In this document: positions 1 to 64,000 of the stretch, one piece after another
How positions within the stretch are numbered: the first letter of the stretch is position 1
How the letters are laid out: every line of letters begins with the position of its first letter
Source of the DNA: Primorskyibacter sedentarius
GTDB taxonomy: Bacteria; Pseudomonadota; Alphaproteobacteria; Rhodobacterales; Rhodobacteraceae
Assembly (NCBI RefSeq): GCF_004342065.1
Contig: NZ_SLZU01000003.1
Span: forward strand, 62,001 to 126,000
Reading direction: 5' to 3'
DNA length: 64,000 nt
Translations under genes and position numbers: made by a program
The notes under the pieces: model-generated
Told to the model about the DNA's origin: nothing
What the model saw: the letters and a program-made list of their open reading frames with translations, nothing else
Databases searched by the model: none

Positions 1-499
1 TCATCTCCGCCCCGCCTGCTTCGGTCAGCAAGGAAAGCTGGCTGTCAAACGCCGCAGCGATCAACCCCGCCTTCGGAAGGGCGGCAAGTGCCGTAGCCTC
101 GGCGCGTGGTGACGCGTTCATCGCCAGAACCTGTCCTCGCGCGGTTGCCCGCCAAAGCACGTCTGCCTCCGTATGGGCAAAGGCGATCCCCTGATCCCCA
201 AGACGGCAAGGCGCCACATCTGTTCGCGCAATTGGTGCCTCTGTGATCACCGGGGGCGGCAAAGGTTTCGATCTGGGGCGGATGCTTGGACGGCCTGTAT
301 CGGCCTCTATCCGCACGCGGCTATCCGGGCTTTCAGCATCGTTGACCGAGACAAAGGCAAGGCGACCATCTGCGAGCACGGCCGTAAGCGCCGTTCCTTT
401 CGCGTTGAACAAAAGGCCGCTGATTTCGGTTTTCACCTCCCATGTGCGGGCGATCAGATCGAATAGCGTCATCGCCTGCGGCGGCTTGTGCTGTGTCAT
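1..499 (-). CDS. Hypothetical protein, 5' part only (cut by window start)
   Basis: The reading frame opens with ATG at 499 and stays open to base 1, so only the first 166 or so residues are visible and the C-terminus lies outside. The start codon directly follows the TGA stop of the coiled-coil gene at 500-790, so the two are translationally coupled. The visible protein begins MTQHKPPQAM and contains short beta-rich stretches (AVLADGRLAFVSV around residue 44, then a proline-rich linker near residue 85, then another such stretch). This resembles a beta-propeller or WD40-like fold, but no diagnostic repeat can be proved. No signal peptide or membrane segment is seen. The function is unknown. 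It is real rather than a shadow because of the tight coupling and the absence of a competing frame. Confidence 0.6.
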   Translation of the reverse strand, partial: MTQHKPPQAMTLFDLIARTWEVKTEISGLLFNAKGTALTAVLADGRLAFVSVNDAESPDSRVRIEADTGRPSIRPRSKPLPPPVITEAPIARTDVAPCRLGDQGIAFAHTEADVLWRATARGQVLAMNASPRAEATALAALPKAGLIAAAFDSQLSLLTEAGGAEM

Positions 500-790
500 T
501 CAGCTGTCCTTTTTGACGGCGGCTGCCAGCTCTTCGTCAAGTAACGAAAGCTCTTTTTCCAACCGGTTGATCTTGTCCAGATTGTCTTGCAGGGCGGCGG
601 CGTTGCGTGTCCTTGCGGCCTCGTGGTCGCTATTGGCGACACCGTCCCGTTCATCTTTGAGGTCCAGCACCATGATGCCGCTGGCCTTCTGGTTCAGCCG
701 CAACTGTTCGGTGTTGGCCTGTGCGATGGCCTGCGTTGCTGTCAGGCGGTCTTTCAGTATGTCGTCGATGCTACGGGATTGACCCATCAT
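500..790 (-). CDS. Small coiled-coil protein of unknown function
   Basis: A 96-residue, highly charged protein with heptad-like leucine/isoleucine spacing in the C-terminal half (NLDKINRLEKELSLLDEELAAA), which predicts a helical coiled coil; there is no membrane segment. It begins with two adjacent ATG codons at 790 and 787, preceded by GAGAGGA, a usable ribosome binding site. It ends right at the start codon of the gene at 1-499, so the two are co-translated and probably work together. It is divergent from the small gene at 841. I do not recognise the family. Confidence 0.65.
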   Translation of the reverse strand: MMGQSRSIDDILKDRLTATQAIAQANTEQLRLNQKASGIMVLDLKDERDGVANSDHEAARTRNAAALQDNLDKINRLEKELSLLDEELAAAVKKDS

Positions 791-840
791 CGCGTCCTCT
801 CATACTCAACACCCGGGTTCCGCAGCGAAAGGCCGAAACC

Positions 841-1113
841 ATGACTGACCCTGTTGATCTGCGTTTCTTCGAGGCCCTCAGAAAGGCGTGTGGCCGGCCC
901 GAAGATGTTGACGACCATCTTTGCAATGCCATCCAGAAAGCACTGAAGTCCGGAGATCCCAGAGACTTCGAAACTGCGCGCAAAGCGCTGGACAAGATGG
1001 ACAATTCTCTCAAGGACGCCTTGCTGCGGCAGGTCCACCACCATATGGCGCGCGACCTGTCGGCGATTTGGGATGCGATGCCGGGTGCGCCGTCTGGTCG
1101 ACGCCCGAATTAG
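841..1113 (+). CDS. Small helical hypothetical protein
   Basis: A 90-residue acidic and basic mixed protein, MTDPVDLRFFEALRKACGR at its start, predicted to be nearly all helical with a DALLRQVHHHMARDL stretch near residue 60. A longer frame exists upstream, but the ATG at 841 follows a purine-rich GCGAAAGGCC region and avoids running into the divergent gene at 790, so I prefer it. The 50-base gap to that gene must hold both promoters. Nothing identifies a domain or a catalytic motif. It may belong with the two leftward genes at 1-790, but that rests only on position. Confidence 0.5.
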   Translation: MTDPVDLRFFEALRKACGRPEDVDDHLCNAIQKALKSGDPRDFETARKALDKMDNSLKDALLRQVHHHMARDLSAIWDAMPGAPSGRRPN

Positions 1114-1458
1114 GCCTGCATGGTGTTCATAAGCAGACCGAAGCTGATCTCTGACGCGCATTGTCTCCCCTCCCCGGATGCCGATGTTCAGACTGCCGGG
1201 AAGGCTACAGCAGCGACAGGTTGACGCAACGTTTTCACCGCAAAGAGCCGTAGTTTCGAGCGCATTCCGCCGCTTCGGATAAAAAGTGTAAATTTGTGTT
1301 ACGTTTTTGGTGAGGGCGTGTAACAGGCTATTCCACAAGCATTTTTGCTGCAGCGCAGAAGGCTTGTGCGATCGCCTTGGCAAACCGAATCGCCATATTG
1401 ATTCCCGCCCCCGTTTCGTACTGATCTGTCAGAACATCGAAGCCGGAGACGCAGGCCA
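1114..1458. other. Gene-free stretch of 345 bases
   Basis: No convincing reading frame on either strand. The right part (about 1260-1330) is locally richer in A and T and contains GTAAATTTGTGTTACG, so it probably carries the promoter of the acetyltransferase gene at 1459. I see no clear hairpin terminator or repeat. Confidence 0.5.
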
Positions 1459-2271
1459 ATGGACCAATTTCCCGAAGTTCTGACAGACAAGGAACTGACC
1501 CTTCGGCCTCTGGCACCCGCAGATCTGACCGCGATCACATCGCAGCTGAACGACGAACGGGTGGCCCCATGGCTCGCGGCGGTCTCTCGGCCTTTCGACC
1601 CAAGCGTTTTGCTTGAACACGACCAACATCCCGGGGAACACATCCGGGCCATCGTGCAGAGTGGCGAAGTCCTGGGCGGGCTCTGCATCGGGTCCACGCT
1701 CTGGTACTGGCTGGCACCTGATCACTGGGGACAGGGCCACATGCGGCGCGCGCTGATGCTGGCCCTCTCCGCTCGGTTCCGTCATGCGGCCCCACCACTA
1801 ACCGCCACTTGCCGGGAAACAAACGACGCGTCTCATGCCCTGCTGCTCCGCTTGGGTTTCGCGCAACATCCAGCGCCCCGACGCCTGTTCTTTCATGGCA
1901 CGCAAAGATCCGAACCTTGCCACGATTTCGTGCTGGCCCCGGAACAGTGGCACCTTCTGCACCCACCGATCATCCCTGCAGGTTCGGCAACGCTTCGTCC
2001 GGCTGTGCAGAAAGACGCACCGACGCTCGAACTGATCTTTCAACGCCAGAGAGAAGACATTTGGCCCATAGCCAGCTGTTTATCCATATTCATCGAAACA
2101 AATCGGTTTCGCGGCGGCGGCCAAGGCCTGTTCGTAATTATCGACGACATCCGCCGAACCATCGGCGCTGCCTTGGTCGACGACGGCGGCACGCATCTTT
2201 GCTTTCTTGACGACGGTGATAGCGAACGGCATCGCGATTCCGTCGCCAAGGCGCTGTCTGCTCTGGAATAG
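1459..2271 (+). CDS. GNAT-family N-acetyltransferase with C-terminal extension
   Basis: A 270-residue protein. The first 165 residues match the GNAT fold used by RimJ/RimL-type acetyltransferases: an N-terminal LTLRPLAPADL strand, a WYWLAPDHWGQGHMRRAL acetyl-CoA pyrophosphate-binding segment (Q/R-x-x-G-x-G/A type) near residues 88-105, and the late motif NDASHALLLRLGF near residue 130. Residues 175-270 begin with SATLRPAVQKDAPTL, which looks like the start of a second, degenerate GNAT-like half (LRPA..DA). The substrate cannot be told. It stands alone, with 345 bases upstream and 350 downstream free of genes. The start is the ATG at 1459, in a purine-rich context. Confidence 0.8.
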   Translation: MDQFPEVLTDKELTLRPLAPADLTAITSQLNDERVAPWLAAVSRPFDPSVLLEHDQHPGEHIRAIVQSGEVLGGLCIGSTLWYWLAPDHWGQGHMRRALMLALSARFRHAAPPLTATCRETNDASHALLLRLGFAQHPAPRRLFFHGTQRSEPCHDFVLAPEQWHLLHPPIIPAGSATLRPAVQKDAPTLELIFQRQREDIWPIASCLSIFIETNRFRGGGQGLFVIIDDIRRTIGAALVDDGGTHLCFLDDGDSERHRDSVAKALSALE

Positions 2272-2621
2272 GTCACGTGGATCAAATTTGTCTGCAGTGT
2301 GAACAGATCAACGAAGCTGACTTCAACAATGGCGACGATCTCGCGAGGATGCCTAAGCTGGAGGGGCGTTTTGCCAAGTCGGCCTCCAAACGGCTTGACC
2401 GCATAATTCCAACTGGGGAGTCTCGCCACGCTGACCCTTGGCGCGATGGCAATCTGTGATTTGACGCGATTGAACTGAGTTCGTGCGCAAGCTGAAAGTT
2501 GTGCCCGGGGCACGGGCTCGCGCGGGTCGGCTGTCAGTGGCCCGTCTATGAAATTAGGGCGTGCCGGAATGCAGCTCGGGCAACCCGTAGATTGCCCGTT
2601 GATGCGCCGCAGTTGCGCATT
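2272..2621. other. Gene-free stretch of 350 bases between convergent genes
   Basis: The acetyltransferase gene ends at 2271 and the leftward VOC gene ends at 2622. The only frame here (2277-2459, 60 residues) has no homology I recognise and an unconvincing composition. No strong hairpin followed by a T-run was found by eye. Confidence 0.45.
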
Positions 2622-3002
2622 CTACTTCATGGAATTGAAGCCAATCATGTTGCCTTCAGTATCCTGACAAAGAAGAACCCAGCCGAAGTCGCCGATCGAG
2701 AATTTGGGCCGGACCACAGCGCCACCGGCCTTTGCAGCACGCTCTTGCTGCACCGCGCAATCCTCGACCATGAAATACACGATGGTGCCGCCGATGCCCG
2801 GACCGGCATGCGGGGCTTTCGTCAGGGCACCCCCTGCTCCGTAGGCGCTCATTTCTGCCGGAAAGCTCATCATCCGGGACTCGCCGGTTGGGTCACCCAT
2901 TGGCTCAAGCGCAGAGCCGAGCATTGTTTCGTAAAAGCCCACGGCCCGGTCCAGATCATCCACGTAAATGTCGAACCATCCGACAGCGTTCATCTTGGTC
3001 AT
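2622..3002 (-). CDS. VOC-family protein (glyoxalase/bleomycin-resistance/dioxygenase fold)
   Basis: A 126-residue single-unit vicinal-oxygen-chelate protein. It opens with the typical first strand GWFDIYVDDLDRAVGFYETMLG, and a second beta-alpha-beta half contains GTIVYFMVEDCA and closes with WVLLCQDTEGNMIGFNSMK, where the D-T-E-G-N-x-I/F-G signature of this superfamily is clear. The start at 3002 is chosen over 3029 because AAAGGA lies seven bases before it. Such proteins bind a metal and act as lyases, isomerases or resistance binders; the substrate is not predictable. It is followed upstream by an NTF2-like gene on the same strand (45 bases apart), and the two probably form an operon divergent from the FtrA-like regulator. 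Confidence 0.8.
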   Translation of the reverse strand: MTKMNAVGWFDIYVDDLDRAVGFYETMLGSALEPMGDPTGESRMMSFPAEMSAYGAGGALTKAPHAGPGIGGTIVYFMVEDCAVQQERAAKAGGAVVRPKFSIGDFGWVLLCQDTEGNMIGFNSMK

Positions 3003-3047
3003 GTGGTATTCCTTTGTAGGTTTGTTCAATGCGTTGCGCGGCGAGCG

Positions 3048-3458
3048 TTATGCGGCGTCAACCGTTCTTTCAGTCACTTCAGCTGCGTCAATCCTGCGCT
3101 CGAGATGCCAGATCTTCGATACAATCTGCCAACCCTCTGCCCCCAAAACGAGGCCGAGGTGATCGACAAAAACGTTTCGATGCGCGCGGATCCGGATTTT
3201 CACGGTGGCACTTACGGGTGACAGAAAGTCGATCATCAGCACTTCGGCCTCGCGCACCTGACCTGTGCTGGCGGGGGAGACGCGGCCCGCGACATCGCGG
3301 CTGAAGCTTTCAATCGGCTCGACAAATACGGTGCCATTGTCCGCGTCAAACAAGCTTGACGCCGGGTGAAAGACCGCGTTCAGCCTTTCGGTGTCACATT
3401 CATGGATCGCGTCGAAATAGGTCTCGATAGTGGCCAGAAGGTCAGCTTGGATGGTCAT
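3048..3458 (-). CDS. NTF2-like / SnoaL-type small protein
   Basis: A 136-residue protein of the nuclear transport factor 2-like fold. The first helix is LLATIETYFDAIHECDTERLNAVFHPAS, then strands with VSATVKIRIRAHRNVFVDHLGLVLGAEGWQIVSKIWH, a layout common to the small bacterial lumazine-binding/SnoaL-like group. Two ATG codons are available: 3464, only two bases after GGAG, and 3458, eight bases after it; the second spacing is better. Proteins of this type are often cofactor-free isomerases, cyclases or ligand binders. It shares a strand with the VOC gene and diverges from an FtrA/GlxA-type regulator, which probably controls both. Confidence 0.75.
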   Translation of the reverse strand: MTIQADLLATIETYFDAIHECDTERLNAVFHPASSLFDADNGTVFVEPIESFSRDVAGRVSPASTGQVREAEVLMIDFLSPVSATVKIRIRAHRNVFVDHLGLVLGAEGWQIVSKIWHLERRIDAAEVTERTVDAA

Positions 3459-3519
3459 TGGCATGTCTCCGTTTCAGTGTTCGGACGAAGACTTGCCATG
3501 GTTCGAATAATCCCGATAC

Positions 3520-3564
3520 TGGCAAACATGACAACATACGGTCGAATTCTGCCAAGATGACAAA
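3520..3564. promoter_or_regulatory. Imperfect direct repeat at the divergent ftrA-like promoter
   Basis: Two similar blocks lie 30 bases apart, TGGCAAACATGACAA at 3520-3534 and TGCCAAGATGACAA at 3550-3563. The second includes the start codon (3557) of the regulator gene. GlxA/AraC-type regulators usually bind directly repeated sites, so these may be its operator and may mediate autorepression. This is inference from position and similarity only. Confidence 0.4.
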
Positions 3565-4543
3565 ATCCAACTTTTTCCCGGCAAAACACCCATTGGTGTG
3601 CGCCATTGCCTATGACGGTTTGTGCACATTCGAATTCGGCATCGCCGTTGAACTGTTCGCCTTGCCACGGCCGGAATTCGAAAACTGGTACAGGTTTGCG
3701 ACCGTCAAGGCAGAGCCGGGACCGATCCGCGCTGTCGGTGGGATTACCGTGGATGCGCAGGAGGACCTTGGCCTGTTGCAGGATGCCAGCCTGATCATTG
3801 TTCCCGGATGGCGCGGCGCAGACACGCCCGTACCCGAGGACCTTTGCGCCGCACTGCGCGCCGCATACGATCGTGGCGCGCGCGTCGCGTCGATCTGCTC
3901 AGGCGTTTTTGTTCTTGCTGCGGCCGGGCTATTGAAGGGCAAGAGTGCCACAACCCATTGGCGATACACGGATAAGCTTGCAGAGCGATATCCAGAGACT
4001 GCCGTCGACCCGGATGTGCTGTTTGTGGAGGACGACCGCGTGTTTACCTCTGCCGGGTCGGCGGCCGGGCTGGACCTTGGCCTGCACATCATTCGGCAGG
4101 ACTACGGTGCGCAGGTTGCGGCCTCTGTCGCGCGCCGGCTGGTTCTGCCCGCGCAAAGGGACGGCGGCCAGCGGCAGTTTGTGCCACGCCCGGAACCAAG
4201 GGCGCGCATGGGGTCAGGTCTGGCAGCACTACAGGACCGTATTCGCGCGTCGATCAACGAACAATGGCCGATCGAGCGCATGGCAAGTGCTGCCGCGACA
4301 AGCGGGCGGACATTGGCAAGACGCTTTCACGAAGAGACAGGAACGACCCCGTCGAACTGGCTCAAGGTTGAACGGGTGTCGCGTGCTGCCGAGTTGCTAG
4401 AAAACAGCGCCATCCCGCTTTCGGATATCTGGGAGACCTGCGGGTTTGGATCGGCGGAGACCTTTCGACGCGAGTTTCGCAAGACGATGGGTGTGCCTCC
4501 GGCGCGCTACCGGGAGCGCTTGGGCGCCCCGCCACTTCGTTGA
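3557..4543 (+). CDS. ftrA: FtrA/GlxA-family transcriptional regulator (DJ-1/PfpI + AraC)
   Basis: A 328-residue two-domain regulator. Residues 15-190 form a DJ-1/PfpI-like (GATase1) domain with the nucleophile-elbow motif ASICSGVFVLAAAGLL; here the elbow Cys is retained, unlike in many GlxA regulators. Residues 220-325 form an AraC/XylS DNA-binding domain with two helix-turn-helices, the second ending in LSDIWETCGFGSAETFRREFRKTMGVPPARYRERL, the usual AraC signature. The start ATG at 3557 is preferred over the upstream 3458 because the added 33 residues are low-quality sequence lying over the divergent promoter. It presumably activates the divergent NTF2-like and VOC genes in response to a small ligand bound by the N-domain. 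Confidence 0.85.
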   Translation: MTKSNFFPAKHPLVCAIAYDGLCTFEFGIAVELFALPRPEFENWYRFATVKAEPGPIRAVGGITVDAQEDLGLLQDASLIIVPGWRGADTPVPEDLCAALRAAYDRGARVASICSGVFVLAAAGLLKGKSATTHWRYTDKLAERYPETAVDPDVLFVEDDRVFTSAGSAAGLDLGLHIIRQDYGAQVAASVARRLVLPAQRDGGQRQFVPRPEPRARMGSGLAALQDRIRASINEQWPIERMASAAATSGRTLARRFHEETGTTPSNWLKVERVSRAAELLENSAIPLSDIWETCGFGSAETFRREFRKTMGVPPARYRERLGAPPLR

Positions 4544-4695
4544 ACAACGTGTATCATCTGATCAGAGTCGGACTGCGCGACAAGCGGGAAATAGTTGACC
4601 TGCGGCATCGTTGATTGGGTCTTACCGGAAAAGAGGGCTCTGGGGCCATGGCTGCGCGGTGCAGGGTCATAGACGGCTCCTTTGATCCTCTCACG

Positions 4696-6960
4696 TCAAC
4701 TGGCGCGGACGAATTCTTGCGCCTCCCGCGCATCTGGCTCCGCCGCTTCTGTCAGGGCGGTCGGCCGAAAGAACAGCAGCCGAAGGGCGTTCATGGTGAC
4801 CAGAACGGTGGCGCCCGTGTCGGCCAGGATTGCGATCCAAAGCCCGGTAATGCCAAGCACCGTTGTCACCAGAAAGACCGCCTTGAGCCCGAGCGCGATG
4901 GCAATATTCTGGCGGATGTTCGACATGGTCGCGCGCGCCAGCCGGATCAACGCCGCCACATCGGTTACGCGGTTGCGCAGGATTGCAGCGTCAGCGATCT
5001 CCAGCGCAACATCCGTCCCCGACCCCATGGCGACGCCGACATGTGCTGCGGCCAGCGCGGGCGCGTCGTTGATGCCGTCCCCGACCATCATGACATGACC
5101 CCCGGATGCGAGATCGCGAATTGCCGTGACCTTGTCTGCCGGCATAAGGCCGGAGCGTTGCTCGATCCCGAGCCCCTCGGCGATGGCCTGTGCGGTCCGC
5201 GGGTTGTCACCGGTCAGCATGACGGTGGAAACACCCAGCTTGCGAAGCTGTGCGACCGACTGCGCCGCATCGGCGCGAGGCTCGTCGCGCAACGCGATAA
5301 GGCCGTGGGGTACGTCCTCGCGCAACACGATAACCACCGTCTTGCCCTCGGCTTCCAAGGCCTCGACCCGGGGCCACAGATCATCCGTAAGAACCCCGCG
5401 TTCCTCCGCCAGTCGCGGAGAGCCCACGCAAACACGCGCGCCACCAATCACCGCTTCCGCGCCTCTACCGGGCAATGCGCGCGCGCCTGTGGAGGCAGAC
5501 ACACCGACGCCGCGACGCTCCGCTTCCGCACAGATTGCCCGGCCCAGCGGATGGCTCGCACCGCTCTCAACACCGGCCGCGAGCGCAAGCAAGTCGTCCT
5601 CGCCCCCGACAAACACCGTGATGTCGGTCACGCGCGGCTTGCCATGCGTGAGCGTGCCGGTCTTGTCAAAGGCCGCATGGGTGGTGCGGGCGGCCGCTTC
5701 GATCACTGCGCCGCCCTTCATCAACAGTCCATTGCGGGCCCCGGTCGAAAGTGCAGAGGTGATTGAAGCAGGCACCGAAATCACCAGCGCGCAGGGGCAG
5801 CCGATCAACAGCAGGGCCAGCGCCCGGTAGACCCATTCGCCCCATGCCTGCCCGAGTGCCAGTGGCGGGACGACCGCAACCAAAAGCGCGGTTCCCACGA
5901 CAGCGGGCATGTAAACCCGGCTGAACCGATCAATGAACCGTTCGGTCGGCGCACGGGCGCTTTCTGCCTCTTCGACCAGGCGCACGATGCGGGCGATGGT
6001 ATTGTCCTCGGCCGCCTTCGTAACCTGCACGCGAAGAAGGGCTTCGGTGTTGACCGACCCGGCAAAAACCGCGGCGCCCTTTTCCTTGAGGGTTGGAACG
6101 CTCTCGCCGGTCACCGGGCTTTCGTCTACGCCCGACACACCTTCGATGACCTCGCCGTCGCAGGGCACACGGTCGCCGGGCCGGACCTGCACGACCTGCC
6201 CCACCCGGAGTTTTTCAGCCGCCACCTCCCGCGTTGTCTCGCCCACCTCCAGTCGCGCGGTCTTCGGCACCAGCTTTGAGAGCGCGCGGATGCTGTTGCG
6301 GGCCTTGTCGGCCGAGACGCCTTCAAGAAGTTCACCCACGGCAAAAAGAAAAACGACCAGCGCGGCCTCTTCCGGCTCGCCAATCAAGAGCGCGCCACCA
6401 ACGGCGATTGTCATCAGCATCTCGATGGTGAAGGGCATGCCAGCCCGCGCCATGGCAATCGCGCGCAGTGCGATGGACCAGAGCCCCACCAACGTCGCCA
6501 GAACAAAGCCCCAATGGGCAATCTCTGACGGCAGGATGAGTCTGGAAGCCCAAGCCGCCGCAAGCAAGGCGCCCGTGACAAGGACCAGCCGCCCCTTGGC
6601 GGTTTTCACCCAAGCCGTACCTCCGTCCTCGGTTTGACCGGCCGTGTCTTCGCGCTCGGTTTCGTCATCCGCAGCGGCCGGAAATGCCCCATCCGGCAGA
6701 ATGAAACCGCCCTTCGGCTTCTCTGGCGGCGCCCCTTTGGGTGAGATTCCGAAACCGACACCTCGCACGGCCTTCTCGACCCGCTCAGCAGAGGTCTGGC
6801 GCTCGTCCAGCGTCAACCGCAACCGCTCTGCCATGAGGGCGACATCGACATCCTCGACCCCCGGCAACCGTTCGACCGCGCCCCGAACCTTCGCCGCGCA
6901 AGCGCCGCAATCCATGCCCGTCACGCGCCATTCCCGTTGTCCTGCGCTCGCGTCGGCCAT
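4696..6960 (-). CDS. zntA: P1B-type heavy-metal exporting ATPase (Zn/Cd/Pb)
   Basis: A 754-residue metal-pumping P-type ATPase of the inner membrane. Visible in order: an N-terminal heavy-metal-associated domain with GMDCGACAAK (residues 15-24), a linker rich in acidic residues, transmembrane pairs, the intramembrane metal motif CPC (about residue 388), the phosphorylation loop DKTGTLT (about 433), the hinge GDGINDAP (about 625), and a last membrane helix pair with DTGATVLVTMNALRLL. The CPC motif together with that Asp-Gly motif is characteristic of the ZntA/CadA subgroup rather than the copper pumps. The ATG at 6960 is chosen because GGAGAA lies eight bases before it; the frame extends further, but into the divergent merR gene. 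It exports Zn(II), Cd(II) or Pb(II) and is controlled by the adjacent MerR-type regulator. Confidence 0.92.
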   Translation of the reverse strand: MADASAGQREWRVTGMDCGACAAKVRGAVERLPGVEDVDVALMAERLRLTLDERQTSAERVEKAVRGVGFGISPKGAPPEKPKGGFILPDGAFPAAADDETEREDTAGQTEDGGTAWVKTAKGRLVLVTGALLAAAWASRLILPSEIAHWGFVLATLVGLWSIALRAIAMARAGMPFTIEMLMTIAVGGALLIGEPEEAALVVFLFAVGELLEGVSADKARNSIRALSKLVPKTARLEVGETTREVAAEKLRVGQVVQVRPGDRVPCDGEVIEGVSGVDESPVTGESVPTLKEKGAAVFAGSVNTEALLRVQVTKAAEDNTIARIVRLVEEAESARAPTERFIDRFSRVYMPAVVGTALLVAVVPPLALGQAWGEWVYRALALLLIGCPCALVISVPASITSALSTGARNGLLMKGGAVIEAAARTTHAAFDKTGTLTHGKPRVTDITVFVGGEDDLLALAAGVESGASHPLGRAICAEAERRGVGVSASTGARALPGRGAEAVIGGARVCVGSPRLAEERGVLTDDLWPRVEALEAEGKTVVIVLREDVPHGLIALRDEPRADAAQSVAQLRKLGVSTVMLTGDNPRTAQAIAEGLGIEQRSGLMPADKVTAIRDLASGGHVMMVGDGINDAPALAAAHVGVAMGSGTDVALEIADAAILRNRVTDVAALIRLARATMSNIRQNIAIALGLKAVFLVTTVLGITGLWIAILADTGATVLVTMNALRLLFFRPTALTEAAEPDAREAQEFVRAS

Positions 6961-6994
6961 GAGGGTTCTCCATTGTGATTCCCGAATTATCTTC

Positions 6995-7025
6995 GATATA
7001 CGATCTACAGCGACTGTAGGTTCAA
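6995..7025 (-). promoter_or_regulatory. MerR-type promoter of the metal ATPase gene
   Basis: Read on the minus strand there is a -35 element TTGAAC (7025-7020), a 19-base spacer and a -10 element TATATC (7000-6995). The spacer contains a perfect dyad, CTACAG-TCG-CTGTAG, at 7005-7019. An over-long 19-base spacer carrying the operator dyad is the hallmark of promoters that MerR-family activators untwist upon metal binding. Confidence 0.85.
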
Positions 7026-7101
7026 GCCTTGCTGGAAAATATTTCTGCGTCGCGGTCATCGGCAGGGGCTGCCGGGCTCTTGCAGGGTAAGGAGACAACC
7101 C

Positions 7102-7530
7102 ATGCTTTCGATTGGCACTCTGGCAAAGCGGACCGGGACAAAGGTGCAAACGATCCGGTATTACGAGCAGATCGGCCTGATGCCTGAACCTGACCGGACG
7201 GAGGGCGGCCAGCGCCGCTATACGGATGCCGAGCTTGATCGCCTTGCGTTTATCCGGCATGCGCGACAGCTTGGCTTCTCGCTGGACGCAATCCGGGAAT
7301 TGTTGGACCTTGCCGACAGCCCGGAACGGTCCTGCGCAGAGGTCGACGCGGTCGCGCAGAGACGGCTCCGTGAGGTAGAGGCGCGCATCGCCCGACTGGA
7401 GGCCTTGCGGGCCGAGCTGCAACGGATGATCAGGGAGTGTAGCGCCGACCGGATCGCCGATTGCCGCATCCTCAAGGTCCTGCGCGACCACGAAGAATGT
7501 CTCGCCGATCATGACGGGCCTGACACCTGA
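7102..7530 (+). CDS. MerR-family metal-responsive regulator (CadR/PbrR/ZntR type)
   Basis: A 142-residue regulator with the N-terminal winged-helix MerR domain (IGTLAKRTGTKVQTIRYYEQIGL) and a long dimerisation helix (residues 80-112). Cysteines at 78, 113 and 121 match the metal-binding positions of the CadR/PbrR/ZntR group; a fourth at 133 sits in a short C-terminal tail with His and Asp (HEECLADHD). It is divergent from the P1B-ATPase gene, and the 141-base gap holds its operator. Expected role: repress, and on binding Zn(II), Cd(II) or Pb(II) activate, the exporter gene. Which metal is sensed cannot be settled from sequence alone; the cysteine spacing leans towards Cd/Pb. Confidence 0.9.
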   Translation: MLSIGTLAKRTGTKVQTIRYYEQIGLMPEPDRTEGGQRRYTDAELDRLAFIRHARQLGFSLDAIRELLDLADSPERSCAEVDAVAQRRLREVEARIARLEALRAELQRMIRECSADRIADCRILKVLRDHEECLADHDGPDT

Positions 7531-7695
7531 TGCCCGCTGTTCCTTTGCGTACGCCGAGCGCAATACTGACTATCTTGCAGTCCGGGCCAGATGGCGAGCC
7601 GCGGCCATTTGGTCGGTCAGGTTGCTAAACGACCCACTTGGCGGGCCTCGCCAAGGCTGCATTAACGCGGTTACACCCGCAAGCCCCCGGCCCGT

Positions 7696-8574
7696 TCAGC
7701 CACTCGCATCCGCCATCGACGTGAACCAGTCGATGACAGCTTGTGCGGATGAGTTCCGTTTCGGTTTGCGCAGCGCCAGCATGTAGAAATGCTGCTCACC
7801 CAGAAGTGTCTCGGGCACGACTTGCACCAGATGATCTGCTTCTATGTCACGCCTGGCAAGAAAACTGCTGACAAGTGCGACGCCCTGACCCGACAGGGCC
7901 GCATCCATGGTGAGGGCTGTTTGGCTCAGACGCAGGCCGTGGCCACCGCGATCTTCTAGCTTCAGCATTTTAAGGAAACCTGGCCACAGATCGTGCGCAT
8001 CATGGAGTTTTGGCAGCATCGAAAGGGTTTCCGGGGACAGCGGCACGTCGTGGCCTGCGAGCAGAGAGGGTGCAGCGACAGCGATGACCTCTTGCCTGAA
8101 AAGACGGACCACTTCCAGTGACGCACCAAAGGGCGGCTGCCCCTGACGTATCGCCACGTCGATGCCATCACCATGAAAGCTAGACACTTTTTCTGTGGCG
8201 AGGATTTGCAGGTCAATCTGCGGATGTGCGGCCGAAAAAGCCGGCAAGTTCGGGATAAGCCACTTTGCCGCAAAGGTCGGTGTGACGCTTACCAGAACCC
8301 TGTCAGGTTCCGGCCGCAGGCTCGCCGTGGCATTTCGCAACTCCTCAAACGCCGAGGTGATGCGCCCGTGATAGCTGCGGCCAGATGACGTGAATGCCAG
8401 CCCTTTGGGCAACCGTTCAAACAGGGGTATCCCCAGGTGGGCCTCAAGATGCCGGACCTGCTGCGCAACGGCACCCTGCGTCACGGCCATTTCGTCTGCG
8501 GCGGCGCGGAAATTCAAATGGCGGCCAGCCGCTTCGAAAGCGCGCAAGCTGTTGAGAGGCGGGGTTTGGGTCAT
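7696..8574 (-). CDS. LysR-family regulator, GcvA-like
   Basis: A 292-residue LysR-type regulator. The N-terminal helix-turn-helix (LNSLRAFEAAGRHLNFRAAADEMAVTQGAVAQQVRHLE in short segments) and the following PLFERLPKGLAFTSSG linker match the GcvA/AmpR-like branch. Residues 90-290 form the periplasmic-binding-protein-like effector domain. It is divergent from an SDR gene, with a 23-base dyad directly before its own start codon, the usual layout for a LysR regulator that controls itself and its divergent neighbour. The effector is unknown. Confidence 0.88.
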   Translation of the reverse strand: MTQTPPLNSLRAFEAAGRHLNFRAAADEMAVTQGAVAQQVRHLEAHLGIPLFERLPKGLAFTSSGRSYHGRITSAFEELRNATASLRPEPDRVLVSVTPTFAAKWLIPNLPAFSAAHPQIDLQILATEKVSSFHGDGIDVAIRQGQPPFGASLEVVRLFRQEVIAVAAPSLLAGHDVPLSPETLSMLPKLHDAHDLWPGFLKMLKLEDRGGHGLRLSQTALTMDAALSGQGVALVSSFLARRDIEADHLVQVVPETLLGEQHFYMLALRKPKRNSSAQAVIDWFTSMADASG

Positions 8575-8575
8575 A

Positions 8576-8598
8576 TGACAATAGTAATCCTACTGTCA
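8576..8598. promoter_or_regulatory. Dyad operator candidate between lysR and SDR genes
   Basis: A 23-base inverted repeat with the pattern TGACA-N-TAG-N5-CTA-N-TGTCA. It begins two bases upstream of the LysR start codon and ends about 75 bases before the SDR start. The symmetry and position suggest the LysR binding site; it would cover the lysR ribosome binding region and so could also give autorepression. Confidence 0.6.
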
Positions 8599-8672
8599 CG
8601 CAAGATCAATTCTGGCGCGAATTATCGCGCAATCTGCAATATCTGAAAGGCAGAGCAATGAAGGAGACTGCA

Positions 8673-9377
8673 ATGTCAGTAGAGAAAGTGGCACTTGTTA
8701 CTGCGGGCGGCAGCGGCATGGGTGCTGATGCTGCGCGCAGATTGGCGGCAGACGGCTTTCGGGTTGGGATCTTGTCCTCCTCCGGCAAGGGCGAAACGCT
8801 CGGGCAAGAACTGGGAGGCTTTGGCGTCACCGGGTCAAACCGTTCGGTAGATGACATAGCAGCGCTGGTGGACGGCGCGAAAGAACGGTGGGGCCGTGTC
8901 GATGTTCTGGTCAATTCGGCGGGTCACGGCCCAAAAGGCCCGGTGCTGGAGATCTCGGATGATGACTGGCATCTGGGCATGGAAGCCTACCTTCTGAACG
9001 TCATCCGACCCACGCGGCTGGTGACGCCTCTGATGCAGGCACAGGGTGGCGGCGCGATCATCAACATCTCGACCTTTGCCGCGTTCGAGCCTGATCCCCT
9101 CTTCCCGACCTCCGGCGTGTTTCGCGCGGGCCTCGCAGCCTTTACGAAGCTTTACGCGGACAAATACGCGGCTGACAATATTCGCGTGAACAATGTCCTG
9201 CCGGGGTTCATCGACAGCCTGCCTGAAAGCGAAGACCGCCGCAGCCGCATCCCGTTGGGGCGTTATGGAAAGGCCTGCGAGGTGTCGTCGCTGATTTCAT
9301 GGCTTGCGTCCGAAGGAGGCGCCTACATGACAGGCCAAAACCTGCGGATCGACGGAGGGCTGACCCGTGCTGTCTGA
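8673..9377 (+). CDS. Short-chain dehydrogenase/reductase-family protein with degenerate active site
   Basis: A 234-residue classical-length SDR. The Rossmann nucleotide-binding motif is present in modified form (TAGGSGMG at 10-17, where TGxxxGIG is usual), as are NSAG (81-84) and the catalytic-loop serine (Ser133 in INIST). However, the YxxxK pair is replaced: the positions expected to be Tyr and Lys hold Ser147 and Arg151. It may be a non-catalytic binder or use altered chemistry. The start at 8673 is preferred to 8658 because AAGGAG lies just before it. It is divergent from a LysR regulator and overlaps the next small membrane gene by 11 bases. Confidence 0.85.
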   Translation: MSVEKVALVTAGGSGMGADAARRLAADGFRVGILSSSGKGETLGQELGGFGVTGSNRSVDDIAALVDGAKERWGRVDVLVNSAGHGPKGPVLEISDDDWHLGMEAYLLNVIRPTRLVTPLMQAQGGGAIINISTFAAFEPDPLFPTSGVFRAGLAAFTKLYADKYAADNIRVNNVLPGFIDSLPESEDRRSRIPLGRYGKACEVSSLISWLASEGGAYMTGQNLRIDGGLTRAV

Positions 9378-9618
9378 TGTCTCCGGGGGGTTGGTGTCCA
9401 GGGATCGCCTTGCCTTCACCGTCAAATGGGTCGCGTCACTCATCCAGATCATGGGCTACTCGGCGACGGCCTTCGGCTGGACACCCTGGAACCTCTACCT
9501 GTTCCTCGTCGGCGTTCTTGGTTGGTTGGCGGTCGGCGTGCTGTGGAATGACAGGGCGATCATGCTGATACATTTCGTGGCCCTTGGCGCCATGCTTGTG
9601 GGTATGAACAGCGGGTGA
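9367..9618 (+). CDS. Small two-helix membrane protein (DUF6552-like)
   Basis: An 83-residue protein starting at a GTG inside the end of the SDR gene, an 11-base overlap that implies translational coupling. After a short cytosolic leader it has two or three hydrophobic segments: WVASLIQIMGYSATAF, LYLFLVGVLGWLAVGVLW and a final one around MLIHFVALGAMLVGM. The size and W-N-L-Y-L-F-x-x-G pattern recall the small DUF6552 membrane proteins of Rhodobacteraceae; I hold that from memory. Function unknown, possibly a membrane anchor for the SDR-like protein. Confidence 0.65.
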   Translation: MLSDVSGGLVSRDRLAFTVKWVASLIQIMGYSATAFGWTPWNLYLFLVGVLGWLAVGVLWNDRAIMLIHFVALGAMLVGMNSG

Positions 9619-9844
9619 TGGCGAAGCGTCAGACAGGGTCGCGCCTTCGTCTGATGCAACCGCCAGCGGCAGTTCATCGACGCAAAATCACTGCCTGAGC
9701 AATGTGCTGCATGGGATCTGCTTCGGCCTCCGCCCCGAAAGCAGGTTCTGCGGGATCGATACTTGAAACCCGGCGCGGCGCCAGGGCGGCGCAAGGTTGC
9801 AAATGGCGTCGACAAGGTCGCGCCCAACGGCGACACTGAACGAC

Positions 9845-10741
9845 ATGGACAAGCTCTCTGTCATGACCGCCTATTGCCGCATCGTCGAACGAGGCAGCTT
9901 TGCCCGCGCGGCAGAGGATCTTGGCGTCTCGTCGGCCTTGCTCAGCAGAGAGGTCAAGCTGCTGGAAGAAAGCCTTGGCTGCACCTTGCTGACGCGCACC
10001 ACGCGCAGCATGTCGCTGACAGATGCGGGGCAGCGCTATTACGAGGAGGCGCTTGCCATTCTTGATGCGGTCCGCCGGGTTGAGGGCGATATCAGGGAAG
10101 GCGCAGGCGCGGTTCGGGGGCACCTGCGGGTCAACGTGTCCAGCTCTTTCGGGCAGATGGTGATTGCGCCCCTGCTGCCGGGCTTTCTGGCCGCCTATCC
10201 CGATCTGCGCCTGACCCTGTCCATGGACGACCGGGTCGTGGATATGATCGAAGGCGGGTTCGACGTTTCAATCCGGATCCGGCCGGGCATGCCGGATTCC
10301 TCGCTCGTGGCGCGCCGGATCGGCATCATCCGGCAAAGGATTTTTGCCGCGCCGGGATATCTGAAGACGGCAGGCCACCCGAAACGGCCGCAAGACCTGC
10401 CCCAGCACCGCATCATAGGGTTTCTGCTGGCCGATCACCTGACAGAGTGGCGGCTCAGCGGACCGGGCGAGGATGCAACCGTCAGGCTCGATCCCGCCGT
10501 CAGGGTTGGCAACAGCATGGTGCTGTGTGACCTTCTTGTCGCCGGACAGGGGATCGGAACGCTTCCCGATTTCGTGTCCGACACGCCCGAGACACGCGGA
10601 GAGCTGGTGCGCGTCCTGCCCGATTATGAACTCCCCGCGCCGGCAATCTACGCCGTGACCGGCTCGCGCCTAGGGATGGATGCCAAGGTCTCTGCCTTTC
10701 TCGACCACCTTCGAAATGCCCTGCGCAGCAGGCATTCATAA
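9845..10741 (+). CDS. LysR-family regulator
   Basis: A 298-residue LysR-type regulator of the large CrgA/DsdC-like branch. The winged helix is FARAAEDLGVSSALLSREVKLLEE (from about residue 17), then LLTRTTRSMSLTDAGQRYYEEA and the effector-binding domain with DVSIRIRPGMPDSSL typical of this branch. I start it at the ATG at 9845 (MDKLSVM), since the upstream extension is atypical. It lies 95 bases before wrbA on the same strand, so it may activate the wrbA-EamA pair; no operator was recognised. Confidence 0.85.
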   Translation: MDKLSVMTAYCRIVERGSFARAAEDLGVSSALLSREVKLLEESLGCTLLTRTTRSMSLTDAGQRYYEEALAILDAVRRVEGDIREGAGAVRGHLRVNVSSSFGQMVIAPLLPGFLAAYPDLRLTLSMDDRVVDMIEGGFDVSIRIRPGMPDSSLVARRIGIIRQRIFAAPGYLKTAGHPKRPQDLPQHRIIGFLLADHLTEWRLSGPGEDATVRLDPAVRVGNSMVLCDLLVAGQGIGTLPDFVSDTPETRGELVRVLPDYELPAPAIYAVTGSRLGMDAKVSAFLDHLRNALRSRHS

Positions 10742-10836
10742 CCAGAGATTAAGAGTGATTTGCGCTTGAGCCGGTTATTCCCGCGCGCCTGATCACCGAT
10801 CTTCCCGGCATCGCAACCCATGCCCGAGAGGATCTC

Positions 10837-11460
10837 ATGACCCGAATTCTTGTACTTTATTACTCCAGCTACGGCCATGTCCGCGCGCTTGCAAAGGCCG
10901 AGGCGCAAGGCGCGCTGAGCGTTCCCGGAACGACGGTGGATCTGCGGCGCGTTCCCGAAACCGTGCCTGAAGAAATCCGCCGCTCGGCCGGATATGTCGA
11001 TGATGAAACGCCAGAGGCCGCCCCTGGCGATCTGGCCCGATATAACGGCTTCCTGTTTGGCACACCCACACGGTTCGGCATGATGGCTTCGCAAATGAAA
11101 CAGTTCCTCGATCAGGCCGGGGGGCTCTGGGCGCAGAACGCGCTTGTTGGCAAGGTGGCCGGGGTCTTCGCCTCCACCGGCTCGCAGCATGGGGGCCACG
11201 AAGCGACGCTGCTGTCGACGCAGATCCCCTTGCAGCATTTCGGCATGTTGATCGCGGGGCTTCCCTATTCCTTTTCCGGGCAGACCTCTCGCGATGGCAT
11301 CATCGGGGGTGCCCCCTACGGTGCGGGGACGATTGCCGGGGCCGATGGCACGCTTTCGCCCACTGCAACCGATCTGGCCGGGGCGCAATTTCAAGGCGCC
11401 CATGTCGCAGACCTTGCCGCGCGTCTCGCCAAAGCGCCGTCCCTACGGGAGGTTGCCTGA
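10837..11460 (+). CDS. wrbA: NAD(P)H:quinone oxidoreductase, WrbA type
   Basis: A 207-residue flavodoxin-like protein. The FMN phosphate loop is YYSSYGHV at residues 8-15, followed by the WrbA-type segments FLFGTPTRFGMMASQMKQFLDQ and the ASTGSQHGGHE loop that shapes the quinone pocket. Such enzymes are cytosolic tetramers that carry out two-electron reduction of quinones and thereby limit oxidative stress. GAGAGGA precedes the ATG. Its stop overlaps the start of the EamA transporter gene by one base (TGATG), so the two are co-translated. The length is normal for the family. Confidence 0.9.
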   Translation: MTRILVLYYSSYGHVRALAKAEAQGALSVPGTTVDLRRVPETVPEEIRRSAGYVDDETPEAAPGDLARYNGFLFGTPTRFGMMASQMKQFLDQAGGLWAQNALVGKVAGVFASTGSQHGGHEATLLSTQIPLQHFGMLIAGLPYSFSGQTSRDGIIGGAPYGAGTIAGADGTLSPTATDLAGAQFQGAHVADLAARLAKAPSLREVA

Positions 11461-12440
11461 TGACCCGCGACATTCTTCTGACCGCCATCGCGCCTGCGAT
11501 CTGGGGCAGCACTTACCTTGTCACGACCCAAGGCCTGCCGGACGGGTATCCTGTCACCCTCGCTGTCCTGCGGGCGCTGCCTGCGGGTCTGCTGCTGCTC
11601 GCCCTGACCCGGTGCCTGCCGCCAAAGGCGTGGCTGGGGCGGGCCTTCGCCCTTGGGGCGCTGAACTTCGCCATATTCTGGACGCTTCTCTTCGTTGCAG
11701 CCTACAGGCTTCCCGGGGGGGTTGCCGCGACGCTTGGATCGCTTCAGGTGCTGATCGTGATCGGGCTGGCGCGCGGCTTCCTTGGTACGCCTGTCCGCGC
11801 GCTTGCCGTGCTCGCCGCGCTGTTCGGAGTGTTGGGTGTTGCCCTGCTGTTGCTGGGCCCCGACGCATCACTGGACCCGATCGGGATCGCCGCCGGGATC
11901 GGCGGGGCCGCCTCCATGGCCGCAGGCACCGTGCTCAGCCGGAAATGGCAGCCTCCGGTCTCTGCGCTCAGCTTCACGGCGTGGCAGCTTACCCTTGGCG
12001 GCGTTCTGTTACTGCCACTTGCCTTCGTGTTGGAACCACCCCTGCCCGCGCTGACAGGCACCAACCTGGCCGCCCTTGCCTGGCTGGGACTGGTCGGGGC
12101 CGCGCTGACCTATTGGCTTTGGTTTCGCGGTGTGGCGCGGCTTGAACCCGGCGCAGTTTCCATGCTGGGCATGATGAGCCCCGTGACAGCGGTTGCCTTG
12201 GGTTGGATCTGGCTCGGCGAGGCGCTGAGCCCGGTACAAGCGCTTGGCGCCGTTATCGTTCTTGGATCTGTCTGGGCCGGTCAGCGTGCCAATCGACCAC
12301 GGCGAACAGGCGCGGGCCAGCCCCGGAAAGCCTTGGACAGGCCGCCCCTGACCCATGGCGACGTGGCCATGCCACCAGAAAAGGGCTGGCGCTCAGAAAG
12401 ACGTATTCTGCGAAAGGCCCAACGCCCGTATCTGCTGTGA
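11460..12440 (+). CDS. EamA/DMT-family transporter
   Basis: A 326-residue inner-membrane protein with about ten hydrophobic helices arranged as two EamA halves: the first begins IAPAIWGSTYLVT (a classic DMT opening) and the second near residue 150. The signature ending LGWIWLGEALSPVQALGAVIVLGSVW is typical for drug/metabolite exporters. A basic, disordered tail of about 45 residues follows. It is translationally coupled to wrbA, hinting at export of a redox-active compound or metabolite. Its last 48 bases overlap the convergent GntR gene. Substrate unknown. Confidence 0.85.
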   Translation: MTRDILLTAIAPAIWGSTYLVTTQGLPDGYPVTLAVLRALPAGLLLLALTRCLPPKAWLGRAFALGALNFAIFWTLLFVAAYRLPGGVAATLGSLQVLIVIGLARGFLGTPVRALAVLAALFGVLGVALLLLGPDASLDPIGIAAGIGGAASMAAGTVLSRKWQPPVSALSFTAWQLTLGGVLLLPLAFVLEPPLPALTGTNLAALAWLGLVGAALTYWLWFRGVARLEPGAVSMLGMMSPVTAVALGWIWLGEALSPVQALGAVIVLGSVWAGQRANRPRRTGAGQPRKALDRPPLTHGDVAMPPEKGWRSERRILRKAQRPYLL

Positions 12441-13064
12441 CATCTGCACAAACGACCCGCCTACATGCTTGCAGATGACCGAATGTGCCCGCGCAGAATC
12501 GTGATCACGGCAGGCGGCGACCAGCTCGTCATGCTCTTGCATGATCGTCTCGTAGCGGGTGGGCGATATGCGCAACCGTGCGGCCTGAACGTTCAGGGAC
12601 GTGCGCAGATTGTGCCACATCTCGGCGGCTGTCTGGTTGTAATGGTTGCGGCTGAACACCTCGTGGAACTGAAAATCCAGCCGCCGGAAAGCGCGCTGTT
12701 CTCCATGGGGTGTTTCGTGGATCTGCTTCTGTATCGCCTCCAGTTCGTCGACCATCTCCTTGGAGGCATAATCGGCGAACCACGTCACGAAATAGGGCTC
12801 CAGCATCTGGAGCACCTCGAACACGTTCTGAAGAAACCCGGCATCCGTCGGGCGGATCGTGGCACCACGATTGGGGTGGATCTGGACAAACCCCTCGCCC
12901 TGCATCCGGCGCAATACCTCGCGCACGGGGCTGGTGCTTATCCCGAACCGCGCGGCAAGCTCGGACACTTTCAGCCGCTGGCCCCCGGCCAGACGTCCTT
13001 CGTAGATGTCGTCAAGGATCGCATCGTATAACGAGGTTTCTTCCGCGCCGCCGTCATTTGCCAT
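12393..13064 (-). CDS. GntR-family regulator, FCD subfamily
   Basis: A 223-residue regulator. The winged helix (SLYDAILDDIYEGRL, then LKVSELAARFGISTSPVREVLRRMQGEGF in pieces) is followed by an all-helical FCD effector domain with the metal/ligand residues around DFQFHEVFSRNH and EHDELVAACRDHD. The ATG at 13064 is chosen over a GTG at 13097. It is the last gene of the leftward operon that starts near 20431 (78 bases after the ABC ATPase gene) and is the natural candidate to regulate it in response to a sugar acid. Its 3' end overlaps the convergent EamA gene by 48 bases. Confidence 0.85.
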   Translation of the reverse strand: MANDGGAEETSLYDAILDDIYEGRLAGGQRLKVSELAARFGISTSPVREVLRRMQGEGFVQIHPNRGATIRPTDAGFLQNVFEVLQMLEPYFVTWFADYASKEMVDELEAIQKQIHETPHGEQRAFRRLDFQFHEVFSRNHYNQTAAEMWHNLRTSLNVQAARLRISPTRYETIMQEHDELVAACRDHDSARAHSVICKHVGGSFVQMSQQIRALGLSQNTSF

Positions 13065-13142
13065 TCGTTTCGCCCGTTTTTGTCGATCAGCAGCCACTAT
13101 AGAGACGCCCCCTTTTACACACCAGTCTGCGCTGCGGCATTT

Positions 13143-14129
13143 TCAGATTTCCCCCGCGAAATGGCACAGCACGTCCGCGCCCGAGATGTTGCGCAATGGC
13201 GGACGGGTCGTCTGGCAAATCTCGGTGGCATGGGGGCAACGTGGCGCAAAGCGGCAGCCCTTGGTGGGCGCCCCCACATCGACAGGCTCGGCAGCGCCTG
13301 CGCCGCGACGGCGCTTGCGGGGGTCCGCGACCGGGACGGCGTCCAGCAGGGCACGGGTATAGGGATGCCGGGGCGTTCCGAACAGCGCGGCGGTCTCTGC
13401 CACCTCGACAAACTGTCCGCGATACATCACCGCCACGCGGTCGCAGATATGTTCCACCACCGCCAGATCATGCGCGATGAAAAGGAAAGTCAGCGCGTAT
13501 TCCTCCTGCAGGTCCTGCAAGAGGTTCAGCGTCTGCGCCTGAATCGAGACATCCAGCGCCGAGACGGCCTCGTCCGCGACCACCAGTTCCGGGTTTGTCG
13601 ACAGCGCCCGCGCAATTCCCAGACGCTGCCGCTGACCGCCGGAAAAGGCGTTGGGATAACGGTGCATGAATTCGCGCCGCAGCCCCACGCTTTCAAGAAG
13701 CCCGCCCACCCGCTCAGCCAGCGCCTTGCCTTTCAGCCCTTCGGATTTCTGCAAGGCCTGCCCGACCACGTCGATCACCCGCAGCCGCGGGTTGAGCGAG
13801 GCCTGCGGGTCCTGAAAGATCATCCGCAGCTTGCGCCATGCCTTGCGCAACTGATCCAGCGGCGCGTCGGCCAGGTCCAGCGCTTCCCCTTCCTTCGGGG
13901 TGAAGGTCACGCTGCCGGAACTGGGGTCATGCACGCGAAGGATGCAGCGCCCCAGCGTTGTCTTGCCAGAGCCGCTTTCGCCCACAATGCCAAAGGTCTC
14001 GCCGCGCAGCACGTCAAAGGAGACTGAATCCACCGCGACAAACCCATCGGTCTTTTTCGACAAAAGCCCACCGCTGGCAGCGCCGAATGTCTTGGTCAGC
14101 TCGCGAACTTCAAGGATGGTCTCAGACAT
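13143..14129 (-). CDS. Peptide-type ABC importer, ATP-binding protein (OppF/DppF-like)
   Basis: A 328-residue ATPase. Walker [13 protein letters not shown] (from about residue 48), the Q-loop in [13 protein letters not shown], the signature [14 protein letters not shown] and Walker [15 protein letters not shown] are all present, and the C-terminal oligopeptide-transporter domain ([12 protein letters not shown], then a Cys-containing [14 protein letters not shown] iron-sulfur-like motif) places it with OppF/DppF. The ATG at 14129 is the first Met giving the usual N-terminus ([15 protein letters not shown]). It overlaps the neighbouring ATPase gene by eight bases and forms a heterodimer with it to drive import. 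Confidence 0.92.
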
Positions 14130-15135
14130 CGGCGGGCGCCTCGCTGTGCAGGAAACAGGCCACTTCGCACCGCCCCACCGGCCGCAGCCGGGGTTCGCGC
14201 AGGTCACAGGTGCCTTGCATGAAATGATCGCACCGGGTGCGGAACGTGCAGCCAGAGGGGCGCGCCAGCGGATGCGGGACCATGCCCCGGATCGCGGGAA
14301 GCCGTGCCTTTGATGTCATGCCGATGCGGGGCACAGAGTCCAGGAGCGCCCGTGTATAGGGATGCAACGGGTTCTCGAAGAGGCCGTAAACATCCGATTT
14401 CTCGACGATCTTGCCCATATACATGACCGCAACGTCATCCGCGACCTCGGCCACCACGCCCAGATCATGGGTGATCAGCATCACCGCCATGTTGAGCTCT
14501 ACCTTCAGCTCCGCGATCAGATCGAGGATCTGCGCCTGCGTGGTCACATCCAGCGCCGTGGTCGGTTCATCCGCGATCAGAAGGCGCGGCTGGCAGGACA
14601 GTGCCATGGCGATCATCGCCCGTTGGCGCATGCCGCCGGACAGCTCGAACGGGTAGGATTCGAACCGTTCCGCCGGGCGCGGAATGCCGACGCGGGCCAG
14701 CATGTCGATCGCCTCTTCGCGGGCCTCGGCCTTGGTCACCTGCCGGTGCAGCAGGATCGTTTCGGTGATCTGCTTGCCGATCTTCTGGATCGGCCCCAGA
14801 GAGCTCATCGGTTCCTGAAAGATCATCGAGATGTCGCTGCCCCGGATGGATCGCAACTCCCGCGATCCCGCCCGCGCGCGGGCAAGGTCCACCGTGCGCC
14901 CGTCAGCGGCATGGTACAGGATGCTGCCGCCGGTGATCCGCCCCGGCGCATCGACGATCCGCAGGATGGACCGCGCCAGGATCGACTTGCCGCAACCGGA
15001 CTCTCCCAACAGGCACAGCGTCCGGTCGGGGTGAATATCCAGATCCACACCCTCCACCGCCTTGACCAGCCCGTCATCGGTGAAGAAATGGGTTTTCAGC
15101 CCGCGGATCTCGATCATCGGTGTGTCAGTTTGCAT
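14122..15135 (-). CDS. Peptide-type ABC importer, ATP-binding protein (OppD/DppD-like)
   Basis: A 337-residue ATPase with Walker [14 protein letters not shown]-loop [12 protein letters not shown], signature [14 protein letters not shown], Walker [15 protein letters not shown] and the OppD-type C-terminal domain ending in [16 protein letters not shown]. Several in-frame Met codons exist (15183, 15150, 15135, 15117). I choose 15135, where the start overlaps the permease stop by 11 bases, in keeping with the coupled style of this operon, but 15117 is also possible. It partners the ATPase encoded at 13143-14129. Confidence 0.92.
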
Positions 15136-16270
15136 ATGGATCTGCGGCATCGCGAAGGCCGTCTCCCAGGAAGTTGAGGGCAAGCACGGCGACCACGATC
15201 GTCGTGCCGGGGGCGATTAGCAGCCAGGGGGCCTCGATGATCGTGCGGATGTTCTGGGCCTCTTTCAGCAACGTACCCCAGGAAACGATGGGCGGCTGCA
15301 ATCCGATGCCAAGGAACGACAGCGAGGTTTCGGCCAGGATCATCAGCGGCACGGCAAGCGTGAGAGACGCGATGATGTGGCTGGCAAAACTGGGAACCAG
15401 ATGCTTGCGGATGATCTCCCAGTCCGACAGCCCGTCCAGCCGGGCGGCAACGACAAAATCCTCGTGCCGGAGCGACAGGAATTTGCCCCGCACCTCGCGC
15501 GCCAGCGTCGTCCACCCGATCATCGACACGATCAGCGTGACCACGAAATAGGTCCGTAGCGGCGGCCAGTCGAGCGGGATGGCCGCGGCCAGCCCCATCC
15601 AGAGCGGAATGGTCGGGATGGAACGCAGGAATTCGATCACGCGCTGGATCAGGTTGTCGATCCAGCCACCGTAATAACCCGAGATGCCGCCAAGGCTGAC
15701 CCCTACGATCAGGGACACCGCGACGCCCACCAGCCCGATGGACATGGAAATGCGCGTGCCCATGATGATCCGGCTGAGGATATCGCGGCCCAGCCGGTCA
15801 GCGCCCAGGAAATAGACCTTCTGTTTGGGGTCGATCGGGCCAAAGAAATGCCGGTTCGTGGGCATCAGCCAAAGCAGCTTGTACTCGTGGCCTTTCACGA
15901 AGAAACCCAGAGGGATCACCTTTTCCGGATCCTCCACGAAATGGCGGCGCATCGCTTCGCGGTCAATCTCCATCTTCAAGCCGCGCGCATGCAACAGGAA
16001 CCGGCTGTCGCCATCCTCGTCCGGTGCAAGAAAATGGATGCCCTGCGGCGGCGCAAAGGGCGCGCGGGTGTTGGTCTTGAGGTAATCGGCAGGGCTGAGG
16101 AATTCTCCGAACAGGGCGACGAAATAGACAAACCCCACGATAAACAGGCTGAAATAGGCGATCTTGTGGCGACGGAACTGCCGCCACATCAGCGCCCAGG
16201 GGCCCAGCAGGTCAGGTGTCTTGACGGACTCGGCCGCCTGCACCTCGGATGCGGAATCGATGGCTGTCAT
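15125..16270 (-). CDS. Peptide-type ABC importer, permease (OppC/DppC-like)
   Basis: A 381-residue inner-membrane permease, longer than the usual 300 because of a periplasmic insertion after the first helix (residues about 60-150, with HFLAPDEDGDSRFLLHARGLKME). The core has the conserved segment FFLGADRLGRDILSR-type sequence (YFLGADRLGRDIL), six helices and the EAA cytosolic loop REDFVVAARLDGLSDWEIIRKHL. Such an insertion is typical for the branch that serves family 5 oligosaccharide-like importers. It overlaps the DppB-like gene by four bases (ATGA). Confidence 0.9.
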   Translation of the reverse strand: MTAIDSASEVQAAESVKTPDLLGPWALMWRQFRRHKIAYFSLFIVGFVYFVALFGEFLSPADYLKTNTRAPFAPPQGIHFLAPDEDGDSRFLLHARGLKMEIDREAMRRHFVEDPEKVIPLGFFVKGHEYKLLWLMPTNRHFFGPIDPKQKVYFLGADRLGRDILSRIIMGTRISMSIGLVGVAVSLIVGVSLGGISGYYGGWIDNLIQRVIEFLRSIPTIPLWMGLAAAIPLDWPPLRTYFVVTLIVSMIGWTTLAREVRGKFLSLRHEDFVVAARLDGLSDWEIIRKHLVPSFASHIIASLTLAVPLMILAETSLSFLGIGLQPPIVSWGTLLKEAQNIRTIIEAPWLLIAPGTTIVVAVLALNFLGDGLRDAADPYAN

Positions 16271-17250
16271 TGGTAACGTATCCTCGGGTCGACCCAGGCA
16301 AGCAGGACATCAGACAAAAGCGTGCCGATCACGGTCAGCATGCTCACGATCAGGATCAGCGAACCGGCCAGGTACATGTCCTGCACCAGCAGCGCCCGCA
16401 GAAGAAGCGGCCCGGTGGTGGGCAGGTTCATCACCACGGCGACGATGATTTCGCCCGACACCAGCGTCGGCAGGATCCATCCGATGGTCGAGATGAACGG
16501 GTTGAGCGCAACGCGCACCGGGTAGCGCATCAGCAGTTGAAATTCCGACATGCCCTTGGCACGGGCGGTGACAACATAAGGCCGGTAAAGCTCGTCCAGC
16601 AGGTTCGCGCGCATGATCCGGATCAGCGCCGCAGCGCCAGAGGTGCCCACGACGAAAACCGGCATCCAGATATGTTGCAGCAGGTTGGCGAACTTTGCCC
16701 AGCTCCACGGCTGATCAAGATATTCCGGGCTGACCAACCCGCCGACCGACTGGCCGAAATACTTGAAGGCCACGTACATCATCACCAGCGCCAGCAGGAA
16801 ATTTGGCACGGCCAGTCCGATGAAGCCAAGCAGCGTGGCCACGTAATCCCCCACCGAATATTTGCGCACCGCAGAATAGATGCCGATGGGCAGCGCCACG
16901 ATCCAGATGAAGCCCAGCGTCAGCAAAGAGATCGCGAAGGTCCAGCCAAGCCGGTCCCAGATCACATCCGTCACAGGCAGGTTTTTCTCGAACGAGATGC
17001 CGAAATCGCCTTCCAGCAGGATGCCGCTCATCCATTTCCAGTATTGCAGGTAGATGGGCTGGCCCAGCCCGTACTGTTCGCGCAATTGCTCGACCACGGC
17101 GGTGTTGTCAGCACCCGCCTCGCCCATCTCGGCCGCCAGCGTGTCCAGATAATCCCCCGGAGGCAACTGGATGATGATGAAGGTCACGATAGAGACCAGA
17201 AACACGGTCGGGACCATGTAAAGAACCCGCCGCAGGATGAAGCCGATCAT
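16267..17250 (-). CDS. Peptide-type ABC importer, permease (OppB/DppB-like)
   Basis: A 327-residue permease with the family opening FILRRVLYMVPTVFLVSIVTFIII, the amphipathic YGLGQPIYLQYWKW segment, and the EAA loop YVVTARAKGMSEFQLLMRYPVR. It pairs with the DppC-like permease to form the channel. It starts 78 bases after the substrate-binding protein gene, and that gap contains a strong stem-loop, which is expected to lower permease expression relative to the binding protein. Confidence 0.9.
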   Translation of the reverse strand: MIGFILRRVLYMVPTVFLVSIVTFIIIQLPPGDYLDTLAAEMGEAGADNTAVVEQLREQYGLGQPIYLQYWKWMSGILLEGDFGISFEKNLPVTDVIWDRLGWTFAISLLTLGFIWIVALPIGIYSAVRKYSVGDYVATLLGFIGLAVPNFLLALVMMYVAFKYFGQSVGGLVSPEYLDQPWSWAKFANLLQHIWMPVFVVGTSGAAALIRIMRANLLDELYRPYVVTARAKGMSEFQLLMRYPVRVALNPFISTIGWILPTLVSGEIIVAVVMNLPTTGPLLLRALLVQDMYLAGSLILIVSMLTVIGTLLSDVLLAWVDPRIRYQ

Positions 17251-17279
17251 ATCATCGCCACTCCGTTCAGATCAGGATA

Positions 17280-17312
17280 GGGGCGTCCGCTGGGGAGGGA
17301 AGCGGACGCCCC
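17280..17312 (-). terminator. Stem-loop after the family 5 binding-protein gene
   Basis: A perfect 12-base inverted repeat (GGGGCGTCCGCT and AGCGGACGCCCC) around a nine-base loop, lying between the binding-protein stop (17329) and the permease start (17250). It has no long T-run, so it is better read as an attenuator or mRNA-stabilising hairpin that keeps binding-protein mRNA in excess over the rest of the operon than as a full terminator. Confidence 0.75.
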
Positions 17313-17328
17313 CGGGAGGTACTTCGCG

Positions 17329-19248
17329 TCAGGGCAGGTTAGTGCCACCTTCGAAGTACATCTGCGCCGTGTAGGGCGCAGGGAACCACAGCTGTCCGGC
17401 GATGGGCAGCGGGTTGGGCACATTGCGCACATTGTTCCGCGCGATGCCGAAGACCGGGTCATTCTGTACCATACCGATGGTGAAGAACTGCTCGGCCGCC
17501 ATGTCCAGCACCTTTTGCATCAGCTCTTTCTGAGCTTCCGGCGTCGCGGCAGAGCGGACCTGGTTATAGGTGTCGAAGATGTCCTTCACCTCTTGCGGCG
17601 GCTCTTCGCCGGTCGAAGGATCAACCCCCCAGGCCGCCCATTCGCGCGCCCAGCTGACAGAGTTGGAAATCGTCGGCACGTAGCAGATCGGCGTCAGGTA
17701 AGCATCCGCCTGACCACCCGAGCAATTCCACAGATAGGCGTCGAAATCATTCGAGGTGTGCAGCTCGATCAGGCGCGACCGGTCCGTGGTGCGGATCTGG
17801 AAATCAAGCCCGACATCGGCGGCATAGCCTGCGATCAGCTCCATCGCGTCGGGGTATTGCAGGCCGAAGACATCCGCCACCAGAAAGACCATGGTGAAGC
17901 GTTCGCCATCCGGGCCAAGACGGTACCCATCCGCGTCCTTTTCGGGCAGCACCTTGTCGAGATACGCGTTCGCAAGGTCTGTGTCATACTCGGTATATTG
18001 CTTGGCGTATTCTTCTTTATAAAGGTCCGAACCTTCGCGCGGCGCGGTCTGCGCCGGTGTCCCTGCCCCGAAATACAGCAGGTCGATCACTTCCTGCCGG
18101 TTCATCGCGTGGCTGACCCCGATGCGGAAATCCTTGTTGTTGATAACTTCGCGCTTCAGCGGGTCGGTATGGTTGAGGTTCATCATCAGGATCATGATAT
18201 TCGCAGGCAGATCGCCCACGTCGAAGAACCCGTATTTGCCGCGTTCCATGTTGTCAGTCAGCGAGGCCTTGTTCGACGGGCGCCCCAGATGGCGCAGCAT
18301 GTAGTCGATCTCGCCATTGAAGGCCTTCAGCAGGATCGTCTCCACATCCTCGACCTGATCATAGGTGATGCGGTCGATGTAAGGCAGCTGCTGCCCCTGG
18401 CTGTCGACCTTGTAGTAGTAGGGGTTGCGCTCTGCGATCACGCGGTCGGTCGCGCCATAGGCATTGGTCAGGTGCCAGGCATGCAGCGTCGGCCGGTCCG
18501 GGTTCTGCCAGAACAGCGGCGTGTCCATCGGCCCTGCCTTGAGGTTGAAGAGCTGCACCCAGTCCCCCACGGTCGGCTCCGCCTCTACCAGCGCCTGCAC
18601 ATCATCATTGTACTTTGGCATGAACTGGCTGAGGTAATGCTTGGGATAGGCGGTGGCGTGATAGCCAAAGCCATAAGCCAGCGCCTGAAGGAACAATCCG
18701 TTGGGCGCGCCGAAATCAAATTCGACAGTGACATCATCGATCTTGGAAATCTTCACCGGGCCGACGGGCCCGACAAAAGTGGAATCCTTGTTCGGCGTCA
18801 ATGCGGCATCGCTGAAAACGTCTTCGTACCAGAACATGATGTCATCGGCGGTAAACGGCGCGCCGTCCGACCATTTCATCCCCTCGCGCAGATGAAAGGT
18901 GAATTTTGAGGCGTCATCGGACACATCCCAGGATTTCGCGATATTGGGACGAACCTCGCTCCAGTCCGGGGACCAGCGCACCATGTTGTCGCTGCCGATG
19001 GTGCGCACCATGTTGTGCTGGTCGCCACCGCCCAGAATGGCGCGGCGCAATGTGCCGCCATACTCGCCCGGCCCTTCGATCACATCCATCAAGAGTGGCT
19101 CGGCAGGCAGCCGTTCATCAACCGGCGGCAAACTGCCCGCGGCGACCTGTTCGGCCAGTTGCGGGGCTTCCTCCCAGGCGGCGGCCTGTCCGGCCACCGC
19201 AATCGCGATGACGCTGGCCAGCGTCGTCCACTTCCTCTTCGTCAACAT
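17329..19248 (-). CDS. Family 5 extracellular solute-binding protein
   Basis: A 639-residue periplasmic binding protein. The start at 19248 follows a very strong AAGGAGGAGG site and gives a clear Sec signal peptide: MLTKRKWTTLASVIAIAVAG, cleaved after GQAAA. The mature protein has the family 5 signature region WSPDWSEVRPNIAKSWDVSDDASKFTFHLREGMKWSDGAPFTADD in short blocks, shared by dipeptide, nickel and certain oligosaccharide binders. At about 640 residues it is longer than dipeptide binders (about 530) and in the range of the sugar-binding AgpA type from rhizobia (alpha-galactosides). Lying directly after a sugar-acid dehydratase gene (28 bases), it more likely binds an oligosaccharide or sugar-acid oligomer than peptides; that is inference. 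Confidence 0.9.
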   Translation of the reverse strand: MLTKRKWTTLASVIAIAVAGQAAAWEEAPQLAEQVAAGSLPPVDERLPAEPLLMDVIEGPGEYGGTLRRAILGGGDQHNMVRTIGSDNMVRWSPDWSEVRPNIAKSWDVSDDASKFTFHLREGMKWSDGAPFTADDIMFWYEDVFSDAALTPNKDSTFVGPVGPVKISKIDDVTVEFDFGAPNGLFLQALAYGFGYHATAYPKHYLSQFMPKYNDDVQALVEAEPTVGDWVQLFNLKAGPMDTPLFWQNPDRPTLHAWHLTNAYGATDRVIAERNPYYYKVDSQGQQLPYIDRITYDQVEDVETILLKAFNGEIDYMLRHLGRPSNKASLTDNMERGKYGFFDVGDLPANIMILMMNLNHTDPLKREVINNKDFRIGVSHAMNRQEVIDLLYFGAGTPAQTAPREGSDLYKEEYAKQYTEYDTDLANAYLDKVLPEKDADGYRLGPDGERFTMVFLVADVFGLQYPDAMELIAGYAADVGLDFQIRTTDRSRLIELHTSNDFDAYLWNCSGGQADAYLTPICYVPTISNSVSWAREWAAWGVDPSTGEEPPQEVKDIFDTYNQVRSAATPEAQKELMQKVLDMAAEQFFTIGMVQNDPVFGIARNNVRNVPNPLPIAGQLWFPAPYTAQMYFEGGTNLP

Positions 19249-19276
19249 CAGGTTTCCTCCTCCTTGTTGATTGGGT

Positions 19277-20431
19277 TCACCAGTTGGTGACCGAGCCGTC
19301 CGGCCGCGACAGATGCGGCGGTTCGACATGTTCGGGCCGGGTGGCCCGTATCTTCGCCTCGTCCACCTCGACGCCCAGACCGGGGCGGTCGGGTACCTTG
19401 TAGGTGATCCCGTCAAGCGGGATCTGGACGGGAAAGAGTTCGGGGTCGTGAAAGCCAAGGCTCTCTGTGGGGCCCTGGCGCGTCTCGACCCAGCTGAAAT
19501 TCGGCACGGCAGCCGCCATATGGATCGTCGCGGCCGTGCAGACCGGACCCAGCGGGTTATGCGGCATCAGGTCGATGTAATGCTGCTCGCACCAGCCCGC
19601 GACTTTCATCGCCTCGGTGAAGCCGCCAATGTTGCAGATATCGAGCCGCATATACTGGGTCAGCCCTTCTTCGATATAAGGCGCCGCCTCCCATTTGGAG
19701 GAGAACTCCTCGCCGATCGCGAAGGGGACATTGGTCATCGCGCGCAGCGTCCGGTAGGCTTGTGGCGTCTGACACCGGATCGGCTCTTCCAGAAAATCGA
19801 GCGTGCCTGCAGGCAACCGGTTCAGGAAATCCGCGGTCTCCGCGATGGACAGCCGGTGATGCAGATCGATGCCAAGACATAGATCGGGGCCAAATTCATC
19901 ACGTATAGCGACGAGTTCCCTCACCGCGCGGTTCAGGTTCTGGCGCGGATCAAACGTGGCATCGCCGTCAAACTCGCCAGTATAGATCCGCAGGCAATCC
20001 CAGCCCGCATCCACCAGCACCCGCGCCTTGCCCAGCAACTCCTCGATCGTGGCGCCCTGGCAGCTTGGAAAGGTCGGGATTTCGTCGCGCTGCTTGCCGC
20101 CCAGCAGCTGGTAGACTGGCACTTCCAGCCGCTTTCCAAGGATATCATAAAGGGCGATATCAATGGCCGACATGGCAGCGGTCAGCACGCGCCCGCCTTC
20201 GAAATACTGGCTGCGATAGGCTTCCTGCCAGATACGGCCAATCTGGCGTGAATCCTTGCCCACAAGGAATTCCGCGAAATGGGTGATAGCGGCGGCCACG
20301 GCATCCTCGCGGGCGGACAGGCCAGATTCCCCCCAACCGAACAGCCCATCCTCTGTTGTGACCTTGACCAGCAACTGATTGCGGATGCCGACGCGGGCCA
20401 AAAGAGGTTCGATGGAAGCGATCTTGGACAT
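19277..20431 (-). CDS. Enolase-superfamily sugar-acid dehydratase (galactonate dehydratase-like)
   Basis: A 384-residue member of the mandelate racemase/muconate lactonising group of enolases. The capping domain occupies the first 120 residues; in the barrel the Mg ligands are visible as Asp in GIDLHHRLS, Glu in FLEEPI and Glu in AIGEEFSSKWE, and a catalytic His occurs in MPHNPLGP. The second barrel strand reads LRIYTG rather than a KxK motif, which resembles D-galactonate or D-mannonate dehydratases and not mandelate racemase. It should dehydrate an aldonate or related acid to a 2-keto-3-deoxy product. It is the first gene of the leftward transporter operon. Confidence 0.85.
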   Translation of the reverse strand: MSKIASIEPLLARVGIRNQLLVKVTTEDGLFGWGESGLSAREDAVAAAITHFAEFLVGKDSRQIGRIWQEAYRSQYFEGGRVLTAAMSAIDIALYDILGKRLEVPVYQLLGGKQRDEIPTFPSCQGATIEELLGKARVLVDAGWDCLRIYTGEFDGDATFDPRQNLNRAVRELVAIRDEFGPDLCLGIDLHHRLSIAETADFLNRLPAGTLDFLEEPIRCQTPQAYRTLRAMTNVPFAIGEEFSSKWEAAPYIEEGLTQYMRLDICNIGGFTEAMKVAGWCEQHYIDLMPHNPLGPVCTAATIHMAAAVPNFSWVETRQGPTESLGFHDPELFPVQIPLDGITYKVPDRPGLGVEVDEAKIRATRPEHVEPPHLSRPDGSVTNW

Positions 20432-21136
20432 TCGATTGGCCTTTCAGTGTCAGCCGAGCTGTGGCGCGAAACGGGTCACGCCGGGAACATGGTCGCGCAA
20501 GCCAAGGCTTTCCGCGGTTACGTGAATTCATTCGGGGCGCGCATCGCGATCTGTGACATGCCTCCCTGACGCGGGCTTGGGCGCGCGGTCTGCAGGGGAC
20601 GAAACCGTCCCGGCCCGGCCGTGCTGTCGGCAAAGCCGCAATGTGTGTTCAGATATGCTGACATCATGGTCGCCCGGCTACCCGCCTTCGGAATACAAAT
20701 TTATCGTGCGTTGATCTTGAATAAATCGTCGACTATTTTTTAATTCGTGTCGACTATTTTTTTGTGTCCGCTGTGAAATTTCGGATAAGAGACTGACTTT
20801 AATGCATATAAAGTTGATTGATGGTCAGGATGCCAAACAGGGTTTTCTTGAACCGAGCCGTACGCTCTGGGTCACAAACTCACCTCCCGCCTTGCGCCGC
20901 CTAGGACAGAAGGCACTCGCGATCCACGCTAAGGACGTATGTCAGGGAGGGTGCAGGACTGCGCAAAGCATGATGGGCTGCCGCGTCCGTGCCCAATGCG
21001 TCGGGCACGCGCCATCGTCCTTTACCGCGAAAGTAAAGGCCGCTTCTGTGCGCCTGACCAGCGCGCAAGCCCATCGGCCGGCGCCGTGGAAAACCCGACC
21101 GCGTCGGCTCAATAGTCAGCGTAAAAAATGCCGCGC
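20432..21136. other. Gene-free regulatory stretch of 705 bases
   Basis: The region separates two same-strand operons. The part near 20690-20800 is markedly AT-rich against the local background and carries paired GTCGAC sites (separate entry); it probably holds the promoter of the enolase-transporter operon. The part 20800-21120 has no credible gene: a 112-residue frame at 20802-21140 runs into the adjacent gene on the other strand and has shadow-like composition. No RNA gene was recognised. Confidence 0.55.
20725..20763. promoter_or_regulatory. Two in-phase GTCGAC operator candidates
   Basis: The 14-base sequence GTCGACTATTTTTT occurs twice, at 20728 and 20749, exactly 21 bases (two helical turns) apart. 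The first copy lies in a near-perfect palindrome, AAAT-C-GTCGAC-T-ATTT. A GT-N2-AC core is the common feature of GntR/FCD operators, so the GntR encoded at the end of the operon (12393-13064) is the natural ligand. Located about 300 bases upstream of the enolase gene it should control. Confidence 0.5.
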
Positions 21137-21904
21137 TTAGCGGCCCATCCAGCCACCGTCGACCGTCAGGATTTCGCCGTTGACGTAATCAGAGGCCGGA
21201 GAGGCAAGAAAAACGACCGGACCGGCAAAGTCTTTCGGGGTCCCCCAACGCCCCTGCGGGATACGTTCGAGTATGGATTTCGACCGGTCGGGATCGTCCT
21301 GCAAGGCCTGGGTGTTGTCGGTCGCGATATAGCCCGGCGCGATTGCGTTGATGTTCACGCCCTTGCCCGCCCATTCATTGGCCAGCGCCTTGGTCAATTG
21401 ACCAATCCCGCCCTTGGAGGCCGCATAGCCCGGCACCGTGATCCCCCCCTGAAAGGTCAGCAGCGAGGCCGTGAAGATGATTTTGCCGCTCCCCCGTTCG
21501 ATCATGCCGCGCCCGATCTCGCGGCTCAGCACGAATTGTGCCGAAAGGTTGACCTCGATCACCTCGTCCCACCAGTCGTCGGGATGTTCGGCCGCAGGCT
21601 TGCGTTTGATCGTGCCGGCATTGTTGATCAGGATGTCCGGCTTCACCCCATCCGCGTCAAGCTGCGCGGCCAGTGCCTGCACGGCTGCACGGTCAGAGAA
21701 GTCGCATTGATAGGGTGTGAACTTGCGCCCCAACGATGTGACGGCCTGCTCCACATCCGATCCCGGCTGCAGGGAGGCGCTGACGCCCACGATATCGGCC
21801 CCGGCCTCGGCCAGTGCTTCGGCCATGCCGCGGCCAATCCCACGCTTGGCGCCGGTGACAACGGCGGTCTTTCCGGACAGATCGAAACTGGACAACACGC
21901 TCAT
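21137..21904 (-). CDS. kduD: SDR dehydrogenase, 2-deoxy-D-gluconate 3-dehydrogenase / KduD-like
   Basis: A 255-residue classical SDR with an intact active site: TGAKRGIG nucleotide motif (residues 17-24), NNAG, Ser in the IIFTASLLTF strand, and the pair Tyr and Lys in GYAASKGG. The length and sequence (FDLSGKTAVVTGAKRGIGRGMAEALAEAGADI, then the C-terminal SDYVNGEILTVDGGWMGR) fit KduD, which interconverts 5-keto and 2,5-diketo-3-deoxy sugar acids. It is the last gene of the leftward YtfQRT operon and overlaps the alcohol dehydrogenase gene by four bases. It likely oxidises the product of one of the two dehydratases. Confidence 0.85.
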   Translation of the reverse strand: MSVLSSFDLSGKTAVVTGAKRGIGRGMAEALAEAGADIVGVSASLQPGSDVEQAVTSLGRKFTPYQCDFSDRAAVQALAAQLDADGVKPDILINNAGTIKRKPAAEHPDDWWDEVIEVNLSAQFVLSREIGRGMIERGSGKIIFTASLLTFQGGITVPGYAASKGGIGQLTKALANEWAGKGVNINAIAPGYIATDNTQALQDDPDRSKSILERIPQGRWGTPKDFAGPVVFLASPASDYVNGEILTVDGGWMGR

Positions 21905-22935
21905 GCGACCTCTCCCACCTTGATAAGGCTCTTCAATGCGGTCGGGCTGGAATCGAGGCTTTCGAACGCCTGCTGGATGTCACCCAGCGGGCTGACATCG
22001 GTGATCACCGTCTCGGCGTCAATCGCGCCGCTTGCCACAAGCTCTATCGCCTTGTCGTAATCCTGCGGCTCGTAGACCCGCGCACCGATCAGCTTCAGCT
22101 CGCGCCAGAAGAACTGGAACATGTCGACCTGCGGCTTCGTGGCGTGGATGGCCACCATGACGATACGCGCGCGCGTGGCGGCCACTGCCGTCATCGCATC
22201 AACACCGGGCTGGCTGCCGGACACCTCAAAGACCACATCCGCGCCCTTGGTGCCGGTGCGCTCTTCGATCACCGCCTTAAGGTCCTCTTTCGCCGGATTG
22301 ACCGTGTCAAAGCCAAGTTTGCGCGCAATGCCCAGACGGGTCTCGTTCACCTCTGACAGGATGACATTGCCGCCCGCGTCACGCGCAACCATCGCGACCA
22401 GAACGCCGATGGGGCCACCGCCGATCACCACCACATCCTCGCCCGGCTGAACGTTGGCCATGCGCACATCGTGGCAGGCGACGGCCACCGGCTCGATCAG
22501 CGCGGCGTGGTCCAGCCGCATCCCCTCGGGCAGCACGTGGAGCGTGTGCGCAGGCGCGTTCCACAGCTCCTGCATCGCGCCATCCGTATCAAGGCCAAGA
22601 AATTTCTGCTTGTGACAGATGTGGCTGTGCCCGCGCTGACAGGCGGGGCATTCCCCGCAAGGGTCCAGCGGGCGCACGACGACATGCTGGCCGGGCGTCA
22701 CGTTGGTTACACCCTCGCCCACAGCCTCGACCACGCCGGACATTTCGTGTCCGACGATCCGGTTCAGCCCCACGCGCGCATCCATATTGCCATGGAACAC
22801 GTGCATGTCCGTGCCGCAAATGCCGCAATAGGCAATGCGCAGCTGCGCCTCGCCCGCAGCGGGGGGCGGGACATCGGTCTGTTCAACCTTGAAGGTGCGG
22901 TCTCCGCGGTAGAACGCGGCGTTGATCGTCGTCAT
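21901..22935 (-). CDS. Zinc-dependent medium-chain alcohol/polyol dehydrogenase
   Basis: A 344-residue MDR enzyme. The catalytic zinc site residues are Cys in [12 protein letters not shown], His-Glu in VGHEMSGVV, and the structural zinc cysteines lie in [17 protein letters not shown]. The NAD-binding motif is GGGPIG near residue 170. It belongs to the sorbitol/threonine dehydrogenase-like group and should oxidise a secondary alcohol of a sugar or sugar acid. It overlaps the neighbouring genes on both sides by four bases, so it is certainly part of the operon. Confidence 0.88.
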
Positions 22936-24029
22936 CTGTGCATGTCCTCATGTGCTGCGTGCAATTTGTCCCAGTCGAACACCACGCCCGTTCCAGGCGT
23001 ATCCGGTGCGACGGCCCTGTGATCCTCGACCACCAACGGGCGGGTGGTGTATGTGTCGATGGGGAAGGAATGGACCTCGATCCAGCCGCCCCCCTGCCCC
23101 GATACGAGGCTGACATGCAGTTCCTGCATGCCGTGGCTGCAGACCGGGATGCCATGCGCACGACCCAATTCCGCGACCTGCAACCACCCGGTGATGCCGC
23201 CACAATTCGACGCGTCAGGCTGAAGGTAGCTTAGCCCGGCCTCTGCCACCGCATGTTCGAATTCATGGATCGTGTGCAGGTTCTCGCCCATCGCCAGCGG
23301 CATTCCGGTGGCCTCGGCGATCCGGCCATAACCCTTGTAGTTGTCGGGAATGATCGGCTCCTCAAACCAGGTGATGTCATAGGGGGCGAAGGCATGGGCC
23401 GCCTCGATCGCCTGATCCTCTTCCATGGAATAGTTTGCGTCAACCATGAAGGTCACATCCGGCCCGATCAGCTCGCGCACGGCCTTGATGCGGGCCACGT
23501 CCTCGGCCAGCGTGGGTTGTCCGATCTTGATCTTCACCCCGTCAAAGCCACGGTCGAGATAGCCTTTGATACTGTCCAGCAGCTTGGGCAGCGGAAAGTT
23601 CAGGTCAATCCCGCCCGCATAGGCCCGGCAGCGATCCCCGGCAGCGCCCGCCATTTTCCAAAGCGGTCGGCCCGTCTGCTTGCCCCGCAGATCCCACAGC
23701 GCGATATCCACCGCCGAGATCGCGAAAGAGGCGATCCCGCCCCGCGCCACGTAATGCACGTGCCATTGCATCGCGTCATACAGCGCTTCGACATCATCCG
23801 CCGGTTTGCCTGTCAGAAACGGTGCAAGATCATGGTCGATCATCGCCGCAATCGCGCGCCCGCCCTTGCCGCCGGTATAGGTGTAGCCCGTGCCTTCGCG
23901 ACCGTCTTCCAGCGTTACGGTCGCGGTGACCAGTTCGAAATGGGTGTGATCCCCGTGTTTGGCATCGGTCAGAACCTCTGCCAACGGGACGTCAAACAGG
24001 CGGACATCGACCCGGCTGATCTTTGGCAT
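22932..24029 (-). CDS. Enolase-superfamily dehydratase/racemase (second copy type)
   Basis: A 365-residue mandelate racemase-like enzyme, distinct from the one at 19277. The second strand carries the KxK motif (VKIKIG), the Mg ligands are Asp in MVDANYS, Glu in WFEEPI and Glu in MGEN, and the opposite base is a His in CSHGM. This KxK plus His arrangement is typical for acid-sugar dehydratases or epimerases such as the talarate/galactarate type. The start is taken at ATG 24029, one base after the permease stop, with AAGGAG eleven bases before; the upstream Met at 24056 would overlap the permease. The substrate is not predictable, but it must be an acid sugar. Confidence 0.85.
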
Positions 24030-24030
24030 A

Positions 24031-25026
24031 TCAGTGAAGCTCCTTTTGTGCCGCACGTGCGAGGCGACTTTGCAGGATGATGACGGCGAACAGGAACCCT
24101 CCCCGGATCACCATCTGCCAATAGGCGCTGAGGCTGATCGTCCCGCGCCCGTTTTCAAAGTTCAGTATGTTGAATACCAGTCCCAGCAGCAATGCGCCCG
24201 CGACGGTTGCCGTGACCGACCCCATCCCACCGGTCAGCAGCGTGCCACCAACCACGACAGAGGCGATGGCCGAAAGCTCCCAGCCGACGCCTTCCAGCGG
24301 CTGCCCCGCGCCAAAACCCGAGGCCAAGAACACCCCGGCGAGCCCGGCGCATCCGCCGCTGAGGATATAGACGAAGGCTTTGGCCCGGGTGACATTCAGA
24401 CCCATCATCGCGGATGCGTCCTCCCCCCCGCCAATCGCCAGAACGACCCGCCCCAGAGAGCTGCGTTCCAGCACAATCCACAACGCGGCGACGACCAGCA
24501 CGGTGATGACAATCGTCCAAGGCAGGATACCCCAGACCTGTTCCATGCCAAGTTTCGTGAAGTTCGATGTCCAGTCGATGGAAATCGTCTGCGCGCCGGA
24601 AATCACCAGGGCGCCGCCTTTTGCGCCCAGCATGGTTGCCAGGGTGGCAATGAAGGGCGGTATGTTCATCGCCACCACGAAGAAGGCGTTGAGCGCCCCG
24701 AAAGCCAGCCCGGCCAGCACCGCCCCCGGCAGCGCCACCTGCAGACCCATTGGCGACAGGTATGCCGCCACCACCGATGTGAATGCCGCGACGGACCCGA
24801 CCGACAGGTCGATGCCGCCCGTCAGGATGACAAAGCACATGCCGACAGAGATCACGATGAACATCGCGTTGTAGTTCAGAAAGGACGAGATGTTATAGGC
24901 ACCGCCGAAATTCTCGTAACGCAGCACGCCAAAGACGATCAGCGCAATCAGGGCAAGCCAGACGCCATAGGAATGCCCGCCGCCCTGAAGATAGCGGCGC
25001 AGGTCAAATGCGGTATTGTCGAGCAT
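24031..25026 (-). CDS. yjfF: Sugar ABC importer permease (YjfF/RbsC-like)
   Basis: A 331-residue permease of the ribose/galactofuranose type with about ten helices; the signature [13 protein letters not shown] near residue 70 and the EAA-like [23 protein letters not shown] are present. With the permease at 25030 it forms the pair YtfT-YjfF of galactofuranose-like importers, and the two genes are three bases apart. It is directly followed by the enolase gene. Confidence 0.88.
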
Positions 25027-25029
25027 CGT

Positions 25030-26004
25030 TCAGTCCCTCCGGCCTTGTTGCAGGTAAACGGCACCGATGATGATCGCAGCCTTGGCGATCAGCGCCACCT
25101 CATCGGCGACGCCGTTCGCCAGCAATGTGTATTTCACCAACTGGATGATCACAGCGCCCAGAATGGCGCCAAAAATCGGGGCGCGCCCGCCTTGCAGAAG
25201 GGTTCCGCCGACGACGGCCGCTGCAATCGCGTCCAGCTCCATCAGGGACCCGATCCGCGCCGCGTCCGAGGCAGAGTTGATGGCCACCACGATCAGCCCG
25301 GCAAGGCCCGACAGGCCCGCGCAGATGACATAGGCGCCGATCTTGACCCTTTCGACCGGAATGCCGGACAGGCGCGCGGCGCGTTCATTGCCCCCCACGG
25401 CCAGCAATTGCCGCCCGAACATGGACCGCGTGACCAGCCACCACAGGACCAGCGCGATTGCCAGAACCAGCCAGCCCTGAAAGGGCAGGCCCAAAATCTT
25501 GCCGGTGCCAAGATAGCTGAAGGACGGGTTGGAAATGGTCTGCAGGTTGCCATTGGTCAACACCTGCGCCAACCCGCGCCCCGAGATGAAGAAGATCAGC
25601 GTTGCCACGATGGGCTGGACGTTGAAATAGCTGACCATGACCCCGTTGAAGATGCCGCAACACAGCGCGGCGAGGATCGGGATGATGATGGCCGCCGCCA
25701 GTCCCAGGCCGGGGTTGGCCAGCCCGAAGGGCGACAGGAAGATGAGAGGCGCCAGCGCGCCGGACAGGGCCATGATGGCGCCCACGCTCAGATCGATCCC
25801 GCCTGTCGCGATGACAATCGTCATCCCCATCGCCACGATTGCGATTGTCGCGACCTGACTGATATTCACGAACAATGTCTGCGTATGCAGAAAGTTCGGC
25901 GTGACGATCAGGTTGAAACAAAGGATCACCACCAGCGCCGCAAGGGCACCGTGGCGGGCCGGATCAAACCGGAACTGGCTGCATACAGTCGATGCCATGC
26001 TCAT
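25030..26004 (-). CDS. ytfT: Sugar ABC importer permease (YtfT/RbsC-like)
   Basis: A 324-residue permease with the same [13 protein letters not shown] motif (near residue 65) and a GIPVERVKIGAYVICAGLSGLAG cytosolic loop. Ten or so hydrophobic helices. It overlaps the ATPase gene by four bases (ATGA). Two different permeases in one operon is the YtfT plus YjfF layout, not the single-permease ribose layout. Confidence 0.88.
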   Translation of the reverse strand: MSMASTVCSQFRFDPARHGALAALVVILCFNLIVTPNFLHTQTLFVNISQVATIAIVAMGMTIVIATGGIDLSVGAIMALSGALAPLIFLSPFGLANPGLGLAAAIIIPILAALCCGIFNGVMVSYFNVQPIVATLIFFISGRGLAQVLTNGNLQTISNPSFSYLGTGKILGLPFQGWLVLAIALVLWWLVTRSMFGRQLLAVGGNERAARLSGIPVERVKIGAYVICAGLSGLAGLIVVAINSASDAARIGSLMELDAIAAAVVGGTLLQGGRAPIFGAILGAVIIQLVKYTLLANGVADEVALIAKAAIIIGAVYLQQGRRD

Positions 26005-27521
26005 GACGCCAACCTTTCGTGATGGTGGACCATGGCGCCGATCAAGGCGCTTTCGGTGATGCCGGGGTTCTGCAATTCGGTGACCGAATACCCGTCCTGC
26101 AACACAACGATGCGGTCGGCCCCTTCCACCAGCTCTTCGAATTCAGAGCTGATGAGCAAAACGGCCAGCCCCTTGGCCACCTGATTGCGAATGATCGATT
26201 GGATCTCGAACTTCGCGCCCACATCGACGCCGCGTGTGGGTTCATCAAGGATCAGGATCTCCGGCTCCAGCGCAAGCCAGCGCGCAAGCAAAACCTTTTG
26301 CTGGTTGCCGCCTGAAAGCTCGCGGATCGGTTGTTCCATCCCCGAGGTCTTGATCTGCAGCGCGTCGATATACCCCTGCACCAACTCGCGCTCCCGCGCC
26401 CTGTCGACCGCACCGAAACGGCGCAGCCTTGGCAGCAGGGCAAGCGTGATGTTCTCGCGCACGGACATGTGCGGGATGATGCCATCGGCCTTGCGATCCT
26501 CTGTCAGGAACCCCATCCCAAGCGCAATCGCCCGGGCGGGCGTGTCGATAACCGGCGCGGCATGGTGCCGAACCTCTCCGCGCAGCAGCTTGTCGAGGCC
26601 AAAGATCGCGCGGGCCGATTCCGTCCGGCCCGAACCCAGCAATCCGCCAAGGCCCACGATCTCGCCCTTGCGGATCTCGAAGGACACGTCGCGCAGCCCG
26701 GTCCGCGTGCCCAGCCCGTCAACCTCCAGCAAGGTGGCCCCGGGTTTTGACCGTTCCCCCGACAGCGCCGTCTGGCCGGCCGCCGCAATCTCGCTCGCAT
26801 CGCGCCCCAGCATTTCCGACACAAGGCCAAGCCGCGTCGTCTGGGCCACTTCATGCGTTGCGACCGTCCGCCCATCGCGCATGATGGTGACGCGATCGCA
26901 GATCTCGTAGAGCTCGCTGAGAAAATGCGAGATATAAAGAACCGCTACCCCGGATTTCTTCAACTCCCGCACGACCGAAAACAGCGTCTCGATCTCCTGA
27001 TCATCCAGCGAGGAGGTCGCCTCGTCCATGATGACAAGCCGTGCATCCAGCGACACTGCCCGCGCAATGGCGACAAGCTGCTGGATCGCCGTTGAATACC
27101 GGCCAAGCTGGCGCGTCACATCAATCTCGACGCCGAACCTTGCGAGGATCTCGCGCGTGCGGGCATGTGCGGCTTTCCAGTCGATCAGCCCCAGACGCGT
27201 GCGCGGCTCGTAGCCCATCATCACGTTCTCGGTGACGCTGCGAAGCGGCACCAGGCTGAGCTCTTGATAGATGGTGGAAATTCCGGCGTCCTGTGCCTCG
27301 CGCGGGGTCGAGATCGTCAGATCCTCGCCCGCCATCTGCACGCTGCCCTCATCCCGGCGGTAAACACCTGTGAGGATCTTGATCAGCGTGGATTTTCCGG
27401 CACCGTTCTGGCCGATGATGGCGTGCACCTCGCCGGGCCGGATCGCGAGGCTGGCATCGCGTAGCGCCACCACCCCGGCGAAGGCTTTGCCAATGCCGGA
27501 CATTTCGATGAGATCGGTCAT
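26001..27521 (-). CDS. ytfR: Sugar ABC importer, double ATP-binding protein (YtfR/RbsA-like)
   Basis: A 506-residue fused ATPase. The first half has Walker A GQNGAGKSTLIK and Walker B RLVIMDEATSSL; its signature region is weak (LGRYSTAIQQLVAIARAVS), and the second half has GLLGSGRTESARAI in place of a clean Walker A, with LSGGNQQKVLLARWL and LILDEPTRGVD. A degenerate second nucleotide site is normal for RbsA-like proteins. It energises the importer. It starts 58 bases after the binding-protein gene across a strong hairpin. Confidence 0.92.
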   Translation of the reverse strand: MTDLIEMSGIGKAFAGVVALRDASLAIRPGEVHAIIGQNGAGKSTLIKILTGVYRRDEGSVQMAGEDLTISTPREAQDAGISTIYQELSLVPLRSVTENVMMGYEPRTRLGLIDWKAAHARTREILARFGVEIDVTRQLGRYSTAIQQLVAIARAVSLDARLVIMDEATSSLDDQEIETLFSVVRELKKSGVAVLYISHFLSELYEICDRVTIMRDGRTVATHEVAQTTRLGLVSEMLGRDASEIAAAGQTALSGERSKPGATLLEVDGLGTRTGLRDVSFEIRKGEIVGLGGLLGSGRTESARAIFGLDKLLRGEVRHHAAPVIDTPARAIALGMGFLTEDRKADGIIPHMSVRENITLALLPRLRRFGAVDRARERELVQGYIDALQIKTSGMEQPIRELSGGNQQKVLLARWLALEPEILILDEPTRGVDVGAKFEIQSIIRNQVAKGLAVLLISSEFEELVEGADRIVVLQDGYSVTELQNPGITESALIGAMVHHHERLAS

Positions 27522-27544
27522 CCTGTTTCCGTCAAGTTAGGGCA

Positions 27545-27569
27545 GCCGGAGGGGATTGCCCCCTCCGGC
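27545..27569 (-). terminator. Stem-loop after the sugar-binding-protein gene
   Basis: A perfect ten-base stem (GCCGGAGGGG paired with CCCCTCCGGC) with a five-base loop, between the binding-protein stop at 27580 and the ATPase start at 27521. There is no T-run, so partial termination or protection of the upstream mRNA is more likely than complete termination. It has the same position and role as the stem-loop at 17280. Confidence 0.75.
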
Positions 27570-27579
27570 ATTCGCAAGA

Positions 27580-28554
27580 TCAATAGGCTTCGTCGATGTG
27601 ATCGGCGGCGTTTTCCTGCGTGAAAATGCGGTCTTCGACCTGCACCCAGCCCGGAATTTCCTCGCCCGCGGCGTATTTGTTCATCACCTCGCAGGCCAGC
27701 GGCCCAAAGAAGGGAGAGCTTTCGACCGTCACGCCCATCTTGCCGTCGATAATGGCCTGCAGCGCGTCCCGCGTGCCGTCGATGGACACGATGGTCACAT
27801 CCTCGCCCGGTTTGCGCCCGGCCAGTTCAAGCGCCTGAATCGCCCCAATCGCCATCTCGTCATTATGGGCGTAAACCACGTTCACATCGGGATGGGCCTG
27901 CAGAAGCGTCTCCATCACCTGCCGTCCCAGATCACGGGCAAAGTCGCCGGTCTGGCTCGCCACGATCTCGAACCGGTCATCCTCGGCGATGCGATCGTCA
28001 AAGCCCTTCTTGCGGTCATTCGCGGGCGACGACCCGGTGGTGCCTTCCAACTCGACAATCACACCCTTGTCGCCGTCAAAATTCTCGATCAACCACTCGG
28101 CCGCGCGTTTGCCCTGATCAATGAAATCGGACCCCAGGAAGGCAACAAAATGCTCGCCCGCCTTGGCGACGTTCGGATCAACCGACCGGTCCACAAGGAA
28201 GACCGGAATGCCCGCCGCCTTGGCCTTCATCACTGCAGGCAAAAGCGGCTTTTCCTCGCGCGGTGGAAGGAACAACACGTCAATGCCTTGCGCGATCATG
28301 GAATCCACATCCGCGACCTGCTTTGCGGCAGAGCCTGCGGCATCGGTCGCGATCAGGTCCCAGTTGCAGCTTTCGGCGGTGTCATGAAAGGATTTAGTCT
28401 CTGCAATACGCCACGGGTTGTTCGACTCCATCTGCGAAAAACCCACCTTGTAGCGCTCTTTCTGCGCCAGGGGCGGCGTCTCTGCCCCTGCGATCCCGGC
28501 ACCAAGTGCAAGTGCCCCGGCAAGGGCCGTCGTCACGATAAAACGTCGTTTCAT
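27580..28554 (-). CDS. ytfQ: Sugar ABC importer, periplasmic binding protein (YtfQ-like)
   Basis: A 324-residue type I periplasmic binding protein. The ATG at 28554 follows GGAGGAAA and gives a signal peptide MKRRFIVTTALAGALALG, cleaved after AGIAGA. The mature sequence opens YKVGFSQMESNNPWRIAETKS and carries VELEGTTGSSPANDRKKGF, both closely resembling the YtfQ galactofuranose binder and its relatives, while the ribose binder lacks them. The ligand is most likely a galactose- or galactofuranose-like sugar or an acid derivative of one; this is inference. Its gene is flanked by hairpins on both sides. Confidence 0.9.
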   Translation of the reverse strand: MKRRFIVTTALAGALALGAGIAGAETPPLAQKERYKVGFSQMESNNPWRIAETKSFHDTAESCNWDLIATDAAGSAAKQVADVDSMIAQGIDVLFLPPREEKPLLPAVMKAKAAGIPVFLVDRSVDPNVAKAGEHFVAFLGSDFIDQGKRAAEWLIENFDGDKGVIVELEGTTGSSPANDRKKGFDDRIAEDDRFEIVASQTGDFARDLGRQVMETLLQAHPDVNVVYAHNDEMAIGAIQALELAGRKPGEDVTIVSIDGTRDALQAIIDGKMGVTVESSPFFGPLACEVMNKYAAGEEIPGWVQVEDRIFTQENAADHIDEAY

Positions 28555-28578
28555 TCTGATTTCCTCCACTGTTGATAT

Positions 28579-28600
28579 CTGCCCGGCTCCTCTCGGGCAG
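28579..28600 (-). terminator. Stem-loop between aldehyde dehydrogenase and binding-protein genes
   Basis: A seven-base stem, CTGCCCG paired with CGGGCAG, around an eight-base loop, in the 58-base gap upstream of the YtfQ-like gene. Without a T-run it is probably an mRNA processing or stability element. Whether the aldehyde dehydrogenase gene is really cotranscribed with the importer depends on how leaky it is. Confidence 0.5.
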
Positions 28601-28612
28601 CGGTGAACCGGG

Positions 28613-30079
28613 TCAGGCCCAGTTCATGTAAAGGGCCTGCTTTCGCAGATACCCGTCGAAACCGTATTTGCCGTCCTCACCGCCCAGCCCGGAATGGCCC
28701 CAGCCATTGTGGAACGCCTGGAATTGCTCGCCATTCGCGCGGTTGACGTAGATTTCGCCGAAATTCAGCCGGTAGGGCGTCTGCATCAGGCGCCTGTGAT
28801 CCTGGGTGAAGATATAGGCGGACAGGCCGTATTCGGTGTCATTGGCAAGCTGTAGCGCATGGTCGAAATCATCCACGCGCACCGCGGGCACGACAGGGCC
28901 AAAAACCTCTTGCGCGATCACGGGGGAGTCGTTGTTTGCCAGCGACAGAACGGTGGGCGCGTACCAATGACCCTTGGCATATGGCCCCTCGGTCAGGGGG
29001 CCACCTTCCAGCAGAACCTCGGCACCGGCCGCGACTGCCGCGTCGACGATCGACTTCACCTTGGCCACTTCCGTCCCGCTGACCTTCGGGCCGATCCCCG
29101 GATCCGTCATCGGATCCCCGATGGTCAGCGCGCGCGAGGCGGCCACGAATTTCTCAAGAAATTCGTCGGCGATGTCGCGGTGCAGGTACATGCGTTCGTT
29201 GCAAGTGCAGATCTGGCCGCAATTGGTGTAGCGCGCGGTGACAGCCGCCGCGACCGCACGGTCGATATCGGCATCCTCCAGCACGATGAACGGGGCCTTG
29301 CCGCCCAGTTCCAGCCGCAGGACCTTCATCCCGTCAGCCGCCGTGCGAAAGATCTCTCGCCCCGCACGATTGCTGCCGGTCATGGTTATCATGCCCGTGC
29401 CCGGATGTTCGACCAGCGCCTGCCCCACAATGGGCCCGCGCCCGGACACCACGTTCACCACCCCCGGCGGAATGCCCGCCTGCTCGGCCAGGGCCGCGAT
29501 GAAAAGGCCCGAGAATGGCGTGATCTCATGCGCCAGCAGCACGAAGGCATTGCCTGCCACCAGAGCCGGGCCAAGCTTGCGGGCTGCAAGTGCTGCGGGA
29601 TAATTCCAGGCGGTCAGCCCGACCACGACGCCGTAGGGGTGGCGGCGGATGTGAATCTCTTCATCGCGATTGTCCGATGCGATGATATCGCCTTCGATCC
29701 GGCGCGCGTTCTCGGACGCGTATTCAAGGAAACCGACCGTCGCGCCGACCTCGCCCCGCGCCTGACCGATGGGCTTGCCCTGCTCGCGCGTGATCAGGCG
29801 GGCAAGATCCTCGCTGCGTTCCGCGATCAACCCGGCGAGCTTGCGCACGGCGCGGCCTCTTTCGACCGCCGGAACAGCGGCCCATCCGGGTTGCGCGCGC
29901 CGGGCCGCCTCGACCGCGCGCGCGGCATCTTCGGCAGAGCTGTCCGGAACCGTCCCGATCACCGTTTCGTCGGCGGGGTTTTCGACCTCGATCACCGCCC
30001 CTTGCGTCGCGGCGCACCAGCCACCACCGATAATATTTGCCGCATCCAGACGGTCGGCGGAAAAATCCAGATCAAGCAA
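28613..30079 (-). CDS. Aldehyde dehydrogenase (AldA-like) with altered cofactor-binding motif
   Basis: A 488-residue NAD(P)-dependent aldehyde dehydrogenase resembling lactaldehyde/glycolaldehyde dehydrogenase (NPADETVIGTVP opening; GQICTCNERMYLH catalytic region). Catalytic residues Asn159 (in AWNYP), Glu257 (in LELGGK) and Cys291 are in place. However, the conserved K-P-S-E cofactor stretch reads LAHE at 182-185, so the Lys that usually contacts the adenine ribose or phosphate is Leu182. The start is a TTG at 30079, with AAAAGGAA eight bases before it; that ribosome binding site overlaps a TGGT-N3-ACCA operator. It is divergent from the GMC oxidoreductase gene and heads the leftward sugar operon. 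Confidence 0.9.
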   Translation of the reverse strand: MLDLDFSADRLDAANIIGGGWCAATQGAVIEVENPADETVIGTVPDSSAEDAARAVEAARRAQPGWAAVPAVERGRAVRKLAGLIAERSEDLARLITREQGKPIGQARGEVGATVGFLEYASENARRIEGDIIASDNRDEEIHIRRHPYGVVVGLTAWNYPAALAARKLGPALVAGNAFVLLAHEITPFSGLFIAALAEQAGIPPGVVNVVSGRGPIVGQALVEHPGTGMITMTGSNRAGREIFRTAADGMKVLRLELGGKAPFIVLEDADIDRAVAAAVTARYTNCGQICTCNERMYLHRDIADEFLEKFVAASRALTIGDPMTDPGIGPKVSGTEVAKVKSIVDAAVAAGAEVLLEGGPLTEGPYAKGHWYAPTVLSLANNDSPVIAQEVFGPVVPAVRVDDFDHALQLANDTEYGLSAYIFTQDHRRLMQTPYRLNFGEIYVNRANGEQFQAFHNGWGHSGLGGEDGKYGFDGYLRKQALYMNWA

Positions 30080-30089
30080 AATCGATTCC

Positions 30090-30106
30090 TTTTGGTATGA
30101 CCAAAT
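30090..30106. promoter_or_regulatory. FCD-GntR operator candidate at the ald start
   Basis: TTTGGT-ATG-ACCAAA, a perfect 6-3-6 inverted repeat at 30091-30105, 11 bases before the aldehyde dehydrogenase start codon. TGGT-N3-ACCA is the half-site pattern of FadR-subfamily regulators such as PdhR and LldR. A near-identical site is at 30198. The nearby FCD regulator at 31870 is the likely ligand. Confidence 0.7.
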
Positions 30107-30197
30107 GAAATCTCAACATCAGATCAAAACCGCGAAACGTCAACGAATTTTTTCGACTTCCGCCAATATTTAAGCTAAACGAACCGATAGACGCTGT

Positions 30198-30214
30198 TTT
30201 TGGTAGAGCCAAAA
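30198..30214. promoter_or_regulatory. FCD-GntR operator candidate at the GMC gene start
   Basis: TTTTGG-TAGAG-CCAAAA, a perfect six-base inverted repeat with a five-base centre, ending nine bases before the ATG at 30223 and overlapping the AAAAGGA ribosome binding site. It matches the site at 30090 in TTTGGT and CCAAA. Binding here should block the GMC-regulator operon. Confidence 0.7.
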
Positions 30215-30222
30215 GGATCACA

Positions 30223-31842
30223 ATGTCAGAAGAATTCGACCATATCGTCATCGGGGGCGGCGCGGCCGGCTGTGTGGCCGCCGGGCGTCTGGCGTCAGAA
30301 GGCAATGCCCGCGTGCTCTTGTTGGAGGCGGGCTATTCCAACCGGCACCCTTTGCTGGATATGCCGCCGGGCATCTTCAAGATGATCAATGGCACGAAGT
30401 TCATGCGCTACCACAAGACGGTGCCGCAGGCGCATCTTGACGGACGTGTGCATGACATACCGCAGGGCCATGTTCTGGGCGGGGGGTCTTCCGTCAATGC
30501 GCAGGTCTACATGCGTGGGCGCCCATCCGATTATGACGGCTGGAACACCGCTCTGCATGGCAGCAACGATCCCGTCGATTGGAGCTGGCAGGCCGTGTTG
30601 CCGCATTTCCGGCGGATGGAAGGCAATAATCGGCTTCAGGATGAGCGGCATGGAACAGAAGGCCCGCTTCTGGTCTCTGATCCCGGCCACATCGACGGGC
30701 TCTCTCGGCTGTTCGTGCAGGCGGTGCAGGGGCTGGGCCTGCCCTTTACCCATGATTTCAACGGCCCCACCCAACGGGGGGTGGGGTTTTACCAGTTCAT
30801 GAACCGCAACGGCCGACGGTCCTCTGCGGCCTACGCCTATGTCACGCCGCAGGAAGACAACCCCAATCTGACAGTCCGGCTGGAGGCCGAGGTGGAACGG
30901 ATCATCATCGAAGGCAGCCGTGCGGTGGGTGTCAGCTATCGCCACAAGGGCCGCGTTCATAGCGTGCGCTGCGCGGGCGAGGTTATCCTTGCGGCCGGAT
31001 CTCTCGTGACGCCAAAGCTACTGATGCTGTCCGGGATCGGCCCGGCGGATCACCTGGCCGAAATGGGGATCGACTGCCGCGTTGATCTGCCCGGCGTCGG
31101 CCAGAACCTTGTCGATCACCCGGAAGTGCCGATCACCGCGCGGGTCAACGGGCCATATGGCTATTACCGGCAGGGCGAAGGCTGGCGCATGCTGCGCAAC
31201 GGGCTGCAGTTCAAGCTGTTCGGGACCGGGCCGGTCACTTCTGCCGGGGTGGAAGCCGGGGCGTTCGTCAATCCCTGCGACCCGGACGGCGAACCGACCA
31301 TTCAGGCATTCTGCGTGCCCATCGTCTATGTCGACCGCGACACCCGCGATCTGGTCGAGGATGGCCACGGGCTGACCGTCACGACCGTGGTGGTCAAACC
31401 GAAGTCGCGCGGCGAGGTCCGTCTTGCCTCTGCCGATCCCTCCGCCATGCCGCTGGTTTCGCCCAATCTGCTGAAGGCGCCCGAGGATATGGCCGAAATG
31501 ATCAGGGGCCAAAGGTATTTCCTGCGCGCCTTTGCCCAGTCACCGCTGGCGGAGAGGATCGATCGCGTGATGCTGCCCGCCCCGGATGATGACAGCGACG
31601 CCGCCCTGCGCAGGCATTGCAAACGCTTTGTGAAGACGAATTACCACCCGGCTGGCACCGCGCGCATGGGGCGCGACACCGATCCGATGGCGGTGCTTGA
31701 TCCGCGTCTGCGCGTCAGGGGGATTGAGGGCTTGCGCGTCTGTGACCTGTCCGCCATGCCCGACATCAATGCAGGAAACACGCAGGCGCCCGCAATGATG
31801 CTGGGGGACCGGTGCGCTGACATGGTGATGGGTATAACATGA
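30223..31842 (+). CDS. GMC-family flavin oxidoreductase (alcohol/choline dehydrogenase-like)
   Basis: A 539-residue FAD enzyme of the glucose-methanol-choline family. Visible: the ADP-binding motif VIGGGAAGCVAAGRLA at residues 9-24, the signature GGSSVNAQVYMRG near 87-99, LMLSGIGPADHL near 265 and, at the C-terminus, the catalytic His in YHPAGTARMG followed by Asn in GNTQAPAMM. There is no secretion signal, so it acts in the cytosol, perhaps membrane-associated. It oxidises a primary or secondary alcohol. With the divergent aldehyde dehydrogenase the obvious scheme is alcohol to aldehyde to acid; the substrate is unknown. It is followed by its regulator gene 27 bases downstream. Confidence 0.9.
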   Translation: MSEEFDHIVIGGGAAGCVAAGRLASEGNARVLLLEAGYSNRHPLLDMPPGIFKMINGTKFMRYHKTVPQAHLDGRVHDIPQGHVLGGGSSVNAQVYMRGRPSDYDGWNTALHGSNDPVDWSWQAVLPHFRRMEGNNRLQDERHGTEGPLLVSDPGHIDGLSRLFVQAVQGLGLPFTHDFNGPTQRGVGFYQFMNRNGRRSSAAYAYVTPQEDNPNLTVRLEAEVERIIIEGSRAVGVSYRHKGRVHSVRCAGEVILAAGSLVTPKLLMLSGIGPADHLAEMGIDCRVDLPGVGQNLVDHPEVPITARVNGPYGYYRQGEGWRMLRNGLQFKLFGTGPVTSAGVEAGAFVNPCDPDGEPTIQAFCVPIVYVDRDTRDLVEDGHGLTVTTVVVKPKSRGEVRLASADPSAMPLVSPNLLKAPEDMAEMIRGQRYFLRAFAQSPLAERIDRVMLPAPDDDSDAALRRHCKRFVKTNYHPAGTARMGRDTDPMAVLDPRLRVRGIEGLRVCDLSAMPDINAGNTQAPAMMLGDRCADMVMGIT

Positions 31843-31869
31843 CGCCGCAACCAACCACGGAGACCGGAT

Positions 31870-32586
31870 ATGGAGCATGACACCGACCGCAAGGACAGCC
31901 GCGCATCTGACGAGGTGGTCCGGCTGCTTTCGGCGAAAATCCAGTCCGGTGAGTACAGCGACGGCTCTCCCCTGCCCGCCGAACGCAGCCTGATGGAGGA
32001 GTTGGGGATCAGCAGGACCGTCGTGCGCGAGGCGGTTCAGTCCCTGTCAAAGCAGGGTCTTGTGGTTGCCCGCCCGCGCCACCGCCCCATCGTGCGCAAG
32101 CCCGGTTACGAGGCGGCAATCTCGGCGCTGGAATCGGTGGCCACCCATCTTCTGGACAACATGACCGGTGTCAGAAACCTGTTTGACACACGCATCATGA
32201 TCGAGGCGGCGCTGGTACGGCAGGCCGCCAAAGAGGCCAATCGCGAAGATATCGCCGCGCTGAAATCCGCACTGGAGGCGAACAGGGCCGCCATTGCCGA
32301 CAGCGACGAATTCTACCGCACCGACAATGCGTTCCATGGGGTTCTGTATGATATCTCGCGCAACCCGGTCCTTCCGTCGATCCACAAGGCCTACTCCACA
32401 TGGCTCGAGCCGCAATGGTCGCAGATGCCGCGCCTGCCAGAGAGGAACGAGGCGAATTACGAAGCGCACCGCCGCATTTTCGACGCCATTCTGCTACGCG
32501 ACCCCGACGCGGCCGAAGACGCCCTGCGCGAACATCTGAACAATGCGTGGAAGCAGGTCTGCCGAACCTTCGACGAACAGCCCTGA
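31870..32586 (+). CDS. FadR-subfamily (FCD) GntR regulator
   Basis: A 238-residue regulator. Winged helix with LPAERSLMEELGISRTVVREAVQSLSKQGLV (in parts), typical of FadR-like proteins, then an FCD domain with D and H ligands around TDNAFHGVLYD and EAHRRIFDAILLRDPD. It is the second gene after the GMC oxidoreductase and very likely binds the two TGGT-N3-ACCA sites in the divergent promoter (30090 and 30198), repressing both directions until an acid metabolite binds. This is inference from position and site type. Confidence 0.88.
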   Translation: MEHDTDRKDSRASDEVVRLLSAKIQSGEYSDGSPLPAERSLMEELGISRTVVREAVQSLSKQGLVVARPRHRPIVRKPGYEAAISALESVATHLLDNMTGVRNLFDTRIMIEAALVRQAAKEANREDIAALKSALEANRAAIADSDEFYRTDNAFHGVLYDISRNPVLPSIHKAYSTWLEPQWSQMPRLPERNEANYEAHRRIFDAILLRDPDAAEDALREHLNNAWKQVCRTFDEQP

Positions 32587-32742
32587 CGCCCCCCGCGTGG
32601 CAATGCGCCCACCACGCCCGCAGTTGCGCCCGCCGCAGACCGGGGTTGATTGGTTGGGCCACGCGCTAATCCCCCCAACCTTGTGCACGCATCTGTGCGG
32701 GCGTATCGGTTGGTCAAGATTGACGAATACAGGATCACCAAA

Positions 32743-34362
32743 GTGCCCGAGACAATCTCCCCGCTTGTACTGTTCCGCAATCAAACCTTCAGAATGCTGT
32801 GGGTGGCGGCACTTGCCTCCAACTTCGGCGGGCTGGTGCAGGCTGTCGGTGCTGGCTGGCTGATGACCTCGCTTTCCAGCTCTGAACGGATGGTGGCGTT
32901 GGTGCAGGGGTCGGTGACACTGCCGATCATGGTGTTTTCACTGTTGGCGGGCGTCTTCGCAGACAATTTCGATCGCCGCCTCGTCATGCTGATCGCGCAG
33001 GGGTTCATGTTCGCGGTCTCGATCGTCCTGACCGTTCTTGCCTATTTCGGCCTGCTGACCCCCTGGTCGCTTCTGGCCTTCACCTTTCTGATCGGGTGCG
33101 GCACGGCGCTGCACAACCCGTCCTGGCAGGCGACGATGGGCGATATCGTCAGCCGCGAGGAACTGCCCTCTGCCGTGTCGCTCAACAGCATGGGCTTCAA
33201 CCTGATGCGCAGCGTGGGGCCGGCGGCGGGCGGCGCTATCGTGGCGCTTGCCGGGGCGGCGGCGGCCTTTCTGGTCAATGCGCTCAGCTATATCGCGATC
33301 ATCATGGCGCTGTTCCGCTGGCGCGCCCCGGTGCGCGACACCCGCCTGCCCCCCGAGCCGATGGGCTCCGCCTTTGCCGCGGGCCTGCGCTATGTCGCGA
33401 TGTCGCCAAACCTGATCAGGGTGATCCTGCGCGGCTTTCTCTTCGGGCTGTCAGGAGTTGCCTTGCTGGCCCTTCTGCCCGTGGTCGTGCGTGTCACGCT
33501 GGACGGAAGCGCGCTGCTTTACGGCGCGATGCTGGGGTGTTTCGGCGCGGGCGCCGTGGGTGGCGCATTGCTGAACGCACATCTGCGGGCGCGCTTCATC
33601 AACGAACAGATCGCCCGCGGTGCCTTTCTCGGCCTCGCGCTGTGTTGCGGGATCGTCGGCCACAGCCCATACGCGCCGGTCAGCGGGGTGGCGCTGCTTC
33701 TGGGGGGCGCCTGCTGGGTTCTGGCGATGTCGATGTTCAACGTGACGGTGCAGCTGTCGACCCCCCGCTGGGTCGTCGGCCGCGCCCTTGCCCTGTTCCA
33801 GACCGGCACGTTTGGCGGCATGGCGATAGGAAGCTGGTTGTGGGGGGCCATCGCGCAGCATTCCAACCCCGGCACCTCCCTGACATGGGCGCTGGTGCTG
33901 CTTGTCGGCGGGGCGTTTATCGGCATGCGCCTGCCCTTGCCGGAATTCGGCACGCTCAATCTTGATCCGCTGAACCGGTTTCGCGAACCGGCATTGCGGC
34001 TGGACCTGAACTATCGCAGCGGGCCGGTGATGGTCATGGTGGATTATGTCATCGACCAAAGCGATGTTTCGGAATTCCTCGAAGCCATGAGCGAAAGGCG
34101 CCGCGTGCGGATCCGCGACGGGGCCCAGCAATGGACCTTGCTGCGGGATCTGGAAAAGCCAGAGCATTGGAGCGAAAGCTACCACGTGCCCACCTGGGGC
34201 GAATATGTGCGCCACAACCAGCGCCGCACCCATGCGGATGCCGCCCTGTCGGACCGCATTCGCGCGCTTCATCGTGCGCCGGGCCTGCCGACGGTGCATC
34301 GCATGATCGAACGTCAGACAGTTGCGCTGCATGACGACATGCGTCTCCAACCGAATGGCTGA
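32743..34362 (+). CDS. MFS transporter with C-terminal extra domain (PF05977-like)
   Basis: A 539-residue protein from the GTG at 32743 (AGGA ten bases before); the frame extends to 32650 without a better start. The first 400 residues are an MFS exporter with twelve helices and the loop FADNFDRRLVMLIAQ, resembling the EntS/transmembrane secretion effector group. From about residue 425 a soluble domain follows with VMVDYVIDQSDVSEFLEAMSERRRVRIRDGAQQWTLLRD, which looks like a ferredoxin-like antibiotic-biosynthesis-monooxygenase fold. Such tails are known in this MFS group. Export of a small molecule is probable; identity unknown. It is convergent with nadC. Confidence 0.85.
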   Translation: MPETISPLVLFRNQTFRMLWVAALASNFGGLVQAVGAGWLMTSLSSSERMVALVQGSVTLPIMVFSLLAGVFADNFDRRLVMLIAQGFMFAVSIVLTVLAYFGLLTPWSLLAFTFLIGCGTALHNPSWQATMGDIVSREELPSAVSLNSMGFNLMRSVGPAAGGAIVALAGAAAAFLVNALSYIAIIMALFRWRAPVRDTRLPPEPMGSAFAAGLRYVAMSPNLIRVILRGFLFGLSGVALLALLPVVVRVTLDGSALLYGAMLGCFGAGAVGGALLNAHLRARFINEQIARGAFLGLALCCGIVGHSPYAPVSGVALLLGGACWVLAMSMFNVTVQLSTPRWVVGRALALFQTGTFGGMAIGSWLWGAIAQHSNPGTSLTWALVLLVGGAFIGMRLPLPEFGTLNLDPLNRFREPALRLDLNYRSGPVMVMVDYVIDQSDVSEFLEAMSERRRVRIRDGAQQWTLLRDLEKPEHWSESYHVPTWGEYVRHNQRRTHADAALSDRIRALHRAPGLPTVHRMIERQTVALHDDMRLQPNG

Positions 34363-34437
34363 AGTCGTACGGGGGCGGGATGCCATCGTGAGCGCGTCGT
34401 CGTAAGGTCCGCGCCGCGATGGGCTCACAGTGCCGGA

Positions 34438-35286
34438 TCAGAAATCCAGACCCAGATCGAGCGTCCGCGCCGAATGCGTAAGCGCGCCGGACGAGATATA
34501 ATCCACCCCGGTCGCCGCCACCTCTGCAATCCGCTCCTGCCGCATGTTGCCAGAAGCTTCCAGCACGAGCCGCCCTGCATTCATGCCAACCGCCTCGTAC
34601 AGGTCGGGGGTGTCGAAGTTGTCCAGCAGCACGACATCCGCGCCCCCCTCGTCCAGAACTTCGGCCAATTGGTCAAGCCGATCAACCTCGATCTCGGTCC
34701 GGATCATGTGAGAGGCGCGCGCCTTGACCGCCTGCAGAACCGGGCGAATGCCCCCGGCCGCCGCGATGTGATTGTCCTTGATCAGGATTGCGTCGGACAG
34801 TGAGAAACGGTGATTGAAGCCGCCCCCGTGCAGAACCGCCTGCTTCTCGACAAGCCGCAATCCCGGGGTCGTCTTGCGCGTGCAGGTGATCCGGGTCCTT
34901 GTCCCCTCTGCTTCGGCGACGAAAGCGGCGGTGAGGGTCGCAATCCCGGACAGCCGCCCAGCGAAATTCAGAGCAACCCGTTCAGCCGAAAGGATGGCGG
35001 CCGCGCTGCCTTCGATCTTCATCAGCAGGTCGCCGGGCGCGATGCGGTCGCCGTCCTTGAACCGTGCGGTGATCACAAGGGTCGGATCGACCAGACGAAA
35101 GGCGAGCGCTGCGATCTGCAAGCCTGACACAACGCCTGCCTCGCGTGCGTTCAGCAGCGCGCTGTAACGGCGGCCCTCGGGGATCACTGTTCGGGTCGTG
35201 ATGTCGCCATAGGTGCCCAGATCCTCCATCAGGGCGGCACGCACCAGCGGTTCCAGGATCAGGTCGGGAAGAGGGGCAGAGGTCAT
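34438..35286 (-). CDS. nadC: Nicotinate-nucleotide pyrophosphorylase (quinolinate phosphoribosyltransferase)
   Basis: A 282-residue enzyme that makes nicotinate mononucleotide from quinolinate and PRPP in the cytosol. It shows the two-domain layout with the conserved blocks TCTRKTTPGLRLVEKQAVLHGG, HRFSLSDAILIKDNHIAAAGG and VVLLDNFDTPDL, and the C-terminal YISSGALTHSARTLDLGLDF. Length is normal. Its start overlaps the nadB stop by four bases (ATGA), so nadABC are cotranslated. It completes the de novo NAD pathway from aspartate and dihydroxyacetone phosphate. Confidence 0.97.
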   Translation of the reverse strand: MTSAPLPDLILEPLVRAALMEDLGTYGDITTRTVIPEGRRYSALLNAREAGVVSGLQIAALAFRLVDPTLVITARFKDGDRIAPGDLLMKIEGSAAAILSAERVALNFAGRLSGIATLTAAFVAEAEGTRTRITCTRKTTPGLRLVEKQAVLHGGGFNHRFSLSDAILIKDNHIAAAGGIRPVLQAVKARASHMIRTEIEVDRLDQLAEVLDEGGADVVLLDNFDTPDLYEAVGMNAGRLVLEASGNMRQERIAEVAATGVDYISSGALTHSARTLDLGLDF

Positions 35287-36854
35287 GTCGGTTCCATTCG
35301 GGTATCAGGGCGGCGGGCCATCGCGTCGGAGAGCGTCAGGGATGAGCGGACGCCCTCTGCACCATCGGGCTGCGGAAAATCAGAGCGGAAATGCGCGCCC
35401 CGGCTTTCGCGGCGGCGCAAGGCCGCAAAGGCGATAAGCGTCGCCGTGGCGGTCATGTTGTGAAGGGCCTCGCAACCGGGCTGTTCGGCCTCGATCACGG
35501 TTATGTCGTCAAGCGTGCGCTGCAAGCCAAGCGAATGCCGTATCACGCCCGCGCCGTCGGTCATGCTTTGTCGCAAACGCGCTACGAGGTCGGGCCTTGG
35601 CTCTTCGGCGCGCGGCAGATCGGGCAGAGCCAGCTTTGCCGCGCCGCGTGGCGCCCGGCCGATTGCCTGTTCGATCTCCACCGCGCAGCGCCGACCATAG
35701 ACCAGCGCCTCCAGCAGCCCGTTCGAGGCCAGCCGGTTCGCCCCGTGCAGCCCCGTCGACGCGGCCTCTCCACAGACCCACAGCCCGGGCAAAGAGCTTT
35801 GTCCGGCGCTGTCCACCGCGATCCCGCCCATGTGGTAATGCGCGGCCGCAGCGACAGGGATCGGGTCCGCCAGCGGATCAAGGCCCGACTGTCGGCAGGC
35901 CTCGGCCACGGCTGGGAAATCTGTCAGCAGCCGGGCGCCAAGCGCCTGGCGCGTATCCAGCGCAGGCGCCAGCCCGGCTTGGGTCTGGGCATAGACCGCG
36001 CGGGCGACAATGTCTCTGGGTGCAAGCTCGGCATCGGGGTGGATATCTTTCAGGAACCGTTCATTCAGCCGGTTGATCAGAACGGCCCCTTCCCCGCGCA
36101 ACGCCTCGGTCGCGAGCGGTGCCGGGTCCAGACCGCAGGCAATCGCCGTCGGGTGGAACTGGACGAATTCGGCATCGGCAATGCGCGCCCCTGCCCGCGC
36201 CGCCATCCCGATCACCTGCCCCCGTATCCGGGGCGGGTTGGTTGTGAGCGCGTAGAGCCCACCGGAGCCACCCCCGGCAAGCAGCACCGCTGCCCCCCGG
36301 ATCAGAATGGCCTGCGTCAGTCCCGCCTGACACTGCGCAACCTCGACACCGGTCACAGTGCCGGTATCCACCCGCAGCCCCGTGGCCATGACGCCTTCGA
36401 GAACCTGCACATGCTCTGCCTCGCGGACCTGCGCCGTCAGCGCGCGCATGATCTCTGCCCCCGCCTGATCCCCCCGCACGCGAACGACACGGGCGAAGGA
36501 ATGCGCGGCCTCGCGCGACAGGACGTATCCGCCATCACCGCCACGGTCGAAGGGCGCGCCCATGCCGGTAAGGTCAAGGATATGCGAACGGGCCTCTGCC
36601 GTGACCTGTCTGGCGACCTGCGCATCGACCGTGCCCGCCCCGGCGCGGACCGTATCGCGCGCATGCGCCGCCGGGCTGTCGAGCGGATCCATCGCAGCCG
36701 CAACACCGCCCTGCGCCCAGACCGAGGAGGCCCCCTCGCCCAATGCTTCGGGAGAGATGATAAGGACGGGATGCGGGGCAAGCTTCAGCGCGGCATATTG
36801 CGCCGCCAGCCCCGCCCCCACGATGATGACGCGGGACGTATGGATGCGCTGCAT
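35283..36854 (-). CDS. nadB: L-aspartate oxidase
   Basis: A 523-residue FAD enzyme that oxidises L-aspartate to iminoaspartate for quinolinate synthase. The N-terminal FAD motif is VGAGLAAQYAALKLAP; the flavin and substrate regions include VWAQGGVAAAMDP, HPTAIACGLDP, and GEAASTGLHGANRLASNGLLEALVYGRR. The C-terminal helical part contains MTDGAGVIRHSLGLQRTLDD. It starts five bases after nadA. No irregularity was noticed. Confidence 0.96.
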   Translation of the reverse strand: MQRIHTSRVIIVGAGLAAQYAALKLAPHPVLIISPEALGEGASSVWAQGGVAAAMDPLDSPAAHARDTVRAGAGTVDAQVARQVTAEARSHILDLTGMGAPFDRGGDGGYVLSREAAHSFARVVRVRGDQAGAEIMRALTAQVREAEHVQVLEGVMATGLRVDTGTVTGVEVAQCQAGLTQAILIRGAAVLLAGGGSGGLYALTTNPPRIRGQVIGMAARAGARIADAEFVQFHPTAIACGLDPAPLATEALRGEGAVLINRLNERFLKDIHPDAELAPRDIVARAVYAQTQAGLAPALDTRQALGARLLTDFPAVAEACRQSGLDPLADPIPVAAAAHYHMGGIAVDSAGQSSLPGLWVCGEAASTGLHGANRLASNGLLEALVYGRRCAVEIEQAIGRAPRGAAKLALPDLPRAEEPRPDLVARLRQSMTDGAGVIRHSLGLQRTLDDITVIEAEQPGCEALHNMTATATLIAFAALRRRESRGAHFRSDFPQPDGAEGVRSSLTLSDAMARRPDTRMEPT

Positions 36855-36858
36855 CGGG

Positions 36859-37911
36859 TCAGCCGGCCAGACGCTGCGACAGATCGATCATTCGCTGAAC
36901 AGAGATGTGGGCCTTTTCTGCGACTACCGGGTCAACCTCTACCGCGCCTTGCATGCTGTGTAGCGACCACAGCACCTTTTCCAGCGTGATCTTCTTCATG
37001 TAAGGGCACATGTTGCAGGGGCCCACGAATTCCACATCCGGCAGATTGTCAGAGATATTCGACGCCATCGAACATTCCGTCACCAGCATCGCCTTGGAAG
37101 GCCGCTCGCGTTCGACATAGGAGATGATGCCGCTGGTGGAGCCTGAGAAATCCGCCTCGTCCACCACGTCCGGCGGGCATTCCGGATGGGCGATGATGCG
37201 GGTGTCGGGGTTCAGGTCGCGGAAATCGCGCAAGTCCTGCGCGGTGAACCTTTCGTGCACGATGCAAGAGCCATCCCACCAGACGACATTCTTGTTTGGC
37301 ACCTGCCGCGCGACATTCTGCGCAAGGTATTTGTCGGGTGTCATGATGACCGTATCGCTGTCCTGCGCGGCGACGATCTGGGCCGCATTGGACGACGTGC
37401 AGCAAATGTCAGAGGCGGCCTTCACCTCTGCGGTCGTGTTGACATAAGAGACGACCGGCGCACCGGGATAGCGCGCGCGCATCTCGGCAATGCCCTCGGC
37501 GGTGATGCTTTCAGCCAGCGAACAGCCTGCCTCGGCATCCGGGATCAGCACGGTTTTCGCCGGGTTCAGGATCTTCGATGTCTCGGCCATGAAATGCACG
37601 CCGCATTGCACGATCACATCGGCCTCGACCCGCGTGGCCTCGATCGCCAGTTGCAGGCTGTCACCAACAACATCAGCGATGCCGTGATAGATCTCTGGCG
37701 TCATGTAATTATGCGCCAGGATGACCGCGTTGCGTTCCTTTTTCAGACGGTTGATGGCAGCGACATAGGGCGCAAAGATCGCCCAGTCGGGCGGTGACAC
37801 GACCCTTTTCATGCCCGCATAGATATCCGCATGGGCTTCCGCAACTTCCGGCGAAGGCAAGAGATCATAGTGATTGGCGAGTTCGGCGCGCAGCGCAGTC
37901 TGGTCGAGCAA
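36859..37911 (-). CDS. nadA: Quinolinate synthase
   Basis: A 350-residue enzyme that condenses iminoaspartate with dihydroxyacetone phosphate, using a [4Fe-4S] cluster. The three ligand cysteines can be seen in VQCGVHFMAET, SDICCTSSNA and GPCNMCPYMKK. It starts at a TTG (37911), with GAGGAA about eleven bases upstream; an ATG nearby is out of frame. It is first in the nadABC operon, behind a recognisable promoter. Confidence 0.96.
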   Translation of the reverse strand: MLDQTALRAELANHYDLLPSPEVAEAHADIYAGMKRVVSPPDWAIFAPYVAAINRLKKERNAVILAHNYMTPEIYHGIADVVGDSLQLAIEATRVEADVIVQCGVHFMAETSKILNPAKTVLIPDAEAGCSLAESITAEGIAEMRARYPGAPVVSYVNTTAEVKAASDICCTSSNAAQIVAAQDSDTVIMTPDKYLAQNVARQVPNKNVVWWDGSCIVHERFTAQDLRDFRDLNPDTRIIAHPECPPDVVDEADFSGSTSGIISYVERERPSKAMLVTECSMASNISDNLPDVEFVGPCNMCPYMKKITLEKVLWSLHSMQGAVEVDPVVAEKAHISVQRMIDLSQRLAG

Positions 37912-37994
37912 GAGCTGTCATTCCTCAGATTGATGCAGTCCGTTTCACACGGAGCGGGTTCACCGAAAGACCCAGTGACTGTCGGCGGGGCCGA

Positions 37995-38023
37995 TCTATA
38001 GGCGGCGGTTGACGTTTGGGCAA
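37995..38023 (-). promoter_or_regulatory. Sigma-70-type promoter of nadABC
   Basis: On the minus strand TTGCCC (38023-38018), a 17-base spacer and TATAGA (38000-37995), followed by about 75 bases of leader before the nadA start. The spacing is ideal and the -10 is close to consensus. No NiaR- or NrtR-like operator was recognised. Confidence 0.6.
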
Positions 38024-38167
38024 GCACATCGCCGAATGTGGCGAATTGGCGCCGATCCAAGGGGCGCGCCGTGTCGCGGGGCGCTTTGGGCATGGCCGCT
38101 TAGCGGTCACGTGGCGGCGACGCCCAGAATATGGCGGGTCTCTGCGCTGCGACGCCGCCCCCCAGGG

Positions 38168-39556
38168 CTATGGCTTCGGCAGGGCCGCATGTGCCGTGGT
38201 ATATTCGGCCAGTTTCCGTGCGACCGCTTGGCCGGGGGGGCAGGATTTCCGTGTCCCGAGGTCGACATGCAAGAGCATCGAGTTCACCGTCGCCGCCAAG
38301 GTGCCATCCCCCCGGTAAAGCCGTTGGAAAAGCCGCATTTTCTTGCCCTCCCCCAGCAGAACCTGCGTCGTCACTGTCAGCGTGTCGCCGACCAGCACTT
38401 CGTCCAGATAGCGCACGGTGTTCTCGACAGTGAAGTAGCTTAGTCCGTTGGCGATATATTCGGCATCCGCGCCGATCATCTCCATGAACCGGTCCGTCGC
38501 GACAGAGCCCGTTTCGAGGTAATGGGTCTCGTTCATATGGCCGTTGTAATCGACCCAGCTGGCGGGCACCTGCCGTCGCGCGGTGACCGGCAGACCGTCG
38601 CGTTCGCCCCCCTGAGGAAGCGTTGTTTCATGGGCGCGCAGCACCGCACCCACCGCCGCGTCGTTGCGTTTCAGCGCCCGCATCATGCCAACAAGGTTGT
38701 CATCTCGCAGCCGTTCCAGCTCGCGGATCGACATGTGGCCCGATTGCGCATCGGACTGGCCTGCAATGAGGTCCACCAACTCGTCGGTAAAGTCCGGCAC
38801 GTCCATCAGCTTTGTCCACGGCCATTCCAGCGCGGGGCCGAACTGGGCCATGAAATGTTTCATCCCCGCCTCGCCGCCGGCCACGCGGTATGTCTCGAAC
38901 AGACCCATCTGCGCCCATCTCAGGCCAAAGCCCATGCGGATCGCCTCGTCAATCTCTGCCGTCGTGGCGATGCCATCCTTGACCAGCCACAGCGCCTCGC
39001 GCCAGACCGCTTCAAGAAACCTGTCAGCGATATGGGCGTCGATTTCCTTGCGGACGGTCAACGGGTACATGCCGATGCCGCGCAGGATGTCGGCCGCGCG
39101 GGCGCATTGCGCGGGATCTCCGACCAGCTCGACCAGTGGAAGCAGATAGACCGGGTTGAACGGATGCGCGACGATCACACCGGCCCCTTGGGCATTCAGT
39201 TCCGACGGTTTGAACCCGGACGTCGAAGAGCCGACCACCGTGTCGGTGCCCGCATGTTCCGCGATCCGGGCAAAAACCTTGTGCTTGAGCTCCAGCCGTT
39301 CGGGCACGCTTTCCTGAACCCAGACAGCACCGGAAACAGCAGCACTCAGATCGTCGTGAAAGCTCAGCGCCCCTTCTTCTGGCAGCGCCCGGTCGTAGAG
39401 CGCGGGCAGAGCGTGGCGGGCGTTGTCGATGACCTCGCCAATCTTGCGCTTTGCATCCGGATCAGGATCGAAGACCGCCACATCCCACCCGTTCAACAGG
39501 AACCGCGCGGCCCAGCCGCCGCCGATCACCCCGCCGCCGACAATCGCGGCCCTCAT
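38168..39556 (-). CDS. lcdH: L-carnitine dehydrogenase fused to a hotdog thioesterase
   Basis: A 462-residue fusion. Residues 1-310 are a 3-hydroxyacyl-CoA dehydrogenase-like carnitine dehydrogenase: Rossmann motif GGGVIGGGWAARFLLNGWDVAVFD, catalytic His in VAHPFNPVYLLPLVELV and the C-terminal helical half with GLRWAQMGLFETY. Residues 325-460 form a 4HBT thioesterase with VDYNGHMNETHYLE. The first half oxidises L-carnitine to 3-dehydrocarnitine; the second should hydrolyse betainyl-CoA to glycine betaine. This fusion is known in rhizobia. It overlaps the BKACE gene by four bases and closes the leftward operon. Confidence 0.93.
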   Translation of the reverse strand: MRAAIVGGGVIGGGWAARFLLNGWDVAVFDPDPDAKRKIGEVIDNARHALPALYDRALPEEGALSFHDDLSAAVSGAVWVQESVPERLELKHKVFARIAEHAGTDTVVGSSTSGFKPSELNAQGAGVIVAHPFNPVYLLPLVELVGDPAQCARAADILRGIGMYPLTVRKEIDAHIADRFLEAVWREALWLVKDGIATTAEIDEAIRMGFGLRWAQMGLFETYRVAGGEAGMKHFMAQFGPALEWPWTKLMDVPDFTDELVDLIAGQSDAQSGHMSIRELERLRDDNLVGMMRALKRNDAAVGAVLRAHETTLPQGGERDGLPVTARRQVPASWVDYNGHMNETHYLETGSVATDRFMEMIGADAEYIANGLSYFTVENTVRYLDEVLVGDTLTVTTQVLLGEGKKMRLFQRLYRGDGTLAATVNSMLLHVDLGTRKSCPPGQAVARKLAEYTTAHAALPKP

Positions 39557-40470
39557 TTCGCCACCGGTGCGCGTCTGGTCAGACCCAGCCGCTCCCGTAC
39601 AGCCTGAGGGCCGATGACCTTTGCGCCCATGTTTTCGATGATGCTTGCTGCACGTTCGACCAGTTGTGCGTTGGTGGCCAGCACCCCTTTGTCGAGAAAG
39701 AGATTATCCTCCAACCCTACGCGCACATTGCCCCCGGCCAGAACGGAGGCGGCGACATAGGGCATCTGGTCCCGTCCCAGCGAAAAGGCCGACCAGTGCC
39801 AATCGTCCGGCACGTTGTTGACCATCGCCATCAGCGTGTTGAGGTCATTCGGTGCGCCCCATGGCACGCCCATGCAAAGCTGCACCAGCGCCTGCGGCGC
39901 CAGCGTGCCCTCGCGGACCAATTCCTTGGCGAACCACAGATGACCGGTGTCGAAGGCCTCGATCTCGGGCTTCACACCCAGGTCGGTCATCATCTTGCCC
40001 ATCGCGCGCAACATGCCGGGCGTGTTGGTCATCACGTAATCGGCCTCGGCGAAATTCATCGTGCCGCAATCCAGCGTGCAGATCTCTGGCAGGCATTCGG
40101 CGACATGGGCCAGACGCTCCGTCGCGCCTGCCATATCCGTCCCTGCGGGGTTGAGCGGCAATGGCGCCTCAATGGGCCCGAATGTCATATCCCCGCCCAT
40201 GCCGGCGGTCAGGTTCAGCACCACATCCACCTCTGCCGCGCGGATGCGATCTGTCACCTCGCGGTAGAGCGCCAGATCGCGGGAGGGCGCGCCCGACTGC
40301 GGATCGCGCACATGGCAATGCACCACCGCCGCCCCGGCCTTGGCCGCATCAATCGCACTGGAAGCGATCTGTTCAGGCGAGCGCGGCACATGCGGCGAAC
40401 GATCCTGCGTGCCCCCCGATCCGGTGACGGCGCAGGTGATAAAGACCTCTCGGTTCATGGTCAGTGGCAT
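39553..40470 (-). CDS. BKACE-family beta-keto acid cleavage enzyme (3-dehydrocarnitine cleavage)
   Basis: A 305-residue TIM-barrel enzyme of the former DUF849 family. The zinc ligands are visible in VVHCHVRDP (two His) and VGLEDN (Glu); NLTAGMGGD and TLDCGTMNF are family segments. Family members condense a beta-keto acid with acetyl-CoA, giving acetoacetate and a new acyl-CoA. Next to carnitine dehydrogenase the reaction is most probably 3-dehydrocarnitine plus acetyl-CoA to betainyl-CoA plus acetoacetate. The start at 40470 follows GGAGGAAC; longer frames exist but are unlikely. Confidence 0.92.
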   Translation of the reverse strand: MPLTMNREVFITCAVTGSGGTQDRSPHVPRSPEQIASSAIDAAKAGAAVVHCHVRDPQSGAPSRDLALYREVTDRIRAAEVDVVLNLTAGMGGDMTFGPIEAPLPLNPAGTDMAGATERLAHVAECLPEICTLDCGTMNFAEADYVMTNTPGMLRAMGKMMTDLGVKPEIEAFDTGHLWFAKELVREGTLAPQALVQLCMGVPWGAPNDLNTLMAMVNNVPDDWHWSAFSLGRDQMPYVAASVLAGGNVRVGLEDNLFLDKGVLATNAQLVERAASIIENMGAKVIGPQAVRERLGLTRRAPVAK

Positions 40471-40525
40471 GTCGTTCCTCCTTCTGCGCGACCTGCGGAC
40501 ACGAAATCCCGTTTTCGGGCAGCGT

Positions 40526-41311
40526 TCATTTTCCCTTCCAGACGGGATCGCGTTTCTCGGCAAAGGCGCGGGCGCCTTCCAGCTGGTCCTCGGACCGGTA
40601 AAGCGCCTCGACACTCGCGAACTGGCTTTTGGTGATGCGGTTCAGCGCGTCCTGAAATTTCATGTCCTCGGCCTCGCGCACGATTTCCTTGATCGCCGCG
40701 TAGACAAGCGGCGGGCCAGAGGCGAGAAGATCGGCCAGCTTGCGCGCCTCGGCCATCAGGTCGGCGGCCGGGTAGATATGATTGATCATCCCCCAGCGCG
40801 CGGCCTCTTCGGCATCCAGCCAGCGCCCGGTGAACAGCATCTCCATCGCGATGTGATATGGGATGCGCTTGGGCAGCTTGATCGACGCCGCATCCGCCAC
40901 CGTGCCGGACCGGATTTCCGGCAGGGCAAAGCTGGCATGATCCGCGGCAAGGATGATATCGGCAGACAGGGCCAGCTCCAGCCCGCCCCCGCAGCAGATC
41001 CCGTTCACAGCGGCAATCACCGGCTTGTTGAGCCCGCGCAGCTCTTGCAGCCCACCAAACCCACCGACGCCATAATCGCCATCCACCGCGTCACCGTCGG
41101 CGGCTGCTTTCAGATCCCAGCCGGGGCAAAAGAACTTCTCGCCCGCGCCGGTGACAATGGCCACGCGCAGGTCGGGGTTGTCACGGAAATCCGTAAAGAC
41201 CTCGCCCATGATCCGGCTGGTGGCGAGGTCTATGGCGTTGGCCTTGGGTCTGTCCAGCGTCACTTCAAGGACATGGCCCCGGCGTTCGGTGCTGATGGGG
41301 GTGTCGGTCAT
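40526..41311 (-). CDS. caiD: Crotonobetainyl-CoA hydratase, CaiD-like (enoyl-CoA hydratase family)
   Basis: A 261-residue crotonase-fold enzyme. The oxyanion-hole segments are FFCPGWDLKAA (near residue 60) and GICCGGGLELALSADIILAADHASFALPEI (from about 105). The sequence is close to CaiD, which hydrates crotonobetainyl-CoA to L-carnitinyl-CoA. GGAGAA precedes the ATG at 41311, one base after the acyl-CoA ligase stop, so they are cotranslated. It links the acyl-CoA dehydrogenase product to carnitine. Confidence 0.9.
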   Translation of the reverse strand: MTDTPISTERRGHVLEVTLDRPKANAIDLATSRIMGEVFTDFRDNPDLRVAIVTGAGEKFFCPGWDLKAAADGDAVDGDYGVGGFGGLQELRGLNKPVIAAVNGICCGGGLELALSADIILAADHASFALPEIRSGTVADAASIKLPKRIPYHIAMEMLFTGRWLDAEEAARWGMINHIYPAADLMAEARKLADLLASGPPLVYAAIKEIVREAEDMKFQDALNRITKSQFASVEALYRSEDQLEGARAFAEKRDPVWKGK

Positions 41312-41312
41312 G

Positions 41313-43340
41313 TCATTCTCCGATCCGGATAAGTGCATCCGCCGCCACGGCCCCGTCCGGGCCACATAGCAGCGGGTTTATTTCAACTTCCTGCGGCAAG
41401 GCGCCTGTCACATAGGCCTGCACCGCCATCACCGCGTCAAGGATCGCGTCGATATCGGCCGCGGGCTTGCCACGGTATCCAGACAGCAGGCGGGCAATCC
41501 GCAAGCTATTGAGCGCGGCAAGCGTGGCGTCCCGACTGGCCGGGACCAGAAGCGAGGCGCTGTCTTCGATCACTTCCGTCAGCGTGCCCCCGGCGGCGAG
41601 GGTCAGCACATAGCCATGCGCCGGATCGGCAACGACACCAATCAAAAGCTCGGCAATCGTGCCGGTGACCATCTCTTCCACCAGAAAGCTCTCAGCAGGC
41701 ATGGCGCGGGCGGCCTCTTGCAGCTCTGCCGCGCCCGAGAGGTTCAGAACGACAGCCCCGGCTTCGGTCTTGTGCGCAATCCCTTCGCCTTTCAGCACGA
41801 CCGGGTATCCGATGCGTTGGGCGGCCTCGACCGCCGCCTTTGCACTCTCGGCCCGGACCGACGCGGGAACACGCAGACCTGCGGCCGACAGCGCGCCCTT
41901 GGCCTCCATTTCCGTCAAGATCCGCGCGTCGCAAGCCTTGGGTGAAAGCAGGATCGGCGCTGCGTCCTCCAGTGGCCGTCCAAGCTGCGCCGCGACAAAG
42001 ATCGCCTCAGCAGCCTCTGCCAATCCGGCGAGCGGAACAATGCCGCGCGCCATCAGATCTTGCGCCACCGCCTCTGGCATCGTCTCTTTCAACGAACTTA
42101 CGATGGCCATGCTGCGCCCCGCCTGCTGCCCGGTGCGGACCACCGCCTCGATCACAGGCTGCCATGCGGAGGCATCGCAGCGATCAGCGCGCGGAAAATC
42201 CAGCACGACACAGCCCATCGCCACATCGCCCTCCATCATCGCCGTGAAGCTTGCCGTCATCGCGTCAATATCGCCCCAGATAAACGTGTTGTAATCCAGA
42301 GGGTTCGCCAAGGCGATGCGCGGCCCCAGTACGCCCCGCAGCCCCTTTACCTGACCTGCATTCAGCGGCGGAAAGACCAGCCCGGCCTCAAGCGCCGTGT
42401 CAGCGACAAGGCTCGCCTCGCCCCCGGAACAGGACATGGACGCGATCCGGTTCGACCCGAGCGGCCCCGCGACATGCAGCAGCTTCAGCGCTTCCAGAAG
42501 TGCCGACAGCGAGGACACCTGCCCGATCCCAAGCCGCCGCAGCAGCGCCTGCCCGCCTGCATTGCTGCCAGCAACCGAGGCCGTGTGCGAGATCGTGGCC
42601 GCGCGGGCCTGATCGGATTTGCCGACCTTCAGCGCGACAATATGCTTGCCAAGCGCCCTCGCCTCGGCCGCCAATGCCTCGAACCCGCGAAGGTCGTCGA
42701 CCCCTTCGATATGCAGCCCCAATGCTGTCACCCGGTCATCCCGCAGCAAGGCGCGGGAAGCTTCGGAAAGACCGGTCTGGGCTTGGTTCCCGACCGTGAC
42801 AACATAGGCAATCGGCGTTCCGCGATCCTGCATGGTGAGGTTGATCGCGATATTCGACGATTGCGTGACAAGCGCCACGCCGCGGTCCACCCGAACGCCG
42901 CCATGCTGGTCAGGCCACAGTGCCGCACCGTCGAGATAGTTCAGAAAGCCGTAGCAATTCGGCCCGAGGATCGGCATCTCCCCGGCGGCCTCCAGCAAGG
43001 CTTGTTGAAGCGTCGCGCCATTGCCGGTCTCTGCATCAGCCTCGCGAAAGCCGGAGGCGAAACACACCGCGCCCCCGGCCTCACGCGCCGAAAGCTCTGC
43101 TACTGCGTCAATCGTTGCTTCGCGGTTGATACCGATGAAACTGGCATCCGGGGTGTCCGGCAAATGCCGGATGTCACAAAAGGCGGGCAGGCCACTGACG
43201 CTTGCGCGGCTTGGGTGGACGGGCCAGACCTTGCCCGCAAAACCGATCCTGCGGCATTGCGCGATCACGTTTTCGCACCATGTCCCGCCGCCTATCACGG
43301 CGATGCTTTGCGGGCGCAGAAGACGGCCGAGCCGACGCAT
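41313..43340 (-). CDS. ADP-forming acyl-CoA synthetase (carnitine/butyrobetaine CoA ligase candidate)
   Basis: A 675-residue NDP-forming acyl-CoA synthetase. Residues 1-125 are the CoA-binding domain (LLRPQSIAVIGGGTWCENVI), then the ligase domains with a conserved active-site His in TISHTASVAGS (about residue 250), and from about 470 an ATP-grasp domain (KACDARILTEMEAKGALSAAGLRVP, GYPVVLKGEGIAHKTEAG). In enteric bacteria the CoA ester of carnitine or butyrobetaine is made by CaiC, an AMP-forming enzyme; here this unrelated ADP-forming type occupies its place in the operon. Its assignment is by context. It overlaps the acyl-CoA dehydrogenase stop by one base. Confidence 0.88.
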   Translation of the reverse strand: MRRLGRLLRPQSIAVIGGGTWCENVIAQCRRIGFAGKVWPVHPSRASVSGLPAFCDIRHLPDTPDASFIGINREATIDAVAELSAREAGGAVCFASGFREADAETGNGATLQQALLEAAGEMPILGPNCYGFLNYLDGAALWPDQHGGVRVDRGVALVTQSSNIAINLTMQDRGTPIAYVVTVGNQAQTGLSEASRALLRDDRVTALGLHIEGVDDLRGFEALAAEARALGKHIVALKVGKSDQARAATISHTASVAGSNAGGQALLRRLGIGQVSSLSALLEALKLLHVAGPLGSNRIASMSCSGGEASLVADTALEAGLVFPPLNAGQVKGLRGVLGPRIALANPLDYNTFIWGDIDAMTASFTAMMEGDVAMGCVVLDFPRADRCDASAWQPVIEAVVRTGQQAGRSMAIVSSLKETMPEAVAQDLMARGIVPLAGLAEAAEAIFVAAQLGRPLEDAAPILLSPKACDARILTEMEAKGALSAAGLRVPASVRAESAKAAVEAAQRIGYPVVLKGEGIAHKTEAGAVVLNLSGAAELQEAARAMPAESFLVEEMVTGTIAELLIGVVADPAHGYVLTLAAGGTLTEVIEDSASLLVPASRDATLAALNSLRIARLLSGYRGKPAADIDAILDAVMAVQAYVTGALPQEVEINPLLCGPDGAVAADALIRIGE

Positions 43341-44500
43341 CAGGCCCCCAACGGGCGCAGCAGGTCGCGGCTGATGATGTGGCGCTGGATCTCGGAGGTG
43401 CCATCCCAGATCCTCTCGACGCGGGCATCGCGCCAGAACCGCTCGATGGGGAAGTCATTCATCAGCCCCATGCCGCCAAAGACCTGAAGCGTCGTGTCCG
43501 TCACCCGCGCCAGCATTTCGGACGCATAAAGCTTGGCACTCGCAATCTCCCGGTTCGAAGGCAGCGCCTGATCCAGCCGCCACGCGGCGGCAAGGGTCAG
43601 CCAGTCGGCCGCGTCAATCTCGGTAATCATGTCGGCAATCTGAAAACTGACGCCCTGAAACTTGCCAATCGGTTGGCCGAACTGCTTGCGTTCCGCCGCG
43701 TATTCCAGCGCATAGTCGAAACAGCGCCGCGCGCGACCCACACAGAACGCAGCCACCGTCAGCCGCGTCGCATAAAGCCAGGTGTTCATGACCTCGAACC
43801 CGCCATCAACCTCGCCCAGGACCTGCGCATCGGGCAAACGGCAATTGTCGAAATAAAGGATGTAGTTCCGGTAGCCCTTGTGGCTGACCGACTTGTAGCC
43901 TTCGCGGACCTCGAAACCGGGCGTGCCGCGATCCACCAGAAAGGTGGTGATGCGCTTTTTCGGGCCCTTGGACGTGTCATCCTCGCCCGTGGCGATGAAA
44001 ACGATGAAGAAATCAGCATGTTCCGCGCCGGATATGAAATGTTTGGACCCGTTCACCACCCAGTCGCCGCCATCGCGGACGGCACTGCACTTCATCCCCC
44101 GCACATCCGACCCGGCATCCGGTTCGGTCATTGCCAGCGCGTCCATGCGTTCCCCCCGCACGGCAGGCAGCAGGTAGCGTTCGCGTTGCGCCCCCTCACA
44201 GGCCATCAGGATGTTTTGCGGACGGCCAAAAAAATGCGTCAGCGCCATGGACCCGCGCCCCAATTCGCGCTCGACCAGCGTGAAATCAAGGTGGCTCAGA
44301 CCGGCGCCACCAACCTCTTGGGGAAAGTTGCAGGCATAAAACCCAAGATCAATGCATTTGCGCTTTATTTCTTCGCCCAGCTCGGGCGGAACCTGACCCG
44401 TGCGTTCGACCTCTGCCTCATGCGGATAAATCTCGTTCTGGACGAAACTGCGCACGGTAGAGACGATCATCTCCTGCTCTTCCGACAACCCGAACTGCAT
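43340..44500 (-). CDS. Acyl-CoA dehydrogenase (gamma-butyrobetainyl-CoA/crotonobetainyl-CoA, CaiA-like)
   Basis: A 386-residue flavoprotein of the acyl-CoA dehydrogenase family, starting at ATG 44500 (GGGAG nine bases before). It has the FAD and substrate signatures AMTEPDAGSDVRGMK and YAAERKQFGQPIGKFQGV, and ends with RIWDGTSEIQRHIISRDLL. The residue that serves as catalytic base in most family members (Glu in Y/W-E-G-T) is Asp366 here. Context suggests oxidation of gamma-butyrobetainyl-CoA to crotonobetainyl-CoA, feeding CaiD. It is the first gene of the carnitine operon, divergent from the CdhR-like regulator. Confidence 0.9.
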   Translation of the reverse strand: MQFGLSEEQEMIVSTVRSFVQNEIYPHEAEVERTGQVPPELGEEIKRKCIDLGFYACNFPQEVGGAGLSHLDFTLVERELGRGSMALTHFFGRPQNILMACEGAQRERYLLPAVRGERMDALAMTEPDAGSDVRGMKCSAVRDGGDWVVNGSKHFISGAEHADFFIVFIATGEDDTSKGPKKRITTFLVDRGTPGFEVREGYKSVSHKGYRNYILYFDNCRLPDAQVLGEVDGGFEVMNTWLYATRLTVAAFCVGRARRCFDYALEYAAERKQFGQPIGKFQGVSFQIADMITEIDAADWLTLAAAWRLDQALPSNREIASAKLYASEMLARVTDTTLQVFGGMGLMNDFPIERFWRDARVERIWDGTSEIQRHIISRDLLRPLGA

Positions 44501-44519
44501 GGCGCCACTCCCTGAACCG

Positions 44520-44547
44520 TTGTCAGGATCGTAGCTGGCTTGACAGG
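44520..44547. promoter_or_regulatory. Repeated TTGTCAGG/TTGACAGG blocks at the carnitine divergent promoter
   Basis: TTGTCAGG at 44520 and TTGACAGG at 44540 are 20 bases apart, about two helical turns. They lie in the 75-base gap between the acyl-CoA dehydrogenase and the regulator. GlxA/AraC-type activators bind directly repeated half-sites, so these are candidates; the TGTCA and TGACA cores are also mutually inverted, so the type of symmetry is uncertain. Confidence 0.35.
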
Positions 44548-44575
44548 CGGCGTGATGCAAAAATAGACATGGATC

Positions 44576-45526
44576 ATGCGGAATTGGACAGTGAGTGCCG
44601 GCGACACCCAGGAGATTGCTGTCCTGCTCTTTCCGCGTTTCTCAAACCACTGCCTTGCGAACGCGGTTGAGCCCCTGCGCGCGGCCAATGAATTCCTGAT
44701 GCGCGACTTTTACCGGTGGAGCTTTGTCACGCTGGATGGCGAGGCGGTCGAATCGTCCAGCGGCTTGCCGGTTCTGCCCAACTGCCGCCTGCGGGATCAC
44801 GAGGGCGGCGCGTCGCTTTTCGTGCTTTCAAGCTATGATGTCCGCAGCTTCGCCACGCCAGCCACGACGCGGGCTTTGACGGCGGCGGCGCGCCGGTTCG
44901 GGACTGTCGCGGGCATGGACACGGGCGCGTGGCTGATGGCGCAGGCGCAGCTGTTGAACGGCCGTGCGGCGACGATCCATTGGGACGAGCTGACCGCTTT
45001 TTCCGAAACATTCGATCAGGTCGATGCGCGGCCAGACCGGTTCATCATTGATGGCGACCGGATCACCTGCGGCGGTGCCATGGCGGCGTTTGATCTGGTG
45101 CTGGACCTGATCTGCAGCACCCATGGCGAGGCGCTTGGGCTGGAGGTCTCGGCCTTCTTCATGCACCAGTCGGCAGAGCCGCCGCGCGACCGTCTGTTCC
45201 GGCACCGCGCCTCTGCGGTTGTTGAACAATGTATCGCGCTGATGTCGTCATCGCTGGAAAGCCCCCTGCCCATCGGCGTGATTGCCCGGCAGCTCCGGAC
45301 AACGCAGCGCACGCTTTCGCGGACTTTCCATGCAGAATTGGGCGCCTCGCCAAAGACGGTCTACAAGCGCCTGAGACTGTCTGCTGCGCGGCGATACGCA
45401 CAGCAGTCCAGCTACTCTGTGACCGAGATCGCCCTGCGCTGCGGCTATACCAACCCCGCCGCGATGACGCGGGCCTTTGTCGAGGAATTCGGCAAACCGC
45501 CCAGCGCATTCCGAAAAAGAGCGTGA
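44576..45526 (+). CDS. cdhR: GlxA-family AraC-type regulator, CdhR-like (carnitine catabolism activator)
   Basis: A 316-residue regulator with an N-terminal GATase1/DJ-1-like domain (residues 15-185) in which the nucleophile elbow reads AGMDTGAWLMAQ, Asp in place of Cys, as is usual for GlxA/CdhR/GbdR proteins. The C-terminal AraC domain (215-316) ends with EIALRCGYTNPAAMTRAFVEEFGKPPSAFRK. Its position, divergent from the complete carnitine operon, suggests it senses carnitine or glycine betaine and activates the operon. It may also activate the downstream molybdoenzyme gene, though a 146-base gap separates them. Confidence 0.9.
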   Translation: MRNWTVSAGDTQEIAVLLFPRFSNHCLANAVEPLRAANEFLMRDFYRWSFVTLDGEAVESSSGLPVLPNCRLRDHEGGASLFVLSSYDVRSFATPATTRALTAAARRFGTVAGMDTGAWLMAQAQLLNGRAATIHWDELTAFSETFDQVDARPDRFIIDGDRITCGGAMAAFDLVLDLICSTHGEALGLEVSAFFMHQSAEPPRDRLFRHRASAVVEQCIALMSSSLESPLPIGVIARQLRTTQRTLSRTFHAELGASPKTVYKRLRLSAARRYAQQSSYSVTEIALRCGYTNPAAMTRAFVEEFGKPPSAFRKRA

Positions 45527-45672
45527 TGGGCCGTCGCGCCATTGGCACCCGGCAAATGCCCTGCAGCCACGCGCAAGTGATTGCAAATCCCTGCGCATCA
45601 CTCCATGCCCTTTCACTGGACTGAGCCACGCAAATCTGCTCAAACGGGAACAGCTTTCACGGACCCAGCATC

Positions 45673-47919
45673 ATGAGCAACGACTCTCCGATCCGGACAA
45701 GGGTAACCACCAGCCATTGGGGCGCGTTCGAGGTGCAAACCAGGGGGGATCGCATCATTGCGACCGCTCCATTTGCTGCCGATCCTGAACCTACGGCGAT
45801 CCCGGATATGCTGCCACAGGCAGTCCATCACAGATCCCGCGTGCTGCGCCCGTCGATCCGGCGGGGCTGGCTGGAACGCGGTGACCGGCACACGCGCGGC
45901 GAAGATGACTTTATCGAGCTTCCCTGGGACGAAGCGCTGGATATCGCCGCGGCCGAGATCGAAAGGGTGCGCAAGACACATGGCAACAATGCGATCTTCG
46001 GCGGATCCTACGGATGGTCCTCTGCCGGGCGATTTCATCATGCGCAAAGCCAGGTGCATCGGTTTCTGAACAGCATTGGCGGCTATGTCGCCTCCTTTGG
46101 CAGCTATTCTACGGGATGTGCGCAGGCGATCATGCCGCATGTCTTTGGCATCCCTTTCCTTCAATACAATTACGGGTCTCAGGACAGCTGGCAGACCATC
46201 GCCGACAACACCCGGACGCTCGTCATGTTCGGGGGGATCAACCCGAAGAATTCTCAGGTCAGCATGGGCGGGATCACCGAACATGAAACGGGGTCATGGT
46301 TTGAACGGTTCCGTGCCGGGGGGATGCGGTGCATCAATATCGGCCCGCAACGCACCGATGCGCCGGGTGGCTGCGACTGGCTTGCGCTGAGGCCGGGCTC
46401 TGACACTGCGCTGATGCTTGCCCTTGCCCATGTGCTGGAAGAGGAAGGCCTGACCGATCACGCTTTCCTTGACCGCTATACCACCGGGTTTGACCGGTTC
46501 CGCCCCTACCTGATGGGACAGGCGGACGGCCAGCCGAAATCGCCGGACTGGGCCGCACCGCTTTGCGGCGTGTCCCCGGAAGAGATCCGCGCGCTTGCCC
46601 GCCGCATGGCCTCGACCCGGACATTGATCACCGTCGCCTGGTCGCTTCAGCGCGGCCATCATGGAGAGCAACCCTACTGGATGTCCGCCGTCCTTGCCGC
46701 GATGCTGGGTCAGATCGGATTGCCCGGTGGCGGTGTCGGTTATGGCTACGGCGCAATCGGCGGCATCGGCCGGTCCATGAAACGGCTGAGCGGCATGACG
46801 CTGGATCAGGGCCAGAACCCGATCAGCGAAGTGATCCCGGTGGCGCGCGTGGCGGATATGCTGCTCAACCCCGGTGCGCCCTATGACTTCAACGGCAAGC
46901 GCGATCCTTATCCCGATATCCGGCTGGTGTACTGGGCGGGGGGCAACCCGTTCCACCATCATCAGGATCTCAACCGCTTTCACGAGGCATGGAAATGCCC
47001 GGAAACGGTGATCGTGAACGAGCCTTGGTGGACTGCGACCGCGCAGCGCGCCGACATCGTCTTTCCGGCGACAACGCCCTATGAGCGCGAAGATATCGGG
47101 CGCAGCACGATGGATGACTACCTGTTCCACATGCCCGCGCTCATCCCGCCCGTGGGCGAGGCGCGCGACGACTATGATATCTTTGCCGGGCTTGCGACGC
47201 GGCTTGACGCAGAAGAAGGCTTTACCGAAGGGCGCAGCTCTGCGGACTGGATCCGACACCTTTACGAAGGCTATGCGACGGAGGCCGCCGCCGAAGGGAT
47301 CGACGTCCCGGACCTCGACACATTGCGAGACCGCAACTGGGTGCGGCTGCCGATCAAGGAATCAGAGGCGCCGCCATCCTTTCTGGCCCGATTTCGTGCA
47401 GATCCAGAGGGGCGCGCGCTGGCAACGCCATCAGGCCGGATCGAAATATTCTCGGACACGGTCGCGGGGTTTGGCTATGACGATTGCCCCGGTCATCCGG
47501 TCTGGCTTCCGCCCCAGGAATGGCTGGGCGCTGCTACGCAAGATGCCCCGCTGCATCTTGTCTCGCCCCAGCCCGGGGACAAGCTGCACAGTCAGCTGGA
47601 GGCAGCACTCGCCGACGTCGCAGGCGCACGGCCGGAAACACTGGTGATCAACCCGGCTGATGCCTCTGCACGGGGTATCGCCACCGGTGACCTGTTGCGC
47701 GTTTTCAACGGGCGCGGCGCCTGCCACGCGCGGGCGCTTGTCTCCGATGACATCACGCCCGGCGTGGTCGCCCTGCCGACAGGCGCGTGGTATGCCGGAT
47801 CGCGATCCAATATCGATCCGCATGGCAACCCCAACGTTCTGACGCAGGATGTCGGCACTTCACGGCTGGGTCAGGGGTGCAGCGCCCATACCGCCTTGGT
47901 CGATGTCGCAAAGCTGTAA
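45673..47919 (+). CDS. bisC: Molybdopterin S/N-oxide reductase, BisC-like (DMSO reductase family)
   Basis: A 748-residue molybdenum enzyme with no Tat leader and no iron-sulfur cysteines at the N-terminus, so it is a cytosolic member of the DMSOR/TorA/BisC group. The active-site region reads GSYGWSSAGRFHHAQSQ; the serine after YGW is the expected Mo ligand, and the Tyr and Trp correspond to residues conserved in DMSO and biotin sulfoxide reductases but, for the Tyr, absent in TMAO reductase. The C-terminal domain ends with molybdopterin contacts (GDLLRVFNGRG). Likely substrate: a sulfoxide such as biotin or methionine sulfoxide. It is convergent with cobS. Confidence 0.9.
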   Translation: MSNDSPIRTRVTTSHWGAFEVQTRGDRIIATAPFAADPEPTAIPDMLPQAVHHRSRVLRPSIRRGWLERGDRHTRGEDDFIELPWDEALDIAAAEIERVRKTHGNNAIFGGSYGWSSAGRFHHAQSQVHRFLNSIGGYVASFGSYSTGCAQAIMPHVFGIPFLQYNYGSQDSWQTIADNTRTLVMFGGINPKNSQVSMGGITEHETGSWFERFRAGGMRCINIGPQRTDAPGGCDWLALRPGSDTALMLALAHVLEEEGLTDHAFLDRYTTGFDRFRPYLMGQADGQPKSPDWAAPLCGVSPEEIRALARRMASTRTLITVAWSLQRGHHGEQPYWMSAVLAAMLGQIGLPGGGVGYGYGAIGGIGRSMKRLSGMTLDQGQNPISEVIPVARVADMLLNPGAPYDFNGKRDPYPDIRLVYWAGGNPFHHHQDLNRFHEAWKCPETVIVNEPWWTATAQRADIVFPATTPYEREDIGRSTMDDYLFHMPALIPPVGEARDDYDIFAGLATRLDAEEGFTEGRSSADWIRHLYEGYATEAAAEGIDVPDLDTLRDRNWVRLPIKESEAPPSFLARFRADPEGRALATPSGRIEIFSDTVAGFGYDDCPGHPVWLPPQEWLGAATQDAPLHLVSPQPGDKLHSQLEAALADVAGARPETLVINPADASARGIATGDLLRVFNGRGACHARALVSDDITPGVVALPTGAWYAGSRSNIDPHGNPNVLTQDVGTSRLGQGCSAHTALVDVAKL

Positions 47920-47933
47920 AGGCGCCTTTTGCG

Positions 47934-48737
47934 TCAAAGCCACATGACAAGACCGATATAGAACCCCAGCTCGGCAAATTGCTGACAGCCACCCAGACAT
48001 TCAAGCGTGTAGCCGGAAAGCTTGCGCAGAAAGGACTGCGCGAATCCCGACATCGCCAGGAATGACATCACAATCGCGGTGGCCTGCGCCCAAAGGCCAA
48101 AGATCGGCACCATCGCCAACGCCAGCACCACGGCAGAGACAAGTGCAAAGCGGTAGCCATCGGGTGTGACACCGGGTGGGCGATATTTCGAGCCTTCATG
48201 CGGGGCGTATTGCGTGGCGGCAATGACCTGAACGATGCCCATCCGGCTGAGCGCATGCCCCGCCACCAGCGCCGAACATGCCGCCCAAAGCGGCAGCGCC
48301 ATGAGACAGGCGGCCTTGATCGCCAGAACCATTGCCAGCGACAGCGCCCCGTAGGTGCCCAGCCGACTGTCGCGCAAAATCTTGAGCACATCGCGCCGGG
48401 TCGCCCCCCCGCCAAGCGCATCGGCGGCGTCGGCCAGACCATCTTCGTGGAACGCCCCGGTCAGCAGCATGGTCAGCCCCATCGACACCAGAACAGCCAC
48501 CGGCATCGGAAGAAGCTGTGCCAAAAGCCACAGAAGCGTCGCAGACACCCCCCCGATTACCAGCCCCACAGCCGGGTAGTATTTCGTGGCCCGGATCATC
48601 AGGTCGTCACTGCTGGGCAGATCGCGCGGCACCGGCAGATGCGTGAGGTAGCGCAGCGCCAGAAGGAAGAGGTGCAGCTCCAGCGGCAGGGCGGGCTGCT
48701 CTGGATGGGGGTGGAAACTGTCCCGTCTGTCGACCAT
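47934..48737 (-). CDS. cobS: Adenosylcobinamide-GDP ribazoletransferase (cobalamin synthase)
   Basis: A 267-residue inner-membrane enzyme that joins adenosylcobinamide-GDP and alpha-ribazole in the last assembly step of vitamin B12. The hallmark GAFHEDGLADAADALGGG lies near residue 95, with several hydrophobic helices around it (LVIGGVSATLLWLLAQLL, AVLVSMGLTMLLTG). No cobalamin riboswitch was recognised upstream, and no other B12 genes are in the window. It is divergent from alr. Confidence 0.95.
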   Translation of the reverse strand: MVDRRDSFHPHPEQPALPLELHLFLLALRYLTHLPVPRDLPSSDDLMIRATKYYPAVGLVIGGVSATLLWLLAQLLPMPVAVLVSMGLTMLLTGAFHEDGLADAADALGGGATRRDVLKILRDSRLGTYGALSLAMVLAIKAACLMALPLWAACSALVAGHALSRMGIVQVIAATQYAPHEGSKYRPPGVTPDGYRFALVSAVVLALAMVPIFGLWAQATAIVMSFLAMSGFAQSFLRKLSGYTLECLGGCQQFAELGFYIGLVMWL

Positions 48738-48855
48738 TCGCCCTGCCCTTCACCTGCCGGTTTGCCCTTGCGCCAGATTGCAATCGAAACGCCGCCGGAC
48801 GCAAGCGCGGCAATATTCACCTTGACCTTGTCGGCAATCGTGCGAAACAGCCTGC

Positions 48856-49893
48856 ATGTCACAGTCTGAACTCTCCATTGATCTTGCCGCGCTGGTGTCC
48901 AACTGGCGGGCTTTGAATGCGCTAACCGACTGCGAGACCGGTGCGGTCGTGAAGGCTGACGCTTACGGGCTTGGTGCAGACCGCGTCGCACCCGCCCTGG
49001 CCGCGGCCGGCGCGCGCTGCTTTTTCGTGGCCCTTGCCGAGGAAGGCGCGGCCCTGCGCCGTATTCTGGGCGACGGTCCCGATATTTGCGTCTTTTCCGG
49101 GCATATGGCAGGCGACGCCGCCCTGATCCGGGATGCGGACCTTGTGCCGATGATCAACTCCATCGACCAGATGTCCCGCCATGTCGAGGCGCTGCCCGAC
49201 GCGCGGTTCGGCGTCCAGCTTGATACCGGCATGAACCGGCTGGGTATGGAACCGGCGGAGTGGACCGCCCTGCGCGAGGTCGTGCTGAACCAGCCCCCGG
49301 TTCTGGTGATGAGCCATCTTGCCTGCTCGGATGAGCCGGACCATCCAATGAACGCCCAGCAGCTGCAAAGCTTCCTGGAGATGACCGATGGGATCGACGC
49401 GCCGCGATCGCTGTCAGCGACAGGCGGCACGCTTCTGGGGCGTGACTACCATTTTGACCTGACCCGCCCCGGCATCGGCGTCTATGGCGGTCTGCCTTTT
49501 ATCGAGGCACAGCCGGTGGCGCGACTGACCATCCCCGTCATCCAGACACGAGAGCTGACACCCGGCGAAACCGTGGGCTATGGCAACACCTGGATGGCCG
49601 AGGCCCCGGCGCGCATTGCCACCATTGCCGCGGGCTATGCCGACGGCATCATCCGCGCGATGGCGCCCGACGCCTATGTCTGGGCCGGGGAACACAAGTG
49701 CAAGATCGTCGGGCGCATCTCGATGGATCTGATCGGCGTGGATATCAGCCACCTGCCCGAAGACCCGGACACTGTCGAGCTGCTGGGGGTTCACCAATCG
49801 GTTGATACGCTGGCCGACGCGGCTGGAACGATCGGCTATGAAATTCTGACATCGCTGGGCAACCGCTATGCCCGCCGGTACGTGGGCGGATGA
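48856..49893 (+). CDS. alr: Alanine racemase
   Basis: A 345-residue PLP enzyme that supplies D-alanine for peptidoglycan (or serves alanine catabolism). The PLP lysine is in [11 protein letters not shown] (residues 31-41); [10 protein letters not shown], the RPGIGVYGG region and the catalytic Tyr part of the C-terminal domain ([20 protein letters not shown]) are all present. The 118-base gap to cobS holds its promoter. Its last four bases overlap the mlaE start. Confidence 0.95.
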
Positions 49894-50672
49894 CGCTGAC
49901 GCGCCCTATCGCTGCGATCGGCCACAATGTCCTGAGCCTGCTGGCCTCTATCGGGCGCGTGTCTATCTTTGCGGCGCGTGCTGTCAGCCACCTGTTTCGC
50001 CCGCCCTTCTATGGCCGCGAATTCCTGCACGCTTTGGTCCAGATCGGCTGGTTGTCTCTGCCGGTCGTTGGGCTGACCGCCCTTTTCACCGGCGGCGCGC
50101 TGGCATTGCAGATCTATGCAGGCGGCGCGCGCTTTTCGGCAGAGGCGGTCGTACCCTCCATCGTTGCGATCGGCATGGCACGAGAGCTTGGCCCCGTTCT
50201 GGGCGGGCTGATGGTGGCGGCACGGGTCGCCTCGTCCATCGCGGCAGAGCTTGGCACCATGAAGGTGACAGAGCAGATCGACGCGTTGGTCACATTGTCG
50301 ACCAACCCGATGAAATACCTCACCGTGCCGCGCATGCTGGCCGCGACGCTGGCGGTGCCCCTGCTGGTCGCCGTTGGCGATTCCATCGGCATCCTTGGTG
50401 GCTATGTCGTGGGCGTCACACGGCTGGATTTCAACGCCGCCGCCTATCTCAAGAACACGGTCGACTTTCTGGAATTCTGGGATGTCGCCTCTGGCCTTGT
50501 GAAGGGGGCTGCCTTCGGGTTCATCGTCGCGCTGATGGGCTGCTATTACGGCATGAATTCGGGCCGTGGGGCGCAGGGTGTCGGACGCGCAACCAAGGCC
50601 GCCGTGGTATCGGCATCCGTCCTGATCCTAGCGGCGAACTACATCCTGACCGAGGTGTTCTTTTCGGCATGA
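49890..50672 (+). CDS. mlaE: Phospholipid ABC transporter permease MlaE
   Basis: A 260-residue MlaE/YrbE-type permease with five or six hydrophobic helices and the family block [46 protein letters not shown] (in short pieces) near residues 87-130. It sits in the inner membrane and moves phospholipids to or from the outer membrane with an MCE protein. It overlaps alr and the ATPase gene by four bases at each end. No mlaD/MCE gene follows it. Confidence 0.95.
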
Positions 50673-51415
50673 TCGAGCTGCGCGACCTTCACAAGGCCTT
50701 TGGCGACAATCAGGTGCTGCGCGGGGTCAACCTGACTGTCCCCAAGGGCGAATCGATGGTCATCATCGGCGGCTCTGGCACTGGCAAATCCGTGACGCTG
50801 AAATGCATCCTCGGGCTGGTCCCGCCCGATAGCGGCACCATCACTGTCGGGGGCAAGGACGTGCGCAAGACAGACCGCGATGCCTTTCTGGCAAGGTTCG
50901 GCATGCTGTTTCAGGGTGGCGCCCTGTTCGACAGCCTGCCCGTCTGGCAAAACGTCGCTTTCCGGCTGCTGCGCGGCTCGCTGAAGCGCCCCCGGAACGA
51001 GGCCCATGAAATCGCCGTGGAAAAGCTGCGCCGCGTCGGCTTGAAACCAGAAGTGGCCGGGAAATTCCCCGCCGAGCTGTCGGGCGGGATGCAAAAACGC
51101 GTCGGCCTTGCCCGTGCCATCTGCGCCGATCCCGACATCATCTTTTTCGACGAACCCACCACCGGGCTTGATCCCATCATGGCGGGCGTCATCAACGAAT
51201 TGATCCGGGAGATCGTCGTCGAGATGGGCGCGACTGCCATGACCATCACGCATGACATGTCCTCTGTGCGGGCAATTGCCGACAAGGTCGCGATGCTGCA
51301 CGATGGCGTCATCCAATGGTCCGGCCCGGTGAGCGAGATGGATGACAGCGGCGACCCCTATCTTGACCAGTTCATTCACGGGCGGGCCGACGGCCCCATC
51401 GAATCGGTGAGGTGA
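50669..51415 (+). CDS. mlaF: Phospholipid ABC transporter ATPase MlaF
   Basis: A 248-residue ATPase starting at the ATG overlapping the mlaE stop (ATGA). Walker A GGSGTGKSVTLK, Q-loop MLFQGGALFDSLPVWQNV, signature LSGGMQKRVGLARAI and Walker B IIFFDEPTTGLDPI are intact. It energises MlaE. The longer upstream frame covers mlaE and is a shadow. Complete and normal in length. Confidence 0.95.
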   Translation: MIELRDLHKAFGDNQVLRGVNLTVPKGESMVIIGGSGTGKSVTLKCILGLVPPDSGTITVGGKDVRKTDRDAFLARFGMLFQGGALFDSLPVWQNVAFRLLRGSLKRPRNEAHEIAVEKLRRVGLKPEVAGKFPAELSGGMQKRVGLARAICADPDIIFFDEPTTGLDPIMAGVINELIREIVVEMGATAMTITHDMSSVRAIADKVAMLHDGVIQWSGPVSEMDDSGDPYLDQFIHGRADGPIESVR

Positions 51416-51420
51416 GCCTG

Positions 51421-51798
51421 ATGTTCGAGCCAAGCTACACCCTGCTGGCGCTGCTGATCGTGCGCCGTTTTGTCTTTCCCGAAGCCGTGATGATCCTCGC
51501 GCTCTTGCGGTTGATCCTTGGCAAGGGCTGGGTCCGGCTGCCTGCCGCCGCGGCGTTTCTGATCGCCGGTGCCATGGTCGCCACGGTCTTTGCGCCCGCA
51601 ATGGGGCTGGCACATGGCGCCGCTTATATTACGGCCGCGCGCTGGATGCAGACCGGTGGCCCCGTCCTCCTTCTTGTGCCGGTGGGGTTTTTGCTGGTCG
51701 GCGCCCTCTCTCGCCGTCGCCCCTGGCCATGGGTGGAAATCGTCCTTGTCGGGGTGACACTGGCGTTCTGCGCGCTGTGGATCGTGGCCCAGTTCTGA
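51421..51798 (+). CDS. Small multi-pass membrane protein of unknown function
   Basis: A 125-residue, strongly hydrophobic protein with about four membrane helices (YTLLALLIVRRFVFPEAVMILALLRLIL first). The ATG at 51421 follows GAGGTGAG; a GTG at 51412 overlapping the mlaF stop is an alternative. It is cotranscribed with mlaEF and precedes a PqiA-like gene, so a role in the lipid transporter or envelope is likely, but no domain is recognised. Confidence 0.7.
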   Translation: MFEPSYTLLALLIVRRFVFPEAVMILALLRLILGKGWVRLPAAAAFLIAGAMVATVFAPAMGLAHGAAYITAARWMQTGGPVLLLVPVGFLLVGALSRRRPWPWVEIVLVGVTLAFCALWIVAQF

Positions 51799-51871
51799 TG
51801 AGCCAGCACGCCAGCAACGCTGCCACGGCGCCGACCGATGCGCCCAGTGCAACGCAAGATGGAGCATTCCA

Positions 51872-52306
51872 GTGCTGCGCTGGCTGAACCTGTCGCTTCT
51901 TATCCTCTACCCGGTCGCATGGTTCGCACCGCTGATTCGCGCCGGATTGCTGCCGCTATTCGGGCTCAGCGAAATATCTGTACTGTCCGGACTTCAGTCT
52001 TTGTGGGAAACGGACGTCATGCTCGCCCTGCTGGTGACGGTGCTCGCGCTCTTTGCCCCCTACCTCAAGACCATCGGCCTCGCGCTCATCCATTTCGGAA
52101 TGCTGCGTCGCCGCATTCTGCCGGTGCTCAACCTGCTGGGAAAGCTAGCAATGGCGGACGTGTTTCTGATCGCACTATATGTTGTGGTCGCAAAGGGCGT
52201 CGGGGTGGGAAGGGTCGAAACCGCATGGGGGCTGTACCTGTTCTCGGCCTGCATCCTGACCTCGCTTGTCATCGGTATCCTGACCGAAAAACGCGCGCGA
52301 ATCTGA
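51872..52306 (+). CDS. PqiA-like (paraquat-inducible protein A) membrane protein
   Basis: A 144-residue protein with four hydrophobic helices, beginning with GTG. The pattern (short N-terminal helix, LLPLFGLSEISVLSGLQSLWETDVMLALLVTVLALFAPYLKTIGLAL, then RRRILPVLNLLGKLAMADVFLIALYVVV) matches one half of PqiA/LetA, including the conserved WxMxDVF-like motif (here AMADVF). Full PqiA has two such halves, so this is the single-half form. PqiA-type proteins work with MCE proteins in inter-membrane lipid transfer, which fits its place next to mlaEF. Confidence 0.75.
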   Translation: MLRWLNLSLLILYPVAWFAPLIRAGLLPLFGLSEISVLSGLQSLWETDVMLALLVTVLALFAPYLKTIGLALIHFGMLRRRILPVLNLLGKLAMADVFLIALYVVVAKGVGVGRVETAWGLYLFSACILTSLVIGILTEKRARI

Positions 52307-52461
52307 TCACGAACCCGACACGCCGCAAGCGCGTATTGTGACATTTTTCACGAATTCACGCGCTACGGGGAGCGATGGGTCAAAAAAAACATAGTTGAAC
52401 GGCGCGGTTTCGGCATAAACTTGCCGATGTACGGTTCTTGCTTCTGACCTCCTTGGGGGAA

Positions 52462-53316
52462 ATGATGACACAATTGTTGGTGTTTAACGCGTCGCTGCGC
52501 TTCGTCTTTCAGCGTCTGGCCTTTGGCTTGGTTGTCCTGTCGGCTCTTGGCCTTGTGGGCTATACCGCAGCCTGTGTCGTCGGTTTCGCGCCCTGGCTGC
52601 AACTCAGTCTTACCTTCGGGGAAACGGTCTATACAGGAGCCGGTCCGGTCGTGCAGGCGGGTTTCACGGCTTTGGCAGTCTCGCTGGCCTTCTTCCTGCC
52701 CACGAATGCGCGGGTGATGGCGCTGGAGAATTCCCACCGCAGTTTCACAATCGGCATGCGGGATGTAGCGCGAGCCTATTCGGTCGCCCATGCCCGTGAC
52801 CGGGAAGAATTGTTCGATCTGTCCTCGGAATTCGATTCAATCCGTGCCCGTATGGCGTTCCTGCGCGACCATCCCGACCTGTCGGAGCTGGAGCCCTCTG
52901 CGCTGGAAGTGGCCGCACAGATGAGCCATGTCTCCTCGGAACTGGCACAGGTCTATTCCGATGCCGCCGTGCATCGCGCCAAGGACTTCCTCGTCCAGCG
53001 CCAGATCGAGGTCGAGGAATTCAACAAGCGTCTGCATAAGGCCAAGGCCGCGGCGACCGAGATCCACCAATGGGCGGAACGCATGCGCATGGACGAGGCC
53101 GTGGCAGAGGCGCAGCTTGCCCGACTGTCGGCGGAACTGGACGAAGTCCTGCCAGAGCTTGGCCTGTCCATCAAGGAAATGGCTGAGCGCGGTCGCTTTG
53201 TAGAACCGGATCACGCGGAAACAGCGCCTGAAATCACGCCCCTACCAGACGATCTTGGCTTTGCAGATGACGACGAACGGATCGTGGCGCTGCAATCAAA
53301 GCGCGCTGCCGAATAA
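52462..53316 (+). CDS. Conserved membrane-anchored coiled-coil protein
   Basis: A 284-residue protein starting with two tandem ATGs (52462, 52465) after GGGGGAAA. Two N-terminal membrane helices (LAFGLVVLSALGLVGYTAACVVGF and GPVVQAGFTALAVSLAFFLP) are followed by a cytosolic, mostly helical part (residues 90-250) with heptad patterns such as VQRQIEVEEFNKRLHKAKA and a final acidic tail with LPDDLGFADDDERI. I recognise no enzymatic motif. It lies just before radA but with its own upstream region and a small hairpin between, so cotranscription is unsure. Confidence 0.75.
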   Translation: MMTQLLVFNASLRFVFQRLAFGLVVLSALGLVGYTAACVVGFAPWLQLSLTFGETVYTGAGPVVQAGFTALAVSLAFFLPTNARVMALENSHRSFTIGMRDVARAYSVAHARDREELFDLSSEFDSIRARMAFLRDHPDLSELEPSALEVAAQMSHVSSELAQVYSDAAVHRAKDFLVQRQIEVEEFNKRLHKAKAAATEIHQWAERMRMDEAVAEAQLARLSAELDEVLPELGLSIKEMAERGRFVEPDHAETAPEITPLPDDLGFADDDERIVALQSKRAAE

Positions 53317-53324
53317 CGGCCCGT

Positions 53325-53343
53325 CCCTGCCGCCATGGCAGGG
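53325..53343 (+). terminator. Possible weak hairpin before radA
   Basis: A seven-base inverted repeat CCCTGCC/GGCAGGG with a five-base centre lies between the coiled-coil gene (ends 53316) and radA (starts 53381). There is no T-run, so intrinsic termination is doubtful. Confidence 0.3.
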
Positions 53344-53380
53344 CTTGCGGGGGCGCACGGTTTGAGCCACAAGATGCGGC

Positions 53381-54748
53381 ATGGCCAAAGCAACCACCTC
53401 TTACGTCTGTTCGGCCTGCGGGGCCTCTAGCACCAAGTGGTCGGGGCGCTGCGAAGCCTGCGGCGCCTGGAACACGATCTCCGAGGATGCGGGCATCAGC
53501 GCAGGCCCCCCGAAGAAATCCCTGGGCAATTCCCGCGGCCGCACTGTCGCCCTGACAGATCTTTCGTCAGAGGAGGCCCCACCCCCCCGGACATCCTGCG
53601 GTCTCAACGAGCTTGACCGCGTGCTTGGCGGCGGCCTCGTGCCTGCCAGCGCCATTCTTGTGGGCGGCGATCCCGGCATCGGCAAATCCACCCTGCTCTT
53701 GCAGGCTGCGGCCCAATTCGCCCGTGCAGGGCTGAAGGTGATCTATGCCAGCGGCGAGGAAGCCAGCGCGCAGGTGCGGATGCGGGCGCAGCGGCTGGGA
53801 CTGGACGATGCCCCGGTAAAGCTCGCGGCAGAAACCAACCTGCGCGACATCCTGACCACGCTGGAGGCCGAAGCGCCCCAACTGGTGATCATCGATTCGA
53901 TCCAGACCATGTGGGCCGACAATGTCGACAGCGCCCCGGGCAGCGTCAGCCAGGTGCGCGCCGCAGCCCATGAGCTGACAACCTTTGCCAAGCGCCGGAA
54001 TACCTCTGTCATCATGGTGGGCCACGTCACCAAGGACGGCCAGATCGCAGGCCCCCGCGTGGTCGAGCACATGGTCGATACCGTGCTGTATTTCGAGGGC
54101 GAACGCGGGCACCAGTTCCGCATCCTGCGCGCGGTCAAGAACCGCTTTGGCCCCGCCGATGAAATCGGTGTGTTCGAAATGACCGGTGCCGGGCTGTCAG
54201 AGGTATCCAACCCGTCGGCGCTGTTCCTGTCCGAACGCGGCCAGCCAACGCCCGGCTCTGCCGTCTTTGCCGGGATCGAGGGCACGCGCCCGGTGCTGTG
54301 CGAATTGCAGGCGCTGGTCGCACCTTCGCCGCATTCGCAGCCCCGCCGTACCGTGGTGGGCTGGGATGGCGGACGGTTGGCAATGATTCTCGCCGTGCTG
54401 GAGGCACGCTGCGGCATCCCCTTCGCGGGGCTCGATGTCTATCTGAACGTGGCCGGCGGGATGCGCATTTCCGAACCGGCCGCTGATTTGGCTGTGGCGG
54501 CGGCGCTACTGTCTGCGCGCGAAGACACGCCTTTGCCCCCTGAATGTGTCGTTTTCGGCGAAATCAGCCTATCAGGGGCCCTGCGCCCGGTCGGCCAGAC
54601 GGAAAACCGGTTGAAAGAGGCGCAAAAACTTGGTTTCACCTCCGCCATTGTGCCAGAAGGCGGTAAGTCCGGCGGCACCGGTGGGTTAAGTCTGACGCGC
54701 ATGGGCGATCTGGCATCCTTCGTGGGCGAGATATTCGGCGCGGGCTAG
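53381..54748 (+). CDS. radA: DNA repair protein RadA
   Basis: A 455-residue cytosolic protein that helps process branched recombination intermediates. Visible in order: a four-Cys zinc finger (CSACGAS then CEACGAW, residues 7-26), the RecA-like core with Walker A GGDPGIGKSTLL (about 93), the RadA-specific KNRFGPADEIG motif (about 248) and the Lon-protease-like C-terminal domain. Length is standard. It is followed by cvpA 24 bases downstream on the same strand, an arrangement common in Rhodobacterales. Confidence 0.96.
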   Translation: MAKATTSYVCSACGASSTKWSGRCEACGAWNTISEDAGISAGPPKKSLGNSRGRTVALTDLSSEEAPPPRTSCGLNELDRVLGGGLVPASAILVGGDPGIGKSTLLLQAAAQFARAGLKVIYASGEEASAQVRMRAQRLGLDDAPVKLAAETNLRDILTTLEAEAPQLVIIDSIQTMWADNVDSAPGSVSQVRAAAHELTTFAKRRNTSVIMVGHVTKDGQIAGPRVVEHMVDTVLYFEGERGHQFRILRAVKNRFGPADEIGVFEMTGAGLSEVSNPSALFLSERGQPTPGSAVFAGIEGTRPVLCELQALVAPSPHSQPRRTVVGWDGGRLAMILAVLEARCGIPFAGLDVYLNVAGGMRISEPAADLAVAAALLSAREDTPLPPECVVFGEISLSGALRPVGQTENRLKEAQKLGFTSAIVPEGGKSGGTGGLSLTRMGDLASFVGEIFGAG

Positions 54749-54772
54749 TAGCGGAAAAGAGGGACAGGGTTC

Positions 54773-55333
54773 TTGGAAGGTTTCACCATCATTGACGGCG
54801 TGGTGGCCGTCATCATCGTACTCTCGGCGCTGCTGGCCTATTCCCGTGGGCTGGTCCGCGAGGCCATGGCCATCGCTGGATGGGTCGCCGCGGCGATCCT
54901 CGCATTCATTTTCGCGCCGCAGGTGCAACCGCTGATCAAAGAATTGCCGGTCGTGGGCGAATTCATCTCGGACAGCTGCGAATTGTCCATCATCGGTGGC
55001 TTCGCGGCGGTCTTCGCAGTGGCGCTGGTTGTGGTGTCTCTGTTCACGCCGCTCTTTTCATCGCTGGTGCAGCGGTCCGCCCTGGGCGGCGTCGATCAGG
55101 GCCTTGGCTTTCTGTTCGGGGTCGCGCGCGGCATCCTCTTGGTGGCAATCGCCTTCTTCGTCTACCAGACAGTGCTGACCGCCCAGAATATTCCGATGGT
55201 CGATGACAGCCGGTCCGCACGGGTGTTTTCGCAATTCACCAGCCGCATCGAAGAACGCAACCCCGAACAGGCGCTTGGCTGGGTCACCACGCAATATGAG
55301 CAACTCGTCGGCGTTTGCGACACGGGCAACTGA
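54773..55333 (+). CDS. cvpA: CvpA-family membrane protein
   Basis: A 186-residue inner-membrane protein of the colicin V production family. It opens IIDGVVAVIIVLSALLAYSRGLVREAMAIAGWVAAAILA, which is the standard CvpA signature, and has three more hydrophobic helices before a soluble C-terminus. The only suitable start is a TTG at 54773. It is cotranscribed with radA and followed by a good hairpin terminator. Often purF follows in relatives; here it does not. Confidence 0.88.
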   Translation: MEGFTIIDGVVAVIIVLSALLAYSRGLVREAMAIAGWVAAAILAFIFAPQVQPLIKELPVVGEFISDSCELSIIGGFAAVFAVALVVVSLFTPLFSSLVQRSALGGVDQGLGFLFGVARGILLVAIAFFVYQTVLTAQNIPMVDDSRSARVFSQFTSRIEERNPEQALGWVTTQYEQLVGVCDTGN

Positions 55334-55365
55334 GCCCCTGCCAACAGGGCGATAACACAGTTTCT

Positions 55366-55393
55366 ACGGCCTGCGCTGCAACGCGCGGGCCGT
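55366..55393. terminator. Bidirectional terminator between cvpA and the DUF2937 gene
   Basis: An 11-base stem with one G-T wobble (ACGGCCTGCGC with GCGCGGGCCGT) around a six-base loop, followed by TCGCTTTT on the plus strand. It lies between two convergent genes, so it can stop both transcripts. Confidence 0.65.
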
Positions 55394-55407
55394 TCGCTTT
55401 TGTGGCG

Positions 55408-55920
55408 TCACGCCCGCGCCGGGCGACGGCGTGCCCTGCGCCGAAACGGCCAACTTAGAACCCCCAGCAGCGCTGACAGCGCCATGCTGCCCGCCAGAAA
55501 GCCTGTACCGCCAAAGACTGCGCCTTCGAATGTCAGGGGGGCTGCGGGGCGAAAGTCCTGCCATGCCGCGCGGGCGATGTCCGGGTCGGTCAAATGCGTC
55601 ACACGGCTGGCGCGGGTGAATGGCCCTGCCTCGCGCAAGGCCACAAGATCGGCATTGAGCCTGCGGTGACGAGAGATGGTCTGACGCATCGATTGGCTGC
55701 GCAGCTCGCCCAGGGCGCCGCCCTGCGCCAGTTGCTCCAGCGCCGCCTGACGGCTTAACCCGGCTGTGCGCGCATCCTCGTCGAACTGATCCACAACGCG
55801 GGTCAATTCATCCACCGCACCCCCAAGCCGCTGGGTATATTGCTGCGAAAACTCCGGAAATTGCGACAGGCCTGCTGCGCCTGCCAGCCCGCCTGCCAGA
55901 GTAAGTGCCCTAACGATCAT
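55408..55920 (-). CDS. DUF2937-family protein
   Basis: A 170-residue protein with an N-terminal hydrophobic helix (MIVRALTLAGGLAGAAGLSQ), a long helical middle that includes FPEFSQQYTQRLGGAVDELTRVVDQFDEDA, and a C-terminal membrane helix GTGFLAGSMALSALLGVLSWPF followed by an Arg-rich end. This layout matches the DUF2937 family of conserved, uncharacterised proteins. The ATG at 55920 is preferred over an upstream Met at 55947. It is convergent with cvpA and lies directly behind proS on the same strand. Confidence 0.75.
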   Translation of the reverse strand: MIVRALTLAGGLAGAAGLSQFPEFSQQYTQRLGGAVDELTRVVDQFDEDARTAGLSRQAALEQLAQGGALGELRSQSMRQTISRHRRLNADLVALREAGPFTRASRVTHLTDPDIARAAWQDFRPAAPLTFEGAVFGGTGFLAGSMALSALLGVLSWPFRRRARRRPARA

Positions 55921-56001
55921 CTGCCTGCCCTTTTTTGGGGCAAGCATAGCAGTTTTGGCCGACCGCGAACAGATCGCGGTCAGACCGTAGCCAGACCCTG
56001 C

Positions 56002-57345
56002 TCAGACGCTGGCGCGCCCGTAGATCTGTGCGATGCGTTCGATCGCCTGTTCGGGGGGCAGTTCTTCGGACTCGCCCGTCCGGCGCGAGGTGAGTTCCAC
56101 AACGCCGTTTTTCAACCCTCGCGGCCCGACGGTGATCCGCCAGGGCAGGCCGATCAGGTCCATGCCGGCGAATTTGGCCCCTGCCCGTTCGCTGCGATCA
56201 TCATACAGCGGCTCCAGCCCCAGCGCGGTAAGCGACGCATAAAGTGCCTCGCAGGCCGCGTCGGCCTCGTCATCCCCCTGCTTGAGGTTCACGATCCCGC
56301 AATGGAACGGGGTCACGCCCTCGGGCCAGATGATGCCCTTGTCGTCATGGCTGGCCTCGATGATCGCACCCAGCAGGCGCGACACGCCAATCCCGTGGCT
56401 GCCCATATGAACCGGTACACGGTTGCCGTCCGCATCCGCGACCGTGGCGCCCATGGGTTCGGAATATTTCGTGCCGAAATAGAAGATCTGGCCAACCTCG
56501 ATGCCGCGCGCCGTGCGGCGACGCTCTTCGGGGACCTCGTTGAACAACGCCTCGTCATGGGTTTCATCCGTGCGGGCATAGCGCGAGGTGAACTCTTCCA
56601 GCACCGCCTGACACTGTTCATGGCTGTCATAATCGATCTCGCGGTCACCGAATTTCAGATCGGTGATCTCGCTGTCATAGAAGACCTCGGATTCGCCGGT
56701 ATCCGCCAGTACGAGGAATTCATGCGTGTCGTCGCCACCGATCGGGCCGGAATCCGCGCGCATCGGGATCGCCTGTAGCCCCATGCGTTCATACGTGCGC
56801 AGATAGCTGACAAGGTGACGGTTATAGGCGTGCAGCGCGTCTTCTTTGGTCAGGTCAAAGTTATACCCGTCCTTCATGTAGAATTCGCGCCCCCGCATCA
56901 CGCCAAAGCGCGGGCGGATCTCGTCGCGGAATTTCCACTGAATCTGGTAGAGCGTCAGCGGCAGGTCCTTGTAGCTGCCCACATGGCTGCGGAAGATATC
57001 CGTCACCAGTTCTTCGGCCGTGGGGGTAAACAGCATGTCGCGGCCGTGCCGGTCCTTCATGCGCAGCATTTCCTGACCGTAATCATCGTAGCGGCCGGAT
57101 TCGCGCCACAGATCCGCGCTTTGCAGCGTGGGCATCTGGATCGCGATATGACCCGCGCGGGCCTGTTCCTCGTGAACGATATCCTCGATCTTGCGCAGCA
57201 CCTTGAAGCCCAGTGGCAGCCAGGAGTAGATCCCCGCGGATGCCTGCTTGATCATGCCTGCACGCAGCATGTAGCGGTGCGAGACGATCTGCGCCTCGGC
57301 GGGCGTCTCCTTGAGAACGGGCATGAAGTAGCGGCTAAGACGCAT
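56002..57345 (-). CDS. proS: Prolyl-tRNA synthetase (short bacterial type)
   Basis: A 447-residue class II synthetase with the start at ATG 57345 (AAGGACA before). Class II motifs: motif 1 around [17 protein letters not shown], motif 2 around [35 protein letters not shown], motif 3 around [16 protein letters not shown]. The large editing insertion of the long E. coli-type enzyme is missing, as is normal in alphaproteobacteria, so this is the short form. It charges tRNA-Pro in the cytosol. Confidence 0.96.
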
Positions 57346-57494
57346 GATATGTCCTTGGCGAAGAAATTGCGGTCCGACAGGGTGTAGGGCCTTGCCCCCT
57401 GCCTGCGCAAGCGCTGTGATGCCATTTTTTGACAACCCTCTGCTTGCATGACACGCCCAGTTGGGCAAAGAGTGACCCGAAAGGGGCGCATCGC

Positions 57495-58562
57495 ATGGGT
57501 TTACCGGTTCAGCAACAGATGAAGTACTGGGGCATTGCCACGATAATACTCGTGCTGGTCCTGTGGTTTCTTGGCGATGTCCTGTTGCCCTTCATTCTGG
57601 GCGGGGCGATTGCCTATTTCCTTGACCCGGTTGCCGACAGGCTGGAACGGGCCGGGTGTTCGCGGGCGCTGGCCACTGGCATCATCACGGTCATTGCGCT
57701 TGTGATCTTCGTGCTGATGGCGCTTCTGGTGATCCCGACGCTGGTTCAGCAGACCCTGCAGCTTTTCGAAATCGCGCCCAATCTTTTCCAGGACCTTCAA
57801 GCCTTTCTGACAGAGCGTTTCCCGTCCCTGATGGTCGAGGACAGCGTCGTGCGCCAGTCGCTCTCGGGGCTGGGTGAAACCATCCGCGACCGTGGCGGAG
57901 AGCTTCTGAACACCGTGCTCAGTTCAGCCGCCGGGATCATCAACGTCGTTCTTCTGTTCGTCATCGTGCCCGTGGTCGCCGTGTACCTGCTATTGGACTG
58001 GGACAACATGATCGCGCGGATTGACGAGCTTTTGCCACGCGACCATGCGCCCGTCATTCGCAAGCTGGCCGCGGATATCGACAAGACGCTGGCCTCTTTC
58101 ATACGCGGCATGGGTACCGTCTGCCTTGTGCTGGGCGCCTATTACGCCATCGCGCTGATGCTGGTGGGGCTGCAATTCGGGCTGGTCGTCGGTGTCATCG
58201 CGGGGCTGCTGACCTTCATCCCTTACGTCGGCGCCATCGTGGGCGGCGCATTGGCCATCGGGCTTGCCCTGTTCCAGTTCTGGGGCGAATGGTGGTGGAT
58301 CGTCGCCGTCGCGGTGATCTTTCAGATCGGGCAGCTGATCGAAGGCAATATCCTGACGCCGAAACTGGTGGGCAGCTCTGTTGGTCTGCATCCGGTCTGG
58401 CTGCTGATGGCCCTGTCGGTCTTTGGCATGCTCTTCGGCTTTGTCGGCATGTTGGTGGCCGTGCCGGTGGCCGCAGCCCTTGGCGTTCTGGCCCGCTTTG
58501 GCGTGGCGCAATATAAACACAGCCTTCTTTATCGCGGTGTCAGCGATCAGGATGAGAGCTGA
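57495..58562 (+). CDS. AI-2E-family transporter (permease-like)
   Basis: A 355-residue membrane protein with about eight helices of the AI-2E (TqsA/PerM) family. Typical segments are [23 protein letters not shown] near the start, the amphipathic region before [17 protein letters not shown], and [26 protein letters not shown], followed by [42 protein letters not shown], the strongest family signature. Function in this branch is not known with certainty. It is followed three bases later by hdaA, so the two are cotranscribed. Confidence 0.88.
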
Positions 58563-58565
58563 TCC

Positions 58566-59249
58566 ATGACCGAACAGCTCCGCATAACCTTGCCCGTGCG
58601 TCAGGCCCTGGGACGCGAAGATTTCTACGTCGCAGAGGCCAATTCCGTCGCGGTTTCGCAGATCGAGACATGGCGCGACTGGCCCGGTCGCAAGCTTGTC
58701 CTGTCGGGGCCCGAAGGCTCTGGCAAGTCACATCTGGCGCATGTCTGGGCTGCCGATAGCGGCGCGCTGATCGTCGATGCCACCAGCCTGCGCGAAGAAG
58801 ATGTCCCCCGACTGGTGCTGCGCCCCGTCTGTGTCGAGGACGTGCCCAAAATCGCCGGGAACGATCAGGCGGAACGGGTGCTTTTGCATCTGCACAACCT
58901 CGCGCTGGCAGAGGGGCAGACGCTGCTTCTGACGGCGGATCGCCCGCCCTCTGCCTGGGGTCTGTCCCTGCCCGATCTTGCCAGCCGGATGAACGGCACC
59001 CCGATGGCCAGCCTGACCGATCCCGACGATCTTTTGCTGGGTGCGGTGCTGCTGAAACTGTTCGCGGATCGCCAGATCGTGCCCGCGCCGGACGCTGTGA
59101 CCTATCTCGTGCGGCACATGCACCGGTCTTTTGCCATGGCCCGCAGGATCGTCGACGCGCTGGACGAAGCAGCACTGGCCCAACCCAAAGGTATTAACCG
59201 ACCCCTTGCCATCAAGGTCCTTCAACAACTTGATACGTTTGACGATTAA
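58566..59249 (+). CDS. hdaA: HdaA, DnaA-related regulatory ATPase
   Basis: A 227-residue AAA+ protein resembling the DnaA ATPase domain: Walker A GPEGSGKSHLAH (47-58), a reduced Walker B region LRPVCVEDVPKIAG, and the sensor-like arginine segment RMNGTPMASL, without a DNA-binding domain. The N-terminus carries QLRITLP (residues 4-10), fitting the beta-clamp-binding motif of Hda. It should promote ATP hydrolysis by DnaA on the replicating clamp and so prevent re-initiation. It is followed by ppk nine bases downstream. Confidence 0.9.
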   Translation: MTEQLRITLPVRQALGREDFYVAEANSVAVSQIETWRDWPGRKLVLSGPEGSGKSHLAHVWAADSGALIVDATSLREEDVPRLVLRPVCVEDVPKIAGNDQAERVLLHLHNLALAEGQTLLLTADRPPSAWGLSLPDLASRMNGTPMASLTDPDDLLLGAVLLKLFADRQIVPAPDAVTYLVRHMHRSFAMARRIVDALDEAALAQPKGINRPLAIKVLQQLDTFDD

Positions 59250-59258
59250 AGCAAAATC

Positions 59259-61466
59259 ATGAACAAAGAATTTGAAGGCGAACCCCAACCGATGACACAG
59301 GCCGATTTTCTCAAATCCCCCTTCCCCGCGCCGCAGGAGCTGCCCGATATCGACCTGACCGGGCCGGGCCGCTTTTTCAACAGGGAGCTTAGCTGGCTTG
59401 GCTTCAACTGGCGCGTGCTGGAGGAGGCAGAGAACCTGCGCACGCCCCTGCTGGAACGTCTGCGCTTTCTGTCAATCTCGGCCACGAACCTTGACGAATT
59501 CTATACGGTCCGTGTCGCGGGCCTGCGCGAGCTTGCACAAAGTGGCAACTCCACCCCCGCCGCAGACGGGCTGACACCTGCCGAACAGCTTGTGCTGATC
59601 GACGAAGACGCCCGCAAGCTGATGGCCCGCCAGCAGGAAGTGCTCAAGACCCTCCAAGCCGAGATGGAGGCAGAAGGCATCGTCGTGCTGGGGCCTGACG
59701 ATCTCGATGATCAGGATATGAGACATCTCGAAGAGGTCTTCCTGACACAGGTTTTCCCGATCCTGTCGCCGCTGGCAATCGATCCGGCGCATCCCTTCCC
59801 TTTCATTGCCAATACTGGCTATTGCCTTGCACTGCATCTGGAACGGACGCGCGACAAGCGGACGCTTCAGGCGCTGCTGCCGATCCCGCATCAGGTGGAT
59901 CGCTTTATCGCCCTGCCCGCCGATCAGGGCCGGTTCCGCTTCCTGCTGCTCGAAGACCTTGTGCTGCTTTATGTGCATCAGCTGTTTCCCGGTTATCGCA
60001 CAAAGGCACATTTCGGGTTCCGCGTCCTGCGTGACAGCGACCTTGAAGTCGAGGAAGAGGCAGAGGATCTGGTCCGCGAGTTCGAAGTGGCGCTAAAGCG
60101 ACGGCGCCGCGGGCAGGTCGTGCGCCTGACCATATCTTCCGGTGCCGCGCCCGCCCTGAAATCCGTGGTGATGCGCGAATTGCACGTGACCGATGGCGAG
60201 CTTTTCGAGCTGGAGGGCATGGTGGGGCTTGCCGATGTCAAGGAACTGGTGCTGGACGCCCGTCAGGATCTGCAATGGCCCGCCTTCACCCCACGCGTGC
60301 CGGAGCGCGTACAGGACCATGACGGCGATATGTTCGCGGCGATCCGCCAAAAGGACATGCTGCTGCATCACCCGTATGAGACCTTCGACATGGTCGTTCG
60401 CTTTCTTGCCCAGGCTGCGCGCGATCCGGACGTTCTGGCGATCAAGCAGACGCTCTACCGGACCTCGCGCAACTCTCCCATCGTGGACGCGCTCTGCGAG
60501 GCGGCGGAAGACGGCAAATCCGTCACGGCGCTGGTCGAGCTGAAGGCCCGTTTCGACGAGGCCGCCAACATCCGCCAGTCCCGGCGGCTGGAACGGTCGG
60601 GCGCGCATGTCGTCTATGGTTTTCTGGATTGGAAAACCCATGCCAAGATCTCTACCGTGGTGCGGCGCGAGAATGGCAAGCTGGTCACCTACACCCATTA
60701 CGGCACCGGCAACTACCACCCGATCACCGCGAAGATCTACACCGATCTCAGCTTCTTTACCTGCGATGCCGCCTTGGGGCGCGATGCGACCAAGGTGTTC
60801 AACTACCTGTCAGGCTATGCCTATCCCGAGGGGCTGGAGAACCTGCATATCTCTCCCCACCAGCTGAAAAGCTTCCTGCTGGAGCAGATCGAGGCCGAAG
60901 CCGCCCATGCAGAGGCCGGGCGGCCAGCGGATATCTGGGTCAAGGTCAACTCTCTGGTTGAACCACAAGTCATCGACGCGCTTTACAATGCCAGCCAACG
61001 CGGGGTGAAGATCACGCTCGTCGTGCGTGGCATCTGCGGATTGCGCGCCGGAGTAAAAGGGCTGTCGGAAAATATCCGCGTGAAATCCATCGTCGGGCGT
61101 TTTCTGGAACATTCCCGTATCATTTGTTTCGGCAACGGGCGCGGCCTGCCATCGAAAAAGGCGCGGGTGTTCATATCTTCGGCCGACTGGATGGGGCGCA
61201 ACCTCAACCGCCGGATCGAAACGCTGGTCGAGATCAGCAACCCGACCGTCAAGGCCCAGATCGTAAGCCAGATCATGGCGGCCAACCTTGCCGATGTCGC
61301 CCAAAGCTGGGTGATGGGTCCGGATGGCAAATTCGACCGCGAACCGGTAGAGCCGGGAAAATTCGCCTTCAACTGCCACCGGTTTTTCATGGAGAATCCG
61401 TCGCTGTCTGGCCGGGGCTCTGCCGGAGCGTCGGATGTTCCGCAGCTCACTCACTCGGATGATTGA
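59259..61466 (+). CDS. ppk1: Polyphosphate kinase 1
   Basis: A 735-residue kinase that makes polyphosphate from ATP. The N-terminal domain begins RFFNRELSWLGFNWRVLEEA; the two phospholipase D-like catalytic domains carry the conserved His in YTHYGTGNYHP and the residues around ISSADWMGRNLNRRIETLVEI. It starts at ATG 59259, though a later Met at 59292 is possible. It lies between hdaA and ppx, with which it forms a functional pair. Confidence 0.96.
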   Translation: MNKEFEGEPQPMTQADFLKSPFPAPQELPDIDLTGPGRFFNRELSWLGFNWRVLEEAENLRTPLLERLRFLSISATNLDEFYTVRVAGLRELAQSGNSTPAADGLTPAEQLVLIDEDARKLMARQQEVLKTLQAEMEAEGIVVLGPDDLDDQDMRHLEEVFLTQVFPILSPLAIDPAHPFPFIANTGYCLALHLERTRDKRTLQALLPIPHQVDRFIALPADQGRFRFLLLEDLVLLYVHQLFPGYRTKAHFGFRVLRDSDLEVEEEAEDLVREFEVALKRRRRGQVVRLTISSGAAPALKSVVMRELHVTDGELFELEGMVGLADVKELVLDARQDLQWPAFTPRVPERVQDHDGDMFAAIRQKDMLLHHPYETFDMVVRFLAQAARDPDVLAIKQTLYRTSRNSPIVDALCEAAEDGKSVTALVELKARFDEAANIRQSRRLERSGAHVVYGFLDWKTHAKISTVVRRENGKLVTYTHYGTGNYHPITAKIYTDLSFFTCDAALGRDATKVFNYLSGYAYPEGLENLHISPHQLKSFLLEQIEAEAAHAEAGRPADIWVKVNSLVEPQVIDALYNASQRGVKITLVVRGICGLRAGVKGLSENIRVKSIVGRFLEHSRIICFGNGRGLPSKKARVFISSADWMGRNLNRRIETLVEISNPTVKAQIVSQIMAANLADVAQSWVMGPDGKFDREPVEPGKFAFNCHRFFMENPSLSGRGSAGASDVPQLTHSDD

Positions 61467-61517
61467 CCCGGCGCCCCAGCCTGTCGCAGACTAAGCGGCA
61501 CCACCGAAGAGGTTCGC

Positions 61518-63068
61518 ATGACCAAACTGGCAGCTGCTGCACACCAAGTCGGGGGGCCGTTCACGCGCGCCCTGTTCAACGATCCGGAGGCGCGCGATCT
61601 GTCCCGAGTGGGGGTGCTCGACATCGGGTCCAACTCTGTCCGGCTTGTGGTGTTCGATGGTGCGGCCCGCAGCCCTGCCTATTTCTATAATGAAAAGCTG
61701 ATGTGCGCGCTTGGGGCGGGCATGTCCGAAACCGGTCGGCTGAACCCCGAAGGGCGCAAACGCGCGCTCTCTGCGATCACGCGGTTTCAGGCCCTGGCGG
61801 ATGGTCTTGGCATGGCGCCGATCAGCGCCGTGGCCACCGCAGCGGTCCGGGAGGCCGAGGACGGGCCGGAATTCTGCGCCGAGGTCGAAGAAAAGACCGG
61901 TCTGAAGATCTGCGTGATCGACGGCGAGGAAGAAGCTCGGCTTTCGGCCCAAGGCGTTCTGCTGGGATGGCCGGGATCTTACGGGCTGGTCTGCGATATC
62001 GGCGGTTCCTCCATGGAACTGGCCGAAATCGCGAGCGGTCAGGTCGGTCGCCGGGTCACCTCGCCCCTTGGCCCGCTGAAGCTGCGTGATCTGCCGGGCG
62101 GACCGAAGGAACGCAAAAGCCATATCCGCAAGACGCTCAAGACATTGGCCAAAACGATGGGCCCGCAACATGATCGGCTGTTCCTCGTGGGGGGCTCCTG
62201 GCGGGCCATTGCGCGCATCGATATGGATCGCCGCGCCTACCCGTTGCACGTGCTGCATGAATACCGCATGAGCGCCCAGTCAGTGAACGACACAATCGCC
62301 TATATTGAGGAGTCGGACCTGAACGAACTGCGCAACCGCTGCTCGATCTCCAGCGCGCGCATGTCGCTGGTGCCCTATGCCGCAGAGGTGCTGCGCGAGG
62401 TGGTCGGCATCATCGACCCCAAGGATATCGCCATTTCCAGCTATGGCATCCGCGAAGGGTTGCTGTACGAACAAATGCCCCAGCGTTTGCGCGACCGTGA
62501 CCCGCTGATTGAGGCTTGCTACTTCGCCGAGGCCAAGGACGCCCGCCTGCCCGGCTTTGGGCGGCGCCTGTTTGCGTTCGTGTCGCCCCTTTTTGCCAAT
62601 GCAGGCCCCGCACAGATGCGCATCGTCAAGGCCGCCTGCCTGCTGAACGATGTCAGCTGGCGCGCCCATCCCGACTATCGGGCGGAAACCTGTTTCGACA
62701 ATGCGACCCGGGCCAACCTTGGCGGTCTGAAACATTCCGAGAGGGTGTATCTGGGTCTCGCCCTGCTGCACCGCTACCGCAACAAGCGCGAAGGCACACG
62801 GTTCGAAGAGCTTTACGACCTTCTGCCGCCGGACCAGCAGCAAGAAGCAGAGGTGCTGGGCAAGGCGATGCGGTTCGGCGCGATGCTCTGGATGTCGGAT
62901 TTCTCTGCAACCGGGGCAGAGCTAGAGCTCGACACGGACAAAGCAGTGCTTACGCTGCGACTTTCCGGCGCTGCGCGGCAGCTTTTTGGTGAAGTGGCAG
63001 AGGCACGGTTCGCGTCGCTCGCATCATCGCTCGGCGTGGAAACCAAGGTCGTGGATAACGCGGCCTGA
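61518..63068 (+). CDS. ppx: Exopolyphosphatase (Ppx/GppA family)
   Basis: A 516-residue sugar-kinase/Hsp70-fold phosphatase. The N-terminal phosphate loop is LDIGSNSVRLVVFDG (about residues 35-48), the second loop DIGGSSMELAEI (about 159) is also intact, and VVGIIDPKDIAISSYGIREGLLYE ends the core before an extra helical HD-like region of 150 residues. It degrades polyphosphate or pppGpp. The ppk-ppx tandem lets the cell adjust polyphosphate storage. Confidence 0.93.
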   Translation: MTKLAAAAHQVGGPFTRALFNDPEARDLSRVGVLDIGSNSVRLVVFDGAARSPAYFYNEKLMCALGAGMSETGRLNPEGRKRALSAITRFQALADGLGMAPISAVATAAVREAEDGPEFCAEVEEKTGLKICVIDGEEEARLSAQGVLLGWPGSYGLVCDIGGSSMELAEIASGQVGRRVTSPLGPLKLRDLPGGPKERKSHIRKTLKTLAKTMGPQHDRLFLVGGSWRAIARIDMDRRAYPLHVLHEYRMSAQSVNDTIAYIEESDLNELRNRCSISSARMSLVPYAAEVLREVVGIIDPKDIAISSYGIREGLLYEQMPQRLRDRDPLIEACYFAEAKDARLPGFGRRLFAFVSPLFANAGPAQMRIVKAACLLNDVSWRAHPDYRAETCFDNATRANLGGLKHSERVYLGLALLHRYRNKREGTRFEELYDLLPPDQQQEAEVLGKAMRFGAMLWMSDFSATGAELELDTDKAVLTLRLSGAARQLFGEVAEARFASLASSLGVETKVVDNAA

Positions 63069-63115
63069 CCGGCGTTCTACCGCAATGTTCCGCCCGGGCC
63101 TTAGTTGCGAGGCGT

Positions 63116-63493
63116 TCAAAGCTCGATTTCACCGTCCTCCAGCGGACGGTCGGGCGGCGCGGCCTCGGGTTTACGGCGGATGATGATATCCCCGTTGGGC
63201 TGCATCTCTGGCGCGTCGTAGACGGACCAGTCATCCACCTCTTCCAGCAGTTTGCGCAGCGCTGGCCCCATATTGTCGGCAAAATCCCGCATCGCGGGTT
63301 TCATGTCCTCGGCCAGGCCCTCCAGCTCTTTCAGCGCGGGCTCCATCTCTTGCATGATGCCGCGCATGAACAGCCGCGCGCCTTGCTCCATCAGGCTCAA
63401 CCCCTCGGCCCCATCCAGCTCTTCCTCCTGCGCGGAGACAAGATTGGGCGCGAGGCCAAGTGACAGGACAAGGGCGAGTGTGATCGGCTTCAT
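63116..63493 (-). CDS. Small secreted/periplasmic helical protein
   Basis: A 125-residue protein with a signal peptide (MKPITLALVLSLGLAPNLVSA, cleavage before QEEEL) and a mature part that is acidic and helical (LMEQGARLFMRGIMQEMEPALKELEGL) with a proline-rich end. It starts at ATG 63493, where no strong ribosome binding site is seen. I do not recognise a function; similar small proteins occur in Rhodobacteraceae. It is convergent with ppx. Confidence 0.65.
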   Translation of the reverse strand: MKPITLALVLSLGLAPNLVSAQEEELDGAEGLSLMEQGARLFMRGIMQEMEPALKELEGLAEDMKPAMRDFADNMGPALRKLLEEVDDWSVYDAPEMQPNGDIIIRRKPEAAPPDRPLEDGEIEL

Positions 63494-63532
63494 GGACAGG
63501 AATATAGGTGCTCTGGCCAAAAACGTAAGAGG

Positions 63533-64000
63533 TCAGATATCGATGTCCAAAGTCACCGGAAAATGATCCGACGCTGTCAGCAGCGCCTCGTGCAGCTCTG
63601 GCGTCTTCCAGCACCCAAGGTCGTCGAACGGATGCCAGATGCGCCATGTCGGCCCTGTCTCGCGCAGATCGGCAGACACCATGATGTAATCAAGCAGCGC
63701 CTGAAGGTAGCTGTTCTTATGCGCCAGAAAGAAGCGCGCGGTTGCAGGCTGCGACCCGATCCGCCGCGAAAGGGCCTGTTCCGCGTGCGGATCGTAAAGC
63801 CGCGGGCCCCCGTCCCCCAGAACGATCTCGACCGAGGAGCGGCCAAACAGGTTTTCGTATTCATCCAGCCCCGGACCGTCATTCAGATCCCCCATCAGGA
63901 TCAGGCTTTCCCCGGCGTTCAGATGCGTTTCAATCCGCCGTCGCAGCCAGATCGCCTGCGCCAGTTGCTTGCGACGGTTGGCGATTGACAGCCGCATGAT
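63533..64000 (-). CDS. Endonuclease/exonuclease/phosphatase-family protein (C-terminal part, cut)
   Basis: The frame is open to the right edge, so the N-terminus lies outside; 155 residues are seen. It carries the two hallmarks of the EEP (DNase I-like) fold: LILMGDLNDGPG, whose Asp and Asn are catalytic, and ASDHFPVTLDI at the C-terminus with the catalytic Asp-His pair. LLDYIMVSADL is the usual strand before. Such enzymes are metal-dependent nucleases or phosphodiesterases; the substrate is open. Confidence 0.85.
   Translation of the reverse strand: MMRLSIANRRKQLAQAIWLRRRIETHLNAGESLILMGDLNDGPGLDEYENLFGRSSVEIVLGDGGPRLYDPHAEQALSRRIGSQPATARFFLAHKNSYLQALLDYIMVSADLRETGPTWRIWHPFDDLGCWKTPELHEALLTASDHFPVTLDIDI

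Follow-up and report, generated by a model that had tools for sequence, protein, structure and literature searches.

A predicted FCD/GntR regulator-operator pair at a candidate 3,6-anhydro-L-galactose locus of Primorskyibacter sedentarius

In Primorskyibacter sedentarius, a minus-strand operon headed by an aldehyde dehydrogenase gene (ald) and a plus-strand unit headed by a GMC oxidoreductase gene lie back to back, with two palindromes between them. Which regulator would bind these palindromes, and which metabolism would it govern? Both questions were approached computationally in a window of 64,000 nucleotides, the term used here for the whole stretch of DNA analysed, and in related genomes. 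The palindromes are, in all likelihood, operators of the FCD/GntR repressor encoded at 31870-32586, which would govern genes for the use of 3,6-anhydro-L-galactose (L-AHG) and would be released by an acid of the pathway. Computation supports the presence of the sites, the conservation that they show, their dependence on the regulator and the gene content around them.

Two palindromes and a regulator gene

Two imperfect-to-perfect palindromes separate the back-to-back operons, at coordinates checked in the 64-kb window. The intergenic region and the plus-strand unit contain the following features:

30091-30105, no strand: operator site 1 (strong, predicted), TTTGGTATGACCAAA, that is, TTTGGT-ATG-ACCAAA
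30106-30198, no strand: spacer expected to hold both divergent promoters
30199-30213, no strand: operator site 2 (weaker, predicted), TTTGGTAGAGCCAAA, that is, TTTGGT-AGA-GCCAAA
30223-31842, plus strand: GMC flavin oxidoreductase, putative regulon member (PF00732, PF05199)
31870-32586, plus strand: FCD/GntR regulator, proposed repressor (PF00392, 62.3 bits; PF07729, 97.5 bits; both above the Pfam cut-off)

A sequence-only reading had placed palindromes at 30091-30105 and 30198-30214, at the starts of the two divergent genes, and both are found exactly there, the second in its longer form, TTTTGGTAGAGCCAAAA (30198-30214). The predicted TTG start of the aldehyde dehydrogenase (30079) lies 11 nt beyond the end of site 1, and the GMC gene has its ATG (30223) 9 nt beyond the end of site 2. 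Each site also extends into an AAAAGGA ribosome-binding sequence of its own gene, on the A-rich side, and the distance between the two sites is 108 bp. The TGGT-N3-ACCA core is exact in site 1; site 2 is one mismatch from TTTGGTNNNACCAAA and one base off this core, and is therefore not strictly a TGGT-N3-ACCA site. A consensus scan of the 30106-30198 spacer gave no match to the sigma-70 promoter consensus.

The protein encoded at 31870-32586 combines a GntR winged helix with an FCD domain, which bears out the earlier placing of a FadR-subfamily regulator in the GMC unit. It falls under the NCBIfam cut-offs of NanR (193.3 bits against 260), LldR (87.9 against 311) and two FadR models (43.3 against 189 and 42.4 against 249.2), and is therefore taken as an FCD/GntR regulator that is neither NanR, LldR nor FadR. 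In an alignment of 30 of the 32 ortholog rows (L016 and L021 left out), the helix-turn-helix residues R49 and R53 and R72 of the wing region are invariant in 30/30 sequences, as are D152, H156, H200 and H222 of the FCD domain. Judging by FCD structures, we take these last four residues to be a metal site. The genome encodes 32 FCD regulators in all; G295, of the same genus, is without this one, and the ortholog in G125 carries one in-frame TGA.

FadR-type regulators with TGGTNNNACCA sites are well known, and the operator of FadR has a core of this type. The operator of LldR is likewise given as a TGGTNNNACCA-type motif in the accessible part of one paper (PMC9600882). LldR and FadR resemble the window's system in operator core and winged-helix family, but they control other genes, and the window sites have extended TTTGGT...ACCAAA arms. 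The closest solved structure is that of NanR, an FCD/GntR protein that represses sialic acid genes in Escherichia coli (PDB 6on4, 118.7 bits), and the likeness lies in the FCD-type domain. In contrast to the single palindrome of the window, the NanR operator consists of GGTATA repeats. NanR also has a 32-residue N-terminal extension, of which the window regulator has little (the alignment begins at query residue 12 and NanR residue 32).

The motif in the genome and across relatives

Within the window, TTTGGTNNNACCAAA with at most two mismatches occurs four times, against 0.90 expected, a count reached in 2 of 100 shuffles; the looser TTTTGGN5CCAAAA also has four matches, against 1.74 expected (4 is reached in 11 of 100 shuffles). 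Across all 5,065,979 bases of the genome, no place other than site 1 matches perfectly, and site 2 is among seven that differ at one position. When as many as two mismatches are allowed, 103 places are found, compared with 87 for a reversed control pattern, and the weak genome matches are therefore mostly background.

Sites were also scored with a matrix built from ortholog sites, second sites included and the window's own excluded, which is not independent of the sites that it was built from. Site 1 scores 26.6, level with the top score among the ortholog sites, and site 2 scores 13.0; the operators are thus unequal and not the twins that had been claimed. The best of 48 other listed genome places (101 others exist in all) reaches 17.5, and eight of the 48 outscore site 2, so that site 2 could not be picked from the genome by its sequence alone. 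In its own intergenic region, however, site 2 scores above all 200 shuffles, and its position is meaningful despite its weak sequence.

A genome-wide search for further regulon members, which the sequence-only reading had called for, gave none that was convincing among the 15 regions inspected, with 50 of the 103 places listed, including all with zero or one mismatch. Ten of the 15 places lie within a long reading frame and five outside. Among the six highest of the first 30 scored, C16:91212, C5:89806 and C5:97262 are inside frames, and C2:145123 and C1:621602 are outside. The frames around the inspected places had no match to the relatives' regulon proteins at 1e-15, nor did the main frame of L127 at 1e-5.

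Two other places in the genome are of interest in their own right. At C2:145123 (L130, about 2024-2038), TTCGGTCAGACAAAA scores 16.1 and lies 40 nt before a 485-residue frame that has no Pfam match and adjoins an MTTB methyltransferase gene. On contig C27 (20500-27500; L129), a second FCD regulator is accompanied by four TTTGGTCYAYCCAAW sites, at 1111, 1144, 5509 and 5673 of the locus, and its neighbours are a 2-keto-3-deoxy-galactonokinase (DGOK), a 3-hydroxyacyl-CoA dehydrogenase-like gene and a TPP enzyme. This is probably a separate regulon with a near-identical operator, and because the operators are so similar, cross-talk between the two is possible.

Comparison across relatives provides the main evidence that the motif belongs to the regulator. 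Orthologs of the regulator (E at most 1e-60) are present in 22 of 295 genomes of the host's family, sampled as one genome per genus, and all 21 other genera with the regulator have 11 or 12 of the 12 motif positions in the locus (1.5 kb flanks). The intergenic regions of the window and 29 other loci, with limits set by hand from tblastn matches, contain a site of at least 11/12 in 30/30 cases, sixteen of them perfect. Left out of these regions were L034 and L038 (on the same contigs as L045 and L049), L040 (a locus with 166 bp of sequence ahead of the regulator), L042 (24% identity, Paenibacillus) and L029, whose site is 11/12; no site of 10 or more positions was found in the L040 and L042 loci. 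Class-wide, 3 of 385 genomes pass 1e-55 for the regulator, and L140, from another family, has an 11/12 site beside a regulator and a gene for 3,6-anhydro-L-galactonate cycloisomerase (ACI). Retention of the motif where the gene order is the same, on which the sequence-only reading had staked its claim, holds in six of six relatives with adjacent aldehyde dehydrogenase, GMC and GntR genes (L030, L031, L032, L041, L059 and L061), at 11 or 12 of 12 positions.

The ACI gene, which occurs in 55 of the 295 family genomes, offers the best control. Among the best 30 of these 55 ACI loci, the motif accompanies 11 of the 13 in regulator-positive genomes and none of the 17 in genomes without the regulator (Fisher p 1.4e-6). 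The 17 regulator-negative loci reach 8-9 of 12 positions at best, and no relative of the regulator of at least 50 bits was seen in them. Two regulator-positive loci lack the motif, L094 (the ACI of the window itself) and L106 (G007), and the sole explanation for them is their place deep in an operon that has the motif at its head. Conversely, ACI is found in 20 of the 22 regulator-positive genomes compared with 55/295 overall (p about 2e-14). The pattern TTTGGTNNNACCAAA is therefore very probably the operator of the protein at 31870, a prediction that draws on the sole perfect match in the genome, the 30/30 ortholog regions and the 11/13 versus 0/17 ACI loci, and the same tracking across genera favours the earlier pairing of this protein with the sites.

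Some genomes depart from the common arrangement. In G086 and G243, the regulator and perfect operators are present, yet ACI has no match at 1e-130; in their loci (L045, 8521-9383; L054, 8710-9527) the regulator orthologs are accompanied by a PfkB/KdgK-cluster gene, and the regulon there may serve another sugar acid. In G228, ACI and regulator are on different contigs, and the ACI gene still has two 11/12 operators upstream, at 1281 and 1410 of L113 (contig C29). This arrangement suggests control in trans, unless the assembly split one locus.

Gene content of the divergent units

All genes of the long operon are on the minus strand, listed here from its head:

28613-30079, minus strand: aldehyde dehydrogenase (ald), candidate 3,6-anhydro-L-galactose dehydrogenase (PF00171; best PDB match 6j75)
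27580-28569, minus strand: sugar ABC transporter substrate-binding protein (PF13407; best PDB matches include YtfQ)
26001-27521, minus strand: sugar ABC transporter ATPase (PF00005; YtfR-like, under cut-off)
25030-26004, minus strand: sugar ABC transporter permease (PF02653)
24031-25026, minus strand: sugar ABC transporter permease (PF02653)
22932-24056, minus strand: enolase-superfamily enzyme, candidate ACI (best PDB match 5xd7)
21901-22935, minus strand: Zn-dependent alcohol dehydrogenase, candidate 2-keto-3-deoxy-L-galactonate (KDGal) 5-dehydrogenase (PF08240, PF00107)
21137-21904, minus strand: KduD-like short-chain dehydrogenase (SDR), candidate 2,5-diketo-3-deoxy-L-galactonate (DDGal) 5-reductase (TIGR01832)

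The aldehyde dehydrogenase matches 6j75, recorded as aldehyde dehydrogenase A, at 491 bits, barely above 3k2w at 468 bits. We take 6j75 to be VejAHGD. With two scores so close, the enzyme was set aside as decisive proof of an AHG dehydrogenase; its sequence is compatible with that role and not decisive for it.

The cycloisomerase candidate is more informative. By sequence, the protein at 22932-24056 is a close relative of 3,6-anhydro-L-galactonate cycloisomerase, matching 5xd7 at 564 bits over 357 residues. The second distinct PDB enzyme is 2ovl (311 bits), which is probably Streptomyces coelicolor SCO3480, to judge by a primer in the accessible part of PMC9706016 that matches its first residues; the same part presents SCO3480 as an assayed ACI. 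The active-site residues listed there are present in the candidate, by eye on the alignment. No distinct PDB sequence beyond these two appears at 1e-60. DauB (5olc), described as a D-AHG cycloisomerase in the available portion of PMC5698469, is absent among these matches, and the L form is therefore favoured over D-AHG.

The remaining enzymes complete a recognizable order. The Zn-dependent alcohol dehydrogenase and the KduD-like SDR come after ACI here and likewise in many relatives; the SDR scores 325.6 bits with TIGR01832, under the cut-off of 338.85, and is 78% identical to its counterpart in L046. For Paraglaciecola hydrolytica, the proposed route, as set out in the accessible part of PMC5943477, runs through an L-AHG dehydrogenase, a cycloisomerase, a KDGal 5-dehydrogenase, a 5-reductase and a 2-keto-3-deoxygluconate (KDG) kinase. 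A KDG-kinase-like PfkB gene lies beside the regulator in ten relatives' loci (one checked by domain scan); in the window no such gene was found next to it, and the closest one elsewhere in the genome shares 43% identity with that of a relative. On these homologies, the minus-strand operon is best read as serving L-AHG catabolism after the published route of agar degraders. The sequence-only reading had spoken of alcohol oxidation joined to a sugar operon; that generic description gives way to this more specific one. A search of the genome for GH16, the sole agar-degrading family searched, gave one match, at most a candidate agarase.

Beyond the operon, the window contains a second MR_MLE gene (19277-20431), nearest to galactonate dehydratase and under the cut-off. 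It lies upstream of a same-strand peptide-type ABC transporter (open reading frames in 13143-19458, named by eye), and its nearest operator match with at most two mismatches is site 1, 9.7 kb away.

On the plus strand, the GMC gene is a putative member of the regulon. GMC genes lie within the cluster in the six relatives named above and near perfect sites in L043 and L046. A major facilitator superfamily gene at 32650-34362 was considered as a cluster member and rejected, as it is not beside the regulator in the relatives compared. Elsewhere, a TRAP transporter gene, DctP, has a site of at least 11/12 at its start in 9 of the 13 relatives' loci with DctP (of which L039 and L049 are both Neomegalonema). 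In L044, L050 and L052 the longest DctP reading frame begins at the site or 68 to 147 nt ahead of it, and the start was therefore taken as further in. In three of the remaining four loci, DctP follows the SDR gene within about 135 bp on the same strand; in L062, the SDR and DctP frames overlap.

Proposed mechanism, alternatives and meaning

What we infer from these results is that the regulator binds and that it represses rather than activates, and likewise the effector, the precise substrate and how far the long operon reaches. One regulator dimer would occupy site 1, the strong one, and a second the weaker site 2, covering the 5' ends of both transcription units and blocking them. One unit would run from ald through the sugar ABC transporter, ACI, Zn-dependent alcohol dehydrogenase and KduD-like SDR genes (30079 down to 21137), and the other would comprise GMC and gntR (30223-32586), so that the regulator would also control itself. 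Imported L-AHG would be oxidized to give 3,6-anhydro-L-galactonate or 2-keto-3-deoxy-L-galactonate, and one of these acids may enter the metal-holding FCD pocket and release the DNA. This last step is modelled on the action of N-acetylneuraminate in NanR, a zinc-binding repressor that, according to the accessible part of PMC8012715, binds zinc and its sugar-acid ligand together and is released by the sugar acid. Repression is the most economical reading, and silencing as the sign of control is plausible.

The weakness of site 2 bears on how much of this scheme is needed. Site 1 might be the sole working operator, with GMC and gntR run from it and site 2 a chance or decayed half-match. The score of site 2, less than half that of site 1 and exceeded by eight other listed places, speaks for this, as do the 7/30 ortholog regions that have no significant second site (a score reached by at most 5% of shuffles). 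Against it, second sites are significant in the other 23/30 regions, where about 1.5 are expected by chance, with the caveat that the matrix was partly trained on such sites, the window's excluded. Their distances recur, at 62-64, 73-76, 84-85, 107-108 and 138 bp, and the 107-108 bp spacing of the window is shared by four other loci of its operon type, L030, L031 and L041 (all Paracoccus) and L059. A single working operator is accordingly rather unlikely, though it deserves to be kept in mind. The same spacings enter the idea that the regulator is an activator, or a dual regulator that loops the DNA from one site to the other. The mean spacings of the classes fall near whole helical turns (for random phases at 10.5 bp per turn, P is 0.02 when five classes are used, 0.07 with four, and 0.019 with six, when the L058 pair at 85 bp, which is weak, and the L113 pair at 129 bp are added), a suggestive hint of cooperation or looping and not a proof: P ranges from 0.007 to 0.11 across the periods and classes tried, and the lineages are not independent. 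The position of the sites at the very start of both genes fits steric blocking instead, and activation or looping control seems unlikely. A bolder combination, which we regard as speculative and doubtful, is that the FCD repressor, sensing a sugar acid, bridges two helix-phased operators (about 6, 7, 8, 10 or 13 turns by lineage) and that GMC provides a new entry step, oxidizing an AHG-containing alcohol or glycoside before the dehydrogenase-cycloisomerase route, in an undescribed L-AHG regulon that belongs to this family of Alphaproteobacteria.

Who reads the palindromes can also be asked. The binder could be another of the 32 FCD regulators of the genome, or a factor that accompanies the regulator gene: TGGTNNNACCA is common to FadR-type regulators in general, seen for example with LldR in the accessible part of PMC9600882, and the second FCD regulator on contig C27 has its own four similar sites. 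Such a binder is nevertheless very unlikely, as the motif follows the 31870 ortholog from genus to genus and was found at none of the 17 ACI loci examined from genomes that do not have it, and the highest score among 29 of the 31 other FCD loci of the genome is no more than 9.8. Alternatively, the palindromes might act in the mRNA, as hairpins beside the ribosome-binding sites that control translation. Both overlap AAAAGGA and both can fold, as any palindrome can, but when the two leaders were folded they did little better than shuffles (z -1.05 and -1.37; 28 and 19 of 200 shuffles fold equally well), and in relatives the motif also lies away from start codons, for example 58 nt from the GntR gene in L059. 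Translational control was therefore rejected and appears extremely improbable.

The reading preferred here, operators of the 31870-32586 repressor governing L-AHG genes, can be set beside the L-AHG genes of Vibrio sp. EJY3, P. atlantica T6c and Paraglaciecola hydrolytica S66. The window has an ACI homologue and candidate homologues of the AHG dehydrogenase, KDGal 5-dehydrogenase and DDGal 5-reductase. Its cluster differs in having sugar uptake by an ABC transporter, together with a GMC oxidoreductase and an FCD/GntR regulator. For carrageenan (D-AHG) loci, a 'GNTR-like' gene is named in one figure legend in the available portion of PMC5698469. In the open-licence literature searched, as far as its accessible text goes, no paper on a GntR/FCD regulator of L-AHG use was found, and the 15-mer of site 1 itself had no match. 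As far as searched, the regulator and its regulon appear undescribed; the type of switch and the AHG enzymes are known.

L-AHG, a sugar of red seaweed, makes up agar together with one other main sugar. According to the accessible part of a 2024 review, the entry of L-KDGal into bacterial central metabolism still needs study (PMC11219438). The regulator-operator pair marks pathway genes in many genera and would thereby give a handle on AHG enzymes, transporters and accessory genes, here the GMC gene. The sites also supply a candidate AHG-responsive promoter.
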